From contig NZ_JYMR01000049.1 of the NCBI RefSeq assembly GCF_000938255.1, positions 1 through 64,000 of the forward strand: a stretch of DNA of 64,000 nucleotides, given 5' to 3'. Below the pieces are notes generated by a model. The model made no database searches, was not told the DNA's origin, and saw nothing but the letters and a program-made list of their open reading frames with translations. Source of the stretch: Bradyrhizobium sp. LTSP849 (GTDB lineage: Bacteria; Pseudomonadota; Alphaproteobacteria; Rhizobiales; Xanthobacteraceae). Of the stretch, positions 1 through 64,000 are shown piece after piece (within the stretch, counting starts at the first letter, position 1; the number at the start of each line of letters is the position of its first letter). Made by a program: the position numbers and the translations under genes.

Positions 1-742
1 CGGCGAAGGCGGGATCGCTGGCGAGGCTGACGATGATGCCCGCGCCGCGTTCGGGATTGCCGACCTTCAGCCAGGTCAATAAACGCTCGAGGGGTGCTGC
101 GAACCAAAGTTCGCGCCCGAGACCCGTCACGTTGAATCCGGGACAGAGGCAGTTTACCGCCACTCCGGTCCCCGTCAGCCTGTGCGCCAGTTCCATCGAG
201 AACATGATATTCAACAACTTGGTCTGACCGTAGATCACCGAGGAGCCTTGAGCGGAGAACTGGCGTTTGTCGACGAGGGCGGCGAGTGGGTCAAAGCCGG
301 CGCCTTGCCGGGAGGCTTCCGATGCGACTGTCACGATGCGTGAGGGCGCTGACCTGACAACTGTCTCAAGCAGGATATTCGTGAAAAGCCAGGGCCCCAG
401 ATAATTGACCGCGACCATCTCCGGATAGCCGTCCTTGGTGACGCGGGATTTGAACGCATGAATCCCGGCATTGTTGATCAGGGCGTCGATCCGGGGATGG
501 CGTGAGGCGATCTCGCGTCCGAGTGCGGCAACCGAGGCCAGATCGCGGAAATCACCGTAGTGTATATCGACCTTTGTTCCGGGGGCGGCGCGTTCGATGA
601 TCTCTATTGTGGAGTCGGCCCTGGTTTTGCTGCGGGCAGTGAGAACCAGATCTGCACCTTTCTGCGCAAGCGCAACCGCGGTGCGTTGGCCGATGCCGCT
701 GGTTCCGCCGGTCAGCACGGCGGTGAGACGAGGCGGCGACAT
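1..742 (-). CDS. SDR family NAD(P)-dependent oxidoreductase (3' part beyond the window)
   Basis: The product is a classical short-chain dehydrogenase/reductase that would reduce or oxidise an unknown carbonyl or alcohol with NAD(P)H in the cytoplasm. Reading the minus strand from the ATG at 742 gives a Rossmann fold with the cofactor motif TGGTSGIG (residues 11-18), the structural NNAG motif (90-93), a serine near 141 and the catalytic pair Tyr171/Lys175 (YGQTK). About 247 residues are visible and the reading frame runs off the left edge, so the C-terminus is missing. An AAGGA-like ribosome site precedes the ATG. The gene is divergent from a MarR regulator with a palindrome between them, so MarR control is likely. 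The substrate cannot be deduced; retinol/protochlorophyllide-type SDRs have a similar layout. Confidence 0.88.
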   Translation of the reverse strand, partial: MSPPRLTAVLTGGTSGIGQRTAVALAQKGADLVLTARSKTRADSTIEIIERAAPGTKVDIHYGDFRDLASVAALGREIASRHPRIDALINNAGIHAFKSRVTKDGYPEMVAVNYLGPWLFTNILLETVVRSAPSRIVTVASEASRQGAGFDPLAALVDKRQFSAQGSSVIYGQTKLLNIMFSMELAHRLTGTGVAVNCLCPGFNVTGLGRELWFAAPLERLLTWLKVGNPERGAGIIVSLASDPAFA

Positions 743-757
743 GGGCGTTCCTTATTT

Positions 758-777
758 TAGTGGATATATATCTACTA
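758..777. promoter_or_regulatory. Candidate MarR operator in the SDR/marR divergent promoter
   Basis: The 20-bp near-perfect palindrome TAGTGGATATATATCTACTA (one mismatched pair) lies in the 96-bp AT-rich gap between the divergent SDR and MarR genes. MarR proteins usually bind such palindromes between themselves and a divergent target gene. A further short inverted repeat, ACTAT/ATAGT, overlaps its right side. The role is inferred from position and symmetry only. Confidence 0.55.
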
Positions 778-838
778 TATAAGATAGTGGCTATTTGTCA
801 ACTAATCTGGCAGAGAACCCATAGGCAGGCGTGGAATC

Positions 839-1330
839 ATGATTTCGCATTCGAGCAAAGCTCCGCGAGATGGAGGCAGGCGAGAAGCGCGCATTCGGGG
901 GCTGGGTGCCGTACTGAACGCGCTGGTAAGCCAGTCCCGTGCTCTGACGGCACAGGCGTCGGAAACATTTTCCGCCGGGCTGCAACCGGCCGCGTTCCAT
1001 ATCGCGCTCTGGCTCAAGTCGTACGGCCCCGCCAAGCCGAGTGCCGTAGCGGAGGCAATGGGCATGGACCGCAGCGCGGCAAGCCGCCTCACTCGCGAGT
1101 TGGTGCGCTTGGGGTTGGTTGCGACGTTGACCGCCCCCTCCGATCGTAGAAGCATCGTCCTGTCGTTGACCGCCGATGGCCGTCGGCGGATGGAACTCGC
1201 GACGCAGGCCAAGGGCGCTGCGTTCCGGACGAGGGTAGAATCCTGGAGCGAGGAGGACCTGCTGCTGTGTACTGATCTACTGCGAAGGTTGCTTGATGTG
1301 CCGGCAAACGCCGGTGGCGAGTCGAGGTGA
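839..1330 (+). CDS. MarR family transcriptional regulator
   Basis: A 163-residue protein with the MarR winged-helix layout: an N-terminal dimerisation helix, a recognition helix region around residues 60-90 (SAVAEAMGMDRSAASRLTRE), and the wing containing DRRS followed by LTADGRRR, a signature of the family. Length is normal. It is divergent from the SDR gene, with a palindrome at 758-777, so it probably represses that gene and itself until a small aromatic or phenolic ligand binds. The next gene, a methyltransferase, starts 35 bases downstream and is likely co-transcribed. The ligand is unknown. Confidence 0.9.
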   Translation: MISHSSKAPRDGGRREARIRGLGAVLNALVSQSRALTAQASETFSAGLQPAAFHIALWLKSYGPAKPSAVAEAMGMDRSAASRLTRELVRLGLVATLTAPSDRRSIVLSLTADGRRRMELATQAKGAAFRTRVESWSEEDLLLCTDLLRRLLDVPANAGGESR

Positions 1331-1365
1331 GGTTCGACGGCCGGCGACGAAGGAGACCGCCAAAA

Positions 1366-1965
1366 ATGGACGACACGACACTGAGCGCCTATAATCGGGA
1401 TGCCAAGGCTTTCGCCGACGATTGGGCCGCCCAGCCGGCACCGATCGATATGCACAACGTGGTGGATCGGTTTTTCATCCCCGGTCCTACTGCGGATGTC
1501 GGTTGCGGCAGCGGTCGTGACGCCGCCTGGCTCGGAGCTCGAGGCTATCCGACCGTGGGCTTCGATGCGTCTGAAGGACTTCTGGCCGAAGCGCGAAGCC
1601 GCCATCCGCAGATCGAGTTCAAACGGGCAGTCCTTCCGGCTCTTGATGGGATTCCGGAGGCAAGCTTCACCAACGTTCTCTGCGAGACCGTCATCATGCA
1701 TCTCGAGCCCGAAGCCATTGCGCCAGCGGTCGCGAGGCTTCTGGCCATCCTTGTCCCAGGTGGCGTGCTCTATCTAAGCTGGCGAGTGACCGCGGGGGCC
1801 GACAGGCGGGACGAGCGCGGGCGCCTTTACGCCGCTTTTGATCCGGAGCGCGTGCTTCGTGCGTTGGAGACGACGCGGATATTGCTGGACGAAGAAGTGG
1901 GCAGCGTCTCGTCGGGGAAGTTGATCAGGCGCATCGTGGCAGCAAAGAGCAGCGCGCATTCTTGA
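1366..1965 (+). CDS. Class I SAM-dependent methyltransferase
   Basis: A 199-residue methyltransferase. Residues about 33-60 hold the SAM-binding motif I (DVGCGSGRD), followed by the acidic motif II (GFDASEGLLAEA) and a motif resembling LVPGGVLYLSWR. I chose ATG 1366 because AGGAG sits 15 bases upstream; an in-frame GTG at 1327 overlapping the marR stop would add a 13-residue basic leader without family support. The gene follows marR directly and is probably in the same transcript. Small-molecule methylation is likely, but the acceptor is unknown. Confidence 0.85.
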   Translation: MDDTTLSAYNRDAKAFADDWAAQPAPIDMHNVVDRFFIPGPTADVGCGSGRDAAWLGARGYPTVGFDASEGLLAEARSRHPQIEFKRAVLPALDGIPEASFTNVLCETVIMHLEPEAIAPAVARLLAILVPGGVLYLSWRVTAGADRRDERGRLYAAFDPERVLRALETTRILLDEEVGSVSSGKLIRRIVAAKSSAHS

Positions 1966-2310
1966 GCGGCTTCAACGGTTCGAGATCCGTTTCCGCCGCC
2001 ATTCTGACAAAGAGAAAATCTGTAACGATCTCAATGGGCTAAAAACGTCAAAAATGTCGGACCGACCTTTGAAAACGCTGCAAGATTTCCCGACTTCCAA
2101 GCTGAATACGAGGGTTCGATTCCCTTCACCCGCTCCAAACAGTTTCAATAGCTTAGCCCGCAATTGTGGTTTAATCGCAAGTGGTTTCGGTTCTGGACAT
2201 CATGCGCAAAGCGCTTGCCAAAGAACTGTCCTGCGCGTTCATGGAGGGGGCCTCGGCATACGTCCAATGATACCGCGGACGGAAACAGCTCAATACTTAC
2301 GCTCGGGAGC
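1966..2310. other. Intergenic region holding the left tRNA-Gly fragment
   Basis: This 345-base stretch between the methyltransferase and the minus-strand CoA-transferase has no convincing gene. It contains the tRNA-Gly 3' half at 2096-2137 and AT-richer flanks. Small open frames here, including one reading GEGNRTLV on the minus strand, are translations of the tRNA remnant. Confidence 0.7.
2096..2137 (+). repeat. tRNA-Gly(UCC) 3'-half fragment, left copy (att-like direct repeat)
   Basis: The 42 bases run from the anticodon loop (TCCAA) through a variable region, a complete T arm (GAGGG TTCGATT CCCTT), the 3' acceptor strand CACCCGC, the discriminator T and an encoded CCA. This matches the 3' half of bacterial tRNA-Gly(UCC). 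No D arm or 5' acceptor strand (GCGGGTG) lies upstream, so it is not a functional tRNA. The same sequence recurs at 9363-9405 with one extra T. Such 3' tRNA ends are the usual attachment sites of tyrosine-recombinase elements. Confidence 0.85.
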
Positions 2311-3804
2311 TTACTGCCACTCGGGACTACATGAGCCTCTCGACACCAAAAGCGGTTCGCGCCACGATGAGCGGGTGGTCGCATAAGCGACTGCCGGGGC
2401 GAGGCGCCTCACCCTGCCCACGGGAGTGTCGCGTATGAGTACATCCGGCTGAAGGAGATGCTGTTTCAGCATACCCAGCTCGCGCATTAACTCCGGTAAC
2501 TCATGAGGGCTGAGATCGCCACACAATCTCATTAAGGGGTTTTTGCCTCGATCAGCTTCAGGGATAAGCCCCAACGTCGGATACCACATTGCGTTGCGCG
2601 TCAGACTCACCGTGACTTGATAGCTTCCTCCCTCCCGAGCGCGCCTCAATAGCGCTGCTGCCGCGCCGGCAGCTCCGATATAGCCCGTAATGTAATCGTT
2701 CAACATTGCGGTCGGAGGCAAAGCTGGCGTGCCGCTCTTCCCTTCGAGTATTGCGAGTCCCGACACCGCGGAGCCCAGCATGTCAAAGCCACCCCGGTCG
2801 GACCACGGGCCATCCCAGCCATAGCAGCGAACGTTTACAACGATGATTCCAGGACGGATCGACGCAAGCTCTTCCGGAGAGAATCCGAACTCCGACATCT
2901 TTCGCGCACGGAAGCTGTCGACAAAGACGTCCGCTGTTCGTGCCAGATCACGACAGATCTCATTTTGCTTCGGGTCATGCAGATTAAGAAATGTCGATCT
3001 CTGCCCGACATTTGCATCATAGTAGACCCAATCATGCTCGAAATCGTCATAGTGATTGACGCATAGGACATCTGCTCCTTGCTCCGCCAAGGTTCGCCCG
3101 ACCACTGGACCTGCGATGGCGTGAGTCAGGCTCAGCACCTTTATTCCCTCGAGCGGGCGATTTGCAGGTGAGAACGGTTCGGGAGCGCTTTCTGCGATCT
3201 TTCGTATGGCTATGACAGGCTCGTTCGACAGATACATTCCCTGAGGGTGCTGAAGCCACTCCTCTGTTGTCCTGACCATGCAGAGCGTGAGGCCTTTTTC
3301 GTTGGCTGCATCCTCCAGCTCCTCAGCATCCCACTTTGCGATTGCAGCGCGAATGTGCTCGAAATCAGTGCCGCAATTGAAGAAGTTCCCCCATTTTGTC
3401 TGTTGATGAGGATAGACGCCGGACGGATAAACCCACCGGCCATCTTTGGTTTTGTACGGATATGCACCGAACGGGTGCCGGTTGCCAACCCAATCGGGGT
3501 ACGGATGCCCATTGATGGTCGGATGGAACGTCATGTCCGGGTTGATACCGTGGGCGGCCTTGCGCACATCAATGCTCAGATGTTGGCCCTGGCCGGTTCT
3601 TTCCTTCCATATGGCAGCAGGGCCGATCGCGGCGGCCATCGCCGCAATTGAAAATGCCTCTCCCATTCGAACAGCACTTGGAAACAGCGGATCAGCCCCA
3701 TAGATGCTGACGCTGCCGCCGACATCCTCGAGGTTCAGCCCTGCGGGTCTGATGAGTTCGTCAAGAGCCTTGATTGCATCGAGATTGAGCTGATCCTCCT
3801 TCAT
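2311..3804 (-). CDS. CaiB/BaiF family (class III) CoA-transferase, apparently circularly permuted
   Basis: A 497-residue member of the class III CoA-transferase family, which moves CoA between carboxylic acids. The order of parts is unusual. Residues about 33-215 resemble the second half of a normal CaiB protein (the linker helix with GQGQHLSIDV, then the small domain with GNRHPFGAYPYKTKDG). Residues 217-497 resemble the first half (PLEGIKVLSLTHAIAGP, then VDSFRARKMSEFGF and RCYGWDGPWSDRGGFD). The position that normally carries the catalytic Asp after the VDVSxLD-type strand reads SLTRNA (about 402-404) in the second part and DVRKA in the first, so the canonical Asp is not evident. The ATG at 3804 has AGGAG just upstream. 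It lies 139 bases downstream of the second CoA-transferase in a run of minus-strand genes. Confidence 0.85.
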   Translation of the reverse strand: MKEDQLNLDAIKALDELIRPAGLNLEDVGGSVSIYGADPLFPSAVRMGEAFSIAAMAAAIGPAAIWKERTGQGQHLSIDVRKAAHGINPDMTFHPTINGHPYPDWVGNRHPFGAYPYKTKDGRWVYPSGVYPHQQTKWGNFFNCGTDFEHIRAAIAKWDAEELEDAANEKGLTLCMVRTTEEWLQHPQGMYLSNEPVIAIRKIAESAPEPFSPANRPLEGIKVLSLTHAIAGPVVGRTLAEQGADVLCVNHYDDFEHDWVYYDANVGQRSTFLNLHDPKQNEICRDLARTADVFVDSFRARKMSEFGFSPEELASIRPGIIVVNVRCYGWDGPWSDRGGFDMLGSAVSGLAILEGKSGTPALPPTAMLNDYITGYIGAAGAAAALLRRAREGGSYQVTVSLTRNAMWYPTLGLIPEADRGKNPLMRLCGDLSPHELPELMRELGMLKQHLLQPDVLIRDTPVGRVRRLAPAVAYATTRSSWREPLLVSRGSCSPEWQ

Positions 3805-3943
3805 CGTACTCTCCTATCTTGGGCGGGATTTCCTATCGAGCACGCATTGTGCGTCGATCGATGGCGGCAGATGCATGGTCTCTCCTTCACGTATCGTCTA
3901 TGCCCAGCTCAGGGTCCCGCGAGTCCACCGAACGTCAGGGCAT

Positions 3944-5137
3944 TCAGGCTTGATTCAGGCCTAGTTCTCTGAGCAGAGCATCCCGGTGCTGATCGAGCCG
4001 GGGCGCTGGTTCCACAATGGCAAGAGCATCGCCGTGGAATTTGATGGGGGAGCCCGCGATGATAAGCGACCGCGTTGACGACACGGGCAGGTCCACCAGC
4101 ATCTGGCGATGATGAAGCTGGGGATCCTTCGCGACGGCAGCTACGTCGTTCACTGGACCGCAAGGTACTCCGGCCTGGGTGAGGATCGTTAGCCACTCGT
4201 CGGCGGGCAGGGTGTCCAAAGCTTCCTCGAGAGCCGCCTTGAGTTCGGCGTGATGCGAGCATCGGGCGTCGTTATCGGCAAAGCGAGTATCGCCAAGCAA
4301 GTGACTCAGTCCAAGGACCTCGAGCGTCCGCGCGAACAACCGGTCATTGCCTGCTGCCAGCGCGATATGGCCTTCGCCCGCTCGAAATACGCCGAAGGGC
4401 GTGATTGACGGATGTCGTGAGCCGATGGGGCCTGGAACGGTACCGTCCACTTGGTAGCGTACAAGAGCATTTTCCAGCAGGGCGACCTGAGAATCGAGCA
4501 TTGCGACGTCCACGTGCTTCCCCTCACGCGTCCGGGCTCTCTCAAGCAGCGCTGCTTGAATTCCGATCGCGCCAAACATCCCGGCGGCGATGTCACCTAT
4601 GGAAATTCCTACGCGCGTGGGGCGCTCCGCGCTTTCTCCCGTGAGACTGAGTACCCCGCCCATGGCTTGCACCACGATGTCGTAGGCAGGCAGAGTCCGA
4701 TAGGGTCCGGTCTGGCCGAACCCCGAGATCGACGCAAGAATCAGCGACGGCCTGCGCGCGTGAAGCTGCTCCCAGCCATAGCCGAGGCGCTCCATGGTTC
4801 CGGGAGAGAAATTCTCCACCAAGACGTCCGCGCTATCCAACAACTTTTCGAAGATTGCTCGATCGCCTTCGATCTTGAGATCGAGCGCAATCGACTCCTT
4901 GTTGCGGTTGATCGAGAAGAAGTATCCAGACACTTTCTTCCCGTCGTCTCCATCGACAAACGGTCCAATTTGGCGAGCGTCGTCACCCACAGTTGGCATC
5001 TCGACCTTCACAACGCGAGCGCCGAGATCGCCGAGAGTCATCGTGCAATAAGGGCCGGCCAATATACGGGTGAGGTCGATCACTACCAGACCGGCAAGGG
5101 GGCCCTGCGTTTTAGGATGCAACATCATGTCAACCAT
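3944..5137 (-). CDS. CaiB/BaiF family (class III) CoA-transferase
   Basis: A 397-residue CoA-transferase of normal family length and domain order. The N-terminal motif PLAGLVVIDLTRILAGPYC (13-31) starts the Rossmann-like domain. LVENFSPGTMERLGYG follows near 106-121, and the catalytic Asp is Asp215 within HVDVAMLDSQ. The small domain contains HPSITPFGVFRAGEGHIALA. It would load CoA onto an unknown carboxylate. The start overlaps the stop of the upstream crotonase gene by 8 bases, so the two are translationally coupled. Together with that crotonase it suggests a short catabolic operon under the divergent GntR regulator. Confidence 0.92.
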   Translation of the reverse strand: MVDMMLHPKTQGPLAGLVVIDLTRILAGPYCTMTLGDLGARVVKVEMPTVGDDARQIGPFVDGDDGKKVSGYFFSINRNKESIALDLKIEGDRAIFEKLLDSADVLVENFSPGTMERLGYGWEQLHARRPSLILASISGFGQTGPYRTLPAYDIVVQAMGGVLSLTGESAERPTRVGISIGDIAAGMFGAIGIQAALLERARTREGKHVDVAMLDSQVALLENALVRYQVDGTVPGPIGSRHPSITPFGVFRAGEGHIALAAGNDRLFARTLEVLGLSHLLGDTRFADNDARCSHHAELKAALEEALDTLPADEWLTILTQAGVPCGPVNDVAAVAKDPQLHHRQMLVDLPVSSTRSLIIAGSPIKFHGDALAIVEPAPRLDQHRDALLRELGLNQA

Positions 5138-5906
5138 TGTGTCGAGCCGCCTGGCTGGCGGCGATGTTCTGAAGAATGAGTTGGGGTTGGAATGCTGCCG
5201 TCAGAATGTCTCGCTGACGCTGCGTCGTGCCATTTCCAAGGGCAGATGCGTTCAGCACGGCCTTCAGCGCTCCCATGTTCTTTGTGGGCATGGCCCTCAA
5301 ATGGGACGCTTTTGTCATCGCTGTCATGAGAACGTCTCCCGCCGCGGCCAGCTCCGTCAGAAAGCCTGCCTGGAGCATCTCTTCGGCGCTCATGCGTTCA
5401 GCCATCAGCACGAGCGCTTTTGCGGCGTTCAGTCCCATACGGCTGACGTAGCGCTGTAGGGCACCTGCATAGAGCGGCAAGCCGAAGCGGGCGGCCGGCA
5501 TCTGCATGAACCCGTCCAGCGAGCCGATCCGGAAATCACAGGCGAGAGCCAAATCCGTTGCCCCGCCCAGAACGGGCCCGTTGATCGCCGCGATCGCAAT
5601 CAGGCGGGTGTTCTCGAACCTGTTCGCCACCGCCTCGAAGGCGTTGTCGCCTGCGTTAGACCGTGCACCGGATTTCAGATCATCGGTCAATGCGCGAAGG
5701 TCAAAACCCGCGCTGAAGTACTTCCCGCGGCCTGTCAGTATGAGGACGCGGATGTCCTGCGACGACTCGCATTCGTCAAGATGCCGTTGCAACGCGTCCA
5801 AATCCTGAGGCTCCAGGCGATTTGCGTTGGCGGGTCTATTTAGTTCGATCAGGGCCACATGTTCTGCCGGCTGGCTCAGCACCGGTACGGAAGCCGACTC
5901 GCTCAT
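5130..5906 (-). CDS. Enoyl-CoA hydratase/isomerase family (crotonase) protein
   Basis: A 258-residue crotonase-fold protein. The oxyanion-hole segments are visible as GKYFSAGFDLRAL and as INGPVLGGATDLALACD. The two glutamates that catalyse hydration in true enoyl-CoA hydratases are not in place: the GGGxE position reads GGATD and the second reads MPAARFGLP, so hydration by the usual mechanism is doubtful and an isomerase, hydrolase or other crotonase reaction is possible. I chose ATG 5906, which has GAGG four bases upstream; an upstream frame to 6080 would run across the divergent promoter. It is first in the minus-strand unit with the two CoA-transferases. Confidence 0.88.
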   Translation of the reverse strand: MSESASVPVLSQPAEHVALIELNRPANANRLEPQDLDALQRHLDECESSQDIRVLILTGRGKYFSAGFDLRALTDDLKSGARSNAGDNAFEAVANRFENTRLIAIAAINGPVLGGATDLALACDFRIGSLDGFMQMPAARFGLPLYAGALQRYVSRMGLNAAKALVLMAERMSAEEMLQAGFLTELAAAGDVLMTAMTKASHLRAMPTKNMGALKAVLNASALGNGTTQRQRDILTAAFQPQLILQNIAASQAARHNG

Positions 5907-5935
5907 TTTTCCTCTCGTATCCCAATTATGCCTTG

Positions 5936-5945
5936 TGGTATACCA
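5936..5945. promoter_or_regulatory. GntR/FCD operator candidate
   Basis: The perfect 10-bp palindrome TGGTATACCA sits in the 62-base gap between the divergent crotonase and gntR genes. Its NGTATACN core is typical of FCD-subfamily GntR operators. A second half site, GTACCACC, abuts the gntR start. The divergent arrangement suggests autoregulation and control of the crotonase/CoA-transferase operon. Confidence 0.65.
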
Positions 5946-5968
5946 ATTCTCTATTGTAAAGTACCACC

Positions 5969-6649
5969 ATGAGCAAGCCTTTAGTCTCAGAGAGTCTGTC
6001 GGATACGGTTCGCTCCAAGATGGAGAGTGAACTTGTTGCGGGGCACCTGGCGCCCGGTACCGTTCTGGATGAGCGTTCACTGGCCGAGCGATTTGGCGTA
6101 TCGCGCACGCCTGTTCGTGAAGCTGTGCTTCATTTGGCGGCGCAGGGATTGCTGAATGTCATTCCTCGTGTGGGCGTCGTCGTTCCCAAGTTGGGGATTC
6201 GGGAGCTGCTGGAACTCCTGGAGATGCTGGCGGAAATGGAAGGCGTGTGTGCCAGCTTTGCCGCGAAGCGGATGACCATCGTTCAGCGTGCGGAGTTCAG
6301 GGCGGCACTTAAGGCCTGCCGCCAGGCCGCCAGGAACGGCGACTCAAAACGGTATGCGGGCGCGAACAAGAAATTCCACGAGATTATCTACGCGGCCGCC
6401 CATAACGAGTGGGCCGTGCGTCAGGTAAGGGCACTGCGGATGCGCTGTGCTGCCTATCAACGATCGCGCTTCGACTTGGCGGGCCGATTGGACAAGTCGC
6501 TGGGTGAGCACGAAAGGATCGTGGCGGCGATCGAGGCGGGCGAGGTGGCGCGGTCGCGTCTCGCAATGCAGGAGCATATCTCGATTGGCGGACAGGATTT
6601 TGCCGATCTGGTGAGGGGCCTCGATCCAAACCTGCTTGCGTCCGGATAG
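5969..6649 (+). CDS. GntR family transcriptional regulator, FCD (FadR C-terminal) subfamily
   Basis: A 226-residue regulator. Residues about 10-75 form the GntR winged helix, with the signature LAERFGVSRTPVREAVLHLAA. The rest is the all-helical FCD ligand domain, with the metal/ligand-binding pattern around FHEIIYAAAHNEW and a distal EHERIVAAIEAGE. This family senses organic acids or acyl-CoA type ligands. It is divergent from the crotonase and CoA-transferase genes and a TGGTATACCA palindrome lies between them, so it most likely represses that operon. Downstream genes encode OpgC proteins, which need not be targets. Confidence 0.93.
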   Translation: MSKPLVSESLSDTVRSKMESELVAGHLAPGTVLDERSLAERFGVSRTPVREAVLHLAAQGLLNVIPRVGVVVPKLGIRELLELLEMLAEMEGVCASFAAKRMTIVQRAEFRAALKACRQAARNGDSKRYAGANKKFHEIIYAAAHNEWAVRQVRALRMRCAAYQRSRFDLAGRLDKSLGEHERIVAAIEAGEVARSRLAMQEHISIGGQDFADLVRGLDPNLLASG

Positions 6650-6678
6650 GCGTGCCCGTGCTACGAGTCGAGAAGAAA

Positions 6679-7935
6679 ATGAGTGGATGTTACCTTCGTG
6701 GCATCCGATTTCCTCTGGGCGCGGATTGGATTTCCCAGGGCGCTCCCGAAAGCGAGAGCATCGCGGTTGCGGCATCTACGCCGATGCCGACTTTTGCTCT
6801 CGGTCGTCGGGAGTTGCGGCTCGATCTTTTTCGTGGCCTGGCGCTTTGGCTCATCTATATCGATCACGTCTCGCCGGACCGCCTGACCTGGTTCACGATT
6901 CGCAACTACGGCTTTAGCGACGCTGCTGAAATCTTCGTTTTCATCTCGGGCTTCACGGCAGCGCTGGTCTACGGCAGAGCTACCTTCGAGTTCGGCATCT
7001 TAATTGGCGCAGCACGCGTGTTGCGACGGGTATGGCAAATCTATGCCGCGCACTTGCTGCTATTTGTCTTCCTGATAGCCGAGATTGCCTTCGTCACCAC
7101 GATCTCTGATAAGCCGTCATTCTACATTCAGGAAATGGAGGTCGGGGAGTTCTTTAGGCAGCCGGACGTCGAGATGATCCAAGTTCTGCTGATGCGCTTC
7201 CGTCCCCTGAATATGGATGTCTTGCCGCTTTACGTCGTGTTGATGGCCTTTCTGCCGCTGATCCTGCAGTGCTCCAGATGGCACCGAGATCTTCCGCTCG
7301 TTCTTGCAGCCGGACTCTACATCCTCACACTTCACTACGATTTGCATCTGTCGACCTTTCCGGACGGCTTCTGGTCTTTCAATCCCTACGCATGGCAGCT
7401 CCTTTTTGTCTTCGGTGTCTGGTGTGCGCTGGGAGGCGCGCAGCGATTGTCGCCCGTTCTCAAGTTTTCGCCGACCTTTTGGGTCGCAATCGCCTATCTG
7501 GGCGCGGCCTTCTCTCTGACGTTGACGTGGCATTTCCCGTTTCTGGAAAGGCTGTTGCCCGGCTGGCTGGTGCGATTGATCTATCCGATCGACAAGACCG
7601 ACCTCGACATCTTGAGATTTGCGCACTTCCTGGCGTTGGCCGTCGTGGCCTTACGCTTCGTGCCGGGCGGCTGGGCAGGGTTGAAGTCACCTTGGGTTCA
7701 GCCTCTCATCCTTTGCGGACAACATTCGCTTCAGATTTTCGCACTTGGCGTCGCCTTGTCGTTCTCGGGCTACGCGCTGCTGACTGAGACCAATGCCGGC
7801 GTTGGGCTGCATGTCATCGTCGGTGTCATCGGCATTCTGATTCTGTATGGCGTTGCCGGGACGTGCGCCTGGTACAGGTCGAAGATGTCGAGCTTAGCGC
7901 GTGCAGAAGCAATCTCCCCAACACTGACCGCGTGA
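6679..7935 (+). CDS. opgC: OpgC-type membrane acyltransferase (paralogue 1)
   Basis: A polytopic inner-membrane protein of 418 residues from ATG 6679, with about ten hydrophobic segments. It carries the OpgC family landmarks: an N-terminal basic R-x-LRLDLFRG motif, RNYGFSDAAEIFVFISGF, NMDVLPLYVVLM, SFNPYAWQLLFVFG and YPIDKTDLDILRF. OpgC was described in Rhodobacter sphaeroides as the enzyme that adds succinyl groups to osmoregulated periplasmic glucans. The start is uncertain: an in-frame GTG at 6652 and an ATG at 6784 are alternatives, the latter giving the usual short N-terminus before the motif. A second opgC follows 167 bases downstream. No glucan synthase gene is present in the window. 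Confidence 0.85.
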   Translation: MSGCYLRGIRFPLGADWISQGAPESESIAVAASTPMPTFALGRRELRLDLFRGLALWLIYIDHVSPDRLTWFTIRNYGFSDAAEIFVFISGFTAALVYGRATFEFGILIGAARVLRRVWQIYAAHLLLFVFLIAEIAFVTTISDKPSFYIQEMEVGEFFRQPDVEMIQVLLMRFRPLNMDVLPLYVVLMAFLPLILQCSRWHRDLPLVLAAGLYILTLHYDLHLSTFPDGFWSFNPYAWQLLFVFGVWCALGGAQRLSPVLKFSPTFWVAIAYLGAAFSLTLTWHFPFLERLLPGWLVRLIYPIDKTDLDILRFAHFLALAVVALRFVPGGWAGLKSPWVQPLILCGQHSLQIFALGVALSFSGYALLTETNAGVGLHVIVGVIGILILYGVAGTCAWYRSKMSSLARAEAISPTLTA

Positions 7936-8102
7936 TGTGCAGAGTGGGGAATCACCGATGAATTGTAGGAAGCCATGTCCGCTTCAGATCTATCCGATGC
8001 CCGAGGCGCGCTCCGGCCGCGGTGGCATGGATTGCGATCGATCCACTGGGCAACCTCGTAACCAAAGCTTGATCACTAGCCTCATCGATTGGATTGATTG
8101 AC

Positions 8103-9278
8103 ATGGCACAGCAAGGCACGGCCCCTTTTGTTGTTGAACGAGATTTGCGGCTCGACCTCTTGCGTGGTGTGGGCCTCTGGATGATTTTTCTTGATCATAT
8201 CCCGGACGATGTCATCTCTTGGCTGACGCTGCGCAACTACGGGTTTTGCGACGCTGCGGAGTTTTTTGTCTTCATCTCCGGCTACCTGCTCGGCTTCATC
8301 TACGCTCCGATTGTCGCCGCAGGCCAATTCGTGCCTGCCTCGAAACGGCTGTTGCTGCGGGCCTGGCAGATGTATGTCGCTCATCTTCTCCTTTTCCTCG
8401 CCTTCACGGCCCAGATTGCTCGTACGGCGAGGAGGTGGGACAATCCTATGTATAAGGACGAGTTCAACGTCGCCAACTTTCTTGCGCATCCCGACGAGTT
8501 GATCAGCAAGGCGCTAACCCTGCAATACAAGCCGGTCGACCTTGACGTATTGCCGCTCTACATCGTCCTTGTTTTGGTTTCGCCGTTCGTGTTGTGGTGT
8601 CTCGTGCGTCGTCCCAATCTGACTATGGTCGGTTCGGCCGTGCTCTACGCATTCGCACGCTACTTTGACTGGAACTTGCCATCATACCCGAGTGGTGCGA
8701 CCTGGTATTTCAATCCCTTTGCCTGGCAACTGCTGTTCTTCTTCGGTGCTTGGTGCGGGTGCGGAGGGCGTGAACGGCTCAAATGGTTGCACGATTCGCG
8801 CATCGTTCTCAGTGTTGCGATTGCCTGGATACTCTTCGCGTTCGTCATCGTGATGACCTGGCACAGCGCCTTCCTTGAATCGCTGATTCCGAGCTGGCTG
8901 ATCAAGGTGATCTATCCGATCGACAAGACCGATCTGGATATGTTCCGATTCTTCCATTTTCTGGCGCTTGTCGTGATCATCACGCGATATCTCCATCGTG
9001 ACTGGTCCGGGCTGAATTCGCGCTGGTTGCGCCCGCTGATATTATGCGGCCAGCATTCGCTTCCATTGTTCTGCCTCGGGGTATTCCTGTCCTTCGGTGC
9101 ACACTGGATCCTGGTGCAGTGGAAAAGCGCCTTCATCGAGCAATTCGCGGTCAGCTTTGCCGGGTTTGCGATCATGACAGCCGCCGCCTGGCTCCTGGAC
9201 CGTGCACAGAGGATTCCAAACCTTTTCGTCGACACTGGATTCGATGCGAAAGCAGGAACACAGCCGAGCGGGGCATGA
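8103..9278 (+). CDS. opgC: OpgC-type membrane acyltransferase (paralogue 2)
   Basis: A 391-residue polytopic membrane protein with the same landmarks as the preceding gene: RDLRLDLLRG near the N-terminus, RNYGFCDAAEFFVFISGY, LDVLPLYIVL, YFNPFAWQLLFFFG and YPIDKTDLDMFRFF. It is expected to transfer an acyl group, classically succinyl, to periplasmic glucans. I chose ATG 8103 over the TTG at 8094. It ends 84 bases before the right tRNA-Gly repeat, so it is the last gene of the putative island. The two tandem copies are clearly related but well diverged, which argues against a recent duplication. Confidence 0.87.
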   Translation: MAQQGTAPFVVERDLRLDLLRGVGLWMIFLDHIPDDVISWLTLRNYGFCDAAEFFVFISGYLLGFIYAPIVAAGQFVPASKRLLLRAWQMYVAHLLLFLAFTAQIARTARRWDNPMYKDEFNVANFLAHPDELISKALTLQYKPVDLDVLPLYIVLVLVSPFVLWCLVRRPNLTMVGSAVLYAFARYFDWNLPSYPSGATWYFNPFAWQLLFFFGAWCGCGGRERLKWLHDSRIVLSVAIAWILFAFVIVMTWHSAFLESLIPSWLIKVIYPIDKTDLDMFRFFHFLALVVIITRYLHRDWSGLNSRWLRPLILCGQHSLPLFCLGVFLSFGAHWILVQWKSAFIEQFAVSFAGFAIMTAAAWLLDRAQRIPNLFVDTGFDAKAGTQPSGA

Positions 9279-9362
9279 TGTCGTCTCTCTTCCGCAATTG
9301 CGTTGGGATGTCGTCGCTATCGATGGAAGGCGCGGCGTTCCGCTCGCGTATTTAAAGGATCG

Positions 9363-9405
9363 TCCAAGCTGAATACGAGGGTTCGATTCCCTTTCACCCG
9401 CTCCA
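9363..9405 (+). repeat. tRNA-Gly(UCC) 3'-half fragment, right copy (att-like direct repeat)
   Basis: This copy matches the left copy at 2096-2137 from TCCAAGCTGAATACGAGGG through the encoded CCA, except for one inserted T between the T stem and the acceptor strand (CCCTTTCACCC against CCCTTCACCC). The identity begins in the anticodon loop, a known crossover location for tRNA-targeting integrases. No 5' half of a tRNA is present upstream. Confidence 0.85.
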
Positions 9406-9701
9406 GCCTTTTCACGGACTTGGCGAGACGGTCGGATTTCATTCCGACAGATGGGTGGCGCTCGCGGCGCGAGAGCACCGCTCTCATATTTCCCCCTTGA
9501 GTGCCGGTTGCAGGCGGATGCCTGCGCGCTTGCGGTTAGTCAATTGGATGAACTTTGACAATCTCTGCCTATTGCGACAATCGATTTTTCGGCCGGTCCG
9601 CTGTTAAGCTGGCATCGTCGACGTTAGCGGTCTTTCGAGAGCGCCCCCAAAAGGACCGGCCCGATCCCATGAAATTCTTGTTTTCTTCGGGTCAGATTAT
9701 A

Positions 9702-9717
9702 GACTGTTCGATCAGTC
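9702..9717. promoter_or_regulatory. TetR operator candidate 1 (upstream of tetR)
   Basis: GACTGTTCGATCAGTC is a palindrome with one broken pair, 41 bases upstream of the tetR start. It differs by one base from the perfect box at 10511-10526. The pair of near-identical boxes on both sides of the tetR gene supports autoregulation plus control of the downstream genes. Confidence 0.65.
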
Positions 9718-9757
9718 AGCTCTTGCGAGGCCCCAAGCGGCAAGTGTATGTGGTTGC

Positions 9758-10417
9758 ATGGGAACAGCTAAAAAGAGCCTCAAAATTCCCGCGGTCGCTT
9801 CGGGGCGAGATGCGATTTTGGACGCTGCCGAACAAACGTTCGGCTCTCATGGCTTCCACGGCGGGAGCATGAGTCAGATCGCCCAGCTTGCGGGAGTAGC
9901 GCAGTCACTGCTCCACTATCATTACAAGACCAAGGATCTTCTTTACGAGGCGGTTTTCGAGCGGCGCGCAACTCAAATTCGGGACAAGCGTCAGGCTCGC
10001 CTGGACGCGCTTTTCAGCCGCGCTGGCAAGGTGCACCTTGAAGAGGTGCTCGAAATACTTTTCATCTCGCTTGAAGAACTCCTGGAGCTCAAAGAGTTCG
10101 AGTTGCGCAATTACGTTCATATGGTCGGCGACGTAACGCTGTCGAGCAATAAGCGATCGATCGAAATAGTAAAACGCCACTACGACCCCTCGGCCGAACT
10201 TTTCATCGAGGCAATCCGCAAAGTCTATCCTGAACTTTCAATGGATGAAGCCATTTGGAGCTATCTGTTCGCAATCGGAGGCCGCATGCAGGCCCATGCT
10301 TCCGTCGATCGCGCTGTCCGCCTTGGTTCACATAAGGCGAGTAGTCGCAAGCAATATGAGATCCTCGTGACGTACGCTGCTGCCGGAATCAAAGCGATAG
10401 CCAAGGCTCGGCGCTAG
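9758..10417 (+). CDS. TetR family transcriptional regulator
   Basis: A 219-residue TetR protein. The helix-turn-helix occupies about residues 18-62 (ILDAAEQTFGSHGFHGGSMS, then IAQLAGVAQSLLHYHYKTKD), and the C-terminal part is a helical ligand-binding domain resembling the AcrR/CecR type. It has its own box at 9702-9717 and a second one at 10510-10527 in front of the DUF1330 and aldo/keto reductase genes, so it probably represses both. The inducer is unknown; the reductase nearby hints at a reactive carbonyl. Confidence 0.92.
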   Translation: MGTAKKSLKIPAVASGRDAILDAAEQTFGSHGFHGGSMSQIAQLAGVAQSLLHYHYKTKDLLYEAVFERRATQIRDKRQARLDALFSRAGKVHLEEVLEILFISLEELLELKEFELRNYVHMVGDVTLSSNKRSIEIVKRHYDPSAELFIEAIRKVYPELSMDEAIWSYLFAIGGRMQAHASVDRAVRLGSHKASSRKQYEILVTYAAAGIKAIAKARR

Positions 10418-10509
10418 ACAAGGCTCGGCGGTAGCAGCGCGAACTATCTCTGACGATCCTCATTCGACTTTCAAATCCGCCGCAGGAACAGCGACGTCAA
10501 TTTTTGTAT

Positions 10510-10527
10510 TGACTGATCGATCAGTCA
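10510..10527. promoter_or_regulatory. TetR operator candidate 2 (perfect palindrome)
   Basis: TGACTGATCGATCAGTCA is an 18-bp perfect palindrome 178 bases upstream of the DUF1330 gene. Its 16-bp core matches the box upstream of tetR with a single difference. It lies in a 288-base gap otherwise without features. Confidence 0.7.
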
Positions 10528-10705
10528 GTAGTTAGAAGGTGGGACGCTGGAAGTTCTTCTCATCGCGTCTCGGGCTGTTGGCGCCGTTATCGGCTCAGCA
10601 GCATCCTTGACTCAACAGCGCTCGCGAGGCCGCGGGGCGGGGCCTCGATGCGGCAGATCGACGTCCCGATTCGCTGGCGATGACGCCGTGACACAGGAGG
10701 CCAAT

Positions 10706-10993
10706 ATGCCTGCGTATTTGATTTCCCAGGGTACCGTGAAGGATCCCGAACGTATGCAGGCATACAGAGCGGCTGTCGTTCCGCTGATAGCTAAGTTCGA
10801 AGGGCGATACATCGTACGTCGCGGCAAAGTCGAAGTGTTGGAGGGGCAACATGACGGTCGCAGCGTGACCATCCATGAGTTTCCCTCCATCGAGGCGATA
10901 CACGCATTCTGGGAGTCTCCGGAATACGCTTCAATCAAGGACCTTCGGCTCGGTGCTGCAGACCTCGATCTGTGGGCAGTCGAGGGCGTTTAA
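10706..10993 (+). CDS. DUF1330 domain-containing protein
   Basis: A 95-residue protein of the DUF1330 family, small dimeric alpha/beta-barrel proteins of the ferredoxin-like type. It begins MPAYLISQGTVKDPERMQAY and contains the conserved FPSIEAIHAFWESPEYASIK stretch. The start is set by AGGAGG at 10695-10700, six bases before ATG 10706. The function of the family is unsettled; some relatives resemble monooxygenase or muconolactone-isomerase-like barrels. It lies between the TetR box and the aldo/keto reductase and is probably co-transcribed with the reductase. Confidence 0.9.
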   Translation: MPAYLISQGTVKDPERMQAYRAAVVPLIAKFEGRYIVRRGKVEVLEGQHDGRSVTIHEFPSIEAIHAFWESPEYASIKDLRLGAADLDLWAVEGV

Positions 10994-11068
10994 GCCATCA
11001 GCATCAAGAATGCCTGCAGAGCGGTCGATCGATCCGATCCAGCCTCGCGTTTCAATCGGAGGAAGTAC

Positions 11069-12052
11069 ATGAAAACCCGCAATCTCGGTCCGAGTGGACC
11101 CGCCGTTTCAGCCATCGGCCTGGGCTGTATGAGCATGAGTCCGGTCTATGGACAAAAGGAGGATAGAGGCGAAGCGATCGCAACGCTCCATCGCGCGATC
11201 GAATTGGGCATAAATTTGGTCGATACGGCTGACAGCTACGGTCCACATCACAACGAGGAGCTGCTGGGTGAAGCGCTGACGGGGCGACGCGACAGAGTTT
11301 TCCTTGCCACCAAGTTCGGAGTGGTTCGAGGCAGCGGAGAGCCAACGATCAACGGCAGCCCGGCATATGCCCGCTCGGCAGTCGAAGCCAGTCTGCGACG
11401 GCTCCGGACCGATTACATCGATCTCTATTATCTGCACCGTGTGGATCCAACGGTGCCCATCGAAGATTCCGTTGGTGTCTTGGCCGATCTGATCAAACAG
11501 GGAAAAGTCCGGTACATCGGACTATCCGAGGTCGCCCCTGCTACTCTTGAACGAGGGCATCGCGTTCATCCCATTACGGCAGTAGAAAGCGAGTACTCCC
11601 TCTGGACGCGTGATCCCGAAAAGGAGCTCATGGCGGTCTGCGAGCGCATAGGCGCAGCCTTTGTGCCATTCAGCCCGCTCGGGAGAGGGTTCCTCACTGG
11701 CGAGATCCGCAGTCCTGATGACTTTGATCCAGGAGATCGCCGACGCCACTATCCGCGTTTTCAGGGTGCGAACTTCGAAGCGAATCTGAGATTGGCCGAC
11801 AAAGTCAAAGAGCTCGCAACGAAGAAAGGTGTTACGCCATCCCAACTGGCACTGGCTTGGGTTCTCGCGAAAGGGCCGCACGTCGTGCCCATACCTGGAA
11901 CGCGCCGTCGCAAGTATCTAGAGGACAATGCGGGAGCAGTGGAAGTGGCTCTCAGCCGAGCTGAGATGGACGAAATCGACGACACGTTCCCGCCCGACGT
12001 GGTCTCCGGCGAGCGTTATCCCGCATCGATGCTGAAGGCAACCAACGGCTGA
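11069..12052 (+). CDS. Aldo/keto reductase
   Basis: A 327-residue NADPH-dependent aldo/keto reductase of the bacterial YajO/AKR13-like group. It begins MKTRNLGPSGPAVSAIGLGC and shows the catalytic set Asp (LVDTADSYG), Tyr in DTADSYG, Lys (FLATKFG) and His (DLYYLHRVDP). The cofactor end has VPIPGTRRRKYLEDN. A GGAGG site precedes the ATG. It follows DUF1330 behind a TetR box, so induction by an aldehyde or quinone-like compound is plausible, but the substrate is not known. Confidence 0.93.
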   Translation: MKTRNLGPSGPAVSAIGLGCMSMSPVYGQKEDRGEAIATLHRAIELGINLVDTADSYGPHHNEELLGEALTGRRDRVFLATKFGVVRGSGEPTINGSPAYARSAVEASLRRLRTDYIDLYYLHRVDPTVPIEDSVGVLADLIKQGKVRYIGLSEVAPATLERGHRVHPITAVESEYSLWTRDPEKELMAVCERIGAAFVPFSPLGRGFLTGEIRSPDDFDPGDRRRHYPRFQGANFEANLRLADKVKELATKKGVTPSQLALAWVLAKGPHVVPIPGTRRRKYLEDNAGAVEVALSRAEMDEIDDTFPPDVVSGERYPASMLKATNG

Positions 12053-12306
12053 TTGTCTCGCCTCGCCATACTTGTCGAGATTCCGCAGGTCGGCGGCGTA
12101 CGTATGGTGGGCAATCTGCTAGGCGATCCACTACAGAACGTCGCGATTGGAGCCGATGTCGAAGGTGTGTTCGAACATCACGCGGATTCCGATCCGGCGT
12201 ATTCCCTTCTGGGATTTCCGCAGGGGAGCGCGGCGAACTTCACGAGGGGTGCATTGACAGGTTCGAACATATGTAATAATGACGGTGACACACTTTTGGA
12301 TACCCC

Positions 12307-12753
12307 ATGCCAACGAGCACGCGTTTCGCCGTCGCAGTTCACACGCTTACCGCCCTCGCGGTGAGCGACGGCAAGCCGATGCGGTCGGAGGATCTGGCCT
12401 ATTCCGTCAACACCAGCCCGGTCGTGATCCGGGGGCTGCTGTCGCGCCTGAGCGATGCGGGCCTGACCCGGTCCCAGCTCGGCACGGGCGGCGGGTCGCT
12501 CCTGGCGCGACCTGCGGCCAAAATCCGACTGCTGGACGTTTACGAGGCCGTCGAGGATGTCGAGCTGTTTTCGCTACACCGGACTCCGCCTTGCGAGAGC
12601 TGTGCAGTCGGGGGCAACATCCTGGAAGCGATGCAACCGACATTGACGCGGGCGCGCAAGGCGCTTGAGAACGAACTGGCAAAGGTCACGATCGCCGCTG
12701 TTGCAGCCGAGGTCGCGCGTCTCGGAAAGTTCAGCATACCGCTGGTGTGGTGA
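12307..12753 (+). CDS. Rrf2 family transcriptional regulator
   Basis: A 148-residue Rrf2 regulator. The winged helix lies in about residues 5-60 (FAVAVHTLTALA, with SEDLAYSVNTSPVVIRGLLS) and is followed by GGGSLLARPAAKIRLLDVYEAVE. Only two cysteines (CESC) are present in the loop where IscR has three cluster-ligating ones, so an Fe-S cluster of the IscR type is unlikely and a thiol-based switch, as in YwnA/SaiR-like members, is more likely. A TTGACA hexamer at 12254 is a possible -35 element. The NADP-binding oxidoreductase 143 bases downstream is the likely target. Confidence 0.9.
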   Translation: MPTSTRFAVAVHTLTALAVSDGKPMRSEDLAYSVNTSPVVIRGLLSRLSDAGLTRSQLGTGGGSLLARPAAKIRLLDVYEAVEDVELFSLHRTPPCESCAVGGNILEAMQPTLTRARKALENELAKVTIAAVAAEVARLGKFSIPLVW

Positions 12754-12895
12754 ACCCCTTTTTTGAAGCTAAATGTCATCATGTCAACGACACACAGATA
12801 TATCGTTCCGCTTCCATGCAGAACGTAACGGGATGGGCAGCATTGGGGCGCTGCCGTTCCATGGCAACTCGGCCCCATCAACAGGAAAAGACACA

Positions 12896-13540
12896 GTGAG
12901 CATTGGCATTATCGGAGCGGGCGCCCTCGGGTCCAACGTGGCCCGACTGCTGGCAAGGAGTCGGATTTCAGCGACGATCGCAAATAGCCGAGGTCCGGAA
13001 TCGTTAGCGGCGCTCGTCGGGGAGCTTGGCCCTTCGATCAAGGCTGGCACGGCGAGGGAAGCCGCGAGCGCCGATATCGTGCTGGTGGCCCTACGTTGGG
13101 TCGATCTCGAAAAAGCGCTGGGCGGTTTGCCCGCCTGGAACGGACGTATCGTCATCGATGGCACCAATCCCGTCGCATTCCTCGAGCCGGACTCCCCCGA
13201 CGCGCAGGACCCGAACAACCCGCTCGCTGCGTATGGCATCAAGGCGATCGATCTCGGCGGCAGGCATTCCAGCGAGGTATTCCGCGGATTCGTTCCTGAC
13301 GCGCGCGTGGTCAAGGCATTCAACCATCTCGATGCCAACGTCCTGTCAAAGCCGCCCGAATTAGGCGGGCAGCGCACGCTGTTCTATTCGGGCGATGACA
13401 CCGACGCGAAGGCTGAGGTTCGCAAGCTCATCGAACAGACAGGCTGTTTTCCGGTCGACCTCGGCGTGCTCGATGTCGGCGGACCTCTGGCCTCGCTGCC
13501 ATTCGGGTCGCTCGCCGCCATCAATCTTGTCAAGATCTGA
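12896..13540 (+). CDS. NADPH-binding oxidoreductase (F420-dependent NADP reductase/ProC-like fold)
   Basis: A 214-residue Rossmann protein starting VSIGIIGAGALGSNVARLLA. The motif GxGxLG binds NADP(H), and NSRGPESL at the end of the second strand fits phosphate recognition. The family is annotated as NADPH-dependent F420 reductase or NAD(P)-binding domain protein, and non-F420 organisms use it with unknown substrates. I chose GTG 12896 because AGGAAAA sits upstream and the Rossmann motif begins at once; longer frames from 12773 add an unsupported leader. It follows the Rrf2 gene and is probably controlled by it. Confidence 0.85.
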   Translation: MSIGIIGAGALGSNVARLLARSRISATIANSRGPESLAALVGELGPSIKAGTAREAASADIVLVALRWVDLEKALGGLPAWNGRIVIDGTNPVAFLEPDSPDAQDPNNPLAAYGIKAIDLGGRHSSEVFRGFVPDARVVKAFNHLDANVLSKPPELGGQRTLFYSGDDTDAKAEVRKLIEQTGCFPVDLGVLDVGGPLASLPFGSLAAINLVKI

Positions 13541-13580
13541 CCGTCAAGGCTGTCGTGCCAAGCGGCGGGTACGGTCGACT

Positions 13581-13608
13581 GGCCTGGAGTTAGCGGGCAC
13601 TCCAGGCC
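13581..13608. terminator. Hairpin downstream of the NADP oxidoreductase gene
   Basis: GGCCTGGAGT and ACTCCAGGCC form a perfect 10-bp stem with an 8-base loop, 41 bases after the stop codon at 13540. There is no T tract after it, so it may act as a Rho-assisted terminator or an mRNA 3' end rather than a classical intrinsic terminator. Confidence 0.5.
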
Positions 13609-13797
13609 GATGGAGCTCGCTGCGCAAATCTCGCCTGCTGGCTGCCCTGCAAGACACTTAGAATCCGAAAGCGGCTCTAGCCAACGCGTTCGCGCGCGAC
13701 CGGACGTCGCGTGCGTGAGCTGCCAATGACGCCCGAGCGCGTGGAAGCCGCACGCGCCTAACCACCCCCACGGTTCGAAGACCCCGCCAGCGCCAAT

Positions 13798-13826
13798 TGT
13801 CCTACCAGTAGGACAGGCTGTCCTAC
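13798..13826. promoter_or_regulatory. Triple 8-bp inverted repeat
   Basis: TGTCCTAC, GTAGGACA and TGTCCTAC occur in succession with spacers of 2 and 3 bases, so the middle copy can pair with either neighbour. The array lies 27 bases upstream of the 20-bp palindrome. It may be a protein-binding cluster or a small structural RNA element; the regulator is unknown. Confidence 0.45.
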
Positions 13827-13852
13827 GAGCGGTTCAGAACGGCAGAAATTTA

Positions 13853-13872
13853 TACTTTACGATCGTAAAGTA
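13853..13872. promoter_or_regulatory. Perfect 20-bp palindrome upstream of the CocE hydrolase operon
   Basis: TACTTTACGATCGTAAAGTA is a perfect 20-bp palindrome ending 100 bases before the hydrolase start. The length and symmetry fit a TetR- or MarR-type operator. The nearest candidate regulator is the TetR gene at 18373, last in the same-direction run. Confidence 0.6.
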
Positions 13873-13971
13873 AAATGGCATGGTCCGTTCGGTCGGGTGG
13901 GTTACGCTCCTCACCTTCCCGATGTCGTCAGACGCCGACCGAAAGCGTCGCAAAAATACCGGGATGAAACG

Positions 13972-15717
13972 ATGATCGAGGAACGGGACATTATTGTCGC
14001 CATGCGCGACGGCGTGCGGCTTGCTGTCGATGTCTATCGCCCCGATGCGGCAGGCCGGTACCCGGTGCTGTACGCGTCGGCGCTGCACAACAAGGACATT
14101 CAGGGCCCCGACATCGCGGATATATTGCCGCCCCAGCCGGCTCACGCGCCGCTCTGGTTCGGTCCGATCGAGGCGGGCGATACGCGGCGTTTCATCGCCA
14201 ACGGCTATGTTCATGTGATCGCGCAGCCGAGAGGCTCGGCCAAATCGGAAGGGCACTACGGCCACGAGGACACGGACCACTACGATCTGATCGAATGGAT
14301 CACGCAGCAGCCCTGGTCAAACGGCAAGGTCGGAATGGTCGGCATCTCCGGCTATGCCGGCGAACAATGGCGCGCCGCCGCGCAGGGACATCCGGCGCTG
14401 AAAGCGATCTTTCCCTACGACGCTTGTAGCGCGTATGGCGGCATGTTCGGATTCCGCGACTTCAATCCCGGCGGCGTCCTGCACGCTTTTCCTTATTTGC
14501 TCGACGTCTTCAGCACGGTGCATGAGTCGCGCGACCGGCCCGCGGAACTTCCCGCCGCGGAAGAAGACCTCTGGCGCCGGGCCATGCAGAACCCGGACTA
14601 CAAGCAATATATCAACCTCTTCAACATCCTTACCCAGAAGGGGCAGCGCACGTTCATCATGTATCTCATGATGACGCATCCCTGGGAGATGGACGGAACG
14701 GTCGAGCGCTCGGAACAGCTTTTCAAAAAGATCAAGATACCGTTCTACACGGGCTCAGGCGCCTACGCCTACACCTACAAGCTCCATTGGCTCGGTGCGC
14801 AGCACTATTTCCAGAACGTCGACGCGCCAAAGAAACTGCTCTTCACCGGCCCCGCCCACCTTGAGCGGCCATTCCATCAATATCACGACGAGATCATCCG
14901 CTGGTACGATCACTGGCTGAAGGGGCAGGACACCGGCATCATGGATGAACCGCCGGTGCGCTACTGGCTTATGGGAGCCAACGAGTGGCGAACCGGAACG
15001 GATTGGCCGCTGCCGGAGACCCAATGGACGAAGTACTATCTGTCCCACTGGGAGACCCTGTCGACCGAGCCGCCGCGACCTGCCTCGCAACTTGGCGCGG
15101 CGGCACGCGAGCCTGACGTCTTTACGCAAATGCCGGTGACGCGGACCACGAAGGTCGAGCGCCTGCGCTACATGACGGATCCCTTGCCGCATGACGTCAC
15201 CGTCGCAGGCCCGATCACGTTGACGCTGTACGCATCGATCGATCAGGACGACACCAACTGGATCATCGTGCTCAAGGACGTTGGCCCGGACGTCTCGGTT
15301 CGGACCGCACGCGAGGGCGAGCGCGATGTTCCCTCAACACTGCCTGAGCGCGAGCTCACGCGCGGCTGGCTGAAGGCGTCCCACCGGGCCCTCGATGAGA
15401 AGCGTTCAAAGCCATGGGAGCCGTTCCACAAGCTCACGCAGGATGCGATCGCGCCGGTGACGCCGGGAGAGGTGGTCGAGTACAAGATACAGATCCTCGC
15501 GACCGCAAACCAGTTCAAGGCAGGTCACCGCATCTGCCTCGACATCACGTCCATGGATGTCCCGACCGGCACCGGAGCCATGACCAACGTCGAGTACATT
15601 CCGTACCACATTTGCAGCAGCAAGACCGTCACCCACAAAGTCTACCGGGACGCGGAGCGGCCTTCTCATCTGCTGCTGCCGATCGTTCCTGAACCCGCCG
15701 ATGGGCATTCGGCCTGA
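13972..15717 (+). CDS. CocE/NonD family hydrolase (X-Pro dipeptidyl-peptidase S15-like)
   Basis: A 581-residue serine hydrolase. The N-terminal MIEERDIIVAMRDGVRLAVD and YRPDAAGRYPVLY start the S15 alpha/beta-hydrolase domain. IAQPRGSAKSEGHYG is the strongly conserved oxyanion-region motif, and the nucleophile serine lies in VGISGYAGEQ. A histidine in TGPAHLERP could complete the triad. The C-terminal beta-rich domain (DVTVAGPITLTLYASIDQDD onward, with FKAGHRICLDITSMD) is the jelly-roll found in cocaine esterase and glutaryl-acylases. It would hydrolyse an ester or amide in the cytoplasm. The ATG at 13972 matches family starts. The next genes are a crotonase and an acyl-CoA synthetase, so the released acid may be activated and degraded. 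Confidence 0.9.
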   Translation: MIEERDIIVAMRDGVRLAVDVYRPDAAGRYPVLYASALHNKDIQGPDIADILPPQPAHAPLWFGPIEAGDTRRFIANGYVHVIAQPRGSAKSEGHYGHEDTDHYDLIEWITQQPWSNGKVGMVGISGYAGEQWRAAAQGHPALKAIFPYDACSAYGGMFGFRDFNPGGVLHAFPYLLDVFSTVHESRDRPAELPAAEEDLWRRAMQNPDYKQYINLFNILTQKGQRTFIMYLMMTHPWEMDGTVERSEQLFKKIKIPFYTGSGAYAYTYKLHWLGAQHYFQNVDAPKKLLFTGPAHLERPFHQYHDEIIRWYDHWLKGQDTGIMDEPPVRYWLMGANEWRTGTDWPLPETQWTKYYLSHWETLSTEPPRPASQLGAAAREPDVFTQMPVTRTTKVERLRYMTDPLPHDVTVAGPITLTLYASIDQDDTNWIIVLKDVGPDVSVRTAREGERDVPSTLPERELTRGWLKASHRALDEKRSKPWEPFHKLTQDAIAPVTPGEVVEYKIQILATANQFKAGHRICLDITSMDVPTGTGAMTNVEYIPYHICSSKTVTHKVYRDAERPSHLLLPIVPEPADGHSA

Positions 15718-15745
15718 CGCCTGGCACATAGGAGGAATCGCGACC

Positions 15746-16534
15746 ATGAAGACGATCCGATTTGAACGAAACGGCGCCATCGGACATATTGTCCTGGCCA
15801 ATCCGCCCTTCAATCGCCTCGACTTACGCTTCGCGGAAAACCTGCGAGCGGCGGTGCTTGAAGCGAGTCAAAGCGACATTCGCGTGCTCGCGATCCGTTC
15901 GGAGGGGCCGCACTTCAGCTTCGGCGGCGAGGTGCGCGAATGGCCGGGGAAGGACGTCAACTGGTTCAGAACGTTCGTCGCGGACGTAAACGTTTCTTAT
16001 CGCGCGATTGAAATGCTGAAGGTTCCGACCGTCGCAATCGTGCAGGGAGTAGCCTTCGGAGGCGGCTTTGAGCTTGCCTTGGCGTGCGATTTTCTCGTTG
16101 CGGCCGATAATGCGATCTTCCGCTGCGTGGAAGTCACGACGGCGATGCTCCCGATCGCCGGCGCCCTTCAACGAATCGCGGAGCGCGCCGGCCGGGCCCG
16201 TGCATCGCGATTTGCGATGCTCGGCGAGCCGATATCGGGTCATGAAGCAGGAACGCTCGGAATCGCGACGCACGTGGTGCCTGAAGACCAACTTTCAGCG
16301 ACCGCGACTGAGTTGACGCGGCAGCTTGCGACCGGGCCAACCCGATCGTATGCCGCGACGCGAACCTTGCTCAAGGCGTGGTCGAGCGGAGGGGTAGCTG
16401 CCGCCGACCTCATGATGCTCGACGTGGCCATGGAGCTCTACGGCGGTGCGGATGCGCAGCGCGGATTTGCAAATACGGCCGCAGCGTTTGACAAGGACAT
16501 CGAGCCTCCGGCGCTGGTATTCGAAGGGAAGTAA
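15746..16534 (+). CDS. Enoyl-CoA hydratase/isomerase family protein
   Basis: A 262-residue crotonase. Oxyanion segments are FSFGGEVREWPG and VQGVAFGGGFELALACD; the first catalytic Glu is present in GGFELA and a second Glu is present in FRCVEVTTAM, so hydratase chemistry is possible. AGGAGG lies about ten bases before ATG 15746, while the longer frame from 15701 overlaps the hydrolase end. It sits between the CocE-type hydrolase and the acyl-CoA synthetase. Similar proteins are annotated as cyclohexa-1,5-dienecarbonyl-CoA hydratase-like, but the substrate is not decided by sequence. Confidence 0.88.
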   Translation: MKTIRFERNGAIGHIVLANPPFNRLDLRFAENLRAAVLEASQSDIRVLAIRSEGPHFSFGGEVREWPGKDVNWFRTFVADVNVSYRAIEMLKVPTVAIVQGVAFGGGFELALACDFLVAADNAIFRCVEVTTAMLPIAGALQRIAERAGRARASRFAMLGEPISGHEAGTLGIATHVVPEDQLSATATELTRQLATGPTRSYAATRTLLKAWSSGGVAAADLMMLDVAMELYGGADAQRGFANTAAAFDKDIEPPALVFEGK

Positions 16535-16600
16535 ATCGACGGCCCGTAGCGCAGTACATGCAGGCCTGATAATCTGGACAGAGGTTGGTTGGAGGTGGTC

Positions 16601-18274
16601 GTGCAGCGGGAAAGTTATGTGCATGGCAACAGCGGCGCGCCGTTGATCGGGAAGACGATCGGCGCGCTTCTGGACGAGGTGGCTGCGATTGACGGGTCGC
16701 GGGAGGCGCTGGTCGTCGCGCACCAGAAAATCCGCTGGACCTATTCGGAGCTCAAGGCGCGCTCTGACGCATTCGCGTCCGGGCTCCTGGCGCTTGGCCT
16801 CGAGCCGGGGGACCGGGTCGGCATTTGGGCCCCGAACTGCGCCGAATGGACCGTCGCGCAGTTTGCGACGGCGAAAGCCGGCCTGATCCTGGTCAACGTC
16901 AATCCTGCCTATCGCTTGGGCGAGCTGGAACACGCCCTGCGCGCGGTGGGATGTCGCGCACTGATAACCGCGGCTCGATTCAAGACAAGCGACTATATCG
17001 CGATGATTCGCGAGCTCGTCCCGGAACTGAAGGACGGAAGCAGTGAGCTGACGAGTTCGCGGCTGCCGGAGCTGCGCTACGTTATTTCCATCGCGGGCAA
17101 ACACGATGGTTGCCTCGCGTTCGACTGGATATTGGAGAGAGGCAAGCAGATCGGTAACGGTCGGCTCGACGCGGTATCGTCGAACGTTCAGATGGACGAT
17201 GCCGTCAATATCCAGTTTACGAGCGGCACCACGGGCTTGCCGAAAGGCGCCACGCTTTCGCACCACAATTTGATCAACAATGCCTTCTTCGTGGGAGAAG
17301 CGACCGGGATTGAACCCGGTTCTCGCGTGTGCATCCCGGTGCCGCTGTATCATTGTTTTGGCATGGTGATGGGCAACCTCGGTTGCGTGACCCATTCAGC
17401 GACGATGGTTTATCCATCCGAGTCCTTCGATCCGTTGAAGACGCTGGAGGCCGTCGAGGCAGAACGTTGCGACGTGCTCTACGGCGTACCCACGATGTTC
17501 ATCGCCCAACTCAATCACCCTGAATTCGCACGGTTCGATTTGAGCTCGCTTCGGCGGGGCATCATGGCGGGAGCTCCGTGTCCTATCGAGGTCATGAAGG
17601 AAGTTGCTTCGACCATGCATATGAGCGAAATCACGATCGCCTATGGCATGACCGAAACCAGTCCCGTCAGCTTCCAGAGCAGCCGCGAGGATCCGCTCGA
17701 GCTGCGCGTCTCCACGGTCGGCAGGATACAGCCGCATCTCGAAGTCAAGATCGTGGATCGACAGGGCCAGGTCGTTCCGCGCGGTGAAGTCGGGGAGCTT
17801 TGCACGAGAGGCTACTCAGTCATGCTGGGCTACTGGAACGATGAGGCGCGGACGAAAGATGCCATCGATTCGGCCGGCTGGATGCATACGGGCGACCTGG
17901 CGACGATCGATGAAGACGGGTATTGCCGCATCGTCGGAAGGATCAAGGACATGGTCATCCGCGGCGGCGAGAACATCTATCCGCGTGAAGTTGAGGAATA
18001 TCTATATCAGCACCCGGATATCCAGGACGTCCAGGTGTTCGGCGTGCCGGACACGAAATACGGCGAAGAGATCTGTGCGTGGATCATTGCAAAGGCCGGC
18101 GTCGCCCTCGATGAGGAGGCGGTCCGCAAGTTTTGCCAGGATCGCATCTCCCACTACAAGATCCCCCGCCATATCCGGTTCGTCGAGAGCTTTCCGTCCA
18201 CTGTGACCGGCAAGGTCCAGAAGTTCGCGATGCGTGAAGCGATGGTGCAGGAATTGGCCCGCGACCAAAGCTGA
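16601..18274 (+). CDS. Acyl-CoA synthetase (AMP-binding, FadD-like)
   Basis: A 557-residue ANL-superfamily ligase that makes acyl-CoA from a free acid, ATP and CoA. The P-loop motif is [18 protein letters not shown], the A5 motif is YGMTETSP, the A7 hinge is [12 protein letters not shown] followed by [17 protein letters not shown], and the catalytic lysine motif near the C-terminus is [13 protein letters not shown]. The start is GTG 16601, five bases after GGAGG; other GTG and TTG codons lie just upstream. It belongs with acyl-CoA synthetases of medium to long chain acids. With the preceding hydrolase and crotonase it forms a short ester-degradation unit. Confidence 0.92.
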
Positions 18275-18372
18275 CAGGGAATCGATTGCGCGGCCGGCTC
18301 GGCCGGGTTGACAAAGAGCGGATCAATGCTTTGCGTGGCGTTCGGTTGGGAACTATGTGAATCGAAGGCAAA

Positions 18373-19065
18373 ATGGCAAAGCAGGCTGTCCGGCGAGAAC
18401 GCCCGCGCAAGAGGGCCGAACAACAACGCTCGCTCGAGACGCGAACCTCGATTCTGGACGCCGCCATTGCCGAATTTGCGGCACGCGGATTTGAAGGAGC
18501 GAGCATTCGCGCGATTGCAGATCGTCTCGGCCTGCAACATCCGCTCATCACCTACCACTATCGCAGCAAGGATATCCTCTGGCGGGCCGCGGCCGAGCAT
18601 GCCTTCGCGCAAATCAGGGCAGGGTGGGATAGTTCGGCGCCGGAAAACTCCGATCTGCCGCCGCTTGCCCGAGTGCGCGAGGAATACGCCACCCTCTTTC
18701 GCTACACGGTCGCATTTCCCGAGTTTCATCGGTTCATGCGCCAGGAATCGCTTTCGAACAACCCACGGCTGAAATGGGTTGCGGAAACGGTGCTCGCTCC
18801 GCTTCTCGGGCGATTGATTCCGCAGATCGTTGCAGCCCAGAAGCAGGGGCTCCTTCCCGCGGTCGATCCCGTTCTTTTCCACTATATGATGGTCAGTCTC
18901 ACGACCACGCTATCGGGCTTTGGCCCTGAAATGCGAGCGACCAGCGGACGATCTGCCGAGGACGCGAAGGTCGTGGAAGCGTATTGGCGCCTGGTGGACG
19001 AAACGGTCTTCGGAACGAATCCGGGCGGGCGAAATGTTCGCGGGGGCGAAGCGCGTAAGCGCTGA
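18373..19065 (+). CDS. TetR family transcriptional regulator
   Basis: A 230-residue TetR protein with a basic N-terminus, the helix-turn-helix in residues about 22-68 (ILDAAIAEFAARGFEGASIR, then IADRLGLQHPLITYHYRSKD), and a C-terminal domain resembling CecR/AcrR-type ligand pockets. A GAAGG site precedes the ATG. It ends 78 bases from the convergent efflux operon. It may bind the 20-bp palindrome at 13853-13872 and govern the hydrolase/synthetase run, or the palindrome at 23513-23527 before the efflux operon; the sequence does not decide between them. Confidence 0.92.
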   Translation: MAKQAVRRERPRKRAEQQRSLETRTSILDAAIAEFAARGFEGASIRAIADRLGLQHPLITYHYRSKDILWRAAAEHAFAQIRAGWDSSAPENSDLPPLARVREEYATLFRYTVAFPEFHRFMRQESLSNNPRLKWVAETVLAPLLGRLIPQIVAAQKQGLLPAVDPVLFHYMMVSLTTTLSGFGPEMRATSGRSAEDAKVVEAYWRLVDETVFGTNPGGRNVRGGEARKR

Positions 19066-19143
19066 ACACAGGCAGGTCGGGTCTGTAGTAGCCGAAGACA
19101 CAATTCTGGTCGCGAACACCGCGTTGCAAATGCCGCGCCTTCG

Positions 19144-20115
19144 CTAGTTCTCGATCCAAACGGTCATGCCAGGTTCAACGCCTGCCAGGTCTCCCTTTGG
19201 GTCGAGGCGCAGACGAAGTGTGTTGCGGTCATGATCGCCGATGACCCGCTCGGCCTGCCAGGTGGCAAAGACTCCCAGCGGCCGCAACTCGGTGATGACG
19301 GCCTTGTTCGTGCTGTCGCTGCCGTTCCGCATCACGTTCGCCGTTTCTCCGATCGCGAGACCCCTGAGATGGTCCTCGCGCACATTGAAGGAGAGCCATT
19401 GCCCGCCCGCCGCCTCGACCATCAGGATCGGCTGACCCGCGCGAACGTTTTCGCCGATCTCGGCGGCGATGACGCTGACCACGCCGTCGGCCGGCGCGCG
19501 CAATACCATCTTATCGAGGCGGCGCTCGAGCACGGCGACCGCGGCGGCCGCGGCCTGCACCTGCGCGTCGGCGATCGCGCGCTCCTCCCGGGTCGGTCCC
19601 GCCACGGCCGCATCGTAGTTCGCCTGGGCCTCCGCGACGTCGGCACGTGCGCTTGCGACGTCGTTTTCGGCCTGGTCGAGCGACTGCTGCGATTCAAAGC
19701 TCTGGCGCGCCAGCGTGCTGGTTCTGGTGAGCTGGGCCTGCACATAGTCGAGGCGGGAGGTGGCCTTGGCGATGGCGGCTTTCAGCGAGTCGACCTGCTC
19801 GCGGCGAACGCCGGCATAGACGTTGTTGCGATTGGCGGTCACGGATGCGAGCGCCGCCCGCGCCTGGTCGGCCTGTGCTGTCAACTCCACCGCGGAGAGC
19901 CGCGCCAGAATATCGCCCGCGCGCACGTGGGCGCCTTTCTCGACCGCGATCGACTGGAGCTGGCCGGCCACCTCCGGCTCCACCCTGACCTCGGTCGTGC
20001 GTACGACACCGACGATTGCGGGCGGCGAAGCAGAACGACGCGCAGAATAGGTCAGGGCGCCGGCAATGAGCACGAGCGGGACCGCCACCACGGCGGCAAG
20101 CCTAGCCTTGTGCAT
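19144..20115 (-). CDS. HlyD family periplasmic adaptor (membrane fusion protein) of efflux operon
   Basis: A 323-residue membrane fusion protein. One N-terminal transmembrane segment (ARLAAVVAVPLVLIAGALTY) anchors it in the inner membrane. The split lipoyl domain (RVEPEVAGQLQSIAVEKGAHV and MVLRAPADGVVSVIAAEIGE) brackets a long alanine- and glutamine-rich coiled coil (about residues 75-200), and the beta-barrel follows (GGQWLSFNVREDHLRGL). It joins the permease to an outer-membrane channel. ATG 20115 overlaps the end of the permease gene by 14 bases, so it is coupled to it. It is the last gene of the operon, and a second adaptor gene lies at the front. Confidence 0.92.
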   Translation of the reverse strand: MHKARLAAVVAVPLVLIAGALTYSARRSASPPAIVGVVRTTEVRVEPEVAGQLQSIAVEKGAHVRAGDILARLSAVELTAQADQARAALASVTANRNNVYAGVRREQVDSLKAAIAKATSRLDYVQAQLTRTSTLARQSFESQQSLDQAENDVASARADVAEAQANYDAAVAGPTREERAIADAQVQAAAAAVAVLERRLDKMVLRAPADGVVSVIAAEIGENVRAGQPILMVEAAGGQWLSFNVREDHLRGLAIGETANVMRNGSDSTNKAVITELRPLGVFATWQAERVIGDHDRNTLRLRLDPKGDLAGVEPGMTVWIEN

Positions 20116-22429
20116 GTCGCTGTCCTCTCTTGACGACAAATGCCGAGATCACCGCGAGCGCGAAATAGACCAGCGCCAGACACCAGAGGCCGAGCCAGTC
20201 ATGCGCAACCTCCCAGATGCCGGCGCCGAGCTGATTGACGCGGACGAGGCCGTCGATTGCGGAATCGGCGGGGAATATCCGACCGAACGCAAGGGCCACG
20301 TCGGGGATCGCTTCACGCGGCCATGCAAAGCCGGCCATGAAAAACTGTGGCAGGCTGGTCGCCAGCAGAAGGATGGTCGCGTTCTCCGGCCGCGTGAACC
20401 AGGCCCCGACGGCCTGTCCCATAAAACTCGTCGCCAGCAGGAAAATGGTCGCGAGCGCGAAGATCTGTGGCAGATGGCCGAGCGTCGAGAAGCCGTAGAT
20501 CCGCGGCAGCACGATGAGATACAGCGCGACCGCCGGCAGATAGATGGTCAGATGCGCGACGCCGCGGCCGAGCACCCCGGCGAACGCGCCGCTGCCGCCC
20601 GCCAGCGCAGAGCCGGTCAGCATCGCCGCGCCGATCAACAGGGTTTGCTGGAGGATCAGCACGAACGCCGCCGGAACGACATAGCTCGCATAGCCGCCGA
20701 CCGGGTTGAAGATCGGTTGCAGCAGAACGTCGGCCGGGCTCGAGCTTGCGAGCTTCGCCTTGACCAGGCTCCCGTCCGAGCGTCCGCCGCGCGACACGAG
20801 CTCCGACGTCAGGGCTCCGACGGCGGTGGCCACGCCGCTTGCGGTCGACCTGAACATGAACAGGTAGGTAGCGTCGGCGTAGACCGGGATGTGTGCGGTA
20901 ATACCCTTGAGCACGTCGCGCTCGGTGCCGGCCGGGATCTCGACGGCTGCAAAGGCGTGCCCGCGATTGACGGCGTCGCGAGCCGCCGCGAGCGTGCGCG
21001 CGCGAACCACAACGCTCAATGCGCCGCTCGCATCCAGAGTCTCGACGACCCGGCGGCTGAGATCGCTGAGATCATTGTCGACGACCGCGATGGGCAGCTT
21101 GCGAAGAATTTGGTTCAGGTAGGGTTGCGGATAGTAGATGCCGTAAACCAGCGGCGCCAGGAACAGCACGCTGAAAGCGCTCCGCGTTCCCAGCACGCGC
21201 CGCCACTCTGCGGTGAAGGCGCCGCCGATGCCGGGCGGTGCCGGCCCGGCCACTGGCTGATCGTCGGGCCGCACCGACTCGAACCAGCCCTTGCGCGTGA
21301 GGCTCGCCATGCGCAGCAAAGCGAGAGCGGCAAACAGCAGGGCCAGTCCCGCGAGCGCGGCGAAGGGAATGGCCGAGTCCGAGACTGGCAGCCCGCGCGC
21401 TGCTTGTCCGAGCAAAACGGCCATGTACCAGCGCAGCGGCAGGATCGCGCCCCAGGCTTGCGCAAACGTGTTCATGCCGATCGTGGGAAAGCCGACGCCC
21501 GCATAGCCGAAGGCGGGGGATGCAACGAGGCCGGCAAGCCCGAGTCCGGTCGCGAGGTCGCGAACCAGAAGCTGGAACAGGGCGCCCAGCGATAGATAGG
21601 CGATGATCAGGAGGGAGCCGGCGGCGACCATCAACGGCAGGTCTCCCTTGAAGGGAACCTCCAGCACACCCTCAAGGACCAGCGGCTCGGCCAGCATGAT
21701 CAGCAGGAAGATGCAAAACAGCGGCGCGAGCTTGCCCACAAGCGCTGTGACCGGATCGCCTCCGGCGCTTGCGAGCCAGGCCCGCGCGTTGCGACGGCGG
21801 AACTCGGAGCCGACCGAATAGCCCGCGGCGAGCGTGATCACCACATGGATGATGGTCGGCAGCAGCGCGCGCAGCAGGAACTGGGCATAGTTTTTCTGCG
21901 GATTGACCAGCGCGATGGTCTCCGTGGAGAACGTTCCGATCGATGCGGCTGCAGCCGGGGCGCGCCTCTCAGGGGCGGCCACGGCCGCCGCGGCGGAAAG
22001 CCCGTCGCTTAGACCTGAGGACACGATGCCGGCCGCCGTCAAAAACTGCTGATTATAGAAGCCGACGACCTGCGGGCGGCGTTGCGCCTTCAGGTCGCGC
22101 TCGAAGTCCGGCGGAATGTGAATGGCCGAGATCGCCTTGCCCGAGCGTATGTCCTGCACCGCCGTGGACAACGTCCCGGAGCGGTCGACGATTCTGAGGC
22201 TCGGCGATGCCGCGACGTATTCCACCAGCGCACGCGAGGCGTCCGATTTGTCCTCGTCGACAACAGTCACACCGAGCCCGCGGATGACCGGATGGCTGAA
22301 GACCGTGGTGAGCACCACGAACGCAAACAGCGGCACCCCGAAGATCAGCAGCAGCGCCACGCGATCATGAAGCAGCCAGCGGCACTCGCGCCGTACGACC
22401 AGCCAAAATCCGGGCTTTGCCGGCTTCAT
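20102..22429 (-). CDS. Fused double ABC-2 type permease
   Basis: A 775-residue inner-membrane protein made of two ABC-2 permease modules in tandem. Each module begins with one transmembrane segment (VALLLIFGVPLFAFVVLT near residue 25; AFSVLFLAPLVYGIYYP near 410), then a periplasmic domain with VVDEDKSDASRALVEY or VVDNDLSDLSRRVVET, and then five or so membrane segments. A single chain thus replaces the YhhJ/YbhR-type homodimer or pair. It should export drugs or other hydrophobic compounds with two HlyD adaptors. The ATG at 22429 overlaps the upstream hlyD stop as ATGA. No ATP-binding subunit is encoded next to it, which is unusual. Confidence 0.9.
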   Translation of the reverse strand: MKPAKPGFWLVVRRECRWLLHDRVALLLIFGVPLFAFVVLTTVFSHPVIRGLGVTVVDEDKSDASRALVEYVAASPSLRIVDRSGTLSTAVQDIRSGKAISAIHIPPDFERDLKAQRRPQVVGFYNQQFLTAAGIVSSGLSDGLSAAAAVAAPERRAPAAAASIGTFSTETIALVNPQKNYAQFLLRALLPTIIHVVITLAAGYSVGSEFRRRNARAWLASAGGDPVTALVGKLAPLFCIFLLIMLAEPLVLEGVLEVPFKGDLPLMVAAGSLLIIAYLSLGALFQLLVRDLATGLGLAGLVASPAFGYAGVGFPTIGMNTFAQAWGAILPLRWYMAVLLGQAARGLPVSDSAIPFAALAGLALLFAALALLRMASLTRKGWFESVRPDDQPVAGPAPPGIGGAFTAEWRRVLGTRSAFSVLFLAPLVYGIYYPQPYLNQILRKLPIAVVDNDLSDLSRRVVETLDASGALSVVVRARTLAAARDAVNRGHAFAAVEIPAGTERDVLKGITAHIPVYADATYLFMFRSTASGVATAVGALTSELVSRGGRSDGSLVKAKLASSSPADVLLQPIFNPVGGYASYVVPAAFVLILQQTLLIGAAMLTGSALAGGSGAFAGVLGRGVAHLTIYLPAVALYLIVLPRIYGFSTLGHLPQIFALATIFLLATSFMGQAVGAWFTRPENATILLLATSLPQFFMAGFAWPREAIPDVALAFGRIFPADSAIDGLVRVNQLGAGIWEVAHDWLGLWCLALVYFALAVISAFVVKRGQRHAQG

Positions 22430-23487
22430 TGCCGTGACCGCCAATCGAGATAGGCGCTCATTCCCGGTCGCAGCTCGGGCACCGGCTGCACCGGATAAGC
22501 GCGGATCGAGAACGTCCGCAGATCGAAATCGCCGGAGGCACGCGTGGCCCGCCAGCTCGCATATTCGCCCTTGGTTGCGATGAGCTTGACCTCGACCGTG
22601 ACGGAGCGGTCGCCGAGTGCCGGAATGCGGACATCGAAGCGATCGCCGACCTTCAGGCCTTTGACGAGATCCTCGCGAAGATCGAAATGAACCCAGAGGT
22701 CGGCCAGATTGATCAAGGTGACGAGTGGGACGCCCGGCGATACGTATTCGCCAGGCTCCACGTTGCGCTGGTAGACCTGCGAGGCGACAGGCGCATAGAC
22801 CACGAGCTGATCGATGATCGATTGGACGCTCTGGATGTCGGCACTGGCCTTTTCGACGTTGGTCCCGGCAATGGCACGCTCTTCCTTGGTGTAGCCGTTG
22901 ACCGCCTGCTCATAGGCCGATTTGGCCTGATCGACCGCGCGCTCGCTTTCGTGCAGCGCGTCCGTCGCCTGGTCGAGGCGGGCCTGCGGCGCGTTGCCTT
23001 GATCAGTCAGGGTATGCGTGCGGTCGAATGTCTTTTGCGCCAGGACCAAAGCCGCCTGCGCCCGCTCCATTTCCGCCTTGCGTGCGGCGATGACCTCCGC
23101 GCGCGTTCCGACCAGCACGTTGGCGAGCTGCGCGTCCGCAACGGCCTTGGCCGCCTTCATCTGCTCGTGCTTGGCCAGCGTTTCGGGATTGTCGATCTGG
23201 ACGAGCACCGCGCCCGCGGCGACGTTCTGACCGCGTTCGACGGGAATCTTGCCGACTCGTCCATCCACGCGCGCCGCGATATCGAGCCGCGTTGCATCGA
23301 CCTCGCCCTGGACGAGCAGCGGTTCCGGCCGCAACAGATAGAAGACGGAAAGCCCGACGACGACAGCCGCAACGACACCGACGATAATGGAAGGCGTCCG
23401 TGTCGAGTTGTGCGCGACTTTCGCCTGTCCGTCACCCGGCGCGTCGGGCGTGCTTTGAATGTCCTTGTCAGAGCTCGGCACGTCCAT
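22426..23487 (-). CDS. HlyD family periplasmic adaptor (membrane fusion protein), first gene of efflux operon
   Basis: A 353-residue membrane fusion protein. Residues 1-30 are polar and cytoplasmic, followed by one membrane anchor (IIVGVVAAVVVGLSVFYLL). The lipoyl halves are LDIAARVDGRVGKIPVERGQ and LVVYAPVASQVYQRNVEPGE, with a long coiled coil between them (about 95-225) and a C-terminal beta-barrel/membrane-proximal region ending RPGMSAYLDWRSRQ. ATG 23487 has GGGAG upstream. It is related to, but clearly distinct from, the second adaptor gene of the same operon. Confidence 0.92.
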   Translation of the reverse strand: MDVPSSDKDIQSTPDAPGDGQAKVAHNSTRTPSIIVGVVAAVVVGLSVFYLLRPEPLLVQGEVDATRLDIAARVDGRVGKIPVERGQNVAAGAVLVQIDNPETLAKHEQMKAAKAVADAQLANVLVGTRAEVIAARKAEMERAQAALVLAQKTFDRTHTLTDQGNAPQARLDQATDALHESERAVDQAKSAYEQAVNGYTKEERAIAGTNVEKASADIQSVQSIIDQLVVYAPVASQVYQRNVEPGEYVSPGVPLVTLINLADLWVHFDLREDLVKGLKVGDRFDVRIPALGDRSVTVEVKLIATKGEYASWRATRASGDFDLRTFSIRAYPVQPVPELRPGMSAYLDWRSRQ

Positions 23488-23512
23488 GCCTGACTCCCTT
23501 TCTCTTGGCCGG

Positions 23513-23527
23513 ATAGTCATTGACTAT
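23513..23527. promoter_or_regulatory. Palindrome upstream of the efflux operon
   Basis: ATAGTCA and TGACTAT form perfect 7-bp arms around a single T, about 26 bases upstream of the hlyD start. This is a good position for a repressor overlapping the promoter or leader of the efflux operon. The binding protein is unknown; the TetR at 18373 is a candidate. Confidence 0.45.
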
Positions 23528-23812
23528 ATTTGGTTGCCAGGCCCTGTCCAATCGCGATGTGCTGATTTTTTCGAGCCGCGACACCGACGATGTGGCCTGT
23601 CCATCGCCCGCGCTTGAAGGTTTGCTGCCTGACTTGTTGAAAGCTGCTGCTCTCGCATCGGTCGTTGTCCCGATGCCCGCGGAGGGGGCGCAAGGAAGCA
23701 AGCAGCAGACCCATTCCAGCGGTGACATTCCTGTCCAAGATGAATGGCGGCGATCTCGTCATAGTCGCGTCACCTGACCCGGTTCGCGGTCGGGCCAGGA
23801 TGCAGGTGCGAC
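23528..23812. other. Divergent intergenic region between efflux and catabolic operons
   Basis: Together with the palindrome at 23513-23527 and the hlyD leader, this forms a 325-base gap between divergent operons. Open frames here on both strands lack ribosome sites and recognisable domains. I see no gene and no clear -10/-35 pair. Confidence 0.6.
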
Positions 23813-24712
23813 ATGCCAGAAGCCGTCACGAAATCAAATCCCAAAGTTCCTCGTCTGTTCGTCCTCGAACTGAATGCGGGCTGCATTCACGCCATGAACA
23901 CGGATGGCGCCGAACGCGCGACCATTGTGACCGGCTGCCACCTTCCGGACGGCATCGTCGTGGATGTCGAAGCTGGCCACATCTATTGGACCAACATGGG
24001 CATCCCGAGCCTGGATGACGGGTCCATCGAGCGCGCCGACATCGACGGCAAGAACCGCAAGACAATCGTGCCACAGGGACACACCCACACACCGAAACAG
24101 ATCATCCTCGATAAGAAGGGGAGCAAGCTCTATTGGTGCGATCGAGAAGGTATGCGCCTCATGCGCTGTAACCTCGACGGATCGCGGCTGGAGACGCTGA
24201 TCGAGGCTGGGCACAGCGAGGCCGACAGCAAGGACCAGACGCGATGGTGCGTCGGACTGGCGATCGACCCGAAATTCGGACGCATCTACTGGACGCAAAA
24301 GGGCCCCGACAATGCCGGGCTCGGCCGCATCTTCCGCGCCAATGTCGAAATACCTGCCGGCCAGACCGCAGCCACCAGATCCGACATCGAGATCTTCTAT
24401 GACGGTCTGCCGGAGCCGATCGATCTGGAGATCGACCACAAGAACCGGATTCTCTACTGGACCGACCGCGGCGATCCACCGCGCGGCAACACGGTGAACC
24501 GGGCTTCGATCGACAACAAGCCAGCCGAGTCCGAGATCGTGGTGACCCATCTCATGGAGGGGATCGGCATCGCGCTCGACGTTCCGAACGATCGTATGTT
24601 CGTGACCGACTTCGCCGGCTCGATCTACTCCGCGCGGCTCGATGGATCCGGCGAGCGCAACTTCCTCTTCGCCCAGGGCAACCTCACCGGCATCGCCTAC
24701 GCCGAAGTCTGA
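23813..24712 (+). CDS. YWTD-repeat beta-propeller protein (LDL-receptor class B-like)
   Basis: A 299-residue protein made of propeller repeats of the YWTD type: IYWTNMG, LYWCDREG, IYWTQKGP, LYWTDRGDP and MFVTDFAG mark successive blades, each followed by an I/R-x-x-DG turn such as IERADIDGKNRKTI. There is no signal peptide or membrane segment, so it is probably cytoplasmic. Bacterial relatives are annotated as SMP-30-like or as 3-hydroxyacyl-CoA dehydrogenase-associated proteins without an assigned reaction. It is the first gene of a beta-oxidation-like operon and ends 21 bases before the dehydrogenase gene, so a lactonase, binding or scaffold role in that pathway is possible. Confidence 0.85.
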   Translation: MPEAVTKSNPKVPRLFVLELNAGCIHAMNTDGAERATIVTGCHLPDGIVVDVEAGHIYWTNMGIPSLDDGSIERADIDGKNRKTIVPQGHTHTPKQIILDKKGSKLYWCDREGMRLMRCNLDGSRLETLIEAGHSEADSKDQTRWCVGLAIDPKFGRIYWTQKGPDNAGLGRIFRANVEIPAGQTAATRSDIEIFYDGLPEPIDLEIDHKNRILYWTDRGDPPRGNTVNRASIDNKPAESEIVVTHLMEGIGIALDVPNDRMFVTDFAGSIYSARLDGSGERNFLFAQGNLTGIAYAEV

Positions 24713-24733
24713 CAACGCATTGGAGAGAATGAC

Positions 24734-25684
24734 ATGACCGACACCAAGCCCATTCGCCGCATCGCCATCATCGGCACCGGCGTGATCGGGGCGAGCTGGA
24801 GCTCGCTGTTTCTCGCCAAGGGACTTCAGGTCGTCGCCACCGACATCGCACCGAACGCGGAAGCCGCGCTGAGGAAGTTCGTCGCGACGGCGTGGCCGGC
24901 GCTCGAGCGATTGGGCCTATCGCCCGGAGCGTCGCAGTCGAACCTCAAATTCACGCCAGACATTGCGCAGGCACTCACCGGCGCCGACCTCGTCCAGGAG
25001 AACGGGCCCGAGCGGATCGAATTCAAGCAGAAGCTCTATGGCCAGCTCGACGAGCTGTTGCCGCCCGACGTGATCATCGCATCGAGCTCGTCGGGGCTTA
25101 CCATGAGCGAAATCCAGAAGGGCGCTGCGTCCCATCCCGAGCGCTGCGTCATCGCCCATCCGTTCAATCCGCCCCACTTGATTCCGCTGACGGAGATCGT
25201 CGGCGGGGCAAAGACCTCGGAAGCCACGATCCGGCGCGCGGCGGAATTCTACACGTCGATCGGGCAACGAACGGTGCGCCTCAACAAGGAAATGCCGGGC
25301 CATGTCGCCAACCGTCTCCAGGCCGCGCTGAGCCGCGAGGTTTATTACCTTGTCGCCGAGGGCGTGGTGAGCGCCGCGGACGTCGACACCGCCCTGAGCT
25401 GGGGCCCGGGTCTGCGCTGGGGCGTCATGGGCAGCTTGATGCTCAACCATCTCGGTGGCGGTCCGGGCGGCATCGAGCACTTCTTCCAGCAGTTCACCGG
25501 CCCGATGACGGCCTGGTGGAAGACCCTCGGCTCGCCGGTGCTGACGCCGGAGGTGCAAAAGAAGCTGATCGACAGCGTCCATGCCGAAGCCGGATCGCGC
25601 ACCATCGCGGAGTTGGAGGCGGAGCGCGACGAAGTCCTGCTCGGCCTGATCGAGCTGCGCAAGAAAGCGGCCAAGCCGAGCTAG
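24734..25684 (+). CDS. 3-hydroxyacyl-CoA dehydrogenase family protein (carnitine dehydrogenase-like)
   Basis: A 316-residue single-domain NAD-dependent dehydrogenase. The N-terminal Rossmann motif is IAIIGTGVIGASWSSLF (10-26). The catalytic core shows SSSSGLTMSEIQ and AHPFNPPHLIPLTEIVGG, which carry the His-Glu pair of the 3-hydroxyacyl-CoA dehydrogenase family, and the C-terminal helical domain ends near residue 310. Length and layout match L-carnitine dehydrogenase and lambda-crystallin-like members, so a small 3-hydroxy acid or its CoA ester is the likely substrate. A GGAGA site lies before the ATG. It is the second gene of the operon that continues with an acyl-CoA dehydrogenase. Confidence 0.92.
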   Translation: MTDTKPIRRIAIIGTGVIGASWSSLFLAKGLQVVATDIAPNAEAALRKFVATAWPALERLGLSPGASQSNLKFTPDIAQALTGADLVQENGPERIEFKQKLYGQLDELLPPDVIIASSSSGLTMSEIQKGAASHPERCVIAHPFNPPHLIPLTEIVGGAKTSEATIRRAAEFYTSIGQRTVRLNKEMPGHVANRLQAALSREVYYLVAEGVVSAADVDTALSWGPGLRWGVMGSLMLNHLGGGPGGIEHFFQQFTGPMTAWWKTLGSPVLTPEVQKKLIDSVHAEAGSRTIAELEAERDEVLLGLIELRKKAAKPS

Positions 25685-25773
25685 CGAAATCGGCGGCGCC
25701 GGCGAAATCAGTCACACGTTCAAACCGTCCTTCAATTTTTAGGCTTCCGAGCCGCAGCGAGGAGAGATCGCAA

Positions 25774-26994
25774 ATGCCCACCGCAACCCCAGCAGGCAAG
25801 ACCGCCGCGCAGAAGCCGGCGCCCGCACCCAATGGCGACTTCTATCAGCTGGTCGACCTTCTCACTCCCGACGAGAGAGCGCTGGTCAAGAAGGTGCGGA
25901 CCTACATGGAGACCAAGGTCCAGCCGGTCATCAACAAGTACTGGTCCGATGACGCGTTTCCGTTCGAGCTGCTGCCGTCGTTCAAGGAGCTCGGCCTCGG
26001 CGGGCTCGGTTTCGAGGGCTATGGCTGCGCGGGCGGTAGCCAGAAGCTGTTCGGCTTCGTCGCCATGGAGCTGGCGCGCACCGATGCCTCGTTCTGCACG
26101 TTCTTCGGCGTGCATAGCGGCCTCGCCATGGGTTCGATCTATCTCGATGGCTCCGAGGAGCAGAAGCAGAAATGGCTGCCGGCGATGGCGCGCTGGGAAA
26201 AGATCGGCTGCTTCGGCCTCACCGAGCCGCTGGTCGGTTCCGGAACGAGCGGCGGTCTGACCACGACGGCCAAGCGTGAAGGCGATACCTGGATCCTCAA
26301 CGGACAGAAGCGGTGGATCGGCAACGCGCCGTGGTGCGACATCTCCATCATCTGGGCGCGCGATCTTGCCGACAATCAGGTCAAGGGGTTCATCGTCGAG
26401 AACAAGTCGACGCCCGGCTTCAGCGTCGAGAAGATCGAGCACAAGATCGCACTCAAGGTGGTGCAGAACGGCCAGATCACGCTGAAGGACGTGCGGGTGC
26501 CTGAAGCTAACCGCCTCCAGAGTGGCAATTCGTTCCGTGACACCGCGCGCGTGCTGCGGATGACGCGGTACATGGTGGGCTGGGCGTCGACCGGCATCCA
26601 GATGGGCGCATACGAGGCCTCCCTCAAATACGCTCAGGAGCGATTACAATTCGGCAAGCCGATCGCTTCGTTCCAGCTGATCCAGGATCTGCTCGCCAAG
26701 ATGCTTGGCAATCTAACCGCGTGCCAGTGCCTGATGCTCCGCTTGGCGCAGCTCGATGACGAAGGCAAGCTTGGCGACCATCACGCGGCGCTGGCGAAGG
26801 CGTTCTGCACCTCGAAATCACGCGAGACGGTGTCATGGGGCCGCGAGGTGCTGGGTGGCAACGGCATCGTCGCCGACTACAACGTCGCGCGTTTCTTCGC
26901 CGATGCTGAGGCGCTGTACTCCTACGAAGGCACCTATCAGATGCAGAATCTGATCGTGGGCAAGGCCATCACCGGCCACGGCGCTTTCCTCTGA
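25774..26994 (+). CDS. Acyl-CoA dehydrogenase, glutaryl-CoA dehydrogenase-like
   Basis: A 406-residue FAD flavoprotein that introduces a double bond into an acyl-CoA and passes electrons to ETF. CFGLTEPLVGSGTSGG is the flavin/substrate motif, QFGKPIASFQLIQDLLAKM and EVLGGNGIVADYNVAR follow, and the catalytic base is Glu385 in YEGTYQ, the position used by glutaryl-CoA dehydrogenase. The residues that hold the glutaryl carboxylate in that enzyme (Glu87 and Arg94) align with Ala101 and Cys108 here, so glutaryl-CoA is an unlikely substrate. ATG 25774 has GGAG upstream; longer upstream frames overlap the previous gene. A close paralogue begins at 63687. Confidence 0.92.
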   Translation: MPTATPAGKTAAQKPAPAPNGDFYQLVDLLTPDERALVKKVRTYMETKVQPVINKYWSDDAFPFELLPSFKELGLGGLGFEGYGCAGGSQKLFGFVAMELARTDASFCTFFGVHSGLAMGSIYLDGSEEQKQKWLPAMARWEKIGCFGLTEPLVGSGTSGGLTTTAKREGDTWILNGQKRWIGNAPWCDISIIWARDLADNQVKGFIVENKSTPGFSVEKIEHKIALKVVQNGQITLKDVRVPEANRLQSGNSFRDTARVLRMTRYMVGWASTGIQMGAYEASLKYAQERLQFGKPIASFQLIQDLLAKMLGNLTACQCLMLRLAQLDDEGKLGDHHAALAKAFCTSKSRETVSWGREVLGGNGIVADYNVARFFADAEALYSYEGTYQMQNLIVGKAITGHGAFL

Positions 26995-27006
26995 CCTCTT
27001 AGCGGC

Positions 27007-27026
27007 GCCGGCGCTCCAGCGCCGGC
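27007..27026. promoter_or_regulatory. Intercistronic hairpin between acyl-CoA dehydrogenase and enoyl-CoA hydratase genes
   Basis: GCCGGCGCT and AGCGCCGGC form a perfect 9-bp GC-rich stem with a 2-base gap, 13 bases after the dehydrogenase stop. No T tract follows. It may protect the upstream mRNA or attenuate reading into the hydratase gene. Confidence 0.4.
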
Positions 27027-27042
27027 TGCCTATCCAGGAGAC

Positions 27043-27900
27043 ATGACTATGGTTTCAGGAACTGCACCGTTCACTCCTTCGCCTGCAACGGCACCAAGCT
27101 CCGCCCCCAGAGCGGCGCTGGCCCTTGCAAACGTCCAGTACGAGAAAAAGGGCATGATCGCCTACGTCACGGTGAATCGGCCGAAAGTTCTGAACGCGCT
27201 CAATACGCCGACATGGACCGACCTGCACGCCGCGTTCGAGGACGCAAAGGCGGACGCGTCCGTGCGCGGCGTGATTCTCACCGGCGCAGGCGACAAGGCG
27301 TTCATCGCCGGCGCCGACATCAGTGAACTTGCGCATGTCGACGCCTACGATGCCGAGGAGTCCAGCCGGTTCGGGCAGGGTGTGCTGGACCTCATCGAAA
27401 ATCTCGGCAAGCCGGTGATCGGGGCGATCAACGGCTTCGCGCTCGGCGGCGGCTGCGAGACCGCGATGGCCTGCACCATCAGGATCGCAGCGGAGCATGC
27501 CAAATTCGGTCAACCGGAGGTCAAGCTGGGCCTGTTGCCTGGTGGTGGCGGCACTCAACGCCTGCCGCGCCTGGTGGGAAAGGGTCGTGCGTTGCAGCTG
27601 ATCCTCACGGGCGAGACGATTTCCGCGCAAGAAGCCTATCGCATCGGCCTCGTCAACGAAGTCGTTGCCGCAGCCAGCCTGATCGATCGTGCCGAGACGA
27701 TTCTGAAGCAGATCATGGCCAACGCGCCGATCGCCGTGAAGTTCTCACTGGAAGCCGCCAACAAGGGGATGGAGACGAGCCAAAGCGAAGGCCTTGTGCT
27801 GGAAGCCTCCTTCTTCGGCATTTGCGCCGCCACCGAAGACAAGAAGGAAGGCACCGCCGCCTTTCTCGAGAAACGTGCGCCGCAGTTTCGCGGACATTGA
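27043..27900 (+). CDS. Enoyl-CoA hydratase
   Basis: A 285-residue crotonase with a proline-, alanine- and threonine-rich N-terminal extension of about 28 residues. Both hydratase glutamates are in place: GGGCETAMAC and FGQPEVKLGLLPGGGGTQRL. The oxyanion segment is KAFIAGADISELA. It should hydrate a trans-2-enoyl-CoA produced by the preceding acyl-CoA dehydrogenase, giving the 3-hydroxyacyl-CoA for the operon's dehydrogenase. AGGAG lies upstream of ATG 27043; a second ATG at 27049 is possible. Confidence 0.94.
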   Translation: MTMVSGTAPFTPSPATAPSSAPRAALALANVQYEKKGMIAYVTVNRPKVLNALNTPTWTDLHAAFEDAKADASVRGVILTGAGDKAFIAGADISELAHVDAYDAEESSRFGQGVLDLIENLGKPVIGAINGFALGGGCETAMACTIRIAAEHAKFGQPEVKLGLLPGGGGTQRLPRLVGKGRALQLILTGETISAQEAYRIGLVNEVVAAASLIDRAETILKQIMANAPIAVKFSLEAANKGMETSQSEGLVLEASFFGICAATEDKKEGTAAFLEKRAPQFRGH

Positions 27901-27939
27901 AACAAGGCCGCTCTCTACGAGGAGTTGGAAAGGACGCCC

Positions 27940-29166
27940 ATGGCAAACGACAATATTTTCTCCGGACTGAAGGTGGTAGACCTCGCGAGCTTCATCGCGG
28001 GCCCCAGCGCGGCCGTGATCTTGTCCGATTTCGGCGCCGACGTGATCAAGGTCGAGCCGCCGAGCGGCGAGCTGTGGCGACATGCGAACCATATGCCGCC
28101 GCAGCCGGTCGCTGACGATGCCTATCCCTGGCATCTGGCCAATCGCAACAAGCGCGGCATGGCGCTTGATCTGAAAACTCCGGGCGCCCATCAGGTTCTC
28201 GAGAAGCTGGTCAAATGGGCCGACGTCCTCATCGTCAACACGCCGCATCCCGCGCGCAAGAAATTGAAGCTCGAATATGAAGATGTGGCGGCCTGGAATC
28301 CGCGGCTGATCTACGCGGACCTCACGGGTTTCGGCGACAAGGGTCCGGATGCGAATCTTCCCGGCTTTGACATCACGTCATACTGGGCACGCAGTGGGTT
28401 GTTGTCGATGACGCGCGATGCCGGCGCGCCGCCGACCTGGCCGGTGGCCGGCAGCGGCGACAATGCCACCGCCGTCGGGCTCTATTCGGCGATCGTTACC
28501 GCCTTGTATCGTCGCGAGCGCACGGGGGAGGGAGCGCATGTCACGACCTCGCTGCTTGCTGAGGGCGTGTGGTCCGCAAGCGTCTCGATCCAGGCCGCGC
28601 TGTGCGATGCAAAGTTCTTCGGGCCGCATGATCGTATGCACCCCGCAAATGCGGCCATGAACGTGTATCGTGCCAAGGATGAGACCTGGTTCGTTCTCCT
28701 CATCACGCCCGACAAGGTGGAGGCTGTGGCGAAGGCGATCGGCCGGCCCGATCTTCTGACCGATCCGCGGTTCTCCGACCCGGCGAAGCTGATGGCGAAC
28801 ATGACGGAGCTCACGGCGATCCTCGACCAGACCTTCTGTGCGGAGCCGATGGCACATTGGTACGAGGTGTTCAACGGCGTTCACGTGACGTTCGGAGCGG
28901 TGCGCGGGCCGCAGGAGGTGATCAACGATCCCCAGCTCCGGGCGAACGACATCATCGTTCCGCTCGAGGGTGCGGGCGGCAAGCTGACATCCACGATCTC
29001 CAGCCCGCTCCAGGTGCATGGTGTCGCCAAGGTGTCGGCAAAGCGTGCCCCGAAGATCGGCGAACACAACGACGAAGTTCTCCGGCAACTGGGATATAGC
29101 GCGGCCGAAATCGATGGTCTGCGTGCGAGCGGTGCCATTCCGAAGGCAAAGGAACACGCGGCTTAG
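27940..29166 (+). CDS. CaiB/BaiF family (class III) CoA-transferase, catalytic Asp not conserved
   Basis: A 408-residue CoA-transferase of usual order, starting with FSGLKVVDLASFIAGPSAAV and ending with a small-domain and C-terminal part (SPLQVHGVAKVSAKRAPKIG). The strand that normally carries the catalytic Asp reads HVTTSLLAEGVW: Ala207 stands at the expected Asp, with Glu208 next to it. The enzyme may use the Glu, be inactive as a transferase, or only bind CoA esters. ATG 27940 was chosen over the TTG at 27925. It lies in the operon with the acyl-CoA dehydrogenase and hydratase, where a transferase would activate the starting acid. Confidence 0.9.
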   Translation: MANDNIFSGLKVVDLASFIAGPSAAVILSDFGADVIKVEPPSGELWRHANHMPPQPVADDAYPWHLANRNKRGMALDLKTPGAHQVLEKLVKWADVLIVNTPHPARKKLKLEYEDVAAWNPRLIYADLTGFGDKGPDANLPGFDITSYWARSGLLSMTRDAGAPPTWPVAGSGDNATAVGLYSAIVTALYRRERTGEGAHVTTSLLAEGVWSASVSIQAALCDAKFFGPHDRMHPANAAMNVYRAKDETWFVLLITPDKVEAVAKAIGRPDLLTDPRFSDPAKLMANMTELTAILDQTFCAEPMAHWYEVFNGVHVTFGAVRGPQEVINDPQLRANDIIVPLEGAGGKLTSTISSPLQVHGVAKVSAKRAPKIGEHNDEVLRQLGYSAAEIDGLRASGAIPKAKEHAA

Positions 29167-29183
29167 CGCGACGGCACGGTTGG

Positions 29184-29199
29184 GGCGGCGCAAGCCGCC
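29184..29199. promoter_or_regulatory. Intercistronic hairpin with GCAA tetraloop
   Basis: GGCGGC and GCCGCC pair around a GCAA loop, 17 bases after the CoA-transferase stop. The stem is short and no T run follows, so an mRNA-stability role is more likely than termination. Confidence 0.3.
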
Positions 29200-29249
29200 T
29201 CGAACCTGCGCTTGCAGTGAAATTCACCAGAGGGACCAGGATTTCGACC

Positions 29250-30035
29250 ATGGATGAGATCGTTACCGAACATGCCGCAGGCATCCTGCGCATCCAGCTG
29301 AACCGCCCGACAAAGCGGAACGCCATGACGTCAGCCATGTACGTGGCTCTCGCAGGCATCTTCAACGCGGCGGCGAATGACGAGAGCACACGCGTAGTGC
29401 TCTGGCACGGCGCGGGAGATTCGTTCTGCGCCGGCAACGATATCGACGACTTTCTCAAGAACCCTCCCGGCCCCGGCGAATCGCCACAGGCCGCCCTCAT
29501 GAAGGCGTTGGTCGACTTCGACAAGCCATTGGTCGCGGCAGTCCACGGCGCCGCCATCGGCGGCGGCACCACCATGCTGACGCACTGCGACTTCATCTAC
29601 GCCGGCGAGAGCACGAAATTCCAGATGCCCTTCATCAATCTGGCCGTCGTGCCTGAATTCGGATCGAGCTGCTCCGTGCCGGCGCGGATCGGTCACCTCC
29701 GCGCGGCCGAGCTGATCTTGCTGGGAGCTGCCTTTGATGCCAGGCGCGCAGTGGAGCTGGGTCTGGCGACTGAATTCGTCCCCGACAACGATCTCCGGGC
29801 GAAAGCAACCGACACGGCCCGGAAGTTGGCAGCGAAGCCCGCGGCTGCGCTACAGGCCAGCAAGCGACTCATGAAGCAGCCATTTCGCGAGCAGATCAAG
29901 GCCGCGATGAAGGCCGAGAACGAAGAGTTCAGTACGCAAGTCCGCTCCGAAGACGCAAGAGAGGCGTTCACCGCTTTCGTGGAAAAGCGCAAGCCTGACT
30001 TCACGCGAAACATCAAGTCTCAAGCGACTGCATGA
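29250..30035 (+). CDS. Enoyl-CoA isomerase-like crotonase
   Basis: A 261-residue crotonase. Oxyanion segments are DSFCAGNDIDDFL and VHGAAIGGGTTMLTHCD. Both hydratase glutamate positions are changed (GGGTT; MPFINL), but a glutamate appears in VVPEFGSS, the place of the catalytic Glu in delta3,delta2-enoyl-CoA isomerases of the ECI2/PECI type. It would therefore shift a double bond so that unsaturated acyl-CoAs can enter the operon's hydratase step. ATG 29250 was chosen; the frame from 29217 adds 11 residues. Its stop overlaps the FMN reductase start by an ATGA. Confidence 0.88.
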   Translation: MDEIVTEHAAGILRIQLNRPTKRNAMTSAMYVALAGIFNAAANDESTRVVLWHGAGDSFCAGNDIDDFLKNPPGPGESPQAALMKALVDFDKPLVAAVHGAAIGGGTTMLTHCDFIYAGESTKFQMPFINLAVVPEFGSSCSVPARIGHLRAAELILLGAAFDARRAVELGLATEFVPDNDLRAKATDTARKLAAKPAAALQASKRLMKQPFREQIKAAMKAENEEFSTQVRSEDAREAFTAFVEKRKPDFTRNIKSQATA

Positions 30036-30613
30036 CTATGGAGAAGCCGATGAATGTGTGCGTGTTGGTTGGAAGCCTGCGGAAGGCTTCGTTCAACGGG
30101 ATGCTGGCGAACGCACTGATCTCGCTGGCGCCGTCCTCGATGAAGCTCGACATCGTCGAGATCGGACAATTGCCATTCTACAATGAAGATCTCGACACCG
30201 CAGCGCCGCCCGCGCCATGGACCGCGTTCCGCCAGCGCATCAAGGCCGCCGATGCAGTTTTGTTCGTCACGCCGGAGTATAACCGGTCGGTGCCTGCCGT
30301 GCTCAAGAATGCACTGGACGTCGGCTCCAGGCCGTATGGACGCAGCGTCTGGGACCGCAAGCCCGGTGCGATCGTCAGCGGCTCGCCTGGGGCGATCGGA
30401 GGCTTCGGCGCCAATCATCATCTCAGGCAATCGCTCGTGTTCCTGAACGTGCCGACCCTGCAGCAGCCTGAGGCCTACCTCGGCCATGTCGACAAGCTCT
30501 TCGATGAACAAGGCAAAATTGCCGGCGACAGCACCCGCAAATTCCTGGAAGGGTTCATGCAGACGTTCGCCAATTGGGTCGAGACGATCCGATCCCAGGG
30601 GCAGCGCGTCTGA
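30032..30613 (+). CDS. NADPH-dependent FMN reductase
   Basis: A 193-residue flavodoxin-fold protein of the NADPH:FMN reductase (ChrR/Lot6-like) family. The FMN phosphate loop is GSLRKASFNGML, the isoalloxazine region is TPEYNRSVPAVLKNALD and the third loop is GSPGAIGGFGANHHLRQ. It reduces flavin or quinone with NAD(P)H. The ATG overlaps the stop of the isomerase gene, so it is coupled to the operon. Its use in this pathway is not clear; flavin supply or quinone detoxification are options. Confidence 0.93.
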   Translation: MTMEKPMNVCVLVGSLRKASFNGMLANALISLAPSSMKLDIVEIGQLPFYNEDLDTAAPPAPWTAFRQRIKAADAVLFVTPEYNRSVPAVLKNALDVGSRPYGRSVWDRKPGAIVSGSPGAIGGFGANHHLRQSLVFLNVPTLQQPEAYLGHVDKLFDEQGKIAGDSTRKFLEGFMQTFANWVETIRSQGQRV

Positions 30614-30653
30614 CGTCTTGCGGCAAGAGCGAGCCGATATCGCAGCGTAACGC

Positions 30654-31103
30654 TCAAAAATTGATTGGCCGCATTTGGTCGAATTCGTCGCGGCACGCAT
30701 GGCTGAAGTCATGCAACAGATCGATCGTGCCATCGATGGCCATTTCGCGTAGTTCGACGAAGCTCTTGTCCGGCTCCAGATAGGTGTCCAGGATTTTTCG
30801 GGTGACGTCTTCGGCATGATGGACCACCGGCTTTGAAGATATCGCCCGCATCGCGCTCATTTTGGCGTAAAGGCTGACGAGGCTCGGAATGTCGGCCTTA
30901 TCGTGCTGGAGCGCATCGATGTAACTTTTCGCGGCGTCTTCGATGAAGTCCCTGTACAGGGTCTGTCGGCGAGTCTCCTCATGAAGGACCCACTGGGCGC
31001 GGACCTGGCTTCGTTGGCTTCGCCAATTCGCTATTCCGCTCGTCAAGCCACCGACGGCTGCTCCCGTGAGCGCGGCGAGCGCGGAGATGATGGAGGCGTC
31101 CAC
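30654..31103 (-). CDS. Conserved hypothetical protein with N-terminal membrane segment
   Basis: A 149-residue protein starting with GTG 31103. The first 25 residues (ASIISALAALTGAAVGGLTS) look like a membrane anchor or a glycine-zipper helix; the rest is helical and charged (RAQWVLHEETRRQTLYRDFIEDAAKSY) and ends in an acidic/aromatic tail. I do not recognise a named domain. It is convergent with the FMN reductase gene and upstream of the NADH dehydrogenase on the same strand. Confidence 0.7.
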   Translation of the reverse strand: MDASIISALAALTGAAVGGLTSGIANWRSQRSQVRAQWVLHEETRRQTLYRDFIEDAAKSYIDALQHDKADIPSLVSLYAKMSAMRAISSKPVVHHAEDVTRKILDTYLEPDKSFVELREMAIDGTIDLLHDFSHACRDEFDQMRPINF

Positions 31104-31163
31104 AGGTGCTATCTCCGACCGGCTGGAGGAGCCGGCAGTAACGGTTATCGGGCCTGGCCTCGA

Positions 31164-32498
31164 CTACGACGCGGACGATCGTGGCCCTTCGGAAATCAGC
31201 CGTGAGCTCCGTTGCCCCGACAGATACGACCAGAGCCACTGCGTCTGGACTCGAAACCGGTTCTGAAGCTGCGGCAGCGCGAGCACGTGCAGCGCGGCCC
31301 ATATCAGCCAGGTCACAAAGCCGCTGCTGCGTAAATGGCGGGTCTCGAGGATGGCGAAGTTCTTGCCGACCACCGCCATATTGCCCTTGTTGCGGTACCG
31401 AAACGGACGACCATCCTTGTGTCCCCTGACACGGTTGGCGATGACATGCCCGACGAATCGTCCCTGCTGAATAGCTGCCTGCGCCACGCCGGGGACGGGG
31501 TGGCCATCCTGAGCCATCGTGGCAGCATCTCCAGCTACAAAGACGTTGGGCTCCTCGGGGATGTCCATGAAGGCGCCGACGAATGCGCGCCCGGCGCGGT
31601 CCGTCTGCGTTCCGAGCATTTTCACGACCGGCGAGGCGCTGACGCCTGCCGTCCACAGCACGGTGGCGCTGGGAATGCGGACGCCGGCCGCGATCACGCC
31701 CTGATCGTCGACCTTCTCGACCTTGACCCCCGTCGACACCTCGACGCCGAGTTTCGCAAGTCGCTTGGCGGCCTTTCGCGACAGCGATTCGGCGAAGGTC
31801 GGCAGAATACGCGTGCCGCCATCCACCAAAACAATTCGGCTCTTGGCAGGGTCGATCTTGCGGAAATTGTTGCGCAGGGTCACCGAGACAAGTTGAGCGA
31901 TCGACGCAGCGAGCTCGACGCCGGTCGGGCCGGCGCCCACCAAAACGAAGGTCATTTGGCGAGTGCGTTCCTTCTCGTCATCGGTTGATTCCGCCAATTC
32001 GAACGCGCTGAGGATCCTGGTCCGGATCGTTTCGGCGTCGCTCAGGCTCTTGAGACCCGGTGCGAACCGCGCGAACTCGTCATGACCGAAATAGCTCGGA
32101 CGCATTCCGGTCGCGATCAAGAGGAAATCGTATTCAAGTTTTCGACTGCCAATTTCCGAGCAATTGGCCTCAATGGTACGCGCTCCCAGGTTGATGCCCT
32201 TGACCTCGGCGAGCAGCACGCTGAGATTTTTCTGTTTCGCCTCGAGCTGCCGGATCGGCGCGGCGATCTCGGATGGCGCCAGAACAGCGGTGGCGACCTG
32301 GTACAGCAGCGGCTGAAAGATGTGGTGATTGCGTCGGTCGATCAGCGTGATGTTGACGTCGGCGCGCTTTAGGGCCCGCGCCGCCGCGATACCGGCAAAG
32401 CCACCGCCGACGATCACGACGCGCTTCTTGCCCGGTGCCGCCGCCTGTATCGATGGCTGCTTTTCCTGCGGGAACGATTTGGTCAGAACTGTCGTCAT
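31164..32498 (-). CDS. ndh: Type II NADH dehydrogenase (NDH-2)
   Basis: A 444-residue FAD protein. The FAD motif VVIVGGGFAGIAAARALK lies at about 26-43, the quinone-site region contains NHHIFQPLLYQVAT, the NAD motif is VLVGAGPTGVELAASI, and the second FAD contact is VFVAGDAATM. The C-terminal amphipathic part (LIWAALHVLALPQLQNRFRV) binds the membrane. NDH-2 passes NADH electrons to quinone without pumping protons. It lies near a cyo-type quinol oxidase operon, giving a complete short respiratory chain. The N-terminal 20 residues are longer than in E. coli Ndh. Confidence 0.93.
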   Translation of the reverse strand: MTTVLTKSFPQEKQPSIQAAAPGKKRVVIVGGGFAGIAAARALKRADVNITLIDRRNHHIFQPLLYQVATAVLAPSEIAAPIRQLEAKQKNLSVLLAEVKGINLGARTIEANCSEIGSRKLEYDFLLIATGMRPSYFGHDEFARFAPGLKSLSDAETIRTRILSAFELAESTDDEKERTRQMTFVLVGAGPTGVELAASIAQLVSVTLRNNFRKIDPAKSRIVLVDGGTRILPTFAESLSRKAAKRLAKLGVEVSTGVKVEKVDDQGVIAAGVRIPSATVLWTAGVSASPVVKMLGTQTDRAGRAFVGAFMDIPEEPNVFVAGDAATMAQDGHPVPGVAQAAIQQGRFVGHVIANRVRGHKDGRPFRYRNKGNMAVVGKNFAILETRHLRSSGFVTWLIWAALHVLALPQLQNRFRVQTQWLWSYLSGQRSSRLISEGPRSSAS

Positions 32499-32618
32499 GG
32501 GTGCACCGACTCTGTTGGGCCAGCGCCCTGTCCGGATAGATACCGGGGAGCTGCGGACTATTCTTGGATGGCGCTGCGGTGCATTGAACGACCGTGCGTC
32601 ATCACGTTTTCAGATTGG

Positions 32619-32978
32619 TCAATTGCGTTGCGCGGTCCAGTAACCGGAACATTGCTCACTTCCCGTGTGACCGCTCCATCTGCCGCCGCCCGAGGTCGCC
32701 GTAAGCCTGCCGGTGCCGGATGCGAATTTCTCGTGAACCGTCACTGAAGCTCGAACCGAACCGGATCTCGCAACGTAACCTCTGAACTTCACGAGATTCG
32801 GGTGGGTCACGATGCCGTCGGAAATGTTGACGGTGAAGTTGTAGCTGGGATCGCATGCGCCCCTTTGCGTCACGAAGACGAGGTCCCAGGAACCGTCATA
32901 AGTCGAACGCGCGTGTGCCACAGGTGATGACGCGATAAAGCAGGCGGCCGCAATCATCGAGAGCGAGGTCGTCTTCAT
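32619..32978 (-). CDS. Small secreted protein of unknown function
   Basis: A 119-residue protein with a Sec signal peptide (KTTSLSMIAAACFIASSPVAHA, likely cleaved after AHA at about 23). The mature part is glycine- and serine-rich with YDGSWDLVFVTQRGACD near the start and SEQCSGYWTAQRN at the end, so one disulfide between the two cysteines is likely. The WDL..GRWSG pattern is seen in small secreted proteins of Bradyrhizobium; no function is known to me. GGAG precedes the ATG. It is monocistronic. Confidence 0.8.
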   Translation of the reverse strand: MKTTSLSMIAAACFIASSPVAHARSTYDGSWDLVFVTQRGACDPSYNFTVNISDGIVTHPNLVKFRGYVARSGSVRASVTVHEKFASGTGRLTATSGGGRWSGHTGSEQCSGYWTAQRN

Positions 32979-33111
32979 TGGTGTTCTCCATCAGGTAAAG
33001 CGTCTGCTCGAACGATGACCTGCGTTAGGAAAAGCCTGTGCAGAGTGCTTGTCGAATTGTGCTCGAATTATCCCAAATCATGCGATCGCAGCGCGTGTCT
33101 CCGGGGTCGAG

Positions 33112-33127
33112 CTTGTCGACTGACAAG
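33112..33127. promoter_or_regulatory. Inverted repeat upstream of the cyo operon
   Basis: CTTGTC and GACAAG form perfect 6-bp arms around GACT, about 120 bases ahead of the heme o synthase start, in the gap between the secreted protein and the quinol oxidase operon. A role in oxidase regulation is a guess from position. Confidence 0.3.
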
Positions 33128-33245
33128 TTTGAGCATGATTGGCCCCAATCGAGCAGCCACGTTCAATCACGGTCGAAAGCGACGATACATATTGAATGCG
33201 CATACTGACGGCTGTTCGCGCGGAAAACGTCGGCGACCGCCTTGA

Positions 33246-34268
33246 ATGAACCGGAGCTGCGAGATGAACGTCAAATCCATTGCCGGCTCGTTTCGGGAAA
33301 GGCGAGCCCGCTCCGCATTATCATCTCATTCGGATCGATCGCGGGCCAGTCAATGGAGCGTGTCTGACTTCGTCGCGCTCACAAAACCGCGCGTCATGAG
33401 TCTTGCCGTCTTCACCGCGCTCGTCGGAATGAGCATCGCTCCGGTTCGACCTGATGTGGCGGCCACGCTTGTCGCGGTCCTTGCCATCGCCGCGGGGGCC
33501 GGAGCCGCCGGCGTCCTCAACATGTGGTACGACGCCGATATCGATGCGGTCATGACCCGCACCGCGATGCGGCCAATTCCCCGGGGCAGGGTCTCCCGGT
33601 TCGCGGCGCTTGTATTTGGTCTCGTTCTGTGTGCGCTCGCGGTGGCGGGTCTCGCATTGGCGACGAACTTGACGGCAGCCGCACTGTTGGCCGGCGCTAT
33701 CCTCTTTTACGTTGTCGTGTACACGCTGTGGCTGAAGCGAACGACGCGACAGAACATCGTCATCGGCGGCGCCGCAGGCGCGCTTCCGCCCGTGATCGGG
33801 TGGACCGCGGCGACCGGAGCAATCGGGTTCGAGCCGCTTGCGCTGTTTCTCATCATCTTCCTGTGGACGCCGCCGCATTTCTGGGCGCTGGCGCTCAACC
33901 GCACCGACGACTACGCACGTGCAGGCGTGCCGATGCTGCCGGTCGTCGCGGGACGCGCTGCGACAACGCGTCAGATCCTGATCTACAGCGGCCTTCTGGC
34001 TCTCGCCTCGGAGCTGCCCTGGGCGATCGGGTTTGCGGGCCCGGTATATGGCGCGATCGCCGCCATCTGCGGGGCTCTTTTCCTTCTGCTCGCTGGTCAA
34101 CTGAACAGGAGCATTGGGGCCGATCGCCCCGCCGCTCAAAGACTGTTTCTATTCTCCATCGCCTATTTGTTCGTGCTGTTCGCGGCCCTCCTGATCGACC
34201 ATCGCGGTGAATCATCGTCATTCATACGCTCGTCGCAGGATGGCATCGTCAACTTCAGCGAGGTTTAA
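33246..34268 (+). CDS. cyoE: Protoheme IX farnesyltransferase (heme o synthase)
   Basis: A 340-residue UbiA-family membrane prenyltransferase that adds a farnesyl group to heme b, giving heme o for the oxidase. It has a 38-residue polar N-terminus, then about nine membrane segments. The prenyl-diphosphate motif is [15 protein letters not shown], the second conserved loop is [18 protein letters not shown], and ALTKPRVM marks the first helix. An ATG at 33264 is an alternative start. The gene is first in the oxidase operon, one base before the subunit II gene, whereas in E. coli cyoE is last. Confidence 0.95.
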
Positions 34269-34269
34269 C

Positions 34270-35148
34270 ATGCGATACGGCTTACTGGCTGTCCTCCTGA
34301 TCGGGGCCATGACGCTCGGTGGCTGCAATGAGGGTGTGCTCGATCCGAAAGGGCCGATTGCGCTGGCCGAACGGCAAATTCTGTTCAACGCACTTGGCAT
34401 CATGCTGGCGATCGTGATCCCGGTAATCCTTGCGACACTTGGCTTCGCTTTCTGGTTTCGTGCATCGAACGAGCGTGCGCGCTATCGGCCAGATTTCACA
34501 TATTCCGGACGCCTTGAGTTGCTGGTCTGGTCCATCCCCGGGATGACGGTACTCCTGGTCGGCGGCGTCGCATGGATCGGCGCACACGACCTTGATCCGG
34601 GCAAGCCGATTAGCTCAACGGTGAAGCCTGTCAACGTTCAGGTCGTCTCACTCGATTGGAAATGGCTGTTCATCTATCCAGAGCAGGGCATCGCGAGCGT
34701 CAACAAGTTGGTCGTACCGGTTGGCACGCCGATCAGCTTCGAGCTGACTTCATCGAGCGTCATGAACAGCTTCTTCGTGCCTCAGCTCGGGAGCCAGATC
34801 TACACCATGTCAGGAATGGCGACGCGCCTGCACCTGCAGGCGGACCATCTCGGAACCTATCCAGGGGTATCCGCCATGTTCAGCGGTGACGGCTTTCCAG
34901 ACATGCACTTCACGGTCGATGCAGTGACAGACGACAGATTTGCGCAATGGTCTCGGCAGGCCGGCGAAACCGGTTCGGTACTCGATAAGCAGGCTTACGC
35001 CGACCTGTTCAAGCCGAGCAAGGCGGTCGCGCCGTTCACCTATCGTGGCGTCGTCCCTGGTCTGTTCAGCAGCATCGTAAACGCTGACATGGGTCCGCAA
35101 AACTCCTCGCTGTCAATTTGTTCAACGTCGCAGAGGGCAGAGCGATGA
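34270..35148 (+). CDS. cyoA: Cytochrome bo3-type quinol oxidase subunit II
   Basis: A 292-residue lipoprotein. The signal peptide ends in the lipobox LGGC with Cys19 as the lipidation site, followed by two transmembrane helices ([20 protein letters not shown] and [20 protein letters not shown]). The periplasmic cupredoxin domain contains [20 protein letters not shown] and [14 protein letters not shown]. The CuA ligands of cytochrome c oxidases are absent, as expected for a quinol oxidase. Its stop overlaps the cyoB start by ATGA. Confidence 0.95.
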
Positions 35149-37133
35149 ATCTCCTTGGCAAGCTCGACTGGAACGCGATTCCCCTCCATGAGCCGATCAT
35201 CATGGGCGCAACGGGCTTCATGGTCCTGGTCGTACTGGTTGTTCTCGGATTCGTCACGGCGAAGGGAGCCTGGCCCTATCTGTGGCGCGAATGGCTCACC
35301 TCGGTCGACCACAAGCGGATAGGCGCCATGTATTGCATACTGGCGCTCATCATGATGTTGCGCGGCTTCAGCGATGCGATCATGATTCGCACGCAGCAGG
35401 CGATCGCAGCCGGAGGTGCCCAAGGTTATCTGCCGCCCGAGCATTTCAATCAGATTTTCTCGGCGCACGGCACGATCATGATTTTGTTCATGGCAATGCC
35501 GTTCGTGGTAGGGCTCATGAACTTCGCGGTGCCGTTGCAACTTGGTGTGCGCGATGTCGCATTCCCTACGCTCAACTCCGTCAGCTTCTGGCTGACGGCC
35601 TCGGGCGCGTTGCTGGTCAACATTTCGCTGGCCGTCGGCGAGTTCTCGAAAGCGACCTGGTGGGGTTATCCCCCCCTGAGCGAGATGCAATATTCGCCCG
35701 GCGTCGGCGTCGACTACTATCTTTGGTCGCTGCAAATCTCCGGTATCGGCACCTTGCTGGCGGGCATCAACTTCGTCACGACAATCCTCAAACTGCGGGC
35801 GCCAGGGATGAGCTATATGCGCATGCCGGTCTTCTGCTGGACCGCGCTTGCCGCCAACCTGCTCATTGTTGCGGCCTTTCCGGTCCTGACCGCGACTCTC
35901 GCGATGCTGGCGCTCGATCGCTATCTCGGCTTTCACTTCTTCACGCTCGAAGGCCAGGGCAATCAGATGCTGTACTCCAATCTGTTCTGGGTATGGGGGC
36001 ACCCGGAAGTCTACATCCTGATCCTTCCGGCGTTCGGCGTATTCTCGGAAGTGATGGCGACCTTCTCGGGCAAGCCGTTGTTCGGCTATCGCTCGATGGT
36101 AGCCGCGACGATGGCCATCTGCGTCCTCTCCTTCCTGGTCTGGCTGCACCACTTTTTCACAATGGGTGCCAGCGCAAACGTCAACGGCTTCTTCGGCGTC
36201 ATGAGCATGATCATCGCGTTGCCGACGGGCGCGAAAGTCTTCAACTGGCTGTTCACGATGTACGGCGGCCGGGTTCGGTTCTCGGTGCCGGTGCTGTGGT
36301 CGATTGGCTTCATCGTGACTTTCGTCATCGGCGGCATGACCGGCGTGCTCATGGCGGTGCCCCCGGCCGACTTCCAGCTGCACAACAGCGTGTTCCTGGT
36401 CGCGCACTTCCACAACGTCGCCATCGGTGGCGTCGTGTTCGGTGTGATGGCGGGGTACAATTATTGGTTCCCCAAGGCCTTCGGGTTCAGGCTCGACGAA
36501 CGTTGGGGGAAAGCCTCGTTCTGGTGCTGGTTCATTGGCTTCTATGTCGCCTTCATGCCGCTCTACGTGCTGGGCCTGATGGGCATGACCCGGCGCATGC
36601 AACATTACGACAATTTGTCCTGGCAGCCGTGGTTGATAGCAGCAGCATTCGGCACCGCTATCATCCTGGTCGGCGTCGTTTGCCAAATCGTGCAACTCGT
36701 TGTGTCGATCCGCAATCGCGAGGAGCTGCGTGACGTGACCGGTGACCCGTGGAACGGCCGCACGCTCGAATGGGCGACAGCGTCGCCGCCGCCGGCATGG
36801 AACTTTGCGTTCCAACCCAAGGTCGCCGGACTGGACGCGTTCTGGAGCAGCAAAAGCCGCGCGCAAGCGACAAAGGACGGGTCGACGCCGACTCGCAACT
36901 ACGAGCCCGTCGAAATGCCGAAGAATAGCGCCACCGGCTTTGTTACTGCCTTCTTCGCAGTTGTCATCGGCTTTGCGATGATCTGGCACATTTGGTGGCT
37001 GGCCAGCGTCGGAGTGTTCGGCGCATTCATGACGTTGCTTGCCTTCACATTCCGCCGGCACAACGAAATCGAGGTGCCAGCCGAGGAGATCGCCCGGTTC
37101 GTGCGGGCCCACCAGGCAGGAGTTGCAGCATGA
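35145..37133 (+). CDS. cyoB: Cytochrome bo3-type quinol oxidase subunit I
   Basis: A 662-residue heme-copper oxidase subunit with about 15 membrane helices that carries the low-spin heme and the heme o3/CuB site. Visible ligands and channel residues are the histidine in FSAHGTIMI, the D-channel Asp in LGVRDVAFP, the cross-linked His and the Glu in WGHPEVYIL, the CuB pair in WLHHFF, the K-channel Lys in [10 protein letters not shown] and the two histidines in [10 protein letters not shown]. This is a type A proton-pumping oxidase. The ATG overlaps the cyoA stop and the stop overlaps cyoC. Confidence 0.97.
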
Positions 37134-37762
37134 ATATCGCCGTCGCAATTGATCAGATTCCGCAAGACGCACTGCCAAGTGCGAGCGAAGCGGGACCTGC
37201 TCCAAAGAGGATCGTGGTCGCCTATGGCTTCTGGATCTTTCTGCTGAGTGACATCATCATGTTTGCCGCGCTGTTCGCGAGCTACGCGGTTCTCGTGCGC
37301 TCCACGGCCGGCGGCCCGACCGGCGCCCAGCTGTTCAATCAGACTACGGTCGCGATCGAAACTGTTTGCCTTCTCGTTTCGAGCTACAGCTGTGGAATGA
37401 TGTCCTTGGCCGTCAATTCGCGCCGCTACCTCAGGACCTATTTGGGCGCCCTGATCACCTTCGCGCTCGGAGCCACGTTTCTTAGTCTCGAGATCCGCGA
37501 GTTCCTGAGCATGATCGCCATCGGTGCGGCGCCGCAGCGGAGCGCGTTTCTGTCCGCATTCTTCACGCTTGTCGGATGCCACGGGCTACACGTCGCGCTC
37601 GGACTGATCTGGCTGGTCGTGATGATGGTGCAGGTGGCGGTATTCGGATTCGCTGCGAGGGTGCAGCATCGACTGCTCTGCTTCTCCTTGTTCTGGCACG
37701 CACTCGACATCGTTTGGGTCGGGGTATTCACGGTGGTCTATCTGATGGGAGTGAGTTCATGA
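37130..37762 (+). CDS. cyoC: Cytochrome bo3-type quinol oxidase subunit III
   Basis: A 210-residue membrane protein with five transmembrane helices typical of quinol oxidase subunit III. The first reads [20 protein letters not shown], and [16 protein letters not shown] and [18 protein letters not shown] are conserved later. It supports proton uptake stability of subunit I. It is coupled by ATGA overlaps to cyoB before it and cyoD after it. Longer frames from 36992 overlap cyoB and are not real. Confidence 0.95.
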
Positions 37763-38154
37763 CCGAAGCTCGACACGAACGTGCACCCGGAGACAGGCCG
37801 AGCCGCGAGATGGACGCATCGGCTCCGTCCGAGTTTCTCGTCTACACGATCGGCCTATTTGTGGCGCTTCTTCTCACGGCCACATCGTTCTGGACTGCAA
37901 ACACGACGCTGCTCTGGTCGGGCGGCGTATTCCTCGGGCTCGCTGTCCTCGCCATCGCCCAGATGGGCATTCACCTGGTGTTTTTCCTGCACATCAGCAG
38001 CGGGCCGGAAAGCACAAACAACGTGCTGGCGCTCGCCTTTGGCGTTCTCATCGTAGTCGTCGTGATCGCCGGAACGATGTGGATCGTGGCAGATATGAAC
38101 GCGAACATGATGATGCCTTCGGGCGCGCCGATGAGCATGAGGATGCAGCATTGA
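37759..38154 (+). CDS. cyoD: Cytochrome bo3-type quinol oxidase subunit IV
   Basis: A 131-residue subunit IV with three transmembrane helices (FLVYTIGLFVALLLTATSFW; GVFLGLAVLAIAQMGIHLVF; NVLALAFGVLIVVVVIAGTM) and the family landmark QMGIHLVFFLHI. The C-terminus is methionine-rich, ending in MSMRMQH. It helps CuB assembly in E. coli. ATG 37759 overlaps the cyoC stop. This is the last gene of the operon; no hairpin follows at once. Confidence 0.93.
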   Translation: MTEARHERAPGDRPSREMDASAPSEFLVYTIGLFVALLLTATSFWTANTTLLWSGGVFLGLAVLAIAQMGIHLVFFLHISSGPESTNNVLALAFGVLIVVVVIAGTMWIVADMNANMMMPSGAPMSMRMQH

Positions 38155-38307
38155 AGGGCGTCGCGGGGATAGCCGCTGCCAATCGAGCATGCCGTCCTTG
38201 CGCAGTGCGTGTTGGATAGTTTTGGCGGCCCCGTCGATCGGAAGGGGTTGCGCTTGCCGGCGCGACCGCCGTTTCAGGGCGGAGGCAGATGGAATGCGTC
38301 TCAAACG

Positions 38308-38580
38308 TCAGACGCGATTGTTGCCCCACGCACTGTCGAACAGCGCTGAGGCGACGTCGACGGTCAGCGCCGGCCAGGCGATCGCGAGCTCGAACGGGTT
38401 CATTGGAACGATGGATCCGACGAAGCCGCTCACCATCAACCGTCTGGGGTAGCACTCGGTGCCGCAATAGCGCTTTAAGCTGGAAAGATCGTGCAGATAG
38501 CCCCGCTCCAGCGGCCGCGAACACGCCGCGCAGGCAGCGGGACTGCGCGGCGCCATGCTGTTCACCACCACAAACTTCAT
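38308..38580 (-). CDS. Small Cys-rich protein of unknown function
   Basis: A 90-residue protein with four cysteines spaced as CAAC and CGTEC in MAPRSPAACAACSRPLERG and YCGTECYPRR, a pattern that suggests a small zinc-binding fold. The C-terminal half is hydrophobic and neutral. I chose ATG 38580; an ATG at 38595 would add five residues. I recall similar short proteins as conserved hypotheticals in Bradyrhizobium but know no function. The gene is convergent with cyoD and tail-to-head with the next secreted protein gene. Confidence 0.65.
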   Translation of the reverse strand: MKFVVVNSMAPRSPAACAACSRPLERGYLHDLSSLKRYCGTECYPRRLMVSGFVGSIVPMNPFELAIAWPALTVDVASALFDSAWGNNRV

Positions 38581-38608
38581 TATGGGAATAGGCATCTGCT
38601 CGATCCGT

Positions 38609-38932
38609 CTATCTTATGGTGCGTTTGCGACTGCTATTGGTATCTCTAGCGCTGGGTATTTGCGTGAGGTCCACCTGGATCGCCTGCCTGCAAGCATCGC
38701 TGAGTTGGGGGTTACGCTCTCTGAGACAAATCGTTATGTCATCCGCATTGGGGATGAACGCGCTGCAAAGTCTGAACACGTCCGGCGTGCATGCCTGGCG
38801 CTGTTCTGGTGTCCCTTGCGAGAACGAGGGGGCGGGCCAGGCGGCTGCGAACAGCAGGCAGAGGGACGTACATGACCGCGCCAAAAATCTCGACTGCCGC
38901 GGTGTCCATCTATTTTGGCTTTTCGTTTTCAT
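38609..38932 (-). CDS. Secreted Cys-rich protein of unknown function
   Basis: A 107-residue protein with a basic N-terminus, a signal peptide (SLCLLFAAAWPAPSFSQ, cleavage near residue 39) and a mature core with cysteines in QACTPDVFRLCSAFIP and ITICLRERNPQLSDACRQA. The four-cysteine helical hairpin resembles Cys-rich repeat proteins (GLG1-like) found as exported hypotheticals in Bradyrhizobium and Rhodopseudomonas. I chose ATG 38932 over the longer frame to 39148, whose N-terminus is unrelated. Function is unknown; the periplasm is the likely location. Confidence 0.75.
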   Translation of the reverse strand: MKTKSQNRWTPRQSRFLARSCTSLCLLFAAAWPAPSFSQGTPEQRQACTPDVFRLCSAFIPNADDITICLRERNPQLSDACRQAIQVDLTQIPSARDTNSSRKRTIR

Positions 38933-39258
38933 CAAAAAGTCTCGCGTAGTTAATCGAAGCCGATACTGGACCTCATCCCGCAGACATCGATACGCTCTTG
39001 TTGGAGCGGGGGCTTGTCGCGAAACGTCAACGTTTGTAGCTTCCGACCCTGTCGCTGCCGTCTGCTGCCTGGAATGGACTTGCGGAGGATTGGGCGATGC
39101 GGAGGTTGTTCGGTTCAACCGGTTTGTGCCAACGTCGGATACGCACAAACCACCAAGTCATCACGCGTTTGTCCAAGCCTTGAGGTTGATACCGACGCTA
39201 ACGTTCCGTGTTGGAATAGTGCGCGCGCATGATGCGCCACGGGCGGTGGGAACGCGAG
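38933..39258. other. Intergenic region before the acetoacetate-decarboxylase-like pair
   Basis: This 326-base region between the minus-strand secreted protein and the first decarboxylase-like gene holds promoters for both directions by position. I see no convincing gene, hairpin or operator in it. Confidence 0.5.
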
Positions 39259-40059
39259 ATGCTGAAAGGATTCACCGCTCCTCGGTCTCCCCTCGGCATC
39301 GCCGCATTGGTCCCGTCGCCACCCTGGCACTTCGCGGGAGACGTGCTCGCGGTGGAATTCTGGAATGATCCCGATATATCGGCCCATATCCTTCCGACCG
39401 GTGTGGAGCTCGATGAGCAATGTCGAGGCCGCTCCGTTGCACTCTTCACAGACTATCAGTTCACGGCGCAGAACGATGAGCATCTGGACCCGGCCAGATA
39501 TCAGTGTCGCGGATTCAGCATCCTCCTCGATGCGATCTGGAAGGGCATACCAATAGCGTGGTGCCCATACTGCTACGTCGACAACGACGCCGCACTAATG
39601 AGAGGCTGGATTCAGGGATATCCGAGAAAGCTCGGCACTGTGCACCAGACGCGGACTTTTGCCGCTGCGAGCCTGGCTTCGGCGCCGCTGGTGCATGATG
39701 GGAGATTCTCTGCCTGCATGTCCGCGCACGGCCGTTTGCTGGTGCAGGCTGGTGTTACCTTGCGCGAAAGGGCCGAGCATCTTGGCGGCATGCTCGATCG
39801 GCGGATTGTCGGACGGCGGTATTTTCCGCGGCTCTCCGCGGGCCTGCACGACAAGCCCGCGGTGGATGAGCTCGTTCGGTGCGTTTCGGGCCACCCCCTT
39901 ATCACGAACGTCTGGATCGGAGAGGGCGAGCTCAATTTTCCAGAAGCCTATGGCGAAGAGCTGGAAATGCTGGGGCCGCTCAAGGTGGGACGCGGATACC
40001 GGTTCTCGTTTTCCTATTCCGTCACCGATATCGAGGTTCTGGCGGATCTGACCGCTTAG
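39259..40059 (+). CDS. Acetoacetate decarboxylase-like protein with Lys-to-Arg change at the Schiff-base position
   Basis: A 266-residue member of the acetoacetate decarboxylase superfamily, starting MLKGFTAPRSPLG like its neighbour. The conserved core WCPYCYVDNDAALMRGWIQG leads into the active-site stretch, which reads YPRKLG with Arg123-Lys124. In acetoacetate decarboxylase this place is Lys-Lys, and the first Lys forms the Schiff base. The protein may therefore be non-catalytic, use Lys124, or run different chemistry. An ATG at 39229 is an alternative start. It is 106 bases ahead of a full-length paralogue with the same length. Confidence 0.85.
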   Translation: MLKGFTAPRSPLGIAALVPSPPWHFAGDVLAVEFWNDPDISAHILPTGVELDEQCRGRSVALFTDYQFTAQNDEHLDPARYQCRGFSILLDAIWKGIPIAWCPYCYVDNDAALMRGWIQGYPRKLGTVHQTRTFAAASLASAPLVHDGRFSACMSAHGRLLVQAGVTLRERAEHLGGMLDRRIVGRRYFPRLSAGLHDKPAVDELVRCVSGHPLITNVWIGEGELNFPEAYGEELEMLGPLKVGRGYRFSFSYSVTDIEVLADLTA

Positions 40060-40165
40060 CAATCCGGATTGCGGCAGGAACAGACAAATCGACGCATTTC
40101 AATCAAATCCAGCGAGGCTGGTTCCGGTAGCCTCTGTGCCGAAAGCGATGCATCAGGACACGGGA

Positions 40166-40966
40166 ATGCTCAAGGGCTTTACAGTTCCGAAGTCGCCATT
40201 CGGCCAGGCCGCTCTAACTCCGACGCCACCCTGGCACTATGCCGGCGATGCTGTCGGCATTGAGTTCTGGACCGACCCCGAGGCGACAGCTGCCACATTG
40301 CCGAGCGGTCTTTCCCCAGATCCGGAGTCGAACGGTCACGCCGTCATGATGTTCTTGGATTGGCAATTCACCGCCCAGGACGACGAATATCTTGAGCCGG
40401 CTCGTTATCAATATCGCGAGGCGTTTGTCCTGGTCGACGCGATGTATCGCGACGTGCCGGTCATGTGGTGTCCGTACATCTATGTCGACAACGACGCTGC
40501 GCTGGCGCGCGGTTGGACGCAGGGATTTCCGAAGAAGATGGGCAACATCTTTCAGACGCGCTCCTTTGTGGCCTCAGGACCCGCCGCGGCGCCCGTCGAG
40601 CCCGGCAGCCGGTTTGGCGCCAGCCTTTCGGCGCATGGCCAGCGTCTTGCGGAGGCGTGCGTCACCTTGCGCAAGCCGGTCGAAGACGGCTTGTCTCTGC
40701 TCACCCGCCCCACGGTCTTGCTGCGATACTTCCCGAGACTGGTGGTCGGATGCCAAGACAAGCCTGCGGTCGACGAGCTTGCGATGTCGGTCACCGACAA
40801 TCTCATCGTTGCCGGCGCATGGATCGGGACGGGCGAGCTCAATTTTCCGGAAACGAATGGCGAAGAACTCCATGCGCTCGCGCCGAGGCGGATCGAGTCG
40901 GGATTCCGCTACTCACTTTCCTACTCGATCAGCGATCTGAAGGTCCTGGAAGACCGTGGCTCGTAA
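40166..40966 (+). CDS. Acetoacetate decarboxylase-like protein with intact Lys-Lys site
   Basis: A 266-residue acetoacetate decarboxylase superfamily protein. It aligns with the preceding gene along its length (MLKGFTVPKSPFG at the start, WCPYIYVDNDAALARGWTQG, GELNFPETNGEE near the end). The active site reads FPKKMG with Lys123-Lys124, matching the Schiff-base pair of acetoacetate decarboxylase. Relatives catalyse decarboxylation or aldolase-dehydratase reactions on beta-keto acids. The start MLKGF at 40166 is supported by the conserved N-terminus; an ATG at 40151 is also possible. It precedes the AraC gene in the same direction. Confidence 0.88.
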   Translation: MLKGFTVPKSPFGQAALTPTPPWHYAGDAVGIEFWTDPEATAATLPSGLSPDPESNGHAVMMFLDWQFTAQDDEYLEPARYQYREAFVLVDAMYRDVPVMWCPYIYVDNDAALARGWTQGFPKKMGNIFQTRSFVASGPAAAPVEPGSRFGASLSAHGQRLAEACVTLRKPVEDGLSLLTRPTVLLRYFPRLVVGCQDKPAVDELAMSVTDNLIVAGAWIGTGELNFPETNGEELHALAPRRIESGFRYSLSYSISDLKVLEDRGS

Positions 40967-41125
40967 GCGATCCATTTGAAAATAAAAGACTTTTTCTCAT
41001 TTTTGAATGTTTGCCCAGCAACGGAGCATTTGCCCGTATTTAACTGTTCAGAACACTACTTAACAAGCCAAGACGCTCCCCTTGCTGCACTCTCTCGCCG
41101 GGCTGTCGGACTGATCGTCGAGGGA

Positions 41126-41719
41126 ATGATAATGGCAGGACTTCCGGCTACCGCAGCAGAATCTTCCTTGGGATCCGACCAACAGTTCAACCTGGTTGCG
41201 AACAGCCTGGCCACGCTGCTTGAAACGGCAAGGCGGGAGCTGGAACGTGATCGAGATGCGGCCAGAGTGTCGCTGGCTACGGCATCCCACATCCTGCAAG
41301 CGGAGATCGAGCGCAGCTCGGGCGCCATCGGCGCCATAAGGGGTGGTCTGGCGGCCTGGCAGATCCTGCGCGTGCGAGCTTATATCGACAGCAATCTGCA
41401 CCGCACCATTCACATTCGGGATCTCAGTGCGGTCGCACGTCGAAGCCCGGCGCACTTTTCCCGGAAGTTCAAACTGGCCATTGGGGAGTCGCCGCATGCC
41501 TACGTGGTGAAAAGGCGACTGGAGCGAGCCTGCCACCTGATGATGACCAGCGCGGCGTCGCTGAGCGAGATAGCCTTGAGTGTGGGCTTTTCCGATCAAG
41601 CACATCTATGCCGGCTCTTCAGGCATGCCTTTGGTCAAAGCCCGGCCAACTGGCGACGCGAGCTCGGTATCCCCTGCGAGCTTACCTCGAGATCCGACAT
41701 GGACGAGCATATCCCATGA
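41126..41719 (+). CDS. Short AraC family regulator (DNA-binding domain with brief N-terminus)
   Basis: A 197-residue protein whose C-terminal half is a complete AraC/XylS domain with two helix-turn-helices: IHIRDLSAVARRSPAHFSRK, then GESPHAYVVKRRLERACHLM and SEIALSVGFSDQAHLCRLFR. The N-terminal part (about 90 residues) is helical with no cupin or amidotransferase sensor. I chose ATG 41126 after GAGGG; the open frame extends to a TTG at 40976 with a less typical leader. Its stop overlaps the next gene, a giant ATPase regulator, by ATGA, so the two are translationally coupled. Confidence 0.85.
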   Translation: MIMAGLPATAAESSLGSDQQFNLVANSLATLLETARRELERDRDAARVSLATASHILQAEIERSSGAIGAIRGGLAAWQILRVRAYIDSNLHRTIHIRDLSAVARRSPAHFSRKFKLAIGESPHAYVVKRRLERACHLMMTSAASLSEIALSVGFSDQAHLCRLFRHAFGQSPANWRRELGIPCELTSRSDMDEHIP

Positions 41720-44568
41720 GCGGTCAGCAGGGGGCAGTCCTCAGCTTCGGCCCCTTCGAACTGTCGATCGCAAACCGACTTCTGACGAACGACGCGAAAG
41801 TCGTGCCGCTCGGCGCGCGCGCCATGGATCTCCTCATCGTCCTGGTGGAGCAGGCAAACAAGGTCGTCGGCAGGAGAACCCTGATCGAACGCGTTTGGCC
41901 CGAGAGAGGAGCGGAACAGGTCAGCCTGCGCGTTCATATTTCAGCGCTGCGGAAGGCTCTCGATCGGAGCGACCCCGGTAGGCGATATATCGCGAACATA
42001 CCCGGCCGGGGGTACAGCTTCGTCGTACCAGTCACCTCGCTTGCGTCACAAACGTCGGAGAATCCCAAGGCGCCTCCGAGGCCCCGAGTGCCTGCGCGCC
42101 TGATGCGGATGCGTGGACGAGAACACGCGGTGGCCGAGATCCAGGCGAAGCTGGCCGCGCAGAAGTTTGTCACGATCGTCGGGCCCGGCGGCGTCGGTAA
42201 GACCACGGTGGCGGTCGCGGTTGCCCATGACATGGGCGCGGCTTTCGACGGCCAGGTTCTTTTCATCGACCTGAGCGCGCTCGGCGACGCTTCACTCGTC
42301 GCGCCAGCCATCGCCACGTCACTCGGCATGTCGGTGCAAACAAACAATGTCGTACCTGCCCTGATCAATCGTTTGCAGGAAAGGCCAACGCTCATCATTC
42401 TCGACTGTTGCGAGCATCTGATCGATGGAGCGTCGATCGTCGCAGAAGAACTGATTCGCCGTGTCCCGACATTGTATTTGCTCGCGACCAGCCGGGAGGC
42501 CATGCGCGTTGAGGGGGAGCACATCTATGAACTCGGTGGGCTCGAATGCCCTCCGGAAGATTGCAACCTGTCAGCGCACGATGCGCTGCAGTACCCGTCT
42601 GTTCAGTTGCTGGTCGACCGTGTGCGGGCCGTGCGAAGTGAGTTCGCGCTGACGGATGCAGATGCGCCGATTGCCGCGGAAATCTGCCGGCGGCTTGATG
42701 GTATTCCCTTGGCAGTCGAACTCGCAGCCTGCAGGGTCGACATATTTGGCCTTGGCAAGACCGCAAGCCTGCTCGACGAGCGACTGAACCTGTCATGGGT
42801 GGGGCGCAGAACCGCCCCGTCGAGGCACCAGACGTTGAACGCTACGCTGGAGTGGAGCTACGATCTGCTCGGTGAGGCAGAGAAGCGCATACTGAATCGG
42901 CTCAGCGTATTTGCCGGCGGATTTACGTTCGAAGCGGCAGTCGCCATTGTCGCCGATGAGACGGTGGATGAAGCAAATGTATCGGATTGCGTCTGGGAGC
43001 TTCGTTCGAAATCGATGATTGCGGCTCAGGGACAGGACGGGCGGCTGCGCTTGCTCGACCCCACGCGCGCGTTTGCCTTGCAGCGACTGGCCAGGAGCGA
43101 TGAGCGGGACCTTTTTCGTCGCCGTCACGCGCTTTACTTCACCGACCTGTTCAAGCAGGGCGCGGCGATGGACATATCGGGCTGGTCCAGGGCGCTCGGG
43201 ATCGAGGTCGATAATCTCAGAGCCGCCCTGAATTGGGCGTTTTCTGCCACGGGCGATGCCAAAATCGGCGTCGAACTCGCTGCGGCATCGGCGAGCGCCT
43301 GGATGGGCATGGCCCTGCTCACCGAATGCGTGGAATGGATGAGAAAGGCCATAAGCCATCTCGACGACATGAATTCGGGCACACGGCAGGAGATGGTCCT
43401 TCAGTCGGCTCTCGCGAGTTGCGTGATGTTCACGGGCGGCATGACGGAAAAATCATACGCGACGTGGGCCAAGGCGCTGCTTCTCGCCGAGGGCCTCAAC
43501 GATATCGACTATCAGATGGATGCCGTGCTTGTGCTGTGGGCTCACGAGTTGCGCGTTCCGAACTATGCGGAAGCAATCAGGCTGGCGGACCGCGGCGGCG
43601 AGGTCTCGGAAGGAACGGGTCGTATCGGCGCCATCGCAACGGCCAATTATATGCGGGGCATAACCTACTACCATGCCGGCCGGATTGCGGAAGCGCAGAG
43701 CCTGCTGGAATTGTCGCTGCATCGTGACGACGAGGCTTCGCGACAATTGCTGATCAAGCGGTTCGGCTATGATCGCAAGGTCGACAATTTGTCCGGTCTT
43801 GCGACCCTGGCGTGGTTGCGTGGCTCTCCGGATCAAGCCCGCAGGTTCAATCAGATGGCGGTCGCCGAGGCGCGCCAATCCAACCGGACCGTGAACCTTT
43901 GCGGTGCGCTGACCTTTGCGGGCCTCATCGCATATTTCACGAATCCGGATGACGGCGAAGCCGAGGCACTCGTGGACGATCTCGTCACTCATGCCGGGAA
44001 ATACGCTCTGCACAACTACCAGGGCCTTGGTCTCGGCATGCAGGCGATCTATGAAATCAGGCGAGGAGCGCAAATCAGTGGAGCCTCCGCAATGCTCTAT
44101 GCGGGTCTCGAGAAGCTGTCCGCGGCACGCTACGGAATTTTCGATTGGTTCTTGCAGGCGGAGTTTGCGATGTGCATGGCCCTCGCGGGCCGGCCGAGGG
44201 AAGGGCTTGACGTCTTCGAGCGTGCGAAGATCGATCTCGACGAAAGCCGATGGTATGGCCCGGAGCTGCACCGCATCAGGGGCGAACTGGCTCTGAGCAG
44301 CGGCGAAGGATTGGCGGTTGGCAGGCAATACTTTCAGCGGGCGTTCGAGCTTGCAAATAGGCAAGCAAGCCTGTCGTGGGCGCTCAGGGCCGCGACCAGC
44401 CTCGCCATTGCCGAAAAGTCGGCCGGGCGAAAGGAGGCCGCGTGGCGGACCTTGCAAGCCACTTACGCGAAGTTTCGCGAGGATTTTGAGACCCGCGATC
44501 TACGGCTGGCTAAGCGGGTATTAGCCGTTTCACATTCGCACGATGGCGCCGCCAACTCGATGCCGTGA
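41716..44568 (+). CDS. Giant regulator: OmpR-type winged helix, NB-ARC-like ATPase and helical repeats (1)
   Basis: A 950-residue STAND-type regulator. Residues about 8-105 form an OmpR/PhoB-like winged helix (SFGPFELSIANRLLTN; LRVHISALRKALDRSD; YIANIPGRGYSFVVPV). The ATPase follows, with Walker A GPGGVGKTT (156-164), Walker B TLIILDCCEH (Asp230), sensor LLATSRE and the LDGIPLAVELAA motif. A winged-helix segment with LLDPTRAFALQRL comes next, then about 450 residues of TPR-like helical repeats. Such proteins couple ligand binding in the repeats to nucleotide-controlled oligomerisation and transcription. The start is coupled to araC by ATGA. Target genes are unknown; the decarboxylase-like pair upstream is the nearest candidate. 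Confidence 0.9.
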   Translation: MSGQQGAVLSFGPFELSIANRLLTNDAKVVPLGARAMDLLIVLVEQANKVVGRRTLIERVWPERGAEQVSLRVHISALRKALDRSDPGRRYIANIPGRGYSFVVPVTSLASQTSENPKAPPRPRVPARLMRMRGREHAVAEIQAKLAAQKFVTIVGPGGVGKTTVAVAVAHDMGAAFDGQVLFIDLSALGDASLVAPAIATSLGMSVQTNNVVPALINRLQERPTLIILDCCEHLIDGASIVAEELIRRVPTLYLLATSREAMRVEGEHIYELGGLECPPEDCNLSAHDALQYPSVQLLVDRVRAVRSEFALTDADAPIAAEICRRLDGIPLAVELAACRVDIFGLGKTASLLDERLNLSWVGRRTAPSRHQTLNATLEWSYDLLGEAEKRILNRLSVFAGGFTFEAAVAIVADETVDEANVSDCVWELRSKSMIAAQGQDGRLRLLDPTRAFALQRLARSDERDLFRRRHALYFTDLFKQGAAMDISGWSRALGIEVDNLRAALNWAFSATGDAKIGVELAAASASAWMGMALLTECVEWMRKAISHLDDMNSGTRQEMVLQSALASCVMFTGGMTEKSYATWAKALLLAEGLNDIDYQMDAVLVLWAHELRVPNYAEAIRLADRGGEVSEGTGRIGAIATANYMRGITYYHAGRIAEAQSLLELSLHRDDEASRQLLIKRFGYDRKVDNLSGLATLAWLRGSPDQARRFNQMAVAEARQSNRTVNLCGALTFAGLIAYFTNPDDGEAEALVDDLVTHAGKYALHNYQGLGLGMQAIYEIRRGAQISGASAMLYAGLEKLSAARYGIFDWFLQAEFAMCMALAGRPREGLDVFERAKIDLDESRWYGPELHRIRGELALSSGEGLAVGRQYFQRAFELANRQASLSWALRAATSLAIAEKSAGRKEAAWRTLQATYAKFREDFETRDLRLAKRVLAVSHSHDGAANSMP

Positions 44569-44686
44569 CAGGCTTGTTGCTGAAGGAGGTTTCGGCTAAC
44601 ACTTGACGGGCTGGGGGTGCGTTTGCACGAGACTGACGGCGAATGGTGCAGCCACCAGATCGTCGACGGTCTTGGCGGAATGATTC

Positions 44687-47566
44687 ATGTCGGTCCAACC
44701 AATTGGCTCATCGAGTGCAATCCGGCTTCGGTTTGGCCCATTCGAGCTGAATGTCGCCGAACGCTCTCTCAGCAAAACGAACCAGATCATTCCACTTGGT
44801 GGTAGAGCCTACGACATCCTGATCGGCCTGCTCGAAAACGCCGGCGAGGTTGTCCCCAAATCCGAACTGATCGCCAAGGCATGGCCCGACGTAACGGTCG
44901 AGGAAGGGAGTCTTCGCGTCCATCTATCGGCGCTGCGCAAGGCGCTGGGCGACGGCCAGTTCGGCAACAAGTACATCGCGAACGTCCAGGGCCGCGGCTA
45001 CAGCTTCATTGCGCCGGTCACGCGACTTCCGGCGGAGCGCGATCGGGGCAGTGCATCTTCGGGATTATCCAACCTGCCGCCCGCGCTGGGCCGCATGGTT
45101 GGTCGCAGCAGCGTGGTCCTTGAGATCCAGCGCTGGCTTAGGACGGAACAGCGCCTGATTACAATTCTGGGTGCCGGGGGCATAGGCAAGACCACGGTTG
45201 CCCTGTCAGTCGGGCACGGTGCGCTGGCCGACTTCTTCGGGGCGGTATTCTTTGTCGATCTTGCAACCGCAAGCGACAATGAGCAGGTCATCGGCACTGT
45301 CGCTTCCGCGGTCGGGCTCGCCCCGCAATTGGTCGATCCACGGGAGGCGTTGCTCAATTTTCTGCGCACGCGCAGAGCGCTTGTCATTCTCGATAGTTGC
45401 GAGCATCTCATCGAGAGAACCGCGGAGATCGCCGACTATATCGTCCGGAATGCCCCCGAAATCCACATCCTCGCGACCAGCAGGGAAATCTTGCGCGTTC
45501 CCGGCGAGCGCGTATTGCGTCTTTGTCCGCTGGACTGCCCGCCAGAGCAGCCGCGACCGACCGCGTCAGAGGTGCTTGCCTATCCGGCAGTACGGTTGTT
45601 CGCCGAGCGCGTCAGTGCTCGCCGCGGCAGCTTTTCGCTCAGTGACGACGAAGCTCCCCTCGTTGCCGAGATTTGCCGCAAGCTCGACGGCATTGCGCTC
45701 GCCATCGAGCTCGCCGCCGGACGGGCCGCTGTCTTCGGTGTCAGGAATACCGTGGCGAGGTTGGGTTCGCGCCTCGATCTTCTGAAGTTCGGTCGCCGGA
45801 CGGCGAGTCCGCGGCATCAGACGCTCAAGGCAACGCTGGACTGGAGCCACGATCACCTGTCCAAGGTCGAACGCGTCGTGCTGCGACGTGTCGCGATCTT
45901 CATCGGGCACTTCTCATTGGAAGCGGCGTGCGCGGTTGCGGAGCAGGGCGGAATTGACCGCTCCGAGATAGAGGGCGCGATCGAAAGCCTTGTCAACAAA
46001 TCGCTCGTTGTGGCGTGGCCCAGCTACCGGCGGATGCTTTACCGATTGCTCGACACTACACGCTCCTATGCCTGGGAGAAATTGGCCGAGAGCGGTGAGC
46101 ATCATTCCATGGCGGCGCGCCACGCGAGCCATCTGGGCCGATCGTTGCAAGACAACCGCGGGAATCTCTTCGACCTGGAGCCCGGACAATCCCTGGCAGA
46201 CGCGACACAGCACAATCTTGGAGATATCCGTGCTGCGCTCGAATGGAGCTTTGGTCCCGATGGAAACGATCGCGCGGCCACGCGAATGGCGGCGGCCGCC
46301 TCGCAATTGCTTCTGGCCAAGTCGCTTTTCATGGAATGTCGGGATTGGATGGAGAAGGCGATTGATCGGATTGCTGCGGACGACGACCCGCAGGACCAGA
46401 TGGAGATTCACGCGTCGCTCGCCTTGTCGCTGATGTTCACCGCCGGCAACAGCGAAAGGGTTCGCGATGCCTTCAATACCGCGCTGACGCTCGCGGAGCA
46501 GCGCGAGGATGCCTACCAACAGCTGCGTCTTCTCAGCGGGCTGTCAATGTATCTTCATCGCACGATCGACGCGGTGGGCAGCCTTGAAGTTGCGCGACGT
46601 GCAGAGGCCGTCGCGAGCAAGACCGGAAATCCTGAGGATGCGGCGCTTGTGGATTCGATGCTGGGAGCTGCGTACTATATGCTTGCGGACCACGTTCGCG
46701 CGCCGAAATACCTCGAACGGGCCCTGCGCGGGGCGCCGGCTTCTCGTCGGTTCAACGCAACTCAATATCTGTTTGATCTGCGCACGACCTCGCTGTTCAA
46801 TTTGACCCGGTCGCACTGGTTCGCCGGCAATCTCGACAGGGCCGCCAGTCATGCCAAAAGAACCATCGAGGAAGCAGAGCGATCGGACCATCCGATCGCG
46901 CTGTGTCGAGCCCTGATTTTGACGATGCCTCTTTATTTCTGGATCGACGATTTGGGACGGGCCGAGCGGAGCCTCTCTGCACTCGAGCTCACCGCCGAGA
47001 AATATTCGTTGGAGCCATTTCGCGCTGTCGCCATGGGACTGAGGGGGCGCTATCTCGTCCGCGTCGGCCAGGCGGAGGATGGCATATGCCATCTGCGGGA
47101 CAGCCTGGAAAAACTGCGGGTCCTGCGATACGACATGCTTGTCACGGATTTTGTCTCCGAATTGGCCGTCGGTCTGGCAAGACAAAACGATCGCGCGGAA
47201 GCGCTGGCTCTCATCGATGGTTCGATCGCCACGCAGATTGGATCGAGGAGGCCTCTTCACCTGCCGGCGCTCTTTTTGGCGAAAGGCTCGGCCCTTGTGT
47301 GCGGAGAATTCCAACAGCGTGATCTGGCTGCGGAGTGTTTCGAGGAGGCAATGACGCTGGCACGGCAACAATCGGCGCTTTCATTCGAACTGCGGGCAGG
47401 ATTGGAGCTTGCGCGGCTCTTGATTGATCGGGGTCAAGTCCAAAGAGCCCATGATCTCATCGGGCCCATTTACGGCCGTTTCACGGAGGGTTTTGGAACG
47501 CCAGATCTTCTGTCGGCGAGGCAGATCCTCAAGCAGACGATCGTTCGTGCGCGACAAACCGGATGA
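44687..47566 (+). CDS. Giant regulator: OmpR-type winged helix, NB-ARC-like ATPase and helical repeats (2)
   Basis: A 959-residue paralogue of the preceding gene. The winged helix is in residues about 15-110 (RFGPFELNVAERSLSK; SLRVHLSALRKALGDGQ; YIANVQGRGYSFIAPV). Walker A is GAGGIGKTT (162-170), Walker B ALVILDSCEH and sensor ILATSRE. The GxPL motif reads LDGIALAIELAA, with Ala in place of the usual Pro. RLLDTTRSYAWEKL follows, then a TPR-like tail. It is 118 bases downstream of paralogue 1 and ends 13 bases from the convergent MalT-like gene, leaving no room for a separate terminator. It is closer to the third paralogue than to the first around the winged helix. Confidence 0.9.
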   Translation: MSVQPIGSSSAIRLRFGPFELNVAERSLSKTNQIIPLGGRAYDILIGLLENAGEVVPKSELIAKAWPDVTVEEGSLRVHLSALRKALGDGQFGNKYIANVQGRGYSFIAPVTRLPAERDRGSASSGLSNLPPALGRMVGRSSVVLEIQRWLRTEQRLITILGAGGIGKTTVALSVGHGALADFFGAVFFVDLATASDNEQVIGTVASAVGLAPQLVDPREALLNFLRTRRALVILDSCEHLIERTAEIADYIVRNAPEIHILATSREILRVPGERVLRLCPLDCPPEQPRPTASEVLAYPAVRLFAERVSARRGSFSLSDDEAPLVAEICRKLDGIALAIELAAGRAAVFGVRNTVARLGSRLDLLKFGRRTASPRHQTLKATLDWSHDHLSKVERVVLRRVAIFIGHFSLEAACAVAEQGGIDRSEIEGAIESLVNKSLVVAWPSYRRMLYRLLDTTRSYAWEKLAESGEHHSMAARHASHLGRSLQDNRGNLFDLEPGQSLADATQHNLGDIRAALEWSFGPDGNDRAATRMAAAASQLLLAKSLFMECRDWMEKAIDRIAADDDPQDQMEIHASLALSLMFTAGNSERVRDAFNTALTLAEQREDAYQQLRLLSGLSMYLHRTIDAVGSLEVARRAEAVASKTGNPEDAALVDSMLGAAYYMLADHVRAPKYLERALRGAPASRRFNATQYLFDLRTTSLFNLTRSHWFAGNLDRAASHAKRTIEEAERSDHPIALCRALILTMPLYFWIDDLGRAERSLSALELTAEKYSLEPFRAVAMGLRGRYLVRVGQAEDGICHLRDSLEKLRVLRYDMLVTDFVSELAVGLARQNDRAEALALIDGSIATQIGSRRPLHLPALFLAKGSALVCGEFQQRDLAAECFEEAMTLARQQSALSFELRAGLELARLLIDRGQVQRAHDLIGPIYGRFTEGFGTPDLLSARQILKQTIVRARQTG

Positions 47567-47579
47567 CGCGGCGGAGCTT

Positions 47580-50330
47580 TCACTGCGTGGTGACGATGCC
47601 CAGGGTCTGTGCGCGTGAGACGGCCTGCGCACGCTTCTCCACACCGAGTTTGGTGAAAACGCTCTTGAGGTGCGACTTCACGGTCTCAGGACCGATATCG
47701 AGGCTTCGGGCGATTTCCTTGTTGGACAATCCATCCGCGATCAGCGTGAGAATGTCAGTTTCGCGAGGACTTAATGCGCTGAGAGTCCGTGCGCTTGAGC
47801 TCGGCGCCGCATGATCTTGTCGTGCTCGTTGCAGGCCCGAAGCGAGCCGGTCGATGTAGGGGATCATGTCCGCTTTGACGTGTCCGCCCTCGCGGGCCAC
47901 CCGGAGAAGCTCGGAAACGACCGGCCCCTCGTCTAGGACGGTCTGATAGAGGCCGGCCGCCGAACACGCGGCAAGCACGCGGCGGAAGCGGCTCACAGCC
48001 TCCGCGGCCTTGCCCGCACCGAGCTGAACTGCCGACTGGCGGATCGCAATGCTGATCAGGAACTGACGGTGCTCCATGGCTTCGGCCTCGTGCTGCAATT
48101 GTTGCAGGATTGAATTGGCCTCATCGGGACGCGCTTGCTGGCCCAGCAGATGAGCGCGGGTCAATCTGTGGTACCATCCAATCTCCGACCAGGCGCTAGG
48201 CCTCGGTGCGGGGTATTTCCGTGCCAGGCGGTCGAGGCGATCGACGCAGGCGGCGGCTTCATCCAGCCGGCCATCGTTCAAATAGAGCCGCGCCTGCTCC
48301 GCGATCACGCCGGCCGAGAGCCTTCCCCAATCCCGCGCGACGCCGAGATTTTCAGCGCGCTCCAACAAGGTGCGGGCCCGCTCGAAGTTCATCCGCGCCG
48401 CGGCGACCCGGGAGATCACGAAGTAAGTGCTCCACACGCAGTCGAGCATCGTCCCCGAATTGATCAGCGGGATGCGATCGATGACCAGGGCTTCCGCCTC
48501 ATCGAGCAGGCCTTGCTCGTATTTGATTCGCGCGATCAGGCTTGCAGGCAAGGCCGCCGCAACTGAATTCGGTCCGACATCCTGCTCGGCGATCCGGAAG
48601 CCCTCGCGGTAGTGCTCATCTGCCGCCGCCGGACGTATCTGCCGCTCTTCTGCGAGCCCGTTCAGGCAGTGTCGATACACCGAGGCAAAAACGTTCCTGC
48701 GATCCTCCTCTACTGAATAGGGAATCCAAGGCGTCGCATGGAATTGCTTGAGGTTGCCCGCCTTCATATGACTGAAGCGAACGACGTTGGAGGCGACGTT
48801 CGCGGTCCAGGGGTCGGATGAACGGTTCACGCAATCTTGCGCCAGGGGCAGCGGGCTCTCGCTGTCATCCTTCAGTGCGATCGCAACCGAGCGGATCGCC
48901 TGGCATTCGCACAGCAGATTGGCATCCGGCAGAGGCGTTGCAGCGATATCGCCTTCGATGTCGGTTGCGAGCTTCAGGGCTTCGTCAAAACGAAGCGCGA
49001 GCGCCAATCCCCAGGCGATCGCCAGTCGGACCTCGCACTGGCCTCGCATGAGCTCGTCAGGAAACTGCCGCTGCCATTCCAGCAAGGTGAAGAGATCGCC
49101 TCTCTTGATCAAAGCCATCGCGCAATTGTTGATCCAGCCGATCGCACGGTCAGAAGCGCCGGCCGCAATTGCGTGCTGGACCGCCTCGGTCCACAATTCG
49201 TGGGAGGCATACCAAAGAGCCGCGCGTCCGTGCAGTTGAGGAACTTCAATGCCGCGGTCCGCCTCCAGCCGCTGTCGCAGATATTCGGCAAGCAGCGTGT
49301 GATAGCGAAACCAGACACCGTCATTGTCGAGCGGCGTAAGCAGCATCTGGCGCTGGGCAAGCGACGCCAGGATTGCGCGGCTGGCGCTCAAGCCAGTCAC
49401 GGCTTCGCAGAGAGGACCGGAGAGCCGGTCAAGAACAGCCGTGCGCAGCATGAAGTCGACCAGTTCGACCGGAAGCCCATCCAGCATCTCGGTCAGGTAG
49501 GCGGCAATCGGGCGCTGCGAACCCGAGAGATTGTGGACATACTCCCTCAGCCCGGTTCCGGCCTGCGAAGGCATGGACGAGATGATCCGCAGCGCGGCGG
49601 GCCACCCTTCGGTCTTGCGCTGCAGGAGTTGGACGTCGGGGATTTCTAGAACCCCGGGCTTGGTGCCGTCCAGAAATGCCTTTGTCTCCTGCGTGTCGAA
49701 CCGCAGCGCTTCAGCATCGATCTCGATCAGCTGGTTCTGGGCGCGCAAGGTCGCGAGCGGCAGCGGAGGTTCGGTGCGCGTCGTCAGCACCACATGGCAG
49801 TGAGACGGTGCGTGCTTCAGAAAATACGCGACGGTCTGATGGATGCGGGGAGCGTTGACCCAGTGATAGTCCTCGAGAAACAGGTAAACATCATTCTCGA
49901 TCTCCGCCAGGTCGTTGATCAGGCTCGACAGGATCGCCGTTGGGTCGATCAGATTGTTCTCGAGGATCAGCCCGATCGCGCCGGCGCCGACGTCCGGACA
50001 GGCCTGGTGCAGGGCCTGCGACACGTAAAATAGAAACCGCGTGGCCTCATCGTCGTCTGTATCGATCGTCAGCCACGCGACGGCATCGCCGTTTTGCTCG
50101 AGCGTTTCGACCCAGGTGGCCGCCAGCGAGCTCTTGCCGAAGCCTGCCGGCGCCTTGATGACGCCGAGTCGCTTCGCCGGGAGCCCGGACAAGATCGCGA
50201 GAAGCCGGGGACGTGCGACCAGCCCGCCGAATCGAGCCGGCAGGATCTTGGTCGCTAGGAATGGCAGCTGTCCTCCGCCGGGCAAGGTGCCTGTTCCACG
50301 TGTCGGATGGCTGGAGCGCGGTTGGATCAA
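47580..50330 (-). CDS. MalT/LuxR-type large ATP-dependent transcriptional regulator
   Basis: A 916-residue LAL-type regulator. The N-terminal ATPase has LGVIKAPAGFGKSSLAA (Walker A, about 55-71) and a Walker B near VYLFLEDYHWVN. A long helical TPR region fills about 350-830. The C-terminal LuxR helix-turn-helix is clear: LSPRETDILTLIADGLSNKE, then IARSLDIGPETVKSHLKSVF. In MalT, ATP and an inducer drive self-assembly on DNA. It is convergent with paralogue 2 and divergent from paralogue 3 of the winged-helix ATPases, so all four big regulators are adjacent. Its inducer and targets are unknown. Confidence 0.92.
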   Translation of the reverse strand: MIQPRSSHPTRGTGTLPGGGQLPFLATKILPARFGGLVARPRLLAILSGLPAKRLGVIKAPAGFGKSSLAATWVETLEQNGDAVAWLTIDTDDDEATRFLFYVSQALHQACPDVGAGAIGLILENNLIDPTAILSSLINDLAEIENDVYLFLEDYHWVNAPRIHQTVAYFLKHAPSHCHVVLTTRTEPPLPLATLRAQNQLIEIDAEALRFDTQETKAFLDGTKPGVLEIPDVQLLQRKTEGWPAALRIISSMPSQAGTGLREYVHNLSGSQRPIAAYLTEMLDGLPVELVDFMLRTAVLDRLSGPLCEAVTGLSASRAILASLAQRQMLLTPLDNDGVWFRYHTLLAEYLRQRLEADRGIEVPQLHGRAALWYASHELWTEAVQHAIAAGASDRAIGWINNCAMALIKRGDLFTLLEWQRQFPDELMRGQCEVRLAIAWGLALALRFDEALKLATDIEGDIAATPLPDANLLCECQAIRSVAIALKDDSESPLPLAQDCVNRSSDPWTANVASNVVRFSHMKAGNLKQFHATPWIPYSVEEDRRNVFASVYRHCLNGLAEERQIRPAAADEHYREGFRIAEQDVGPNSVAAALPASLIARIKYEQGLLDEAEALVIDRIPLINSGTMLDCVWSTYFVISRVAAARMNFERARTLLERAENLGVARDWGRLSAGVIAEQARLYLNDGRLDEAAACVDRLDRLARKYPAPRPSAWSEIGWYHRLTRAHLLGQQARPDEANSILQQLQHEAEAMEHRQFLISIAIRQSAVQLGAGKAAEAVSRFRRVLAACSAAGLYQTVLDEGPVVSELLRVAREGGHVKADMIPYIDRLASGLQRARQDHAAPSSSARTLSALSPRETDILTLIADGLSNKEIARSLDIGPETVKSHLKSVFTKLGVEKRAQAVSRAQTLGIVTTQ

Positions 50331-50586
50331 GGGCTCCCCCTACCCACATCGGTCCTTCCCCCATTCGGGGGATGCAAACAATGGTGAAAGTGTACGATCT
50401 CTGTTAGCGAGAGGGAAGCGCCGGGCGTCGGTCGTATGCAGTCTGCATGCCGGTTGCCGCGTGCTGATCCCTTCAGATCCGCGCGCGGAGCCGAAAGAAG
50501 GCTGATGTCTATCAAGAACGCACGCTTGGGTTTCTCGCGGATCATCGAACATCCAGGAAACGCACCCAAAGCCCGTGCCAATCGCA

Positions 50587-53454
50587 ATGACTGACGATCA
50601 GCTTCGTGGAAATCTGCTGTTTGGCCCCTTTGAGCTTTCGAGGAGGGAAAGGGTGCTTCGGCGCGATGGCATGGCGCTGCCCCTCGGCAGCAGGGCCCTC
50701 GACATCCTCATCCACCTTGTCGAGCGTCCGGGTGAGGTGATCGCAAAGCAGGAGTTGATCGATCGCGTCTGGCCGGATGTAACCGTCGAGGAGGGGAGCA
50801 TCCGCGTTCACGTGGCCGCGATCCGCAAGGCGCTTGGCGACGGCCAATTCGGCAACCGCTACATCGCAAACATCAAGGGACGGGGCTACTCGTTCGTCGG
50901 CACAGTGGTCCCCCTCGGAGGCACCACGGAAGGCAGGAACGCTAGGTCTCCGCACCAGGGCAGGCTTCCGGTGCGCCCGATCACGATGATCGGGCGCGAG
51001 ACGTTCGTCAGGGAGGTAAGCGACAAACTTCGAAATGACCGGTTCGTAACACTGCTCGGTCCCGGCGGCATCGGCAAGACGACCATTGCCTTGGCCATCG
51101 GCCGCGTCGCCGCCGAAGGGTTTGGCAGCGAGATCTATTTTGTCGATCTGGAAAGCCTCGCCGATCCGCACCATGTTGCTGCGGCGGTCGCGATCTCCCT
51201 GGGGCTCGCGCTCAAATCAAGAGATCCTGGCCCGGAGCTGGTCGAGCTCATTCGGTCGCGGAAACTTCTGATCATCCTCGACAGCTGCGAGCATGTGATC
51301 GAGGCGGTCGCCTCGCTTGCCGAGCAGCTCTACCAGCAAACGGAAGAGATCCACGTTCTGACCACGAGTCGGGAATTATTGAAAGTCGAGGGTGAGCATT
51401 GCTGTCGGGTTCTCCCTCTTGATTTTCCGCCAGAAGGCTCGGAACAAACGGCAAATGCGGTGCTGCGATATCCGGCAGTGCAGCTGTTCGTACGGCGTGT
51501 GGCGGCGAGGGCAGGTAGCGTCGCTCTCACCGACAAGGAAGCGCCATTTGTTGCGGAGCTGTGCCGAAAGCTGGATGGGATTCCGTTGGCAATCCAGTTG
51601 GTAGCAGGGCAGGTCGCCGCCCTTGGCCTCAAGAGCACGGTCGACCTCCTGGTGTCCCGGCTGGAATTGCTGAAACTAAGCCATCGGACGGCAGTTGCCA
51701 GACATCGAACGCTCAAGGCGACGTTGGATTGGAGCTACGATCTGCTGTCGGACGCAGAGAGGATTGTCTTTCGACGCATCGCTCCTTTCGTCGGCCATTT
51801 CACCCTGGACGGCGCGCGATCTGTCGCAGGCGAACCCGGCGTGGGAGCCGAGGAAATTTTCGACGCGGTCGCAGGCCTGGTCGAGAAGTCATTGATAGCA
51901 ACCCGGATCGATGCCGCGCAGGCGCAGTATCGGTTGCTGGACACGACCCGGGCATACGCGCTCGAAAAACTGGAGGAGCACGCCGAAGTCGACATGGTCT
52001 TAGGCCGGCATGCGGAATACCTCGCCGGGCATCTCGAAACGCTGAGAGAGGCGCTGTCAGGCCTGCCAGGCGCTGAAAGAGTTGCGGCCTATTCCGACCA
52101 ATTGAGCAACGTCCGTGCTGCGCTCGAATGGAGCTTCGGGCCTCAGGGCGATGCCGAGATCGCAACGCGACTGGCCGCCGTCTCCACACAGGTGTTTCTG
52201 GAGCTGTCACTGCTGATCGAATGCCAGGCATGGGCGCAACGCGCGATGGCAAGCCTGGGAAATCCGCATCGAGACTCCCGCCGCGCAATGGAAATCTCTG
52301 CATCGATACCGCTGGCCATTATGCACACGGAAGGTAACGATCAACGCGTCCGGACCGCCTTTGTGAAGGCGCTGGAGATTGCAATCGAGCGGGGAGATCT
52401 CCGCTACGAGCTGAGGATTTTGAGCGGACTTTTCACGTACTCGCACTGGACCATGGATATTCAGGGTGCGACCGACATCGCCGTCCGGAGCAAGAAACTG
52501 GCGTTGAGGACGGGGGATCACGACGACATGGCGCTGGCGGAAGCCATGCTGGCCGCCTCCGAACATCTGTTGGGAAATCACCTCGCCGCGCAGCTGCATT
52601 GCGAATCGGGCCTCCGTCACCTGGCGTCCGGACCGCGCTCCCGAACGGAACTGTATCTTTTCCACTATACGAGCTTCCTGCTCGTCGGCATGGCACGTTC
52701 TCTCCTGTACAGGGGCTTGCTCGACCAATCGCTGGACTATGCAAGGCGAGCCAGAGAGGAAGGCCAAAGGTCGGGCAACCCCGCCACGTTTTGCCGATCG
52801 GTGGCTTTGGTCCTGCCTGTGTTTCTGGCCATGGCTGACCTGAAGCAATCGGACCAGTATATCGGAGAACTGAGTGAGCTCTCCGCCGCGCATTCCCTGA
52901 TGCCGTATCGCGCCATTGCGGCCGGCCTGAAGGGGCAATGGCTGCTCCTTCAGGACAACCGCATCGAGGCGATCCAATTGCTGAAACGAGCCCTGGAAGA
53001 GCTTCACGTCCAGCGTCACGAGATGCTGAATATGGATTTCACCTGCGATCTGGCCGCCGCTCTCGTGGACCTCGGTGAGAATGACGAAGCGCTGACTCTC
53101 ACGGTGGATGCAATCGCGCAACAGCAGCGCGCCGGCAAATTCTTGCACATGCCCGCCCTGTTCAGGATGAAAGGCCTCATCCTGGCGTCTCGATCCGCGG
53201 AGGATCATTCCGGCGCCGAAGAAAGCCTGCTGTCGGCGATCGACTGGGCCAAACGCCAGTCCGCCACCCTGTTCGAATTGACAGCTGCGACGGACCTGGC
53301 CGGGCTGTTGCTGAAACAGGATCGCGCGCCGGAAGCTTACGAATATCTCAGCGCTAGCCTTGATCGAATGCCGGCGGGAATTTCATTTCCTGCTCGCGGC
53401 CGTGCCCTGCACATGCTCGGCCAACTCCAATCCGGAACCGACGGCGTCGGCTGA
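50587..53454 (+). CDS. Giant regulator: OmpR-type winged helix, NB-ARC-like ATPase and helical repeats (3)
   Basis: A 955-residue paralogue of the genes at 41716 and 44687. The winged helix spans about 10-108 (LLFGPFELSRRERVLRRDG; SIRVHVAAIRKALGDGQ; YIANIKGRGYSFVG). Walker A is GPGGIGKTT (158-166), Walker B LLIILDSCEH, sensor VLTTSRE and the motif LDGIPLAIQLVA. RLLDTTRAYALEKLEEHA is followed by a TPR-like tail. ATG 50587 was chosen over GTG 50575. It is divergent from the MalT-like gene across a 256-base gap and lies 131 bases ahead of the poxB-like gene, which it may control. Confidence 0.9.
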   Translation: MTDDQLRGNLLFGPFELSRRERVLRRDGMALPLGSRALDILIHLVERPGEVIAKQELIDRVWPDVTVEEGSIRVHVAAIRKALGDGQFGNRYIANIKGRGYSFVGTVVPLGGTTEGRNARSPHQGRLPVRPITMIGRETFVREVSDKLRNDRFVTLLGPGGIGKTTIALAIGRVAAEGFGSEIYFVDLESLADPHHVAAAVAISLGLALKSRDPGPELVELIRSRKLLIILDSCEHVIEAVASLAEQLYQQTEEIHVLTTSRELLKVEGEHCCRVLPLDFPPEGSEQTANAVLRYPAVQLFVRRVAARAGSVALTDKEAPFVAELCRKLDGIPLAIQLVAGQVAALGLKSTVDLLVSRLELLKLSHRTAVARHRTLKATLDWSYDLLSDAERIVFRRIAPFVGHFTLDGARSVAGEPGVGAEEIFDAVAGLVEKSLIATRIDAAQAQYRLLDTTRAYALEKLEEHAEVDMVLGRHAEYLAGHLETLREALSGLPGAERVAAYSDQLSNVRAALEWSFGPQGDAEIATRLAAVSTQVFLELSLLIECQAWAQRAMASLGNPHRDSRRAMEISASIPLAIMHTEGNDQRVRTAFVKALEIAIERGDLRYELRILSGLFTYSHWTMDIQGATDIAVRSKKLALRTGDHDDMALAEAMLAASEHLLGNHLAAQLHCESGLRHLASGPRSRTELYLFHYTSFLLVGMARSLLYRGLLDQSLDYARRAREEGQRSGNPATFCRSVALVLPVFLAMADLKQSDQYIGELSELSAAHSLMPYRAIAAGLKGQWLLLQDNRIEAIQLLKRALEELHVQRHEMLNMDFTCDLAAALVDLGENDEALTLTVDAIAQQQRAGKFLHMPALFRMKGLILASRSAEDHSGAEESLLSAIDWAKRQSATLFELTAATDLAGLLLKQDRAPEAYEYLSASLDRMPAGISFPARGRALHMLGQLQSGTDGVG

Positions 53455-53585
53455 AAGGTGCGCCATCCCGCAGCCGTGCGCTGTCTGCGCAGGCGGGTTC
53501 AAGTCCTCGCATTCCGATCCAAGCCCCGACAGTGCAGTTGGGTGCACGCTGTGGGCAGAAAAGGTCACAGCCAGGGTTGAATGTC

Positions 53586-55298
53586 ATGGGCAAGCTGGTC
53601 GCGGATATCATTGTCGAAACCCTGCAAAGTGCGGGCGTCAAACATTGTTATGGCATCGTCGGCGACACTCTCAATCTGATCGCCCGCTCGCTCGAGAAAA
53701 GCGAGATCGAGTGGATATCGATGAGGCACGAGGAGGCGGGGGCGTTCGCCGCGCAGGCGGAGGCGCAGGTCGCGGATCGCCTGACGGCGGTCGCCGGCAG
53801 CTGCGGCCCCGGAAGCCTGCATTTCATCAACGGAATTTTCGAAGCCAATCGCAACCGCGCGCCCGTCATCCTGATCGCAAGTCAGATCATTCGCGATGAA
53901 TTGGGCTTCGATTTCATCCAGGAGGTCGACTTCAAGCAGGTCTACCGGGATTGCAGCGTCTTCTGCGACATGATCCATACGCCGGCGCAGGCGCGTCGCA
54001 AGACCGTGATCGCGTGCCAAACGGCTCTGGCGAAACGTGGTGTTGCCGTTCTGATCGTGCCGGCGGATATCTCTGCCTCGGTTGTGGATGACAACATCCC
54101 TTATGCCGTGCACGTCGCCAGGCCCGTCACCCGGCCGAACGATGCGGATCTTGATGAGATCGCAGACATCTTCAACAGCAGCGAAAGCGTCGTCCTGTAC
54201 GGTGGTTCGGGTTGCCAGGGGGCGCATCAGGAGATTCTCGCGGTCGCCAACAGGCTGAAGGCGCCGATCGCGCATACATCGCGCGCAAAAGACTTCCTCG
54301 AGTTTGACAATCCCTACAACATCGGAATGACCGGGATGCTCGGCAACGAGGCCGGCTACCACGCCCTGCTGGACTGCGACGCGCTGTTGATGCTGGGCGC
54401 AGACTTTGCCTGGCGGCAATTTTATCCGGACAAAGCAAAGATCGTGCAGGTCGATATCGACCCGACCCATCTGGGTCGACGTCATCCGATCACGAAGGGC
54501 GTTGTCGGCGATGTGAAGGCGACGCTGGAGGCGTTGCTGCCGAAGCTCAATGAGCGCACCGACGCCTCGTTCCGAAGCGCGTATGTGAAGCGCTACGCGA
54601 AGTATCGGGAAGCGGAGCAGGCCAAGGTGGCTGCGGGCCACGATGGCACTATTCCTGGAAGCTATCTGACGCAGGTGATCAACCGCCATGCGGCAAAGGA
54701 TGCGTTGTTCACGGCCGACGACGGCACCCCGGCCGCCTGGGCCTATCGCCATATCGAGGCGAACGGGCAGCGTCGCATTTTCGCCAGTCTACTTCATGGA
54801 ACGATGGCCAACGGCATGCCGTCGTCGATTGGGCTCCAGACGGCGGAACCCGGCCGGCAAGTCGTGTGCATGGCAGGCGACGGCGGGATTTCGATGCTGT
54901 TCGGCGACCTGATGACGGTCGTCCAACAGGAGTTGCCCATCAAGATTGCCGTCTATGACAACGGCAAGCTTGGCTTTGTGGAGATCGAGCAGAAGGCGGA
55001 GGGCATGCTCGATACTTTTACGAAGCTGAAGAACCCGAATTTCGCCGGCGTTGCGCGTGCGCTGGGTCTGTGGGGCCAGACCGTTTCGCACGCGGACCAG
55101 CTCGAGACCGCGGTCAAGGACTGGCTGGCGCAACCGGGGCCCGCACTTCTGCACGTGCACGTCAACCCGATGCAGCTCGTCATGCCGCCATTCATGCAGG
55201 TCGAGCCTGCAATCGGGATGGCGCTTTATTCTGCTCGTGCGATCCTGCACGGCCGAGGTGGAGACGTCTGGGAGATGGTGAAGGAGAATTTCCTCTAG
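53586..55298 (+). CDS. poxB: Thiamine-diphosphate enzyme, pyruvate:quinone oxidoreductase-like
   Basis: A 570-residue ThDP enzyme with the three-domain layout and length of E. coli PoxB (572). The N-terminal PYR domain begins GKLVADIIVETLQSAGVKHC, with the proton-relay Glu in SMRHEEAGAFAA. The middle FAD-type domain contains FNSSESVVLYGGSGCQGAH and MLGADFAWRQFYPDKAKIVQ. The PP domain has the ThDP/Mg motif AGDGGISMLFGDLMTVVQQE with YDN downstream. It should decarboxylate pyruvate (or a close 2-oxo acid) to acetate, giving electrons to quinone at the membrane. Other ThDP enzymes such as acetolactate synthase differ in the FAD domain. Quinol made here could feed the cyo oxidase. Confidence 0.88.
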   Translation: MGKLVADIIVETLQSAGVKHCYGIVGDTLNLIARSLEKSEIEWISMRHEEAGAFAAQAEAQVADRLTAVAGSCGPGSLHFINGIFEANRNRAPVILIASQIIRDELGFDFIQEVDFKQVYRDCSVFCDMIHTPAQARRKTVIACQTALAKRGVAVLIVPADISASVVDDNIPYAVHVARPVTRPNDADLDEIADIFNSSESVVLYGGSGCQGAHQEILAVANRLKAPIAHTSRAKDFLEFDNPYNIGMTGMLGNEAGYHALLDCDALLMLGADFAWRQFYPDKAKIVQVDIDPTHLGRRHPITKGVVGDVKATLEALLPKLNERTDASFRSAYVKRYAKYREAEQAKVAAGHDGTIPGSYLTQVINRHAAKDALFTADDGTPAAWAYRHIEANGQRRIFASLLHGTMANGMPSSIGLQTAEPGRQVVCMAGDGGISMLFGDLMTVVQQELPIKIAVYDNGKLGFVEIEQKAEGMLDTFTKLKNPNFAGVARALGLWGQTVSHADQLETAVKDWLAQPGPALLHVHVNPMQLVMPPFMQVEPAIGMALYSARAILHGRGGDVWEMVKENFL

Positions 55299-55691
55299 TC
55301 GAGGTCGCCGTCCCTCAACAGCAGTGTGGCACGCCACACTGCATGAGATTGGCCAAGCATTGCCGTCATGGGTCGATCGAGATTGCCGAAATTCCCGGAG
55401 CCATTGGCCTTGCCCATGGTAAGGTATTTTGCTGTCGTCGGGGACTCACGGACAGGATGGCATTTTTCGGAAGAAGATTGAAAGTCGGGGCTGTTCTTCC
55501 AGCCTCGTCTCTCGTCTTTCTGCTGAACTCACATCCAGCATGCGCACGTTTGTACAATACCAGCAGGCATGGGCAGTTATGCTCGGGGGATCACGTCGAA
55601 ATGCCGGGGCGGGCTCCAGACGCCGTAAACCGAGACGTTGCGCAGGCAAATCGTAGGCGGAAGAGATGGGCAAAGCTTCGGTGCATTGACG
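55299..55691. other. Intergenic region with a strong inverted repeat
   Basis: This 393-base gap between the pyruvate oxidoreductase gene and the third opgC gene has no supported gene. The only strong signal is the hairpin at 55321-55342. A TTG at 55638 opens an 18-residue leader in frame with opgC that I do not consider part of the protein. Confidence 0.6.
55321..55342. terminator. Hairpin downstream of the poxB-like gene
   Basis: GCAGTGTGGC and GCCACACTGC are perfect 10-bp arms separated by AC, 22 bases after the stop at 55298. There is no T tract, so it could also be a protein-binding palindrome or an mRNA end signal. The tight 2-base gap would open to a 4-base loop. Confidence 0.45.
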
Positions 55692-56843
55692 ATGAAGATT
55701 CTCGCGACGCTCCCGACGAAGGGCCGGGATCTCCGGCTGGACCTGTTCCGAGGTGTGGCAAATTGGGGAATCTTCCTCGACCATATCCCCAACAACATCG
55801 TGAACTGGCTGACAACGCGGAACTACGGCTTCAGCGATGCGGCGGATCTCTTCATCTTTATCTCCGGCTACACGGTCTCCTTTGTCTTTGCACGGATGAT
55901 GCTCGAACGCGGGTTTATCATCGGCGCGACGAGGCTTCTGAAGCGGGTCTGGCAGATCTACGTCGCCCACGTTTTCCTTTTCGTGCTCTACCTCGCTGAA
56001 ATCGGATATGTCGCACAGAGGTCCGGTAACTCCGGCTTTACCGATGACTTCAACATCCGGGGCTTTCTGGCAAATCCGGCGCAGTTCCTGTTCGAGGGGC
56101 TGATACTGCGCTTCAAGCCGGTGAACATGGATGTGCTGCCGCTTTACATCGTGCTGATGGGCGTCTTCCCGCCGATACTCTGGCTGATGCTGCGCAGGCC
56201 CAACATGACCCTGGCCGCTTCGGGGGTGCTCTATTTGGCAGCCAGGCACTTCGGCTGGAATCTTTCGGCCTATCCAACTGGCCTCTGGTACTTCAATCCA
56301 TTCGCATGGCAATTTCTGTTCACGTTCGGGGCCTGGTTTGCGCTAGGTGGATCGGCGCAGGCAATGCCGTTCATCCGGTCGCGTACCGCGTTGGTGCTCG
56401 GCACCGCCTACCTTCTGTTCGCTCTGGTGATGACAATGGCTGCCCGGTTCGACGAACTGCGGTCACTGATCCCGCCGGGGATCTACAGCGCCTTCAATCC
56501 GAACGACAAGACCAACCTCGCGCCTTATCGCCTGCTGCACTTCGTCGTATTCGCGTTCTTTGTCGTTCGTCTGCTGCCACGCGATTGGCCTGGGCTGGAA
56601 TGGGCGATCTTTCGGCCGGCAATCAAATGCGGTCAGCAGTCGCTCGAAGTCTTTTGCTCCGGGATATTCCTGTCCTTTGCCGCACATGTCGTGTTGGTCG
56701 AGATCTCCGGCGCCATCTGGATGCAGATTGTGGTCAGCATTGCCGGCATCCTGATGATGACCGCGCTGGCATACTACCGATCCTGGTCGAAGAACGCTGA
56801 CAAAGCACCGAAGGCCAAGCCGGTCGTCGCAGTGGCAGGCTAA
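55692..56843 (+). CDS. opgC: OpgC-type membrane acyltransferase (paralogue 3)
   Basis: A 383-residue polytopic membrane protein, third member of the OpgC family in the window. It has GRDLRLDLFRGVANWGIFLD near the N-terminus, RNYGFSDAADLFIFISGY, MDVLPLYIVLMG, YFNPFAWQFLFTFG and a late FNPNDKTNLAPYRLLHF. The YPIDKTDLD motif of the two island copies is replaced by FNPNDKTNL, so it belongs to another subgroup. It should be an inner-membrane acyltransferase acting on periplasmic glucans or another glycan. ATG 55692 was chosen over the TTG at 55638. Confidence 0.86.
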   Translation: MKILATLPTKGRDLRLDLFRGVANWGIFLDHIPNNIVNWLTTRNYGFSDAADLFIFISGYTVSFVFARMMLERGFIIGATRLLKRVWQIYVAHVFLFVLYLAEIGYVAQRSGNSGFTDDFNIRGFLANPAQFLFEGLILRFKPVNMDVLPLYIVLMGVFPPILWLMLRRPNMTLAASGVLYLAARHFGWNLSAYPTGLWYFNPFAWQFLFTFGAWFALGGSAQAMPFIRSRTALVLGTAYLLFALVMTMAARFDELRSLIPPGIYSAFNPNDKTNLAPYRLLHFVVFAFFVVRLLPRDWPGLEWAIFRPAIKCGQQSLEVFCSGIFLSFAAHVVLVEISGAIWMQIVVSIAGILMMTALAYYRSWSKNADKAPKAKPVVAVAG

Positions 56844-56894
56844 CGGGCTCCTTGGGGCTACGTCGCGCAACGATACCGGCGGACATCACGCGGC

Positions 56895-57983
56895 CTATTC
56901 TGCCCTGATGTCGCTTGGCGCCTTGTTCGTCCAGCGATGGAACGCGCGACGGAAATTGGCGGCATCGCTGAACCCGAGCGCCAAGGCGATGTCGTCGTTC
57001 GAAAGCCTGGTCGTGCGGAGATACTTCACCGCAATCTGGGTGCGGAGCTCGTCCAGCAGGCCGCGATAGGACAGACCCTGCTGCCGAAGCTTGCGACGCA
57101 GGGAGCGGTCGTTCATGCCGAGAAGCCTCGCCGCCGCCGAGGAAGTTGGCGGGTTGGCAATATCCGCCAGCAGGAGTTCGCGAATCTTTCCGGCGATGCC
57201 GATTCGCAACGTCAAATCGTCGAGCAGGTCGTCGCATAGCGCGACGATCGACGGATAGGTGGTCTTGTTGCCGAGACTTGCCTCCTGCTCCAGCCATGTG
57301 GAGCGGAAAACGATCTTGTTCGCGGGTCTCGCAAAGCCAATGCGACATCGCAGTTCGTCTTTCGGAAAGCCGCCGCCTCCAACATCCGGGTAGGCGAGGC
57401 AGATCTCGTCCGGAGCGAACGCGGGACCCATGACATCGCGCATCAGCGAGATGTGTATTCCGATCTGCATCTCGGTGATGAACCGGTATAGCGCGAGGTC
57501 CGTCGTGGCGTGCAGATGAGGTTCGATGGACCAGATGGCGGATCCGTTCTCCTCGCTGAAGCTGATCGCAGCCAAGGGCGCGGCAAGCATGTGGTACCGC
57601 ATCGCGAACTGCATCGTCCGGCGAAAGTCGGGACAGCACAGGATGGCAAAACCGTACATCCCGTAGGTCGAGATATGAATGGATGCGCCGATCCGATAGG
57701 CGAGGTGGGGATCCCTCGAGAGCCGGACAGCATTCTTGCAGGCTGTCAGCAATTGCTTGAGCGAGATCCGGGCTTTCGAGGAATATACCTCCTTCGCCGG
57801 CAGATTGACGTTCTTCAATATCTCGCTGGCCGGGTGGCCCTGGCTCAACATCATGTCGAACAGCGCGGCAAGCTTGGTCGTCTCGTATATGCGTTCGCTT
57901 AAGCCAACGATCGGCGATCCCTTCGCTCCGTCCGAGTGCGGTGGTGACGACGGGGAAGAATGATGTTGCCGAATTTTTTGCAA
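56895..57983 (-). CDS. AraC family regulator with arabinose-binding-like N-terminal domain
   Basis: A 362-residue AraC regulator. Residues about 40-230 form the N-terminal domain found in OruR/ArgR-type proteins (LPAKEVYSSKARISLKQLLT; YRIGASIHISTYGMYGFAIL). The C-terminal domain has two helix-turn-helices (PTSSAAARLLGMNDRSLRRK; DIALALGFSDAANFRRAFHR) and ends in the usual P-S-D-I-R motif. The start is TTG 57983 behind AAAGGCGG; there is no in-frame ATG close by. It is convergent with opgC 3 and divergent from the acyl-CoA synthetase gene. Confidence 0.88.
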   Translation of the reverse strand: MQKIRQHHSSPSSPPHSDGAKGSPIVGLSERIYETTKLAALFDMMLSQGHPASEILKNVNLPAKEVYSSKARISLKQLLTACKNAVRLSRDPHLAYRIGASIHISTYGMYGFAILCCPDFRRTMQFAMRYHMLAAPLAAISFSEENGSAIWSIEPHLHATTDLALYRFITEMQIGIHISLMRDVMGPAFAPDEICLAYPDVGGGGFPKDELRCRIGFARPANKIVFRSTWLEQEASLGNKTTYPSIVALCDDLLDDLTLRIGIAGKIRELLLADIANPPTSSAAARLLGMNDRSLRRKLRQQGLSYRGLLDELRTQIAVKYLRTTRLSNDDIALALGFSDAANFRRAFHRWTNKAPSDIRAE

Positions 57984-58371
57984 TCAGATCCGCCTTTGTA
58001 ACGGAGCATCCGAGATGGGCGCGCTCCCGTTCACCCTCCAGCCCGTGGACTCGGCAACGATAGCAGCTTTTTGGATCATCAGAAGCAAGGCCGGATTCGC
58101 AACGCCTCAGCTGGATGCCGCGTCGCCGCAAATCGCGAAATGAGCAGCTTTATTCAAGAACGAATGCCGGAGTGGTCTTAACCTGTCCGTTCTGGACCCC
58201 GTTGATGTCCGTTTCGGACCTTCACAAATACCACGCGTCAAGCGACGGTCGGTGTCCACGTCGGGTGATGAAATCGTCGTGTGAGAGACGACCGGCCGAG
58301 GCGATCCGCAGGTCATAATTGCGGACGTCGCGAGGAGCCGGGGGAGAGGCAACGTTTCGAGGGAGGCCGCC
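57984..58371. other. Divergent intergenic region before the PHA cluster
   Basis: This 388-base gap lies between the AraC gene and the acyl-CoA synthetase and should hold both promoters. I see no gene, strong palindrome or obvious -10/-35 pair. Open frames here overlap on both strands without ribosome sites. Confidence 0.5.
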
Positions 58372-60024
58372 ATGGTGGGAAGGCTGATCCAGACCGCCAA
58401 ATCCGCCTATCGATATCCTCTGATCCTCAAGCAGTTGTGGCATACCCCGCTGTTGCAATCGCCCGAGCAGGAGATCGTCTATCGCGATCGAACGCGTTTC
58501 ACCTATCGCCAGCTCGGAGAGCGCATCGCGCGCCTCGCTTCCGCGCTGAAGGGGCTCGGTGTCGAGCCCGGCGACACGGTCGGCGTTCTCGACTGGGACA
58601 GTAACAGGTTTCTTGAGTCCTTCTTCGCGATCCCGATGATGGGGGCGGTGTTGCAGACGGTCAACGTGCGGCTCTCGCCCGACCAGGTCGCCTATACGAT
58701 CAATCACGCCGGTGCGTCCACGCTGCTCGTCAACGACGAGTTCGTCGGCTTGCTGGAAGGCATCAGGCCGCAGCTCACGAAGGTCATGACACTCGTCGTG
58801 ATGTCGGATCGTCCTCGTCCCGAGACCGGAAGCCTGTCGTTTGCCGGCGAGTACGAAAGCCTGCTCGCCGAAGCGTCGCCCACCTATGATTTTCCGGATT
58901 TCGACGAGGACACGCAGGCGACGACCTTCTACACCACCGGAACGACCGGCTTGCCCAAGGGGGTCTATTACAGCCATCGGCAGCTCGTGCTGCATTCGCT
59001 GGGCGAGCTGGCATTCTTCGGAATCGCGAGCCAGCAGGGCCGGTTCTCGCGCGACGACGTGTATATGCCAATCACGCCCATGTTCCATGTGCACGCCTGG
59101 GGCTTTCCCTGGGCTGCAACGTTGGCCGGCGTCAAGCAGGTTTACCCCGGGCGCTACGACCCGGCGATGCTCGTCAAGCTGATCAAGAGCGAGGGCGTCA
59201 CGTTCACCCACGGCGTCCCGACGATCCTGCAAATGCTGCTGAACGCCGCCGCGGCGGCGAAGACAGACCTTGCGGGCCTGAAGATGGTGATCGGCGGCTC
59301 GGCGTTGCCGAAGGCGCTGGCAAAGCAGGCGCTCGCCGCGGGCATCGACATCTTTGCTGGCTACGGCATGTCGGAGACCGGCCCGATCGCCGCGGTGGCC
59401 CATGTCATGTCGCGCGACCTGAGCGGCGATCACGACCAGGAGGTGGAGTTCCGGACCAAGGCGGGCATGGCGGCGCCGCTGGTCGATTTGCGCATCGTCG
59501 ATGAGGACATGAACGATGTCCCCCATGACGGCAAGTCGTCCGGAGAGATCGTGCTACGCTCGCCCTGGCTGACGCAGGGCTACTACAACAATCCCGAGGG
59601 CTCGGAGGAGCTGTGGGCCGGCGGCTACCTGCACACCAACGACATCGCGGTGGTGAGCCCGGGCGGCTACGTCCATATCACCGATCGCCTCAAGGACGTC
59701 ATCAAGACCGGTGGTGAGTGGGTGTCTTCGTTGCAGATCGAAGACCTGATCACCCAATGCCCGGGCGTGGGGGAAGCGGCCGTCATCGGCGTCAAGGATG
59801 ACCGCTGGGGCGAGCGACCGCTTGCGCTCGTCGTCAAGAAACCGGCGGAGACGAATGGTGTCACCGATACGATCGTGAAAGATCATCTCAAAGTGTTCGC
59901 CGACAAGGGCGTCATCTCGCGATACGGAATCCCCGGGAAGATCCTCTTCATCGACAGCATCCCCAAGACCAGCGTCGGCAAGATCAACAAGAAGGAGCTG
60001 CGCAAGCTCTACGGCGACGTGTAG
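58372..60024 (+). CDS. Medium-chain acyl-CoA synthetase (AlkK-like fatty acid-CoA ligase)
   Basis: A 550-residue ANL ligase. The P-loop is [19 protein letters not shown], the substrate region contains PMFHVHAWGFPWAATLAG, the A5 motif is AGYGMSETGP, the hinge is HTNDIAVVSPGGYVHITDRL and the C-terminal catalytic Lys is in KTSVGKINKKELRKLYG. GHITDRLKDVIKTGGEWVSS-type wording matches AlkK and related medium-chain ligases. AGGGAGG precedes the ATG. As first gene of the PHA cluster it would activate exogenous medium-chain acids to acyl-CoA, which feed polymer precursors. Confidence 0.93.
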   Translation: MVGRLIQTAKSAYRYPLILKQLWHTPLLQSPEQEIVYRDRTRFTYRQLGERIARLASALKGLGVEPGDTVGVLDWDSNRFLESFFAIPMMGAVLQTVNVRLSPDQVAYTINHAGASTLLVNDEFVGLLEGIRPQLTKVMTLVVMSDRPRPETGSLSFAGEYESLLAEASPTYDFPDFDEDTQATTFYTTGTTGLPKGVYYSHRQLVLHSLGELAFFGIASQQGRFSRDDVYMPITPMFHVHAWGFPWAATLAGVKQVYPGRYDPAMLVKLIKSEGVTFTHGVPTILQMLLNAAAAAKTDLAGLKMVIGGSALPKALAKQALAAGIDIFAGYGMSETGPIAAVAHVMSRDLSGDHDQEVEFRTKAGMAAPLVDLRIVDEDMNDVPHDGKSSGEIVLRSPWLTQGYYNNPEGSEELWAGGYLHTNDIAVVSPGGYVHITDRLKDVIKTGGEWVSSLQIEDLITQCPGVGEAAVIGVKDDRWGERPLALVVKKPAETNGVTDTIVKDHLKVFADKGVISRYGIPGKILFIDSIPKTSVGKINKKELRKLYGDV

Positions 60025-60067
60025 CCGTTCGATCGCGGTTGGCGATGAAATATCGAAGGAGGAAAAT

Positions 60068-60547
60068 GTGAGCAACCTCACCCTTGCCGGTTTGAGCGAG
60101 CGAGTTGGAACGGAGCTTGGCCTGTCCGAATGGGCCACGATAGATCAGGCGCGCATCGATGCGTTCGCCTCCTGCACCGGCGACCATCAGTGGATTCATG
60201 TCGATGTCGAACGGGCGCGGCGTGAGAGTCCCTTCCGCGGTCCGGTCGCACACGGCTATCTGGCGCTGGCGATGGTGGCGCCGCTGTCGATGCAGGTCGG
60301 CGTCATCCCGGTCGACGCGGCAGCCGGCCTGAACTACGGCCTCGACAAGGTGCGCTTCCTCGCGCCGGTGCCGGCGGGCGCGCGGGTCAGGCTGCGTGTC
60401 GTTCTTGCCGGTATCGAGCCGAAGGAACGTGGGCAGGTGGTCATGAAGACCCAGAACACGCTGGAAGTGGAGGGATCGGAAAAGCCCGCGCTGATTGCCG
60501 AGACGCTGGCACTGCTGATTCCCGCGACGGAAGCGAGACGATCATGA
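60068..60547 (+). CDS. MaoC-like dehydratase ((R)-specific enoyl-CoA hydratase, NodN-like)
   Basis: A 159-residue single hot-dog protein of the MaoC/NodN group. The hydratase motif is ASCTGDHQWIHVD, with Asp and His placed as in (R)-hydratase 2 (D-x-N/Q-x-x-H), followed by GPVAHGYLALAM. It would hydrate trans-2-enoyl-CoA to the (R)-3-hydroxyacyl-CoA used by PHA synthase. It starts with GTG 60068 behind GGAGG and its stop overlaps the synthase ATG by four bases, so both are translationally coupled. Confidence 0.92.
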   Translation: MSNLTLAGLSERVGTELGLSEWATIDQARIDAFASCTGDHQWIHVDVERARRESPFRGPVAHGYLALAMVAPLSMQVGVIPVDAAAGLNYGLDKVRFLAPVPAGARVRLRVVLAGIEPKERGQVVMKTQNTLEVEGSEKPALIAETLALLIPATEARRS

Positions 60548-62247
60548 GCACGGAAAATCCGGGCCCGACATCGTCGCGCGCAGAAATCTCCGAGGAGGCA
60601 TCCAGGAATACGCTGGCGCTCAATCCCCTCGTCGCCATCCAGGGCCAGGATCTGCTCGACAGCGCCGGAATCCTGTTCAAGGCGGTCATCAACGAGCCGA
60701 AGGTCGCAACGGAACAGTGGCTCGCCTTCGTCGGCGAGCTAGGCTCGATTGTCGCCGGCAAGTCTGAGCGCGCGCCAAAGGCCGGCGACAAGCGGTTCTC
60801 GGACCCGACATGGAAGGAGAGCTCGCTGCACAACGGCCTGCTCAAGGCCTATCTGGCGTGGGGCGAGGCCGTCAATGGCCTTGTCGACAAGACCAGCCTC
60901 AGCGATATCGACAAGGCGCGCGCGCACCTCGTCACCGAGATCCTGATCGATGCCGTCGCGCCGACCAACGCGATGCTCACCAATCCGGCCGCAGTGCGCA
61001 AGTTCATCGACAGCGGCGGACAAAGTCTCTGGCACGGATTGAAGAATTACTTCGATGACCTGACCCACAATCGCGGCATGCCGTCGATGGTGGACACCAG
61101 TGCGTTCAAGGTTGGCGAGAATCTTGCGGTCACACCGGGCGCGGTCGTGCTGCGCAACGAACTGCTCGAGCTGATCCAGTACACGCCGATGACGGCGACC
61201 GTCCGGAAGCGGCCGCTGCTGGTGACCCCGCCGCAGATCAACAAGTACTACGCGCTCGATCTCTCTCCGGATAAGAGTCTGATGAGATTTCTGCTCGATA
61301 GTGGCATACAGACCTTCGCCATCAGTTGGCGTAATCCGACCGAGGCGCATCGCGACTGGGGCCTGGACACCTATGTGGCGGCGCTCGACGAGGCCGTCCA
61401 CGCGGTGCGCGAGATCTCCGGCAGTGAAGACATCACTATGATGGGGTCCTGCTCCGGCGGCATCACATCGACGGCCTATTTTGCGACTCTCGGCAGCGCG
61501 GCCGAGAAGAAGATCAAGAACCTGGTGCTGGCGGTTTGCTTGCTGGATCCCAACTCGGCCGAAGAAAGCGGCTTCGGCTGCCTGATGACGCCGGAAACGA
61601 TGCGCGCAGCCAAGGAGATGTCACGGCTGCGCGGCATCGTCGACGGCCATGACCTGGCGCGGATGTTCGCCTGGATGCGGCCCAACGATTTGATCTGGAA
61701 CTATTGGGTGAACAATTATCTGCTCGGCAACCAGCCGCCGGCCTTCGATATCCTCTACTGGAACGCCGATACGACGCGGCTGCCGGCGGGGCTGCATGGC
61801 GACTATCTCGACTTGTATTTCAGCAACCCGTTCGTGAATGCCGGCAAGCTCACGCTCAACGACAAGACCGTGGATATGAGCAAGGTGAAGGCCGACTGCT
61901 ATGTCGTCGCTGGCGTCACCGACCACATCACGCCCTGGAAGGGGGTCTACAAGACGGCTCAGATCATGGGCGAGGGCACCACCTTCGTGCTTTCGAACAG
62001 CGGACATTTGCAAAGCCTGCTGAATCCGCCCACCAATCCAAAGGCGTCCTTCATGATCGGACCGGTCGGCGCCGGTACCCCCGACGCGTTCCAGGCTTCG
62101 GCCGAGAAGCGGAAGGGGAGCTGGTGGCTCGATTGGCGCGATTGGCTGCATGTCCGCTCGGGTGAGGAGGTGGCGGCGCCTGCGTCGCTCGGCAGTGTGC
62201 ATCACCCAACCCTTGGCACGGCCCCGGGGACCTACGTCTTTGAATGA
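60544..62247 (+). CDS. phaC: Poly(3-hydroxyalkanoate) synthase, class II-like
   Basis: A 567-residue PHA synthase, close in length to class II Pseudomonas enzymes. The N-terminal domain contains NPLVAIQGQDLLDSAG and WKESSLHNGLLKAYLAWGE. The lipase-like box is GSCSGG, with nucleophile Cys303, and the triad is completed by Asp460 (GVTDHITPW) and His488 (SGHLQSLLNPP). The core motif KRPLLVTPPQINKYYALDL is present. It polymerises (R)-3-hydroxyacyl-CoA into granules. The neighbouring acyl-CoA synthetase, (R)-hydratase and depolymerase fit medium-chain polymer. The start overlaps maoC and the end overlaps the depolymerase. Confidence 0.95.
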   Translation: MSTENPGPTSSRAEISEEASRNTLALNPLVAIQGQDLLDSAGILFKAVINEPKVATEQWLAFVGELGSIVAGKSERAPKAGDKRFSDPTWKESSLHNGLLKAYLAWGEAVNGLVDKTSLSDIDKARAHLVTEILIDAVAPTNAMLTNPAAVRKFIDSGGQSLWHGLKNYFDDLTHNRGMPSMVDTSAFKVGENLAVTPGAVVLRNELLELIQYTPMTATVRKRPLLVTPPQINKYYALDLSPDKSLMRFLLDSGIQTFAISWRNPTEAHRDWGLDTYVAALDEAVHAVREISGSEDITMMGSCSGGITSTAYFATLGSAAEKKIKNLVLAVCLLDPNSAEESGFGCLMTPETMRAAKEMSRLRGIVDGHDLARMFAWMRPNDLIWNYWVNNYLLGNQPPAFDILYWNADTTRLPAGLHGDYLDLYFSNPFVNAGKLTLNDKTVDMSKVKADCYVVAGVTDHITPWKGVYKTAQIMGEGTTFVLSNSGHLQSLLNPPTNPKASFMIGPVGAGTPDAFQASAEKRKGSWWLDWRDWLHVRSGEEVAAPASLGSVHHPTLGTAPGTYVFE

Positions 62248-63190
62248 CAATCTCACCAGCGGGAAAAAAGCCGAATCGGTTGTCATCGTTACGCCGGGAA
62301 CGATCGAGGTCCGGCAGATCACGATCGACGGACAACTGCTTCAGGTCGCGGTCAAGCATGGCAGCGGCCACGGGCCGCCGCTGTTGCTGTTCAACGGGAT
62401 CGGCGCCAATTGGGAATTAGCGCGGCCGTTCCTCGAAGCGCTAACGAGCACGACCACAGTCATCTTTGACGTGCCCGGCGTCGGCGGTTCGCCAAGGCCG
62501 CTGTTGCCATATCGCCCGTCGACGCTGGCACGCCTTGCTGCTGGCCTCGCTGCGGAGCTTGGTTATGCAGAGGTTGATGCCGCCGGCGTGTCCTGGGGCG
62601 GGGCAATCGCGCAGCAATTCGCGCATCAATACCCAACACTGTGCCGGCGGCTGGTGCTCGCCGCGACGGCGCCCGGTTTCACCATGGTGCCGGCAAGCCC
62701 CTCGGTGTTGTGGAAGATGGCGACGCCCCGCCGCTACACCGACAAGGACTACATGAACAGGATCGCGGCGGACATCTACGGTGGTGCGTTTCGCGACGAC
62801 CCGTCATTGATCGGCCGGCATGCGACCGCGATGCATGGCACGCGCAATCTGGGTTATCTGTATCAGCTTCTCGCCATGGCCGGCTGGACCAGCCTGCCAT
62901 GGCTGTGGGCGCTGCCGCAGCCGACGCTCGTGCTGATGGGCAGCGACGATCCTCTTGTGCGTCCGATCAATGGTCACATCCTCGCAAGCCTGATCCCGAA
63001 CGCCGAGCTCCGCATGATCGATGATGGGCACCTGTTCCTGGTGACGCGGCCTGCAGAAACGGCAGCGCTGATCGAGGCATTCCTGGCCGATGAGAGCAGG
63101 CAGGCCGAGCCGTCATCCCTGCTGTCGCGAACGGCCAGTTACGTCAAGAACCTCGTTCCGGCGTCCGAGGGTGGACGCCGCCAGTCCTGA
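62240..63190 (+). CDS. phaZ: Alpha/beta hydrolase, intracellular PHA depolymerase-like
   Basis: A 316-residue alpha/beta hydrolase. The pattern FDVPGVGGSP, the nucleophile motif GVSWGGAIAQQFAHQYP (Ser118), an acidic residue in MGSDDPLVRP and the histidine in DDGHLFLV match intracellular medium-chain PHA depolymerases of pseudomonads. It would release 3-hydroxy acids from stored polymer, which the upstream synthetase can reload. The likely start is TTG 62240, inside the end of phaC after GGGGA; no in-frame ATG lies before Met of MVPASP. The overlap with phaC suggests coupled synthesis and turnover. Confidence 0.88.
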   Translation: MNDNLTSGKKAESVVIVTPGTIEVRQITIDGQLLQVAVKHGSGHGPPLLLFNGIGANWELARPFLEALTSTTTVIFDVPGVGGSPRPLLPYRPSTLARLAAGLAAELGYAEVDAAGVSWGGAIAQQFAHQYPTLCRRLVLAATAPGFTMVPASPSVLWKMATPRRYTDKDYMNRIAADIYGGAFRDDPSLIGRHATAMHGTRNLGYLYQLLAMAGWTSLPWLWALPQPTLVLMGSDDPLVRPINGHILASLIPNAELRMIDDGHLFLVTRPAETAALIEAFLADESRQAEPSSLLSRTASYVKNLVPASEGGRRQS

Positions 63191-63213
63191 GCATAACCAC
63201 AAGGGAGGATATC

Positions 63214-63642
63214 ATGACGGACGCGACCTCATACATCGACATGCTGAGGAAATTCGGCAGCGATCTCGGCCTGCCGAAGCTGAAAGTCGACGAGTTGCTC
63301 CAGACCCAGAAGAAGAACATCGACGCCCTCAGTGAAAGCACGAAGGTGGCCGCGGAAGGCGCGCAATCGGTGGCGCAGAAGCAGCGCGAGGTGCTGGAGG
63401 CGGGATTGCGGGAGGCGGAGACGCTCGCACGCGAATATAAGCCGCTCGGCAAGGTTCACGAGAACATTGCGTTGCAGACCGAATTCGCCAGGAAGGTGTT
63501 CGAGATCACGGTGCAGGGCGCGCAGGAGAGCGCATCGGCCGCGAGACAGTCGACCACGGACGCGGTGAAGATCATCCACGATCGCGTCAAGGAGAGCCTC
63601 GAGGAGATCCGCGCCAGCGTTGGTCCGAACAAATCGGCCTGA
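63214..63642 (+). CDS. Phasin family protein
   Basis: A 142-residue, highly helical and charged protein of the phasin group. It contains KVDELLQTQKKNIDALSEST near residue 24-43, followed by repeated Ala, Gln and Glu-rich amphipathic helices, such as QTEFARKVFEITVQGAQESA. Phasins coat PHA granules. GGGAGG precedes the ATG. It follows the depolymerase gene by 23 bases in the PHA cluster, which supports the assignment. No membrane segment or signal is present. Confidence 0.92.
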   Translation: MTDATSYIDMLRKFGSDLGLPKLKVDELLQTQKKNIDALSESTKVAAEGAQSVAQKQREVLEAGLREAETLAREYKPLGKVHENIALQTEFARKVFEITVQGAQESASAARQSTTDAVKIIHDRVKESLEEIRASVGPNKSA

Positions 63643-63686
63643 TAACGCTGCCGGGCAAGTGACGACGAGAGCGGAGGGAGGACACC

Positions 63687-64000
63687 ATGGCGAATCCGCA
63701 GGCGACACGGGCTGGAAGGCCGGACTATGCGCCGCCGCCGGTCGAAGGTGATTTCTACCGGATCGCGGCCGTACTGAACGACAGCGAGCGGGCATTGCTC
63801 AAAAATGTTCGCGAGTTTACGGAGAGCGTGATCGCACCGGTGATCGAGGATTATTGGAGCCGCGATGCATTTCCCTTCGAGATCATCCCGAAGATGGCGG
63901 ACGTCGGTATCGGAGGGGTGGGCTATCAGGGATACGGCGCCGCCGGCGGCAGCTGGCTGCTGAACGGCCTTGTCTCGATGGAGCTCGCGCGCGTCGACGC
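63687..64000 (+). CDS. Acyl-CoA dehydrogenase, N-terminal part (cut by the window edge)
   Basis: The first 104 residues of an acyl-CoA dehydrogenase are visible from ATG 63687, preceded by GGAGGGAGG. The sequence closely follows the gene at 25774: GDFYRIAAVLNDSERALLKN, WSRDAFPFEIIP, then GIGGVGYQGYGAAGGSW and MELARVDA. It would oxidise acyl-CoA to the enoyl-CoA used by the MaoC hydratase and so link fatty-acid breakdown to polymer formation. The FAD and catalytic parts lie beyond the window. Confidence 0.9.
   Translation, partial: MANPQATRAGRPDYAPPPVEGDFYRIAAVLNDSERALLKNVREFTESVIAPVIEDYWSRDAFPFEIIPKMADVGIGGVGYQGYGAAGGSWLLNGLVSMELARVD

Follow-up and report, generated by a model that had tools for sequence, protein, structure and literature searches.

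The window analysed here is a stretch of 64,000 nucleotides from Bradyrhizobium sp. LTSP849 (contig NZ_JYMR01000049.1, positions 1 to 64,000), near the start of which lies, on the minus strand, a gene for a protein with the fold of a class III (CaiB/Frc) CoA-transferase and an altered order of its segments. The features of this gene and of the two genes upstream of it are as follows.

2311..3804, minus strand: entire gene for the rearranged class III CoA-transferase-fold protein, 497 aa (open reading frame with ATG start).
3811..3815, minus strand: probable ribosome-binding site (AGGAG), 6 nt upstream of the ATG (read from the sequence).
3229..3723, minus strand: N-half, residues 28-192, with the first copy of the crossover segment and the only small domain (hhalign and N-half model).
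3568..3570, minus strand: codon of D79, an Asp three residues before K82.
3559..3561, minus strand: codon of K82, the catalytic-Asp position in the first copy (profile alignment).
3271..3273, minus strand: codon of R178.
2566..3165, minus strand: C-half, residues 214-413, holding the large-domain start in full and the crossover segment for the second time (profile alignment, PDB and structure matches).
2596..2598, minus strand: codon of R403, the catalytic-Asp position in the second copy (profile alignment).
2326..2430, minus strand: residues 459-493, likely the canonical C-terminal segment closing the large domain (weak by sequence; structure model).
3944..5137, minus strand: normally ordered class III CoA-transferase, 397 aa, with Asp215 present; possible operon partner.
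5130..6080, minus strand: enoyl-CoA hydratase-like open reading frame overlapping the start of the neighbouring CoA-transferase (family recognised by eye).

The open reading frame of 497 codons begins with an ATG exactly where the first-pass annotation had placed it, and its frame is closed three codons upstream of that start. Scans for promoters and terminators at the gene gave scores at the level of shuffled sequence, and the two RNA-family matches near it both fell far under their gathering scores. Pfam CoA_transf_3 (PF02515) matches the protein in two stretches, the better of which aligns residues 218-407 with profile positions 1-201, and the score of 195.4 bits against a curated cut-off of 23.3 places the protein within the superfamily. 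However, it stays under the cut-off of all six NCBIfam equivalog models listed, which cover succinate-glutarate, CoA:oxalate, formyl-CoA, mesaconate and carnitine CoA-transferases (best score 94.5 bits against 750). A sequence search of the PDB pairs residues of about 210-430 with the N-terminal half of class III enzymes and, among the matches listed, the Brucella protein 4ed9 gives an additional weak match to the N-half (residues 28-126 on chain 154-255, i-Evalue 0.018).

Segment order was read from a profile-profile alignment (hhalign) of 74 family rows against eight normally ordered proteins of the same genome, with canonical numbering taken from the neighbour at 3944-5137. The 74 rows were collected by tblastn with the window protein (E <=1e-30, at least 140 bits; 82 frames minus copies), and since they were picked by similarity to it, the family counts lean towards its own kind. 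Residues 28-192 correspond to canonical 159-344 (probability 97.9, E 6.2e-13) and residues 214-413 to canonical 10-225 (probability 100, E 6.6e-48), and residues 459-493 give a weak sequence match to canonical 352-385 (probability 4.8). The normal order of large-domain start, small domain and large-domain end is not found in the window protein; canonical 159-225 is present in both halves, the small domain once, in the first half, and the large-domain start once, in the second. The repetition of the linker strand in each half, as first noticed from the letters of the sequence, is thus borne out by alignment. Compared directly, the two halves match weakly (hhalign probability 17.7 and E 0.0014, versus 0.4 and 0.15 for a reversed control), and the doubled segment is better supported by the alignment of both halves to the same canonical columns. 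With an HMM built from 27 normally ordered paralogues, all from one genome, the window's own, the C-half start was detected in 74 of the 74 family rows, the pattern with the N-half first in 63 of the 74 as against 0 of the 27 normally ordered rows, and the C-terminal tail in 2 of the 74. The altered class III segment order of the window protein is therefore well supported. The first-pass annotation had taken it for a permutation; the unusual order stands, whereas a clean circular permutation is ruled out, since canonical 159-225 is doubled while the small domain is single. Judged by the aligned segments, the arrangement looks as if a CaiB-like gene had been duplicated in tandem and had then lost the large-domain start of its first copy and the small domain of its second; this would simply explain the doubled 159-225 and the single copies of the other two segments, in an order of events that we infer.

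Predicted structures agree with this map. An AlphaFold2 model of the whole protein (four sequences) had a mean pLDDT of 64.2 and a pTM of 0.70, with 168 of 497 residues below 50 pLDDT. By Foldseek and VIA-align, model residues 213-476 fall on class III enzymes from the chain N-terminus to about residue 333-408, as with Rv3272 (5yit_B: Z 17.4, 204 residues, 2.8 A, model 213-475 on chain 5-370). The aligned part of the whole model amounts to about 200-240 residues, against class III chains of about 350-430, a partial length that is expected if the C-half skips the small domain, the skipped part being read from the ends of the aligned ranges. Normal order did not appear: the alignment of the whole model starts at residues 213-215 in 46 of the 49 class III matches listed and at 211, 212 and 70 in the others. 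The end of the chain, up to residue 476, returns in the model to the C-terminal part of the canonical large domain. When the N-half was modelled alone (pLDDT 65.9, pTM 0.40), it fell on canonical small domains, mostly with residues 106-195; the top match (Z 8.7, 78 residues, 3.0 A) places model 109-187 on racemase 220-311, and class III enzymes and racemases make up 49 of the 50 matches listed, at a Z of about 8 that lies near the tool's 'common' level. The strong fold-search matches, among those listed, are likewise class III enzymes and racemases, and the predicted models contain both the large-domain (Rossmann) fold, at the Z of 17.4, and the small-domain fold, at the weaker Z of 8.7.

The large and small folds, together with Pfam CoA_transf_3, are shared with Rv3272 (5yit), formyl-CoA transferase (1p5h), CaiB (1xk6) and Mct (8apq, 7xkg). 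However, these enzymes run through the canonical segments once from start to end, whereas the window protein has the order 159-344 / 10-225 / (352-385), a doubled crossover segment and no acid at the catalytic column, and its family has weakened CoA motifs. The alpha-methylacyl-CoA racemases (1x74, 9i2t) have the same fold and gave the top-ranked small-domain matches to the N-half, other matches lying within Z 1 of them, but unlike the window protein they keep the normal segment order; the racemase residues named as mutated in PDB titles are H126, D156 and E241.

A search for homologues of the same order, as had been suggested, found the architecture to be common to a broad family and no one-off, which rules out a fusion or frameshift artefact. 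In a quick tree of the C-half, 30 representatives of the 74 rows (less than 70% identical to each other) lie on one side of a branch and the 27 normal rows, which comprise 26 different genes, on the other (SH-aLRT 99), and the window protein groups with L012, L001 and a branch bearing Tat-like signals, hereafter the Tat branch (SH-aLRT 94). The same architecture occurs in Tsukamurella, Mangrovibacter and a Burkholderiales MAG. At E <=1e-35, matches were found in 39 of 60 relatives and in 44 of 398 genomes of the phylum, the window's own genome being counted in both, and most of these belong to more distant groups of about 470 residues. Less common is the branch of the window protein itself, which at E <=1e-85 was found in 11 of 265 genomes of the genus, the window's own included. 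Among 72,556 plasmid records 25 held a match, of which 20 cover at least 80% of the query, and where listed these plasmid genes are already annotated 'CoA transferase', or once 'hypothetical protein'. None of 190 pattern matches in viruses was a relative.

At the column of the neighbour's Asp215 the window protein has K82 (first copy) and R403 (second copy), so that the absence of the Asp from both halves, as originally claimed, is upheld, and neither Asp nor Glu stands at the start of the active-site helix. Across the 74 rows, the first-half column holds H 42, K 12, L 5, A 5, E 3, Q 3, R 3 and D 1, and the second-half column Q 44, R 26 and G 4, which leaves Asp or Glu in 4 of 74 rows in the first half and in 0 of 74 in the second. 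However, among the 27 normally ordered paralogues of the same genome, which include the neighbour at 3944-5137, this column holds E 11, D 10, A 4 and Q 2, so that 17 of the 27 are without Asp (11 of them with Glu) and 6 without any acid. The loss of the Asp, which the first-pass annotation had presented as an oddity, is therefore genuine in both halves and yet, taken alone, unremarkable. Two deposited structures also depart from Asp at this column when aligned to the neighbour, namely a human SUGCT chain with Ser (PDB 9br6/9br7) and a Brucella 'formyl-CoA transferase' with Glu (PDB 10uh); either residue may have been engineered.

Three further motif positions were tracked, which we take to be CoA contacts in formyl-CoA transferase. 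At the K of 'NK.S', K is found in 26 of the 27 normal rows (R in the other), as against L 38, R 34, K 1 and H 1 in the 74 family rows; the N of 'ENF' is kept in 23 of 27 normal versus 11 of 74 family rows, and the R/K of 'R.G' in 26 of 27 versus 19 of 74. The window protein has R269, S297 and E305 at these positions, and two motif positions remain basic in it (R269, R299). The positions were mapped by motif and not from a bound structure, and it is likewise by motif likeness that they are matched to Arg75, Asn100 and Arg104, the residues named for Mct in PMC9813914. To judge from these motifs, the CoA contacts appear weakened in the family and partly kept in the window protein.

Upstream of the rearranged gene, 139 bp away on the same strand, lies the normally ordered CoA-transferase gene, and the gene order on this strand is ech-caiB-rearranged gene. 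The DNA around the rearranged gene is somewhat lower in GC, and about 170 bp from the gene, on the plus strand at 2094-2137, is the 3' part of a tRNA-Gly(TCC). Elsewhere in the genome this tRNA is present as one intact copy (L128) and two fragments (L130, L131) behind similar upstream sequence; the fragments look like attachment-site remnants of integrated elements, and the rearranged gene is near the edge of what is likely a mobile island. Farther along the window, at 24734-34268, open reading frames recognised by eye as 3-hydroxyacyl-CoA dehydrogenase, NADH dehydrogenase-like and heme o synthase-like recall the plasmid clusters that host relatives of the rearranged gene, here far from the gene itself.

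The surroundings of relatives are varied. On the plasmids of Bradyrhizobium CB82 and Sinorhizobium chiapasense a relative adjoins two 3-hydroxyacyl-CoA dehydrogenase genes, and on a Streptomyces plasmid one adjoins acyl carrier protein and polyketide synthase genes. In the Tat branch, the conserved N-terminus comes after a twin-arginine motif, a hydrophobic stretch and an alanine-rich end (L041, L042 and L077; L089 and L091), signals which were read by motif and eye; the motif was matched in 3 of the 74 rows, and two further relatives also show one. An export signal on a protein of the CoA-transferase fold is unexpected. The loci of this branch at which an OprB-family porin gene was found are as follows.

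L072, positions 7186-10155.
L095, positions 5456-8469.
L073, L077, L093 and L094.

At each of these six loci the OprB-like gene comes immediately after the relative's gene and on its strand, with Pfam OprB tested for three, and at L095 its open reading frame overlaps that of the relative by 4 bases. A Tat-like signal is readable in five of the six, one of which carries an in-frame stop, and two of the six copies are damaged or unreadable (L077 with the in-frame stop, L090/L094 without a readable start). The branch is rare, as a class-wide search with a Tat-branch protein at E <=1e-85 found it in at least 1 of 385 genomes, the window's own, among the up to four candidates listed per genome; it occurs in 3 of 149 genomes of one family and 2 of 149 of another, with the centre genome counted each time. 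Another OprB-family gene, for which no similarity to the Tat-branch OprB was detectable, is found near the pair L069/L096, the closest to the window protein. In L069 a second, very divergent rearranged copy (L069:8363-9946) lies two genes from the window protein's closest relative, with the OprB-family gene between the two.

These observations allow a model for the window protein, which we hold tentatively and at slightly less than even confidence. It proposes that the protein belongs to a family arisen by duplication with loss, that it carries out no Asp-anhydride transfer, and that in this genome it may serve as a non-transferring ligand-binding partner of the upstream ech and CaiB genes. 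After the tandem duplication of a CaiB-like gene and the two losses, one chain would hold one complete large domain in its C-half, one small domain in its N-half and two copies of the crossover segment. Class III CoA-transferases are described as interlocked dimers in PMC9813914 and PMC9196870; here, both sides of the active site would probably come from one chain, which may make the protein a self-contained half-dimer with no need to interlock. Asp-anhydride CoA transfer is most likely absent, because there is no acid at either catalytic column and the CoA-contact motifs of the family are eroded, and since segment order and catalytic acid both fail, the window protein is not filed as an active CoA-transferase; its family as a whole probably has a task different from the standard reaction. 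However, the lack of Asp may still permit activity, because Glu is common at the column and 6 of the 27 normal members have A or Q. The partner role is suggested by gene order, and against it stand the facts that this order is seen in the window only and that a normally ordered CaiB gene adjoined the rearranged gene in none of 18 family neighbourhoods (13-20 kb each; tblastn at 1e-5). In BbsEF, a succinyl-CoA:benzylsuccinate CoA-transferase, the Asp is present in one subunit and missing from the other. This two-subunit member (9fn0, 9fol) offers a model for an Asp-less partner subunit; however, both of its subunits are about 410 residues long, whereas the window protein is rearranged and its partner hypothetical. 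A wider proposal, which is possible but doubtful, is that in this family the interlocked dimer became a single-chain half-dimer, that CoA-transfer chemistry was abandoned, and that the Tat-exported branch, with the OprB porin, may bind a non-CoA ligand outside the cytoplasm.

The non-transferring ligand-binding partner is the favoured reading, and a moved catalytic acid and a non-CoA role are its serious rivals, each of them unlikely in our estimate. By the first, the protein would be an active CoA-thioester enzyme whose nucleophilic carboxylate is now that of D79, a shift of three residues, to the point where the active-site helix of the first copy begins; there it may form a new site with R81, H133 and R178. 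D79 replaces the Ser of the canonical 'VS.LD' motif, and, lying near the site and conserved in 68 of 74 rows, it may still act as the acid; in L058, the sole row with Asp at the canonical first-half position, residue 79 is Ser. Of the other proposed residues, R178 is conserved in 73 of 74 rows and H133 in 62 of 74, and the two sym-plasmid relatives beside dehydrogenase genes would also suit such an enzyme. However, some rows are free of acid at both spots (L048 with Q79 and R82, L002 with N79 and A82), and the weakened CoA-contact motifs speak against it. To our knowledge, CoA is absent outside the cytoplasm, and exported relatives would meet none there. By the second rival, about as improbable, the family would have been repurposed for a non-CoA ligand, with the Tat/OprB branch indicating a general binding role linked to the envelope or to uptake and the window protein being a cytoplasmic cousin. 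Such a role would fit the twin-arginine motifs, the constant presence of the OprB-like gene at the Tat-branch loci, and the adjacency of an OprB-family gene to the window protein's nearest relative (L012, in L069). However, a signal peptide would not fit ahead of the window gene's start, inspection by eye showed no OprB gene near it, two of the Tat-branch copies are damaged or unreadable, the OprB of L069/L096 is not detectably like that of the Tat branch, and other relatives are placed among CoA-metabolism genes.

Two further explanations are far less probable. DddD is a tandem CoA-transferase-like DMSP lyase of about 800 residues with two complete domains. An ordinary tandem fusion of this kind might be read from the two Pfam CoA_transf_3 stretches, since DddD also has two CoA-transferase segments per chain; however, the window protein, at about 500 residues, misses large parts of each domain, and the segment map, with one large-domain start and one small domain, speaks against it. 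A decaying gene or an assembly artefact, to which the nearby tRNA-Gly fragment with the likely island edge, the lower GC and the in-frame stop in 2 of 74 family rows might point, is highly improbable given the same architecture in many species, the other 72 rows without a stop, the start signal and the retained conserved positions.

Among the top-ranked literature matches, drawn mostly from outside subscription papers, none was found that describes this architecture, an Asp-less rearranged family or a link to OprB. A natural family in which both sides of the site seemingly lie in one chain may provide a test of how the knots of interlocked dimers arise and come undone. The label 'CoA transferase' covers proteins without an acid at the catalytic column, some of whose relatives bear export signals, and the CoA-transferase activity of family members so labelled should thus not be assumed in pathway annotation.
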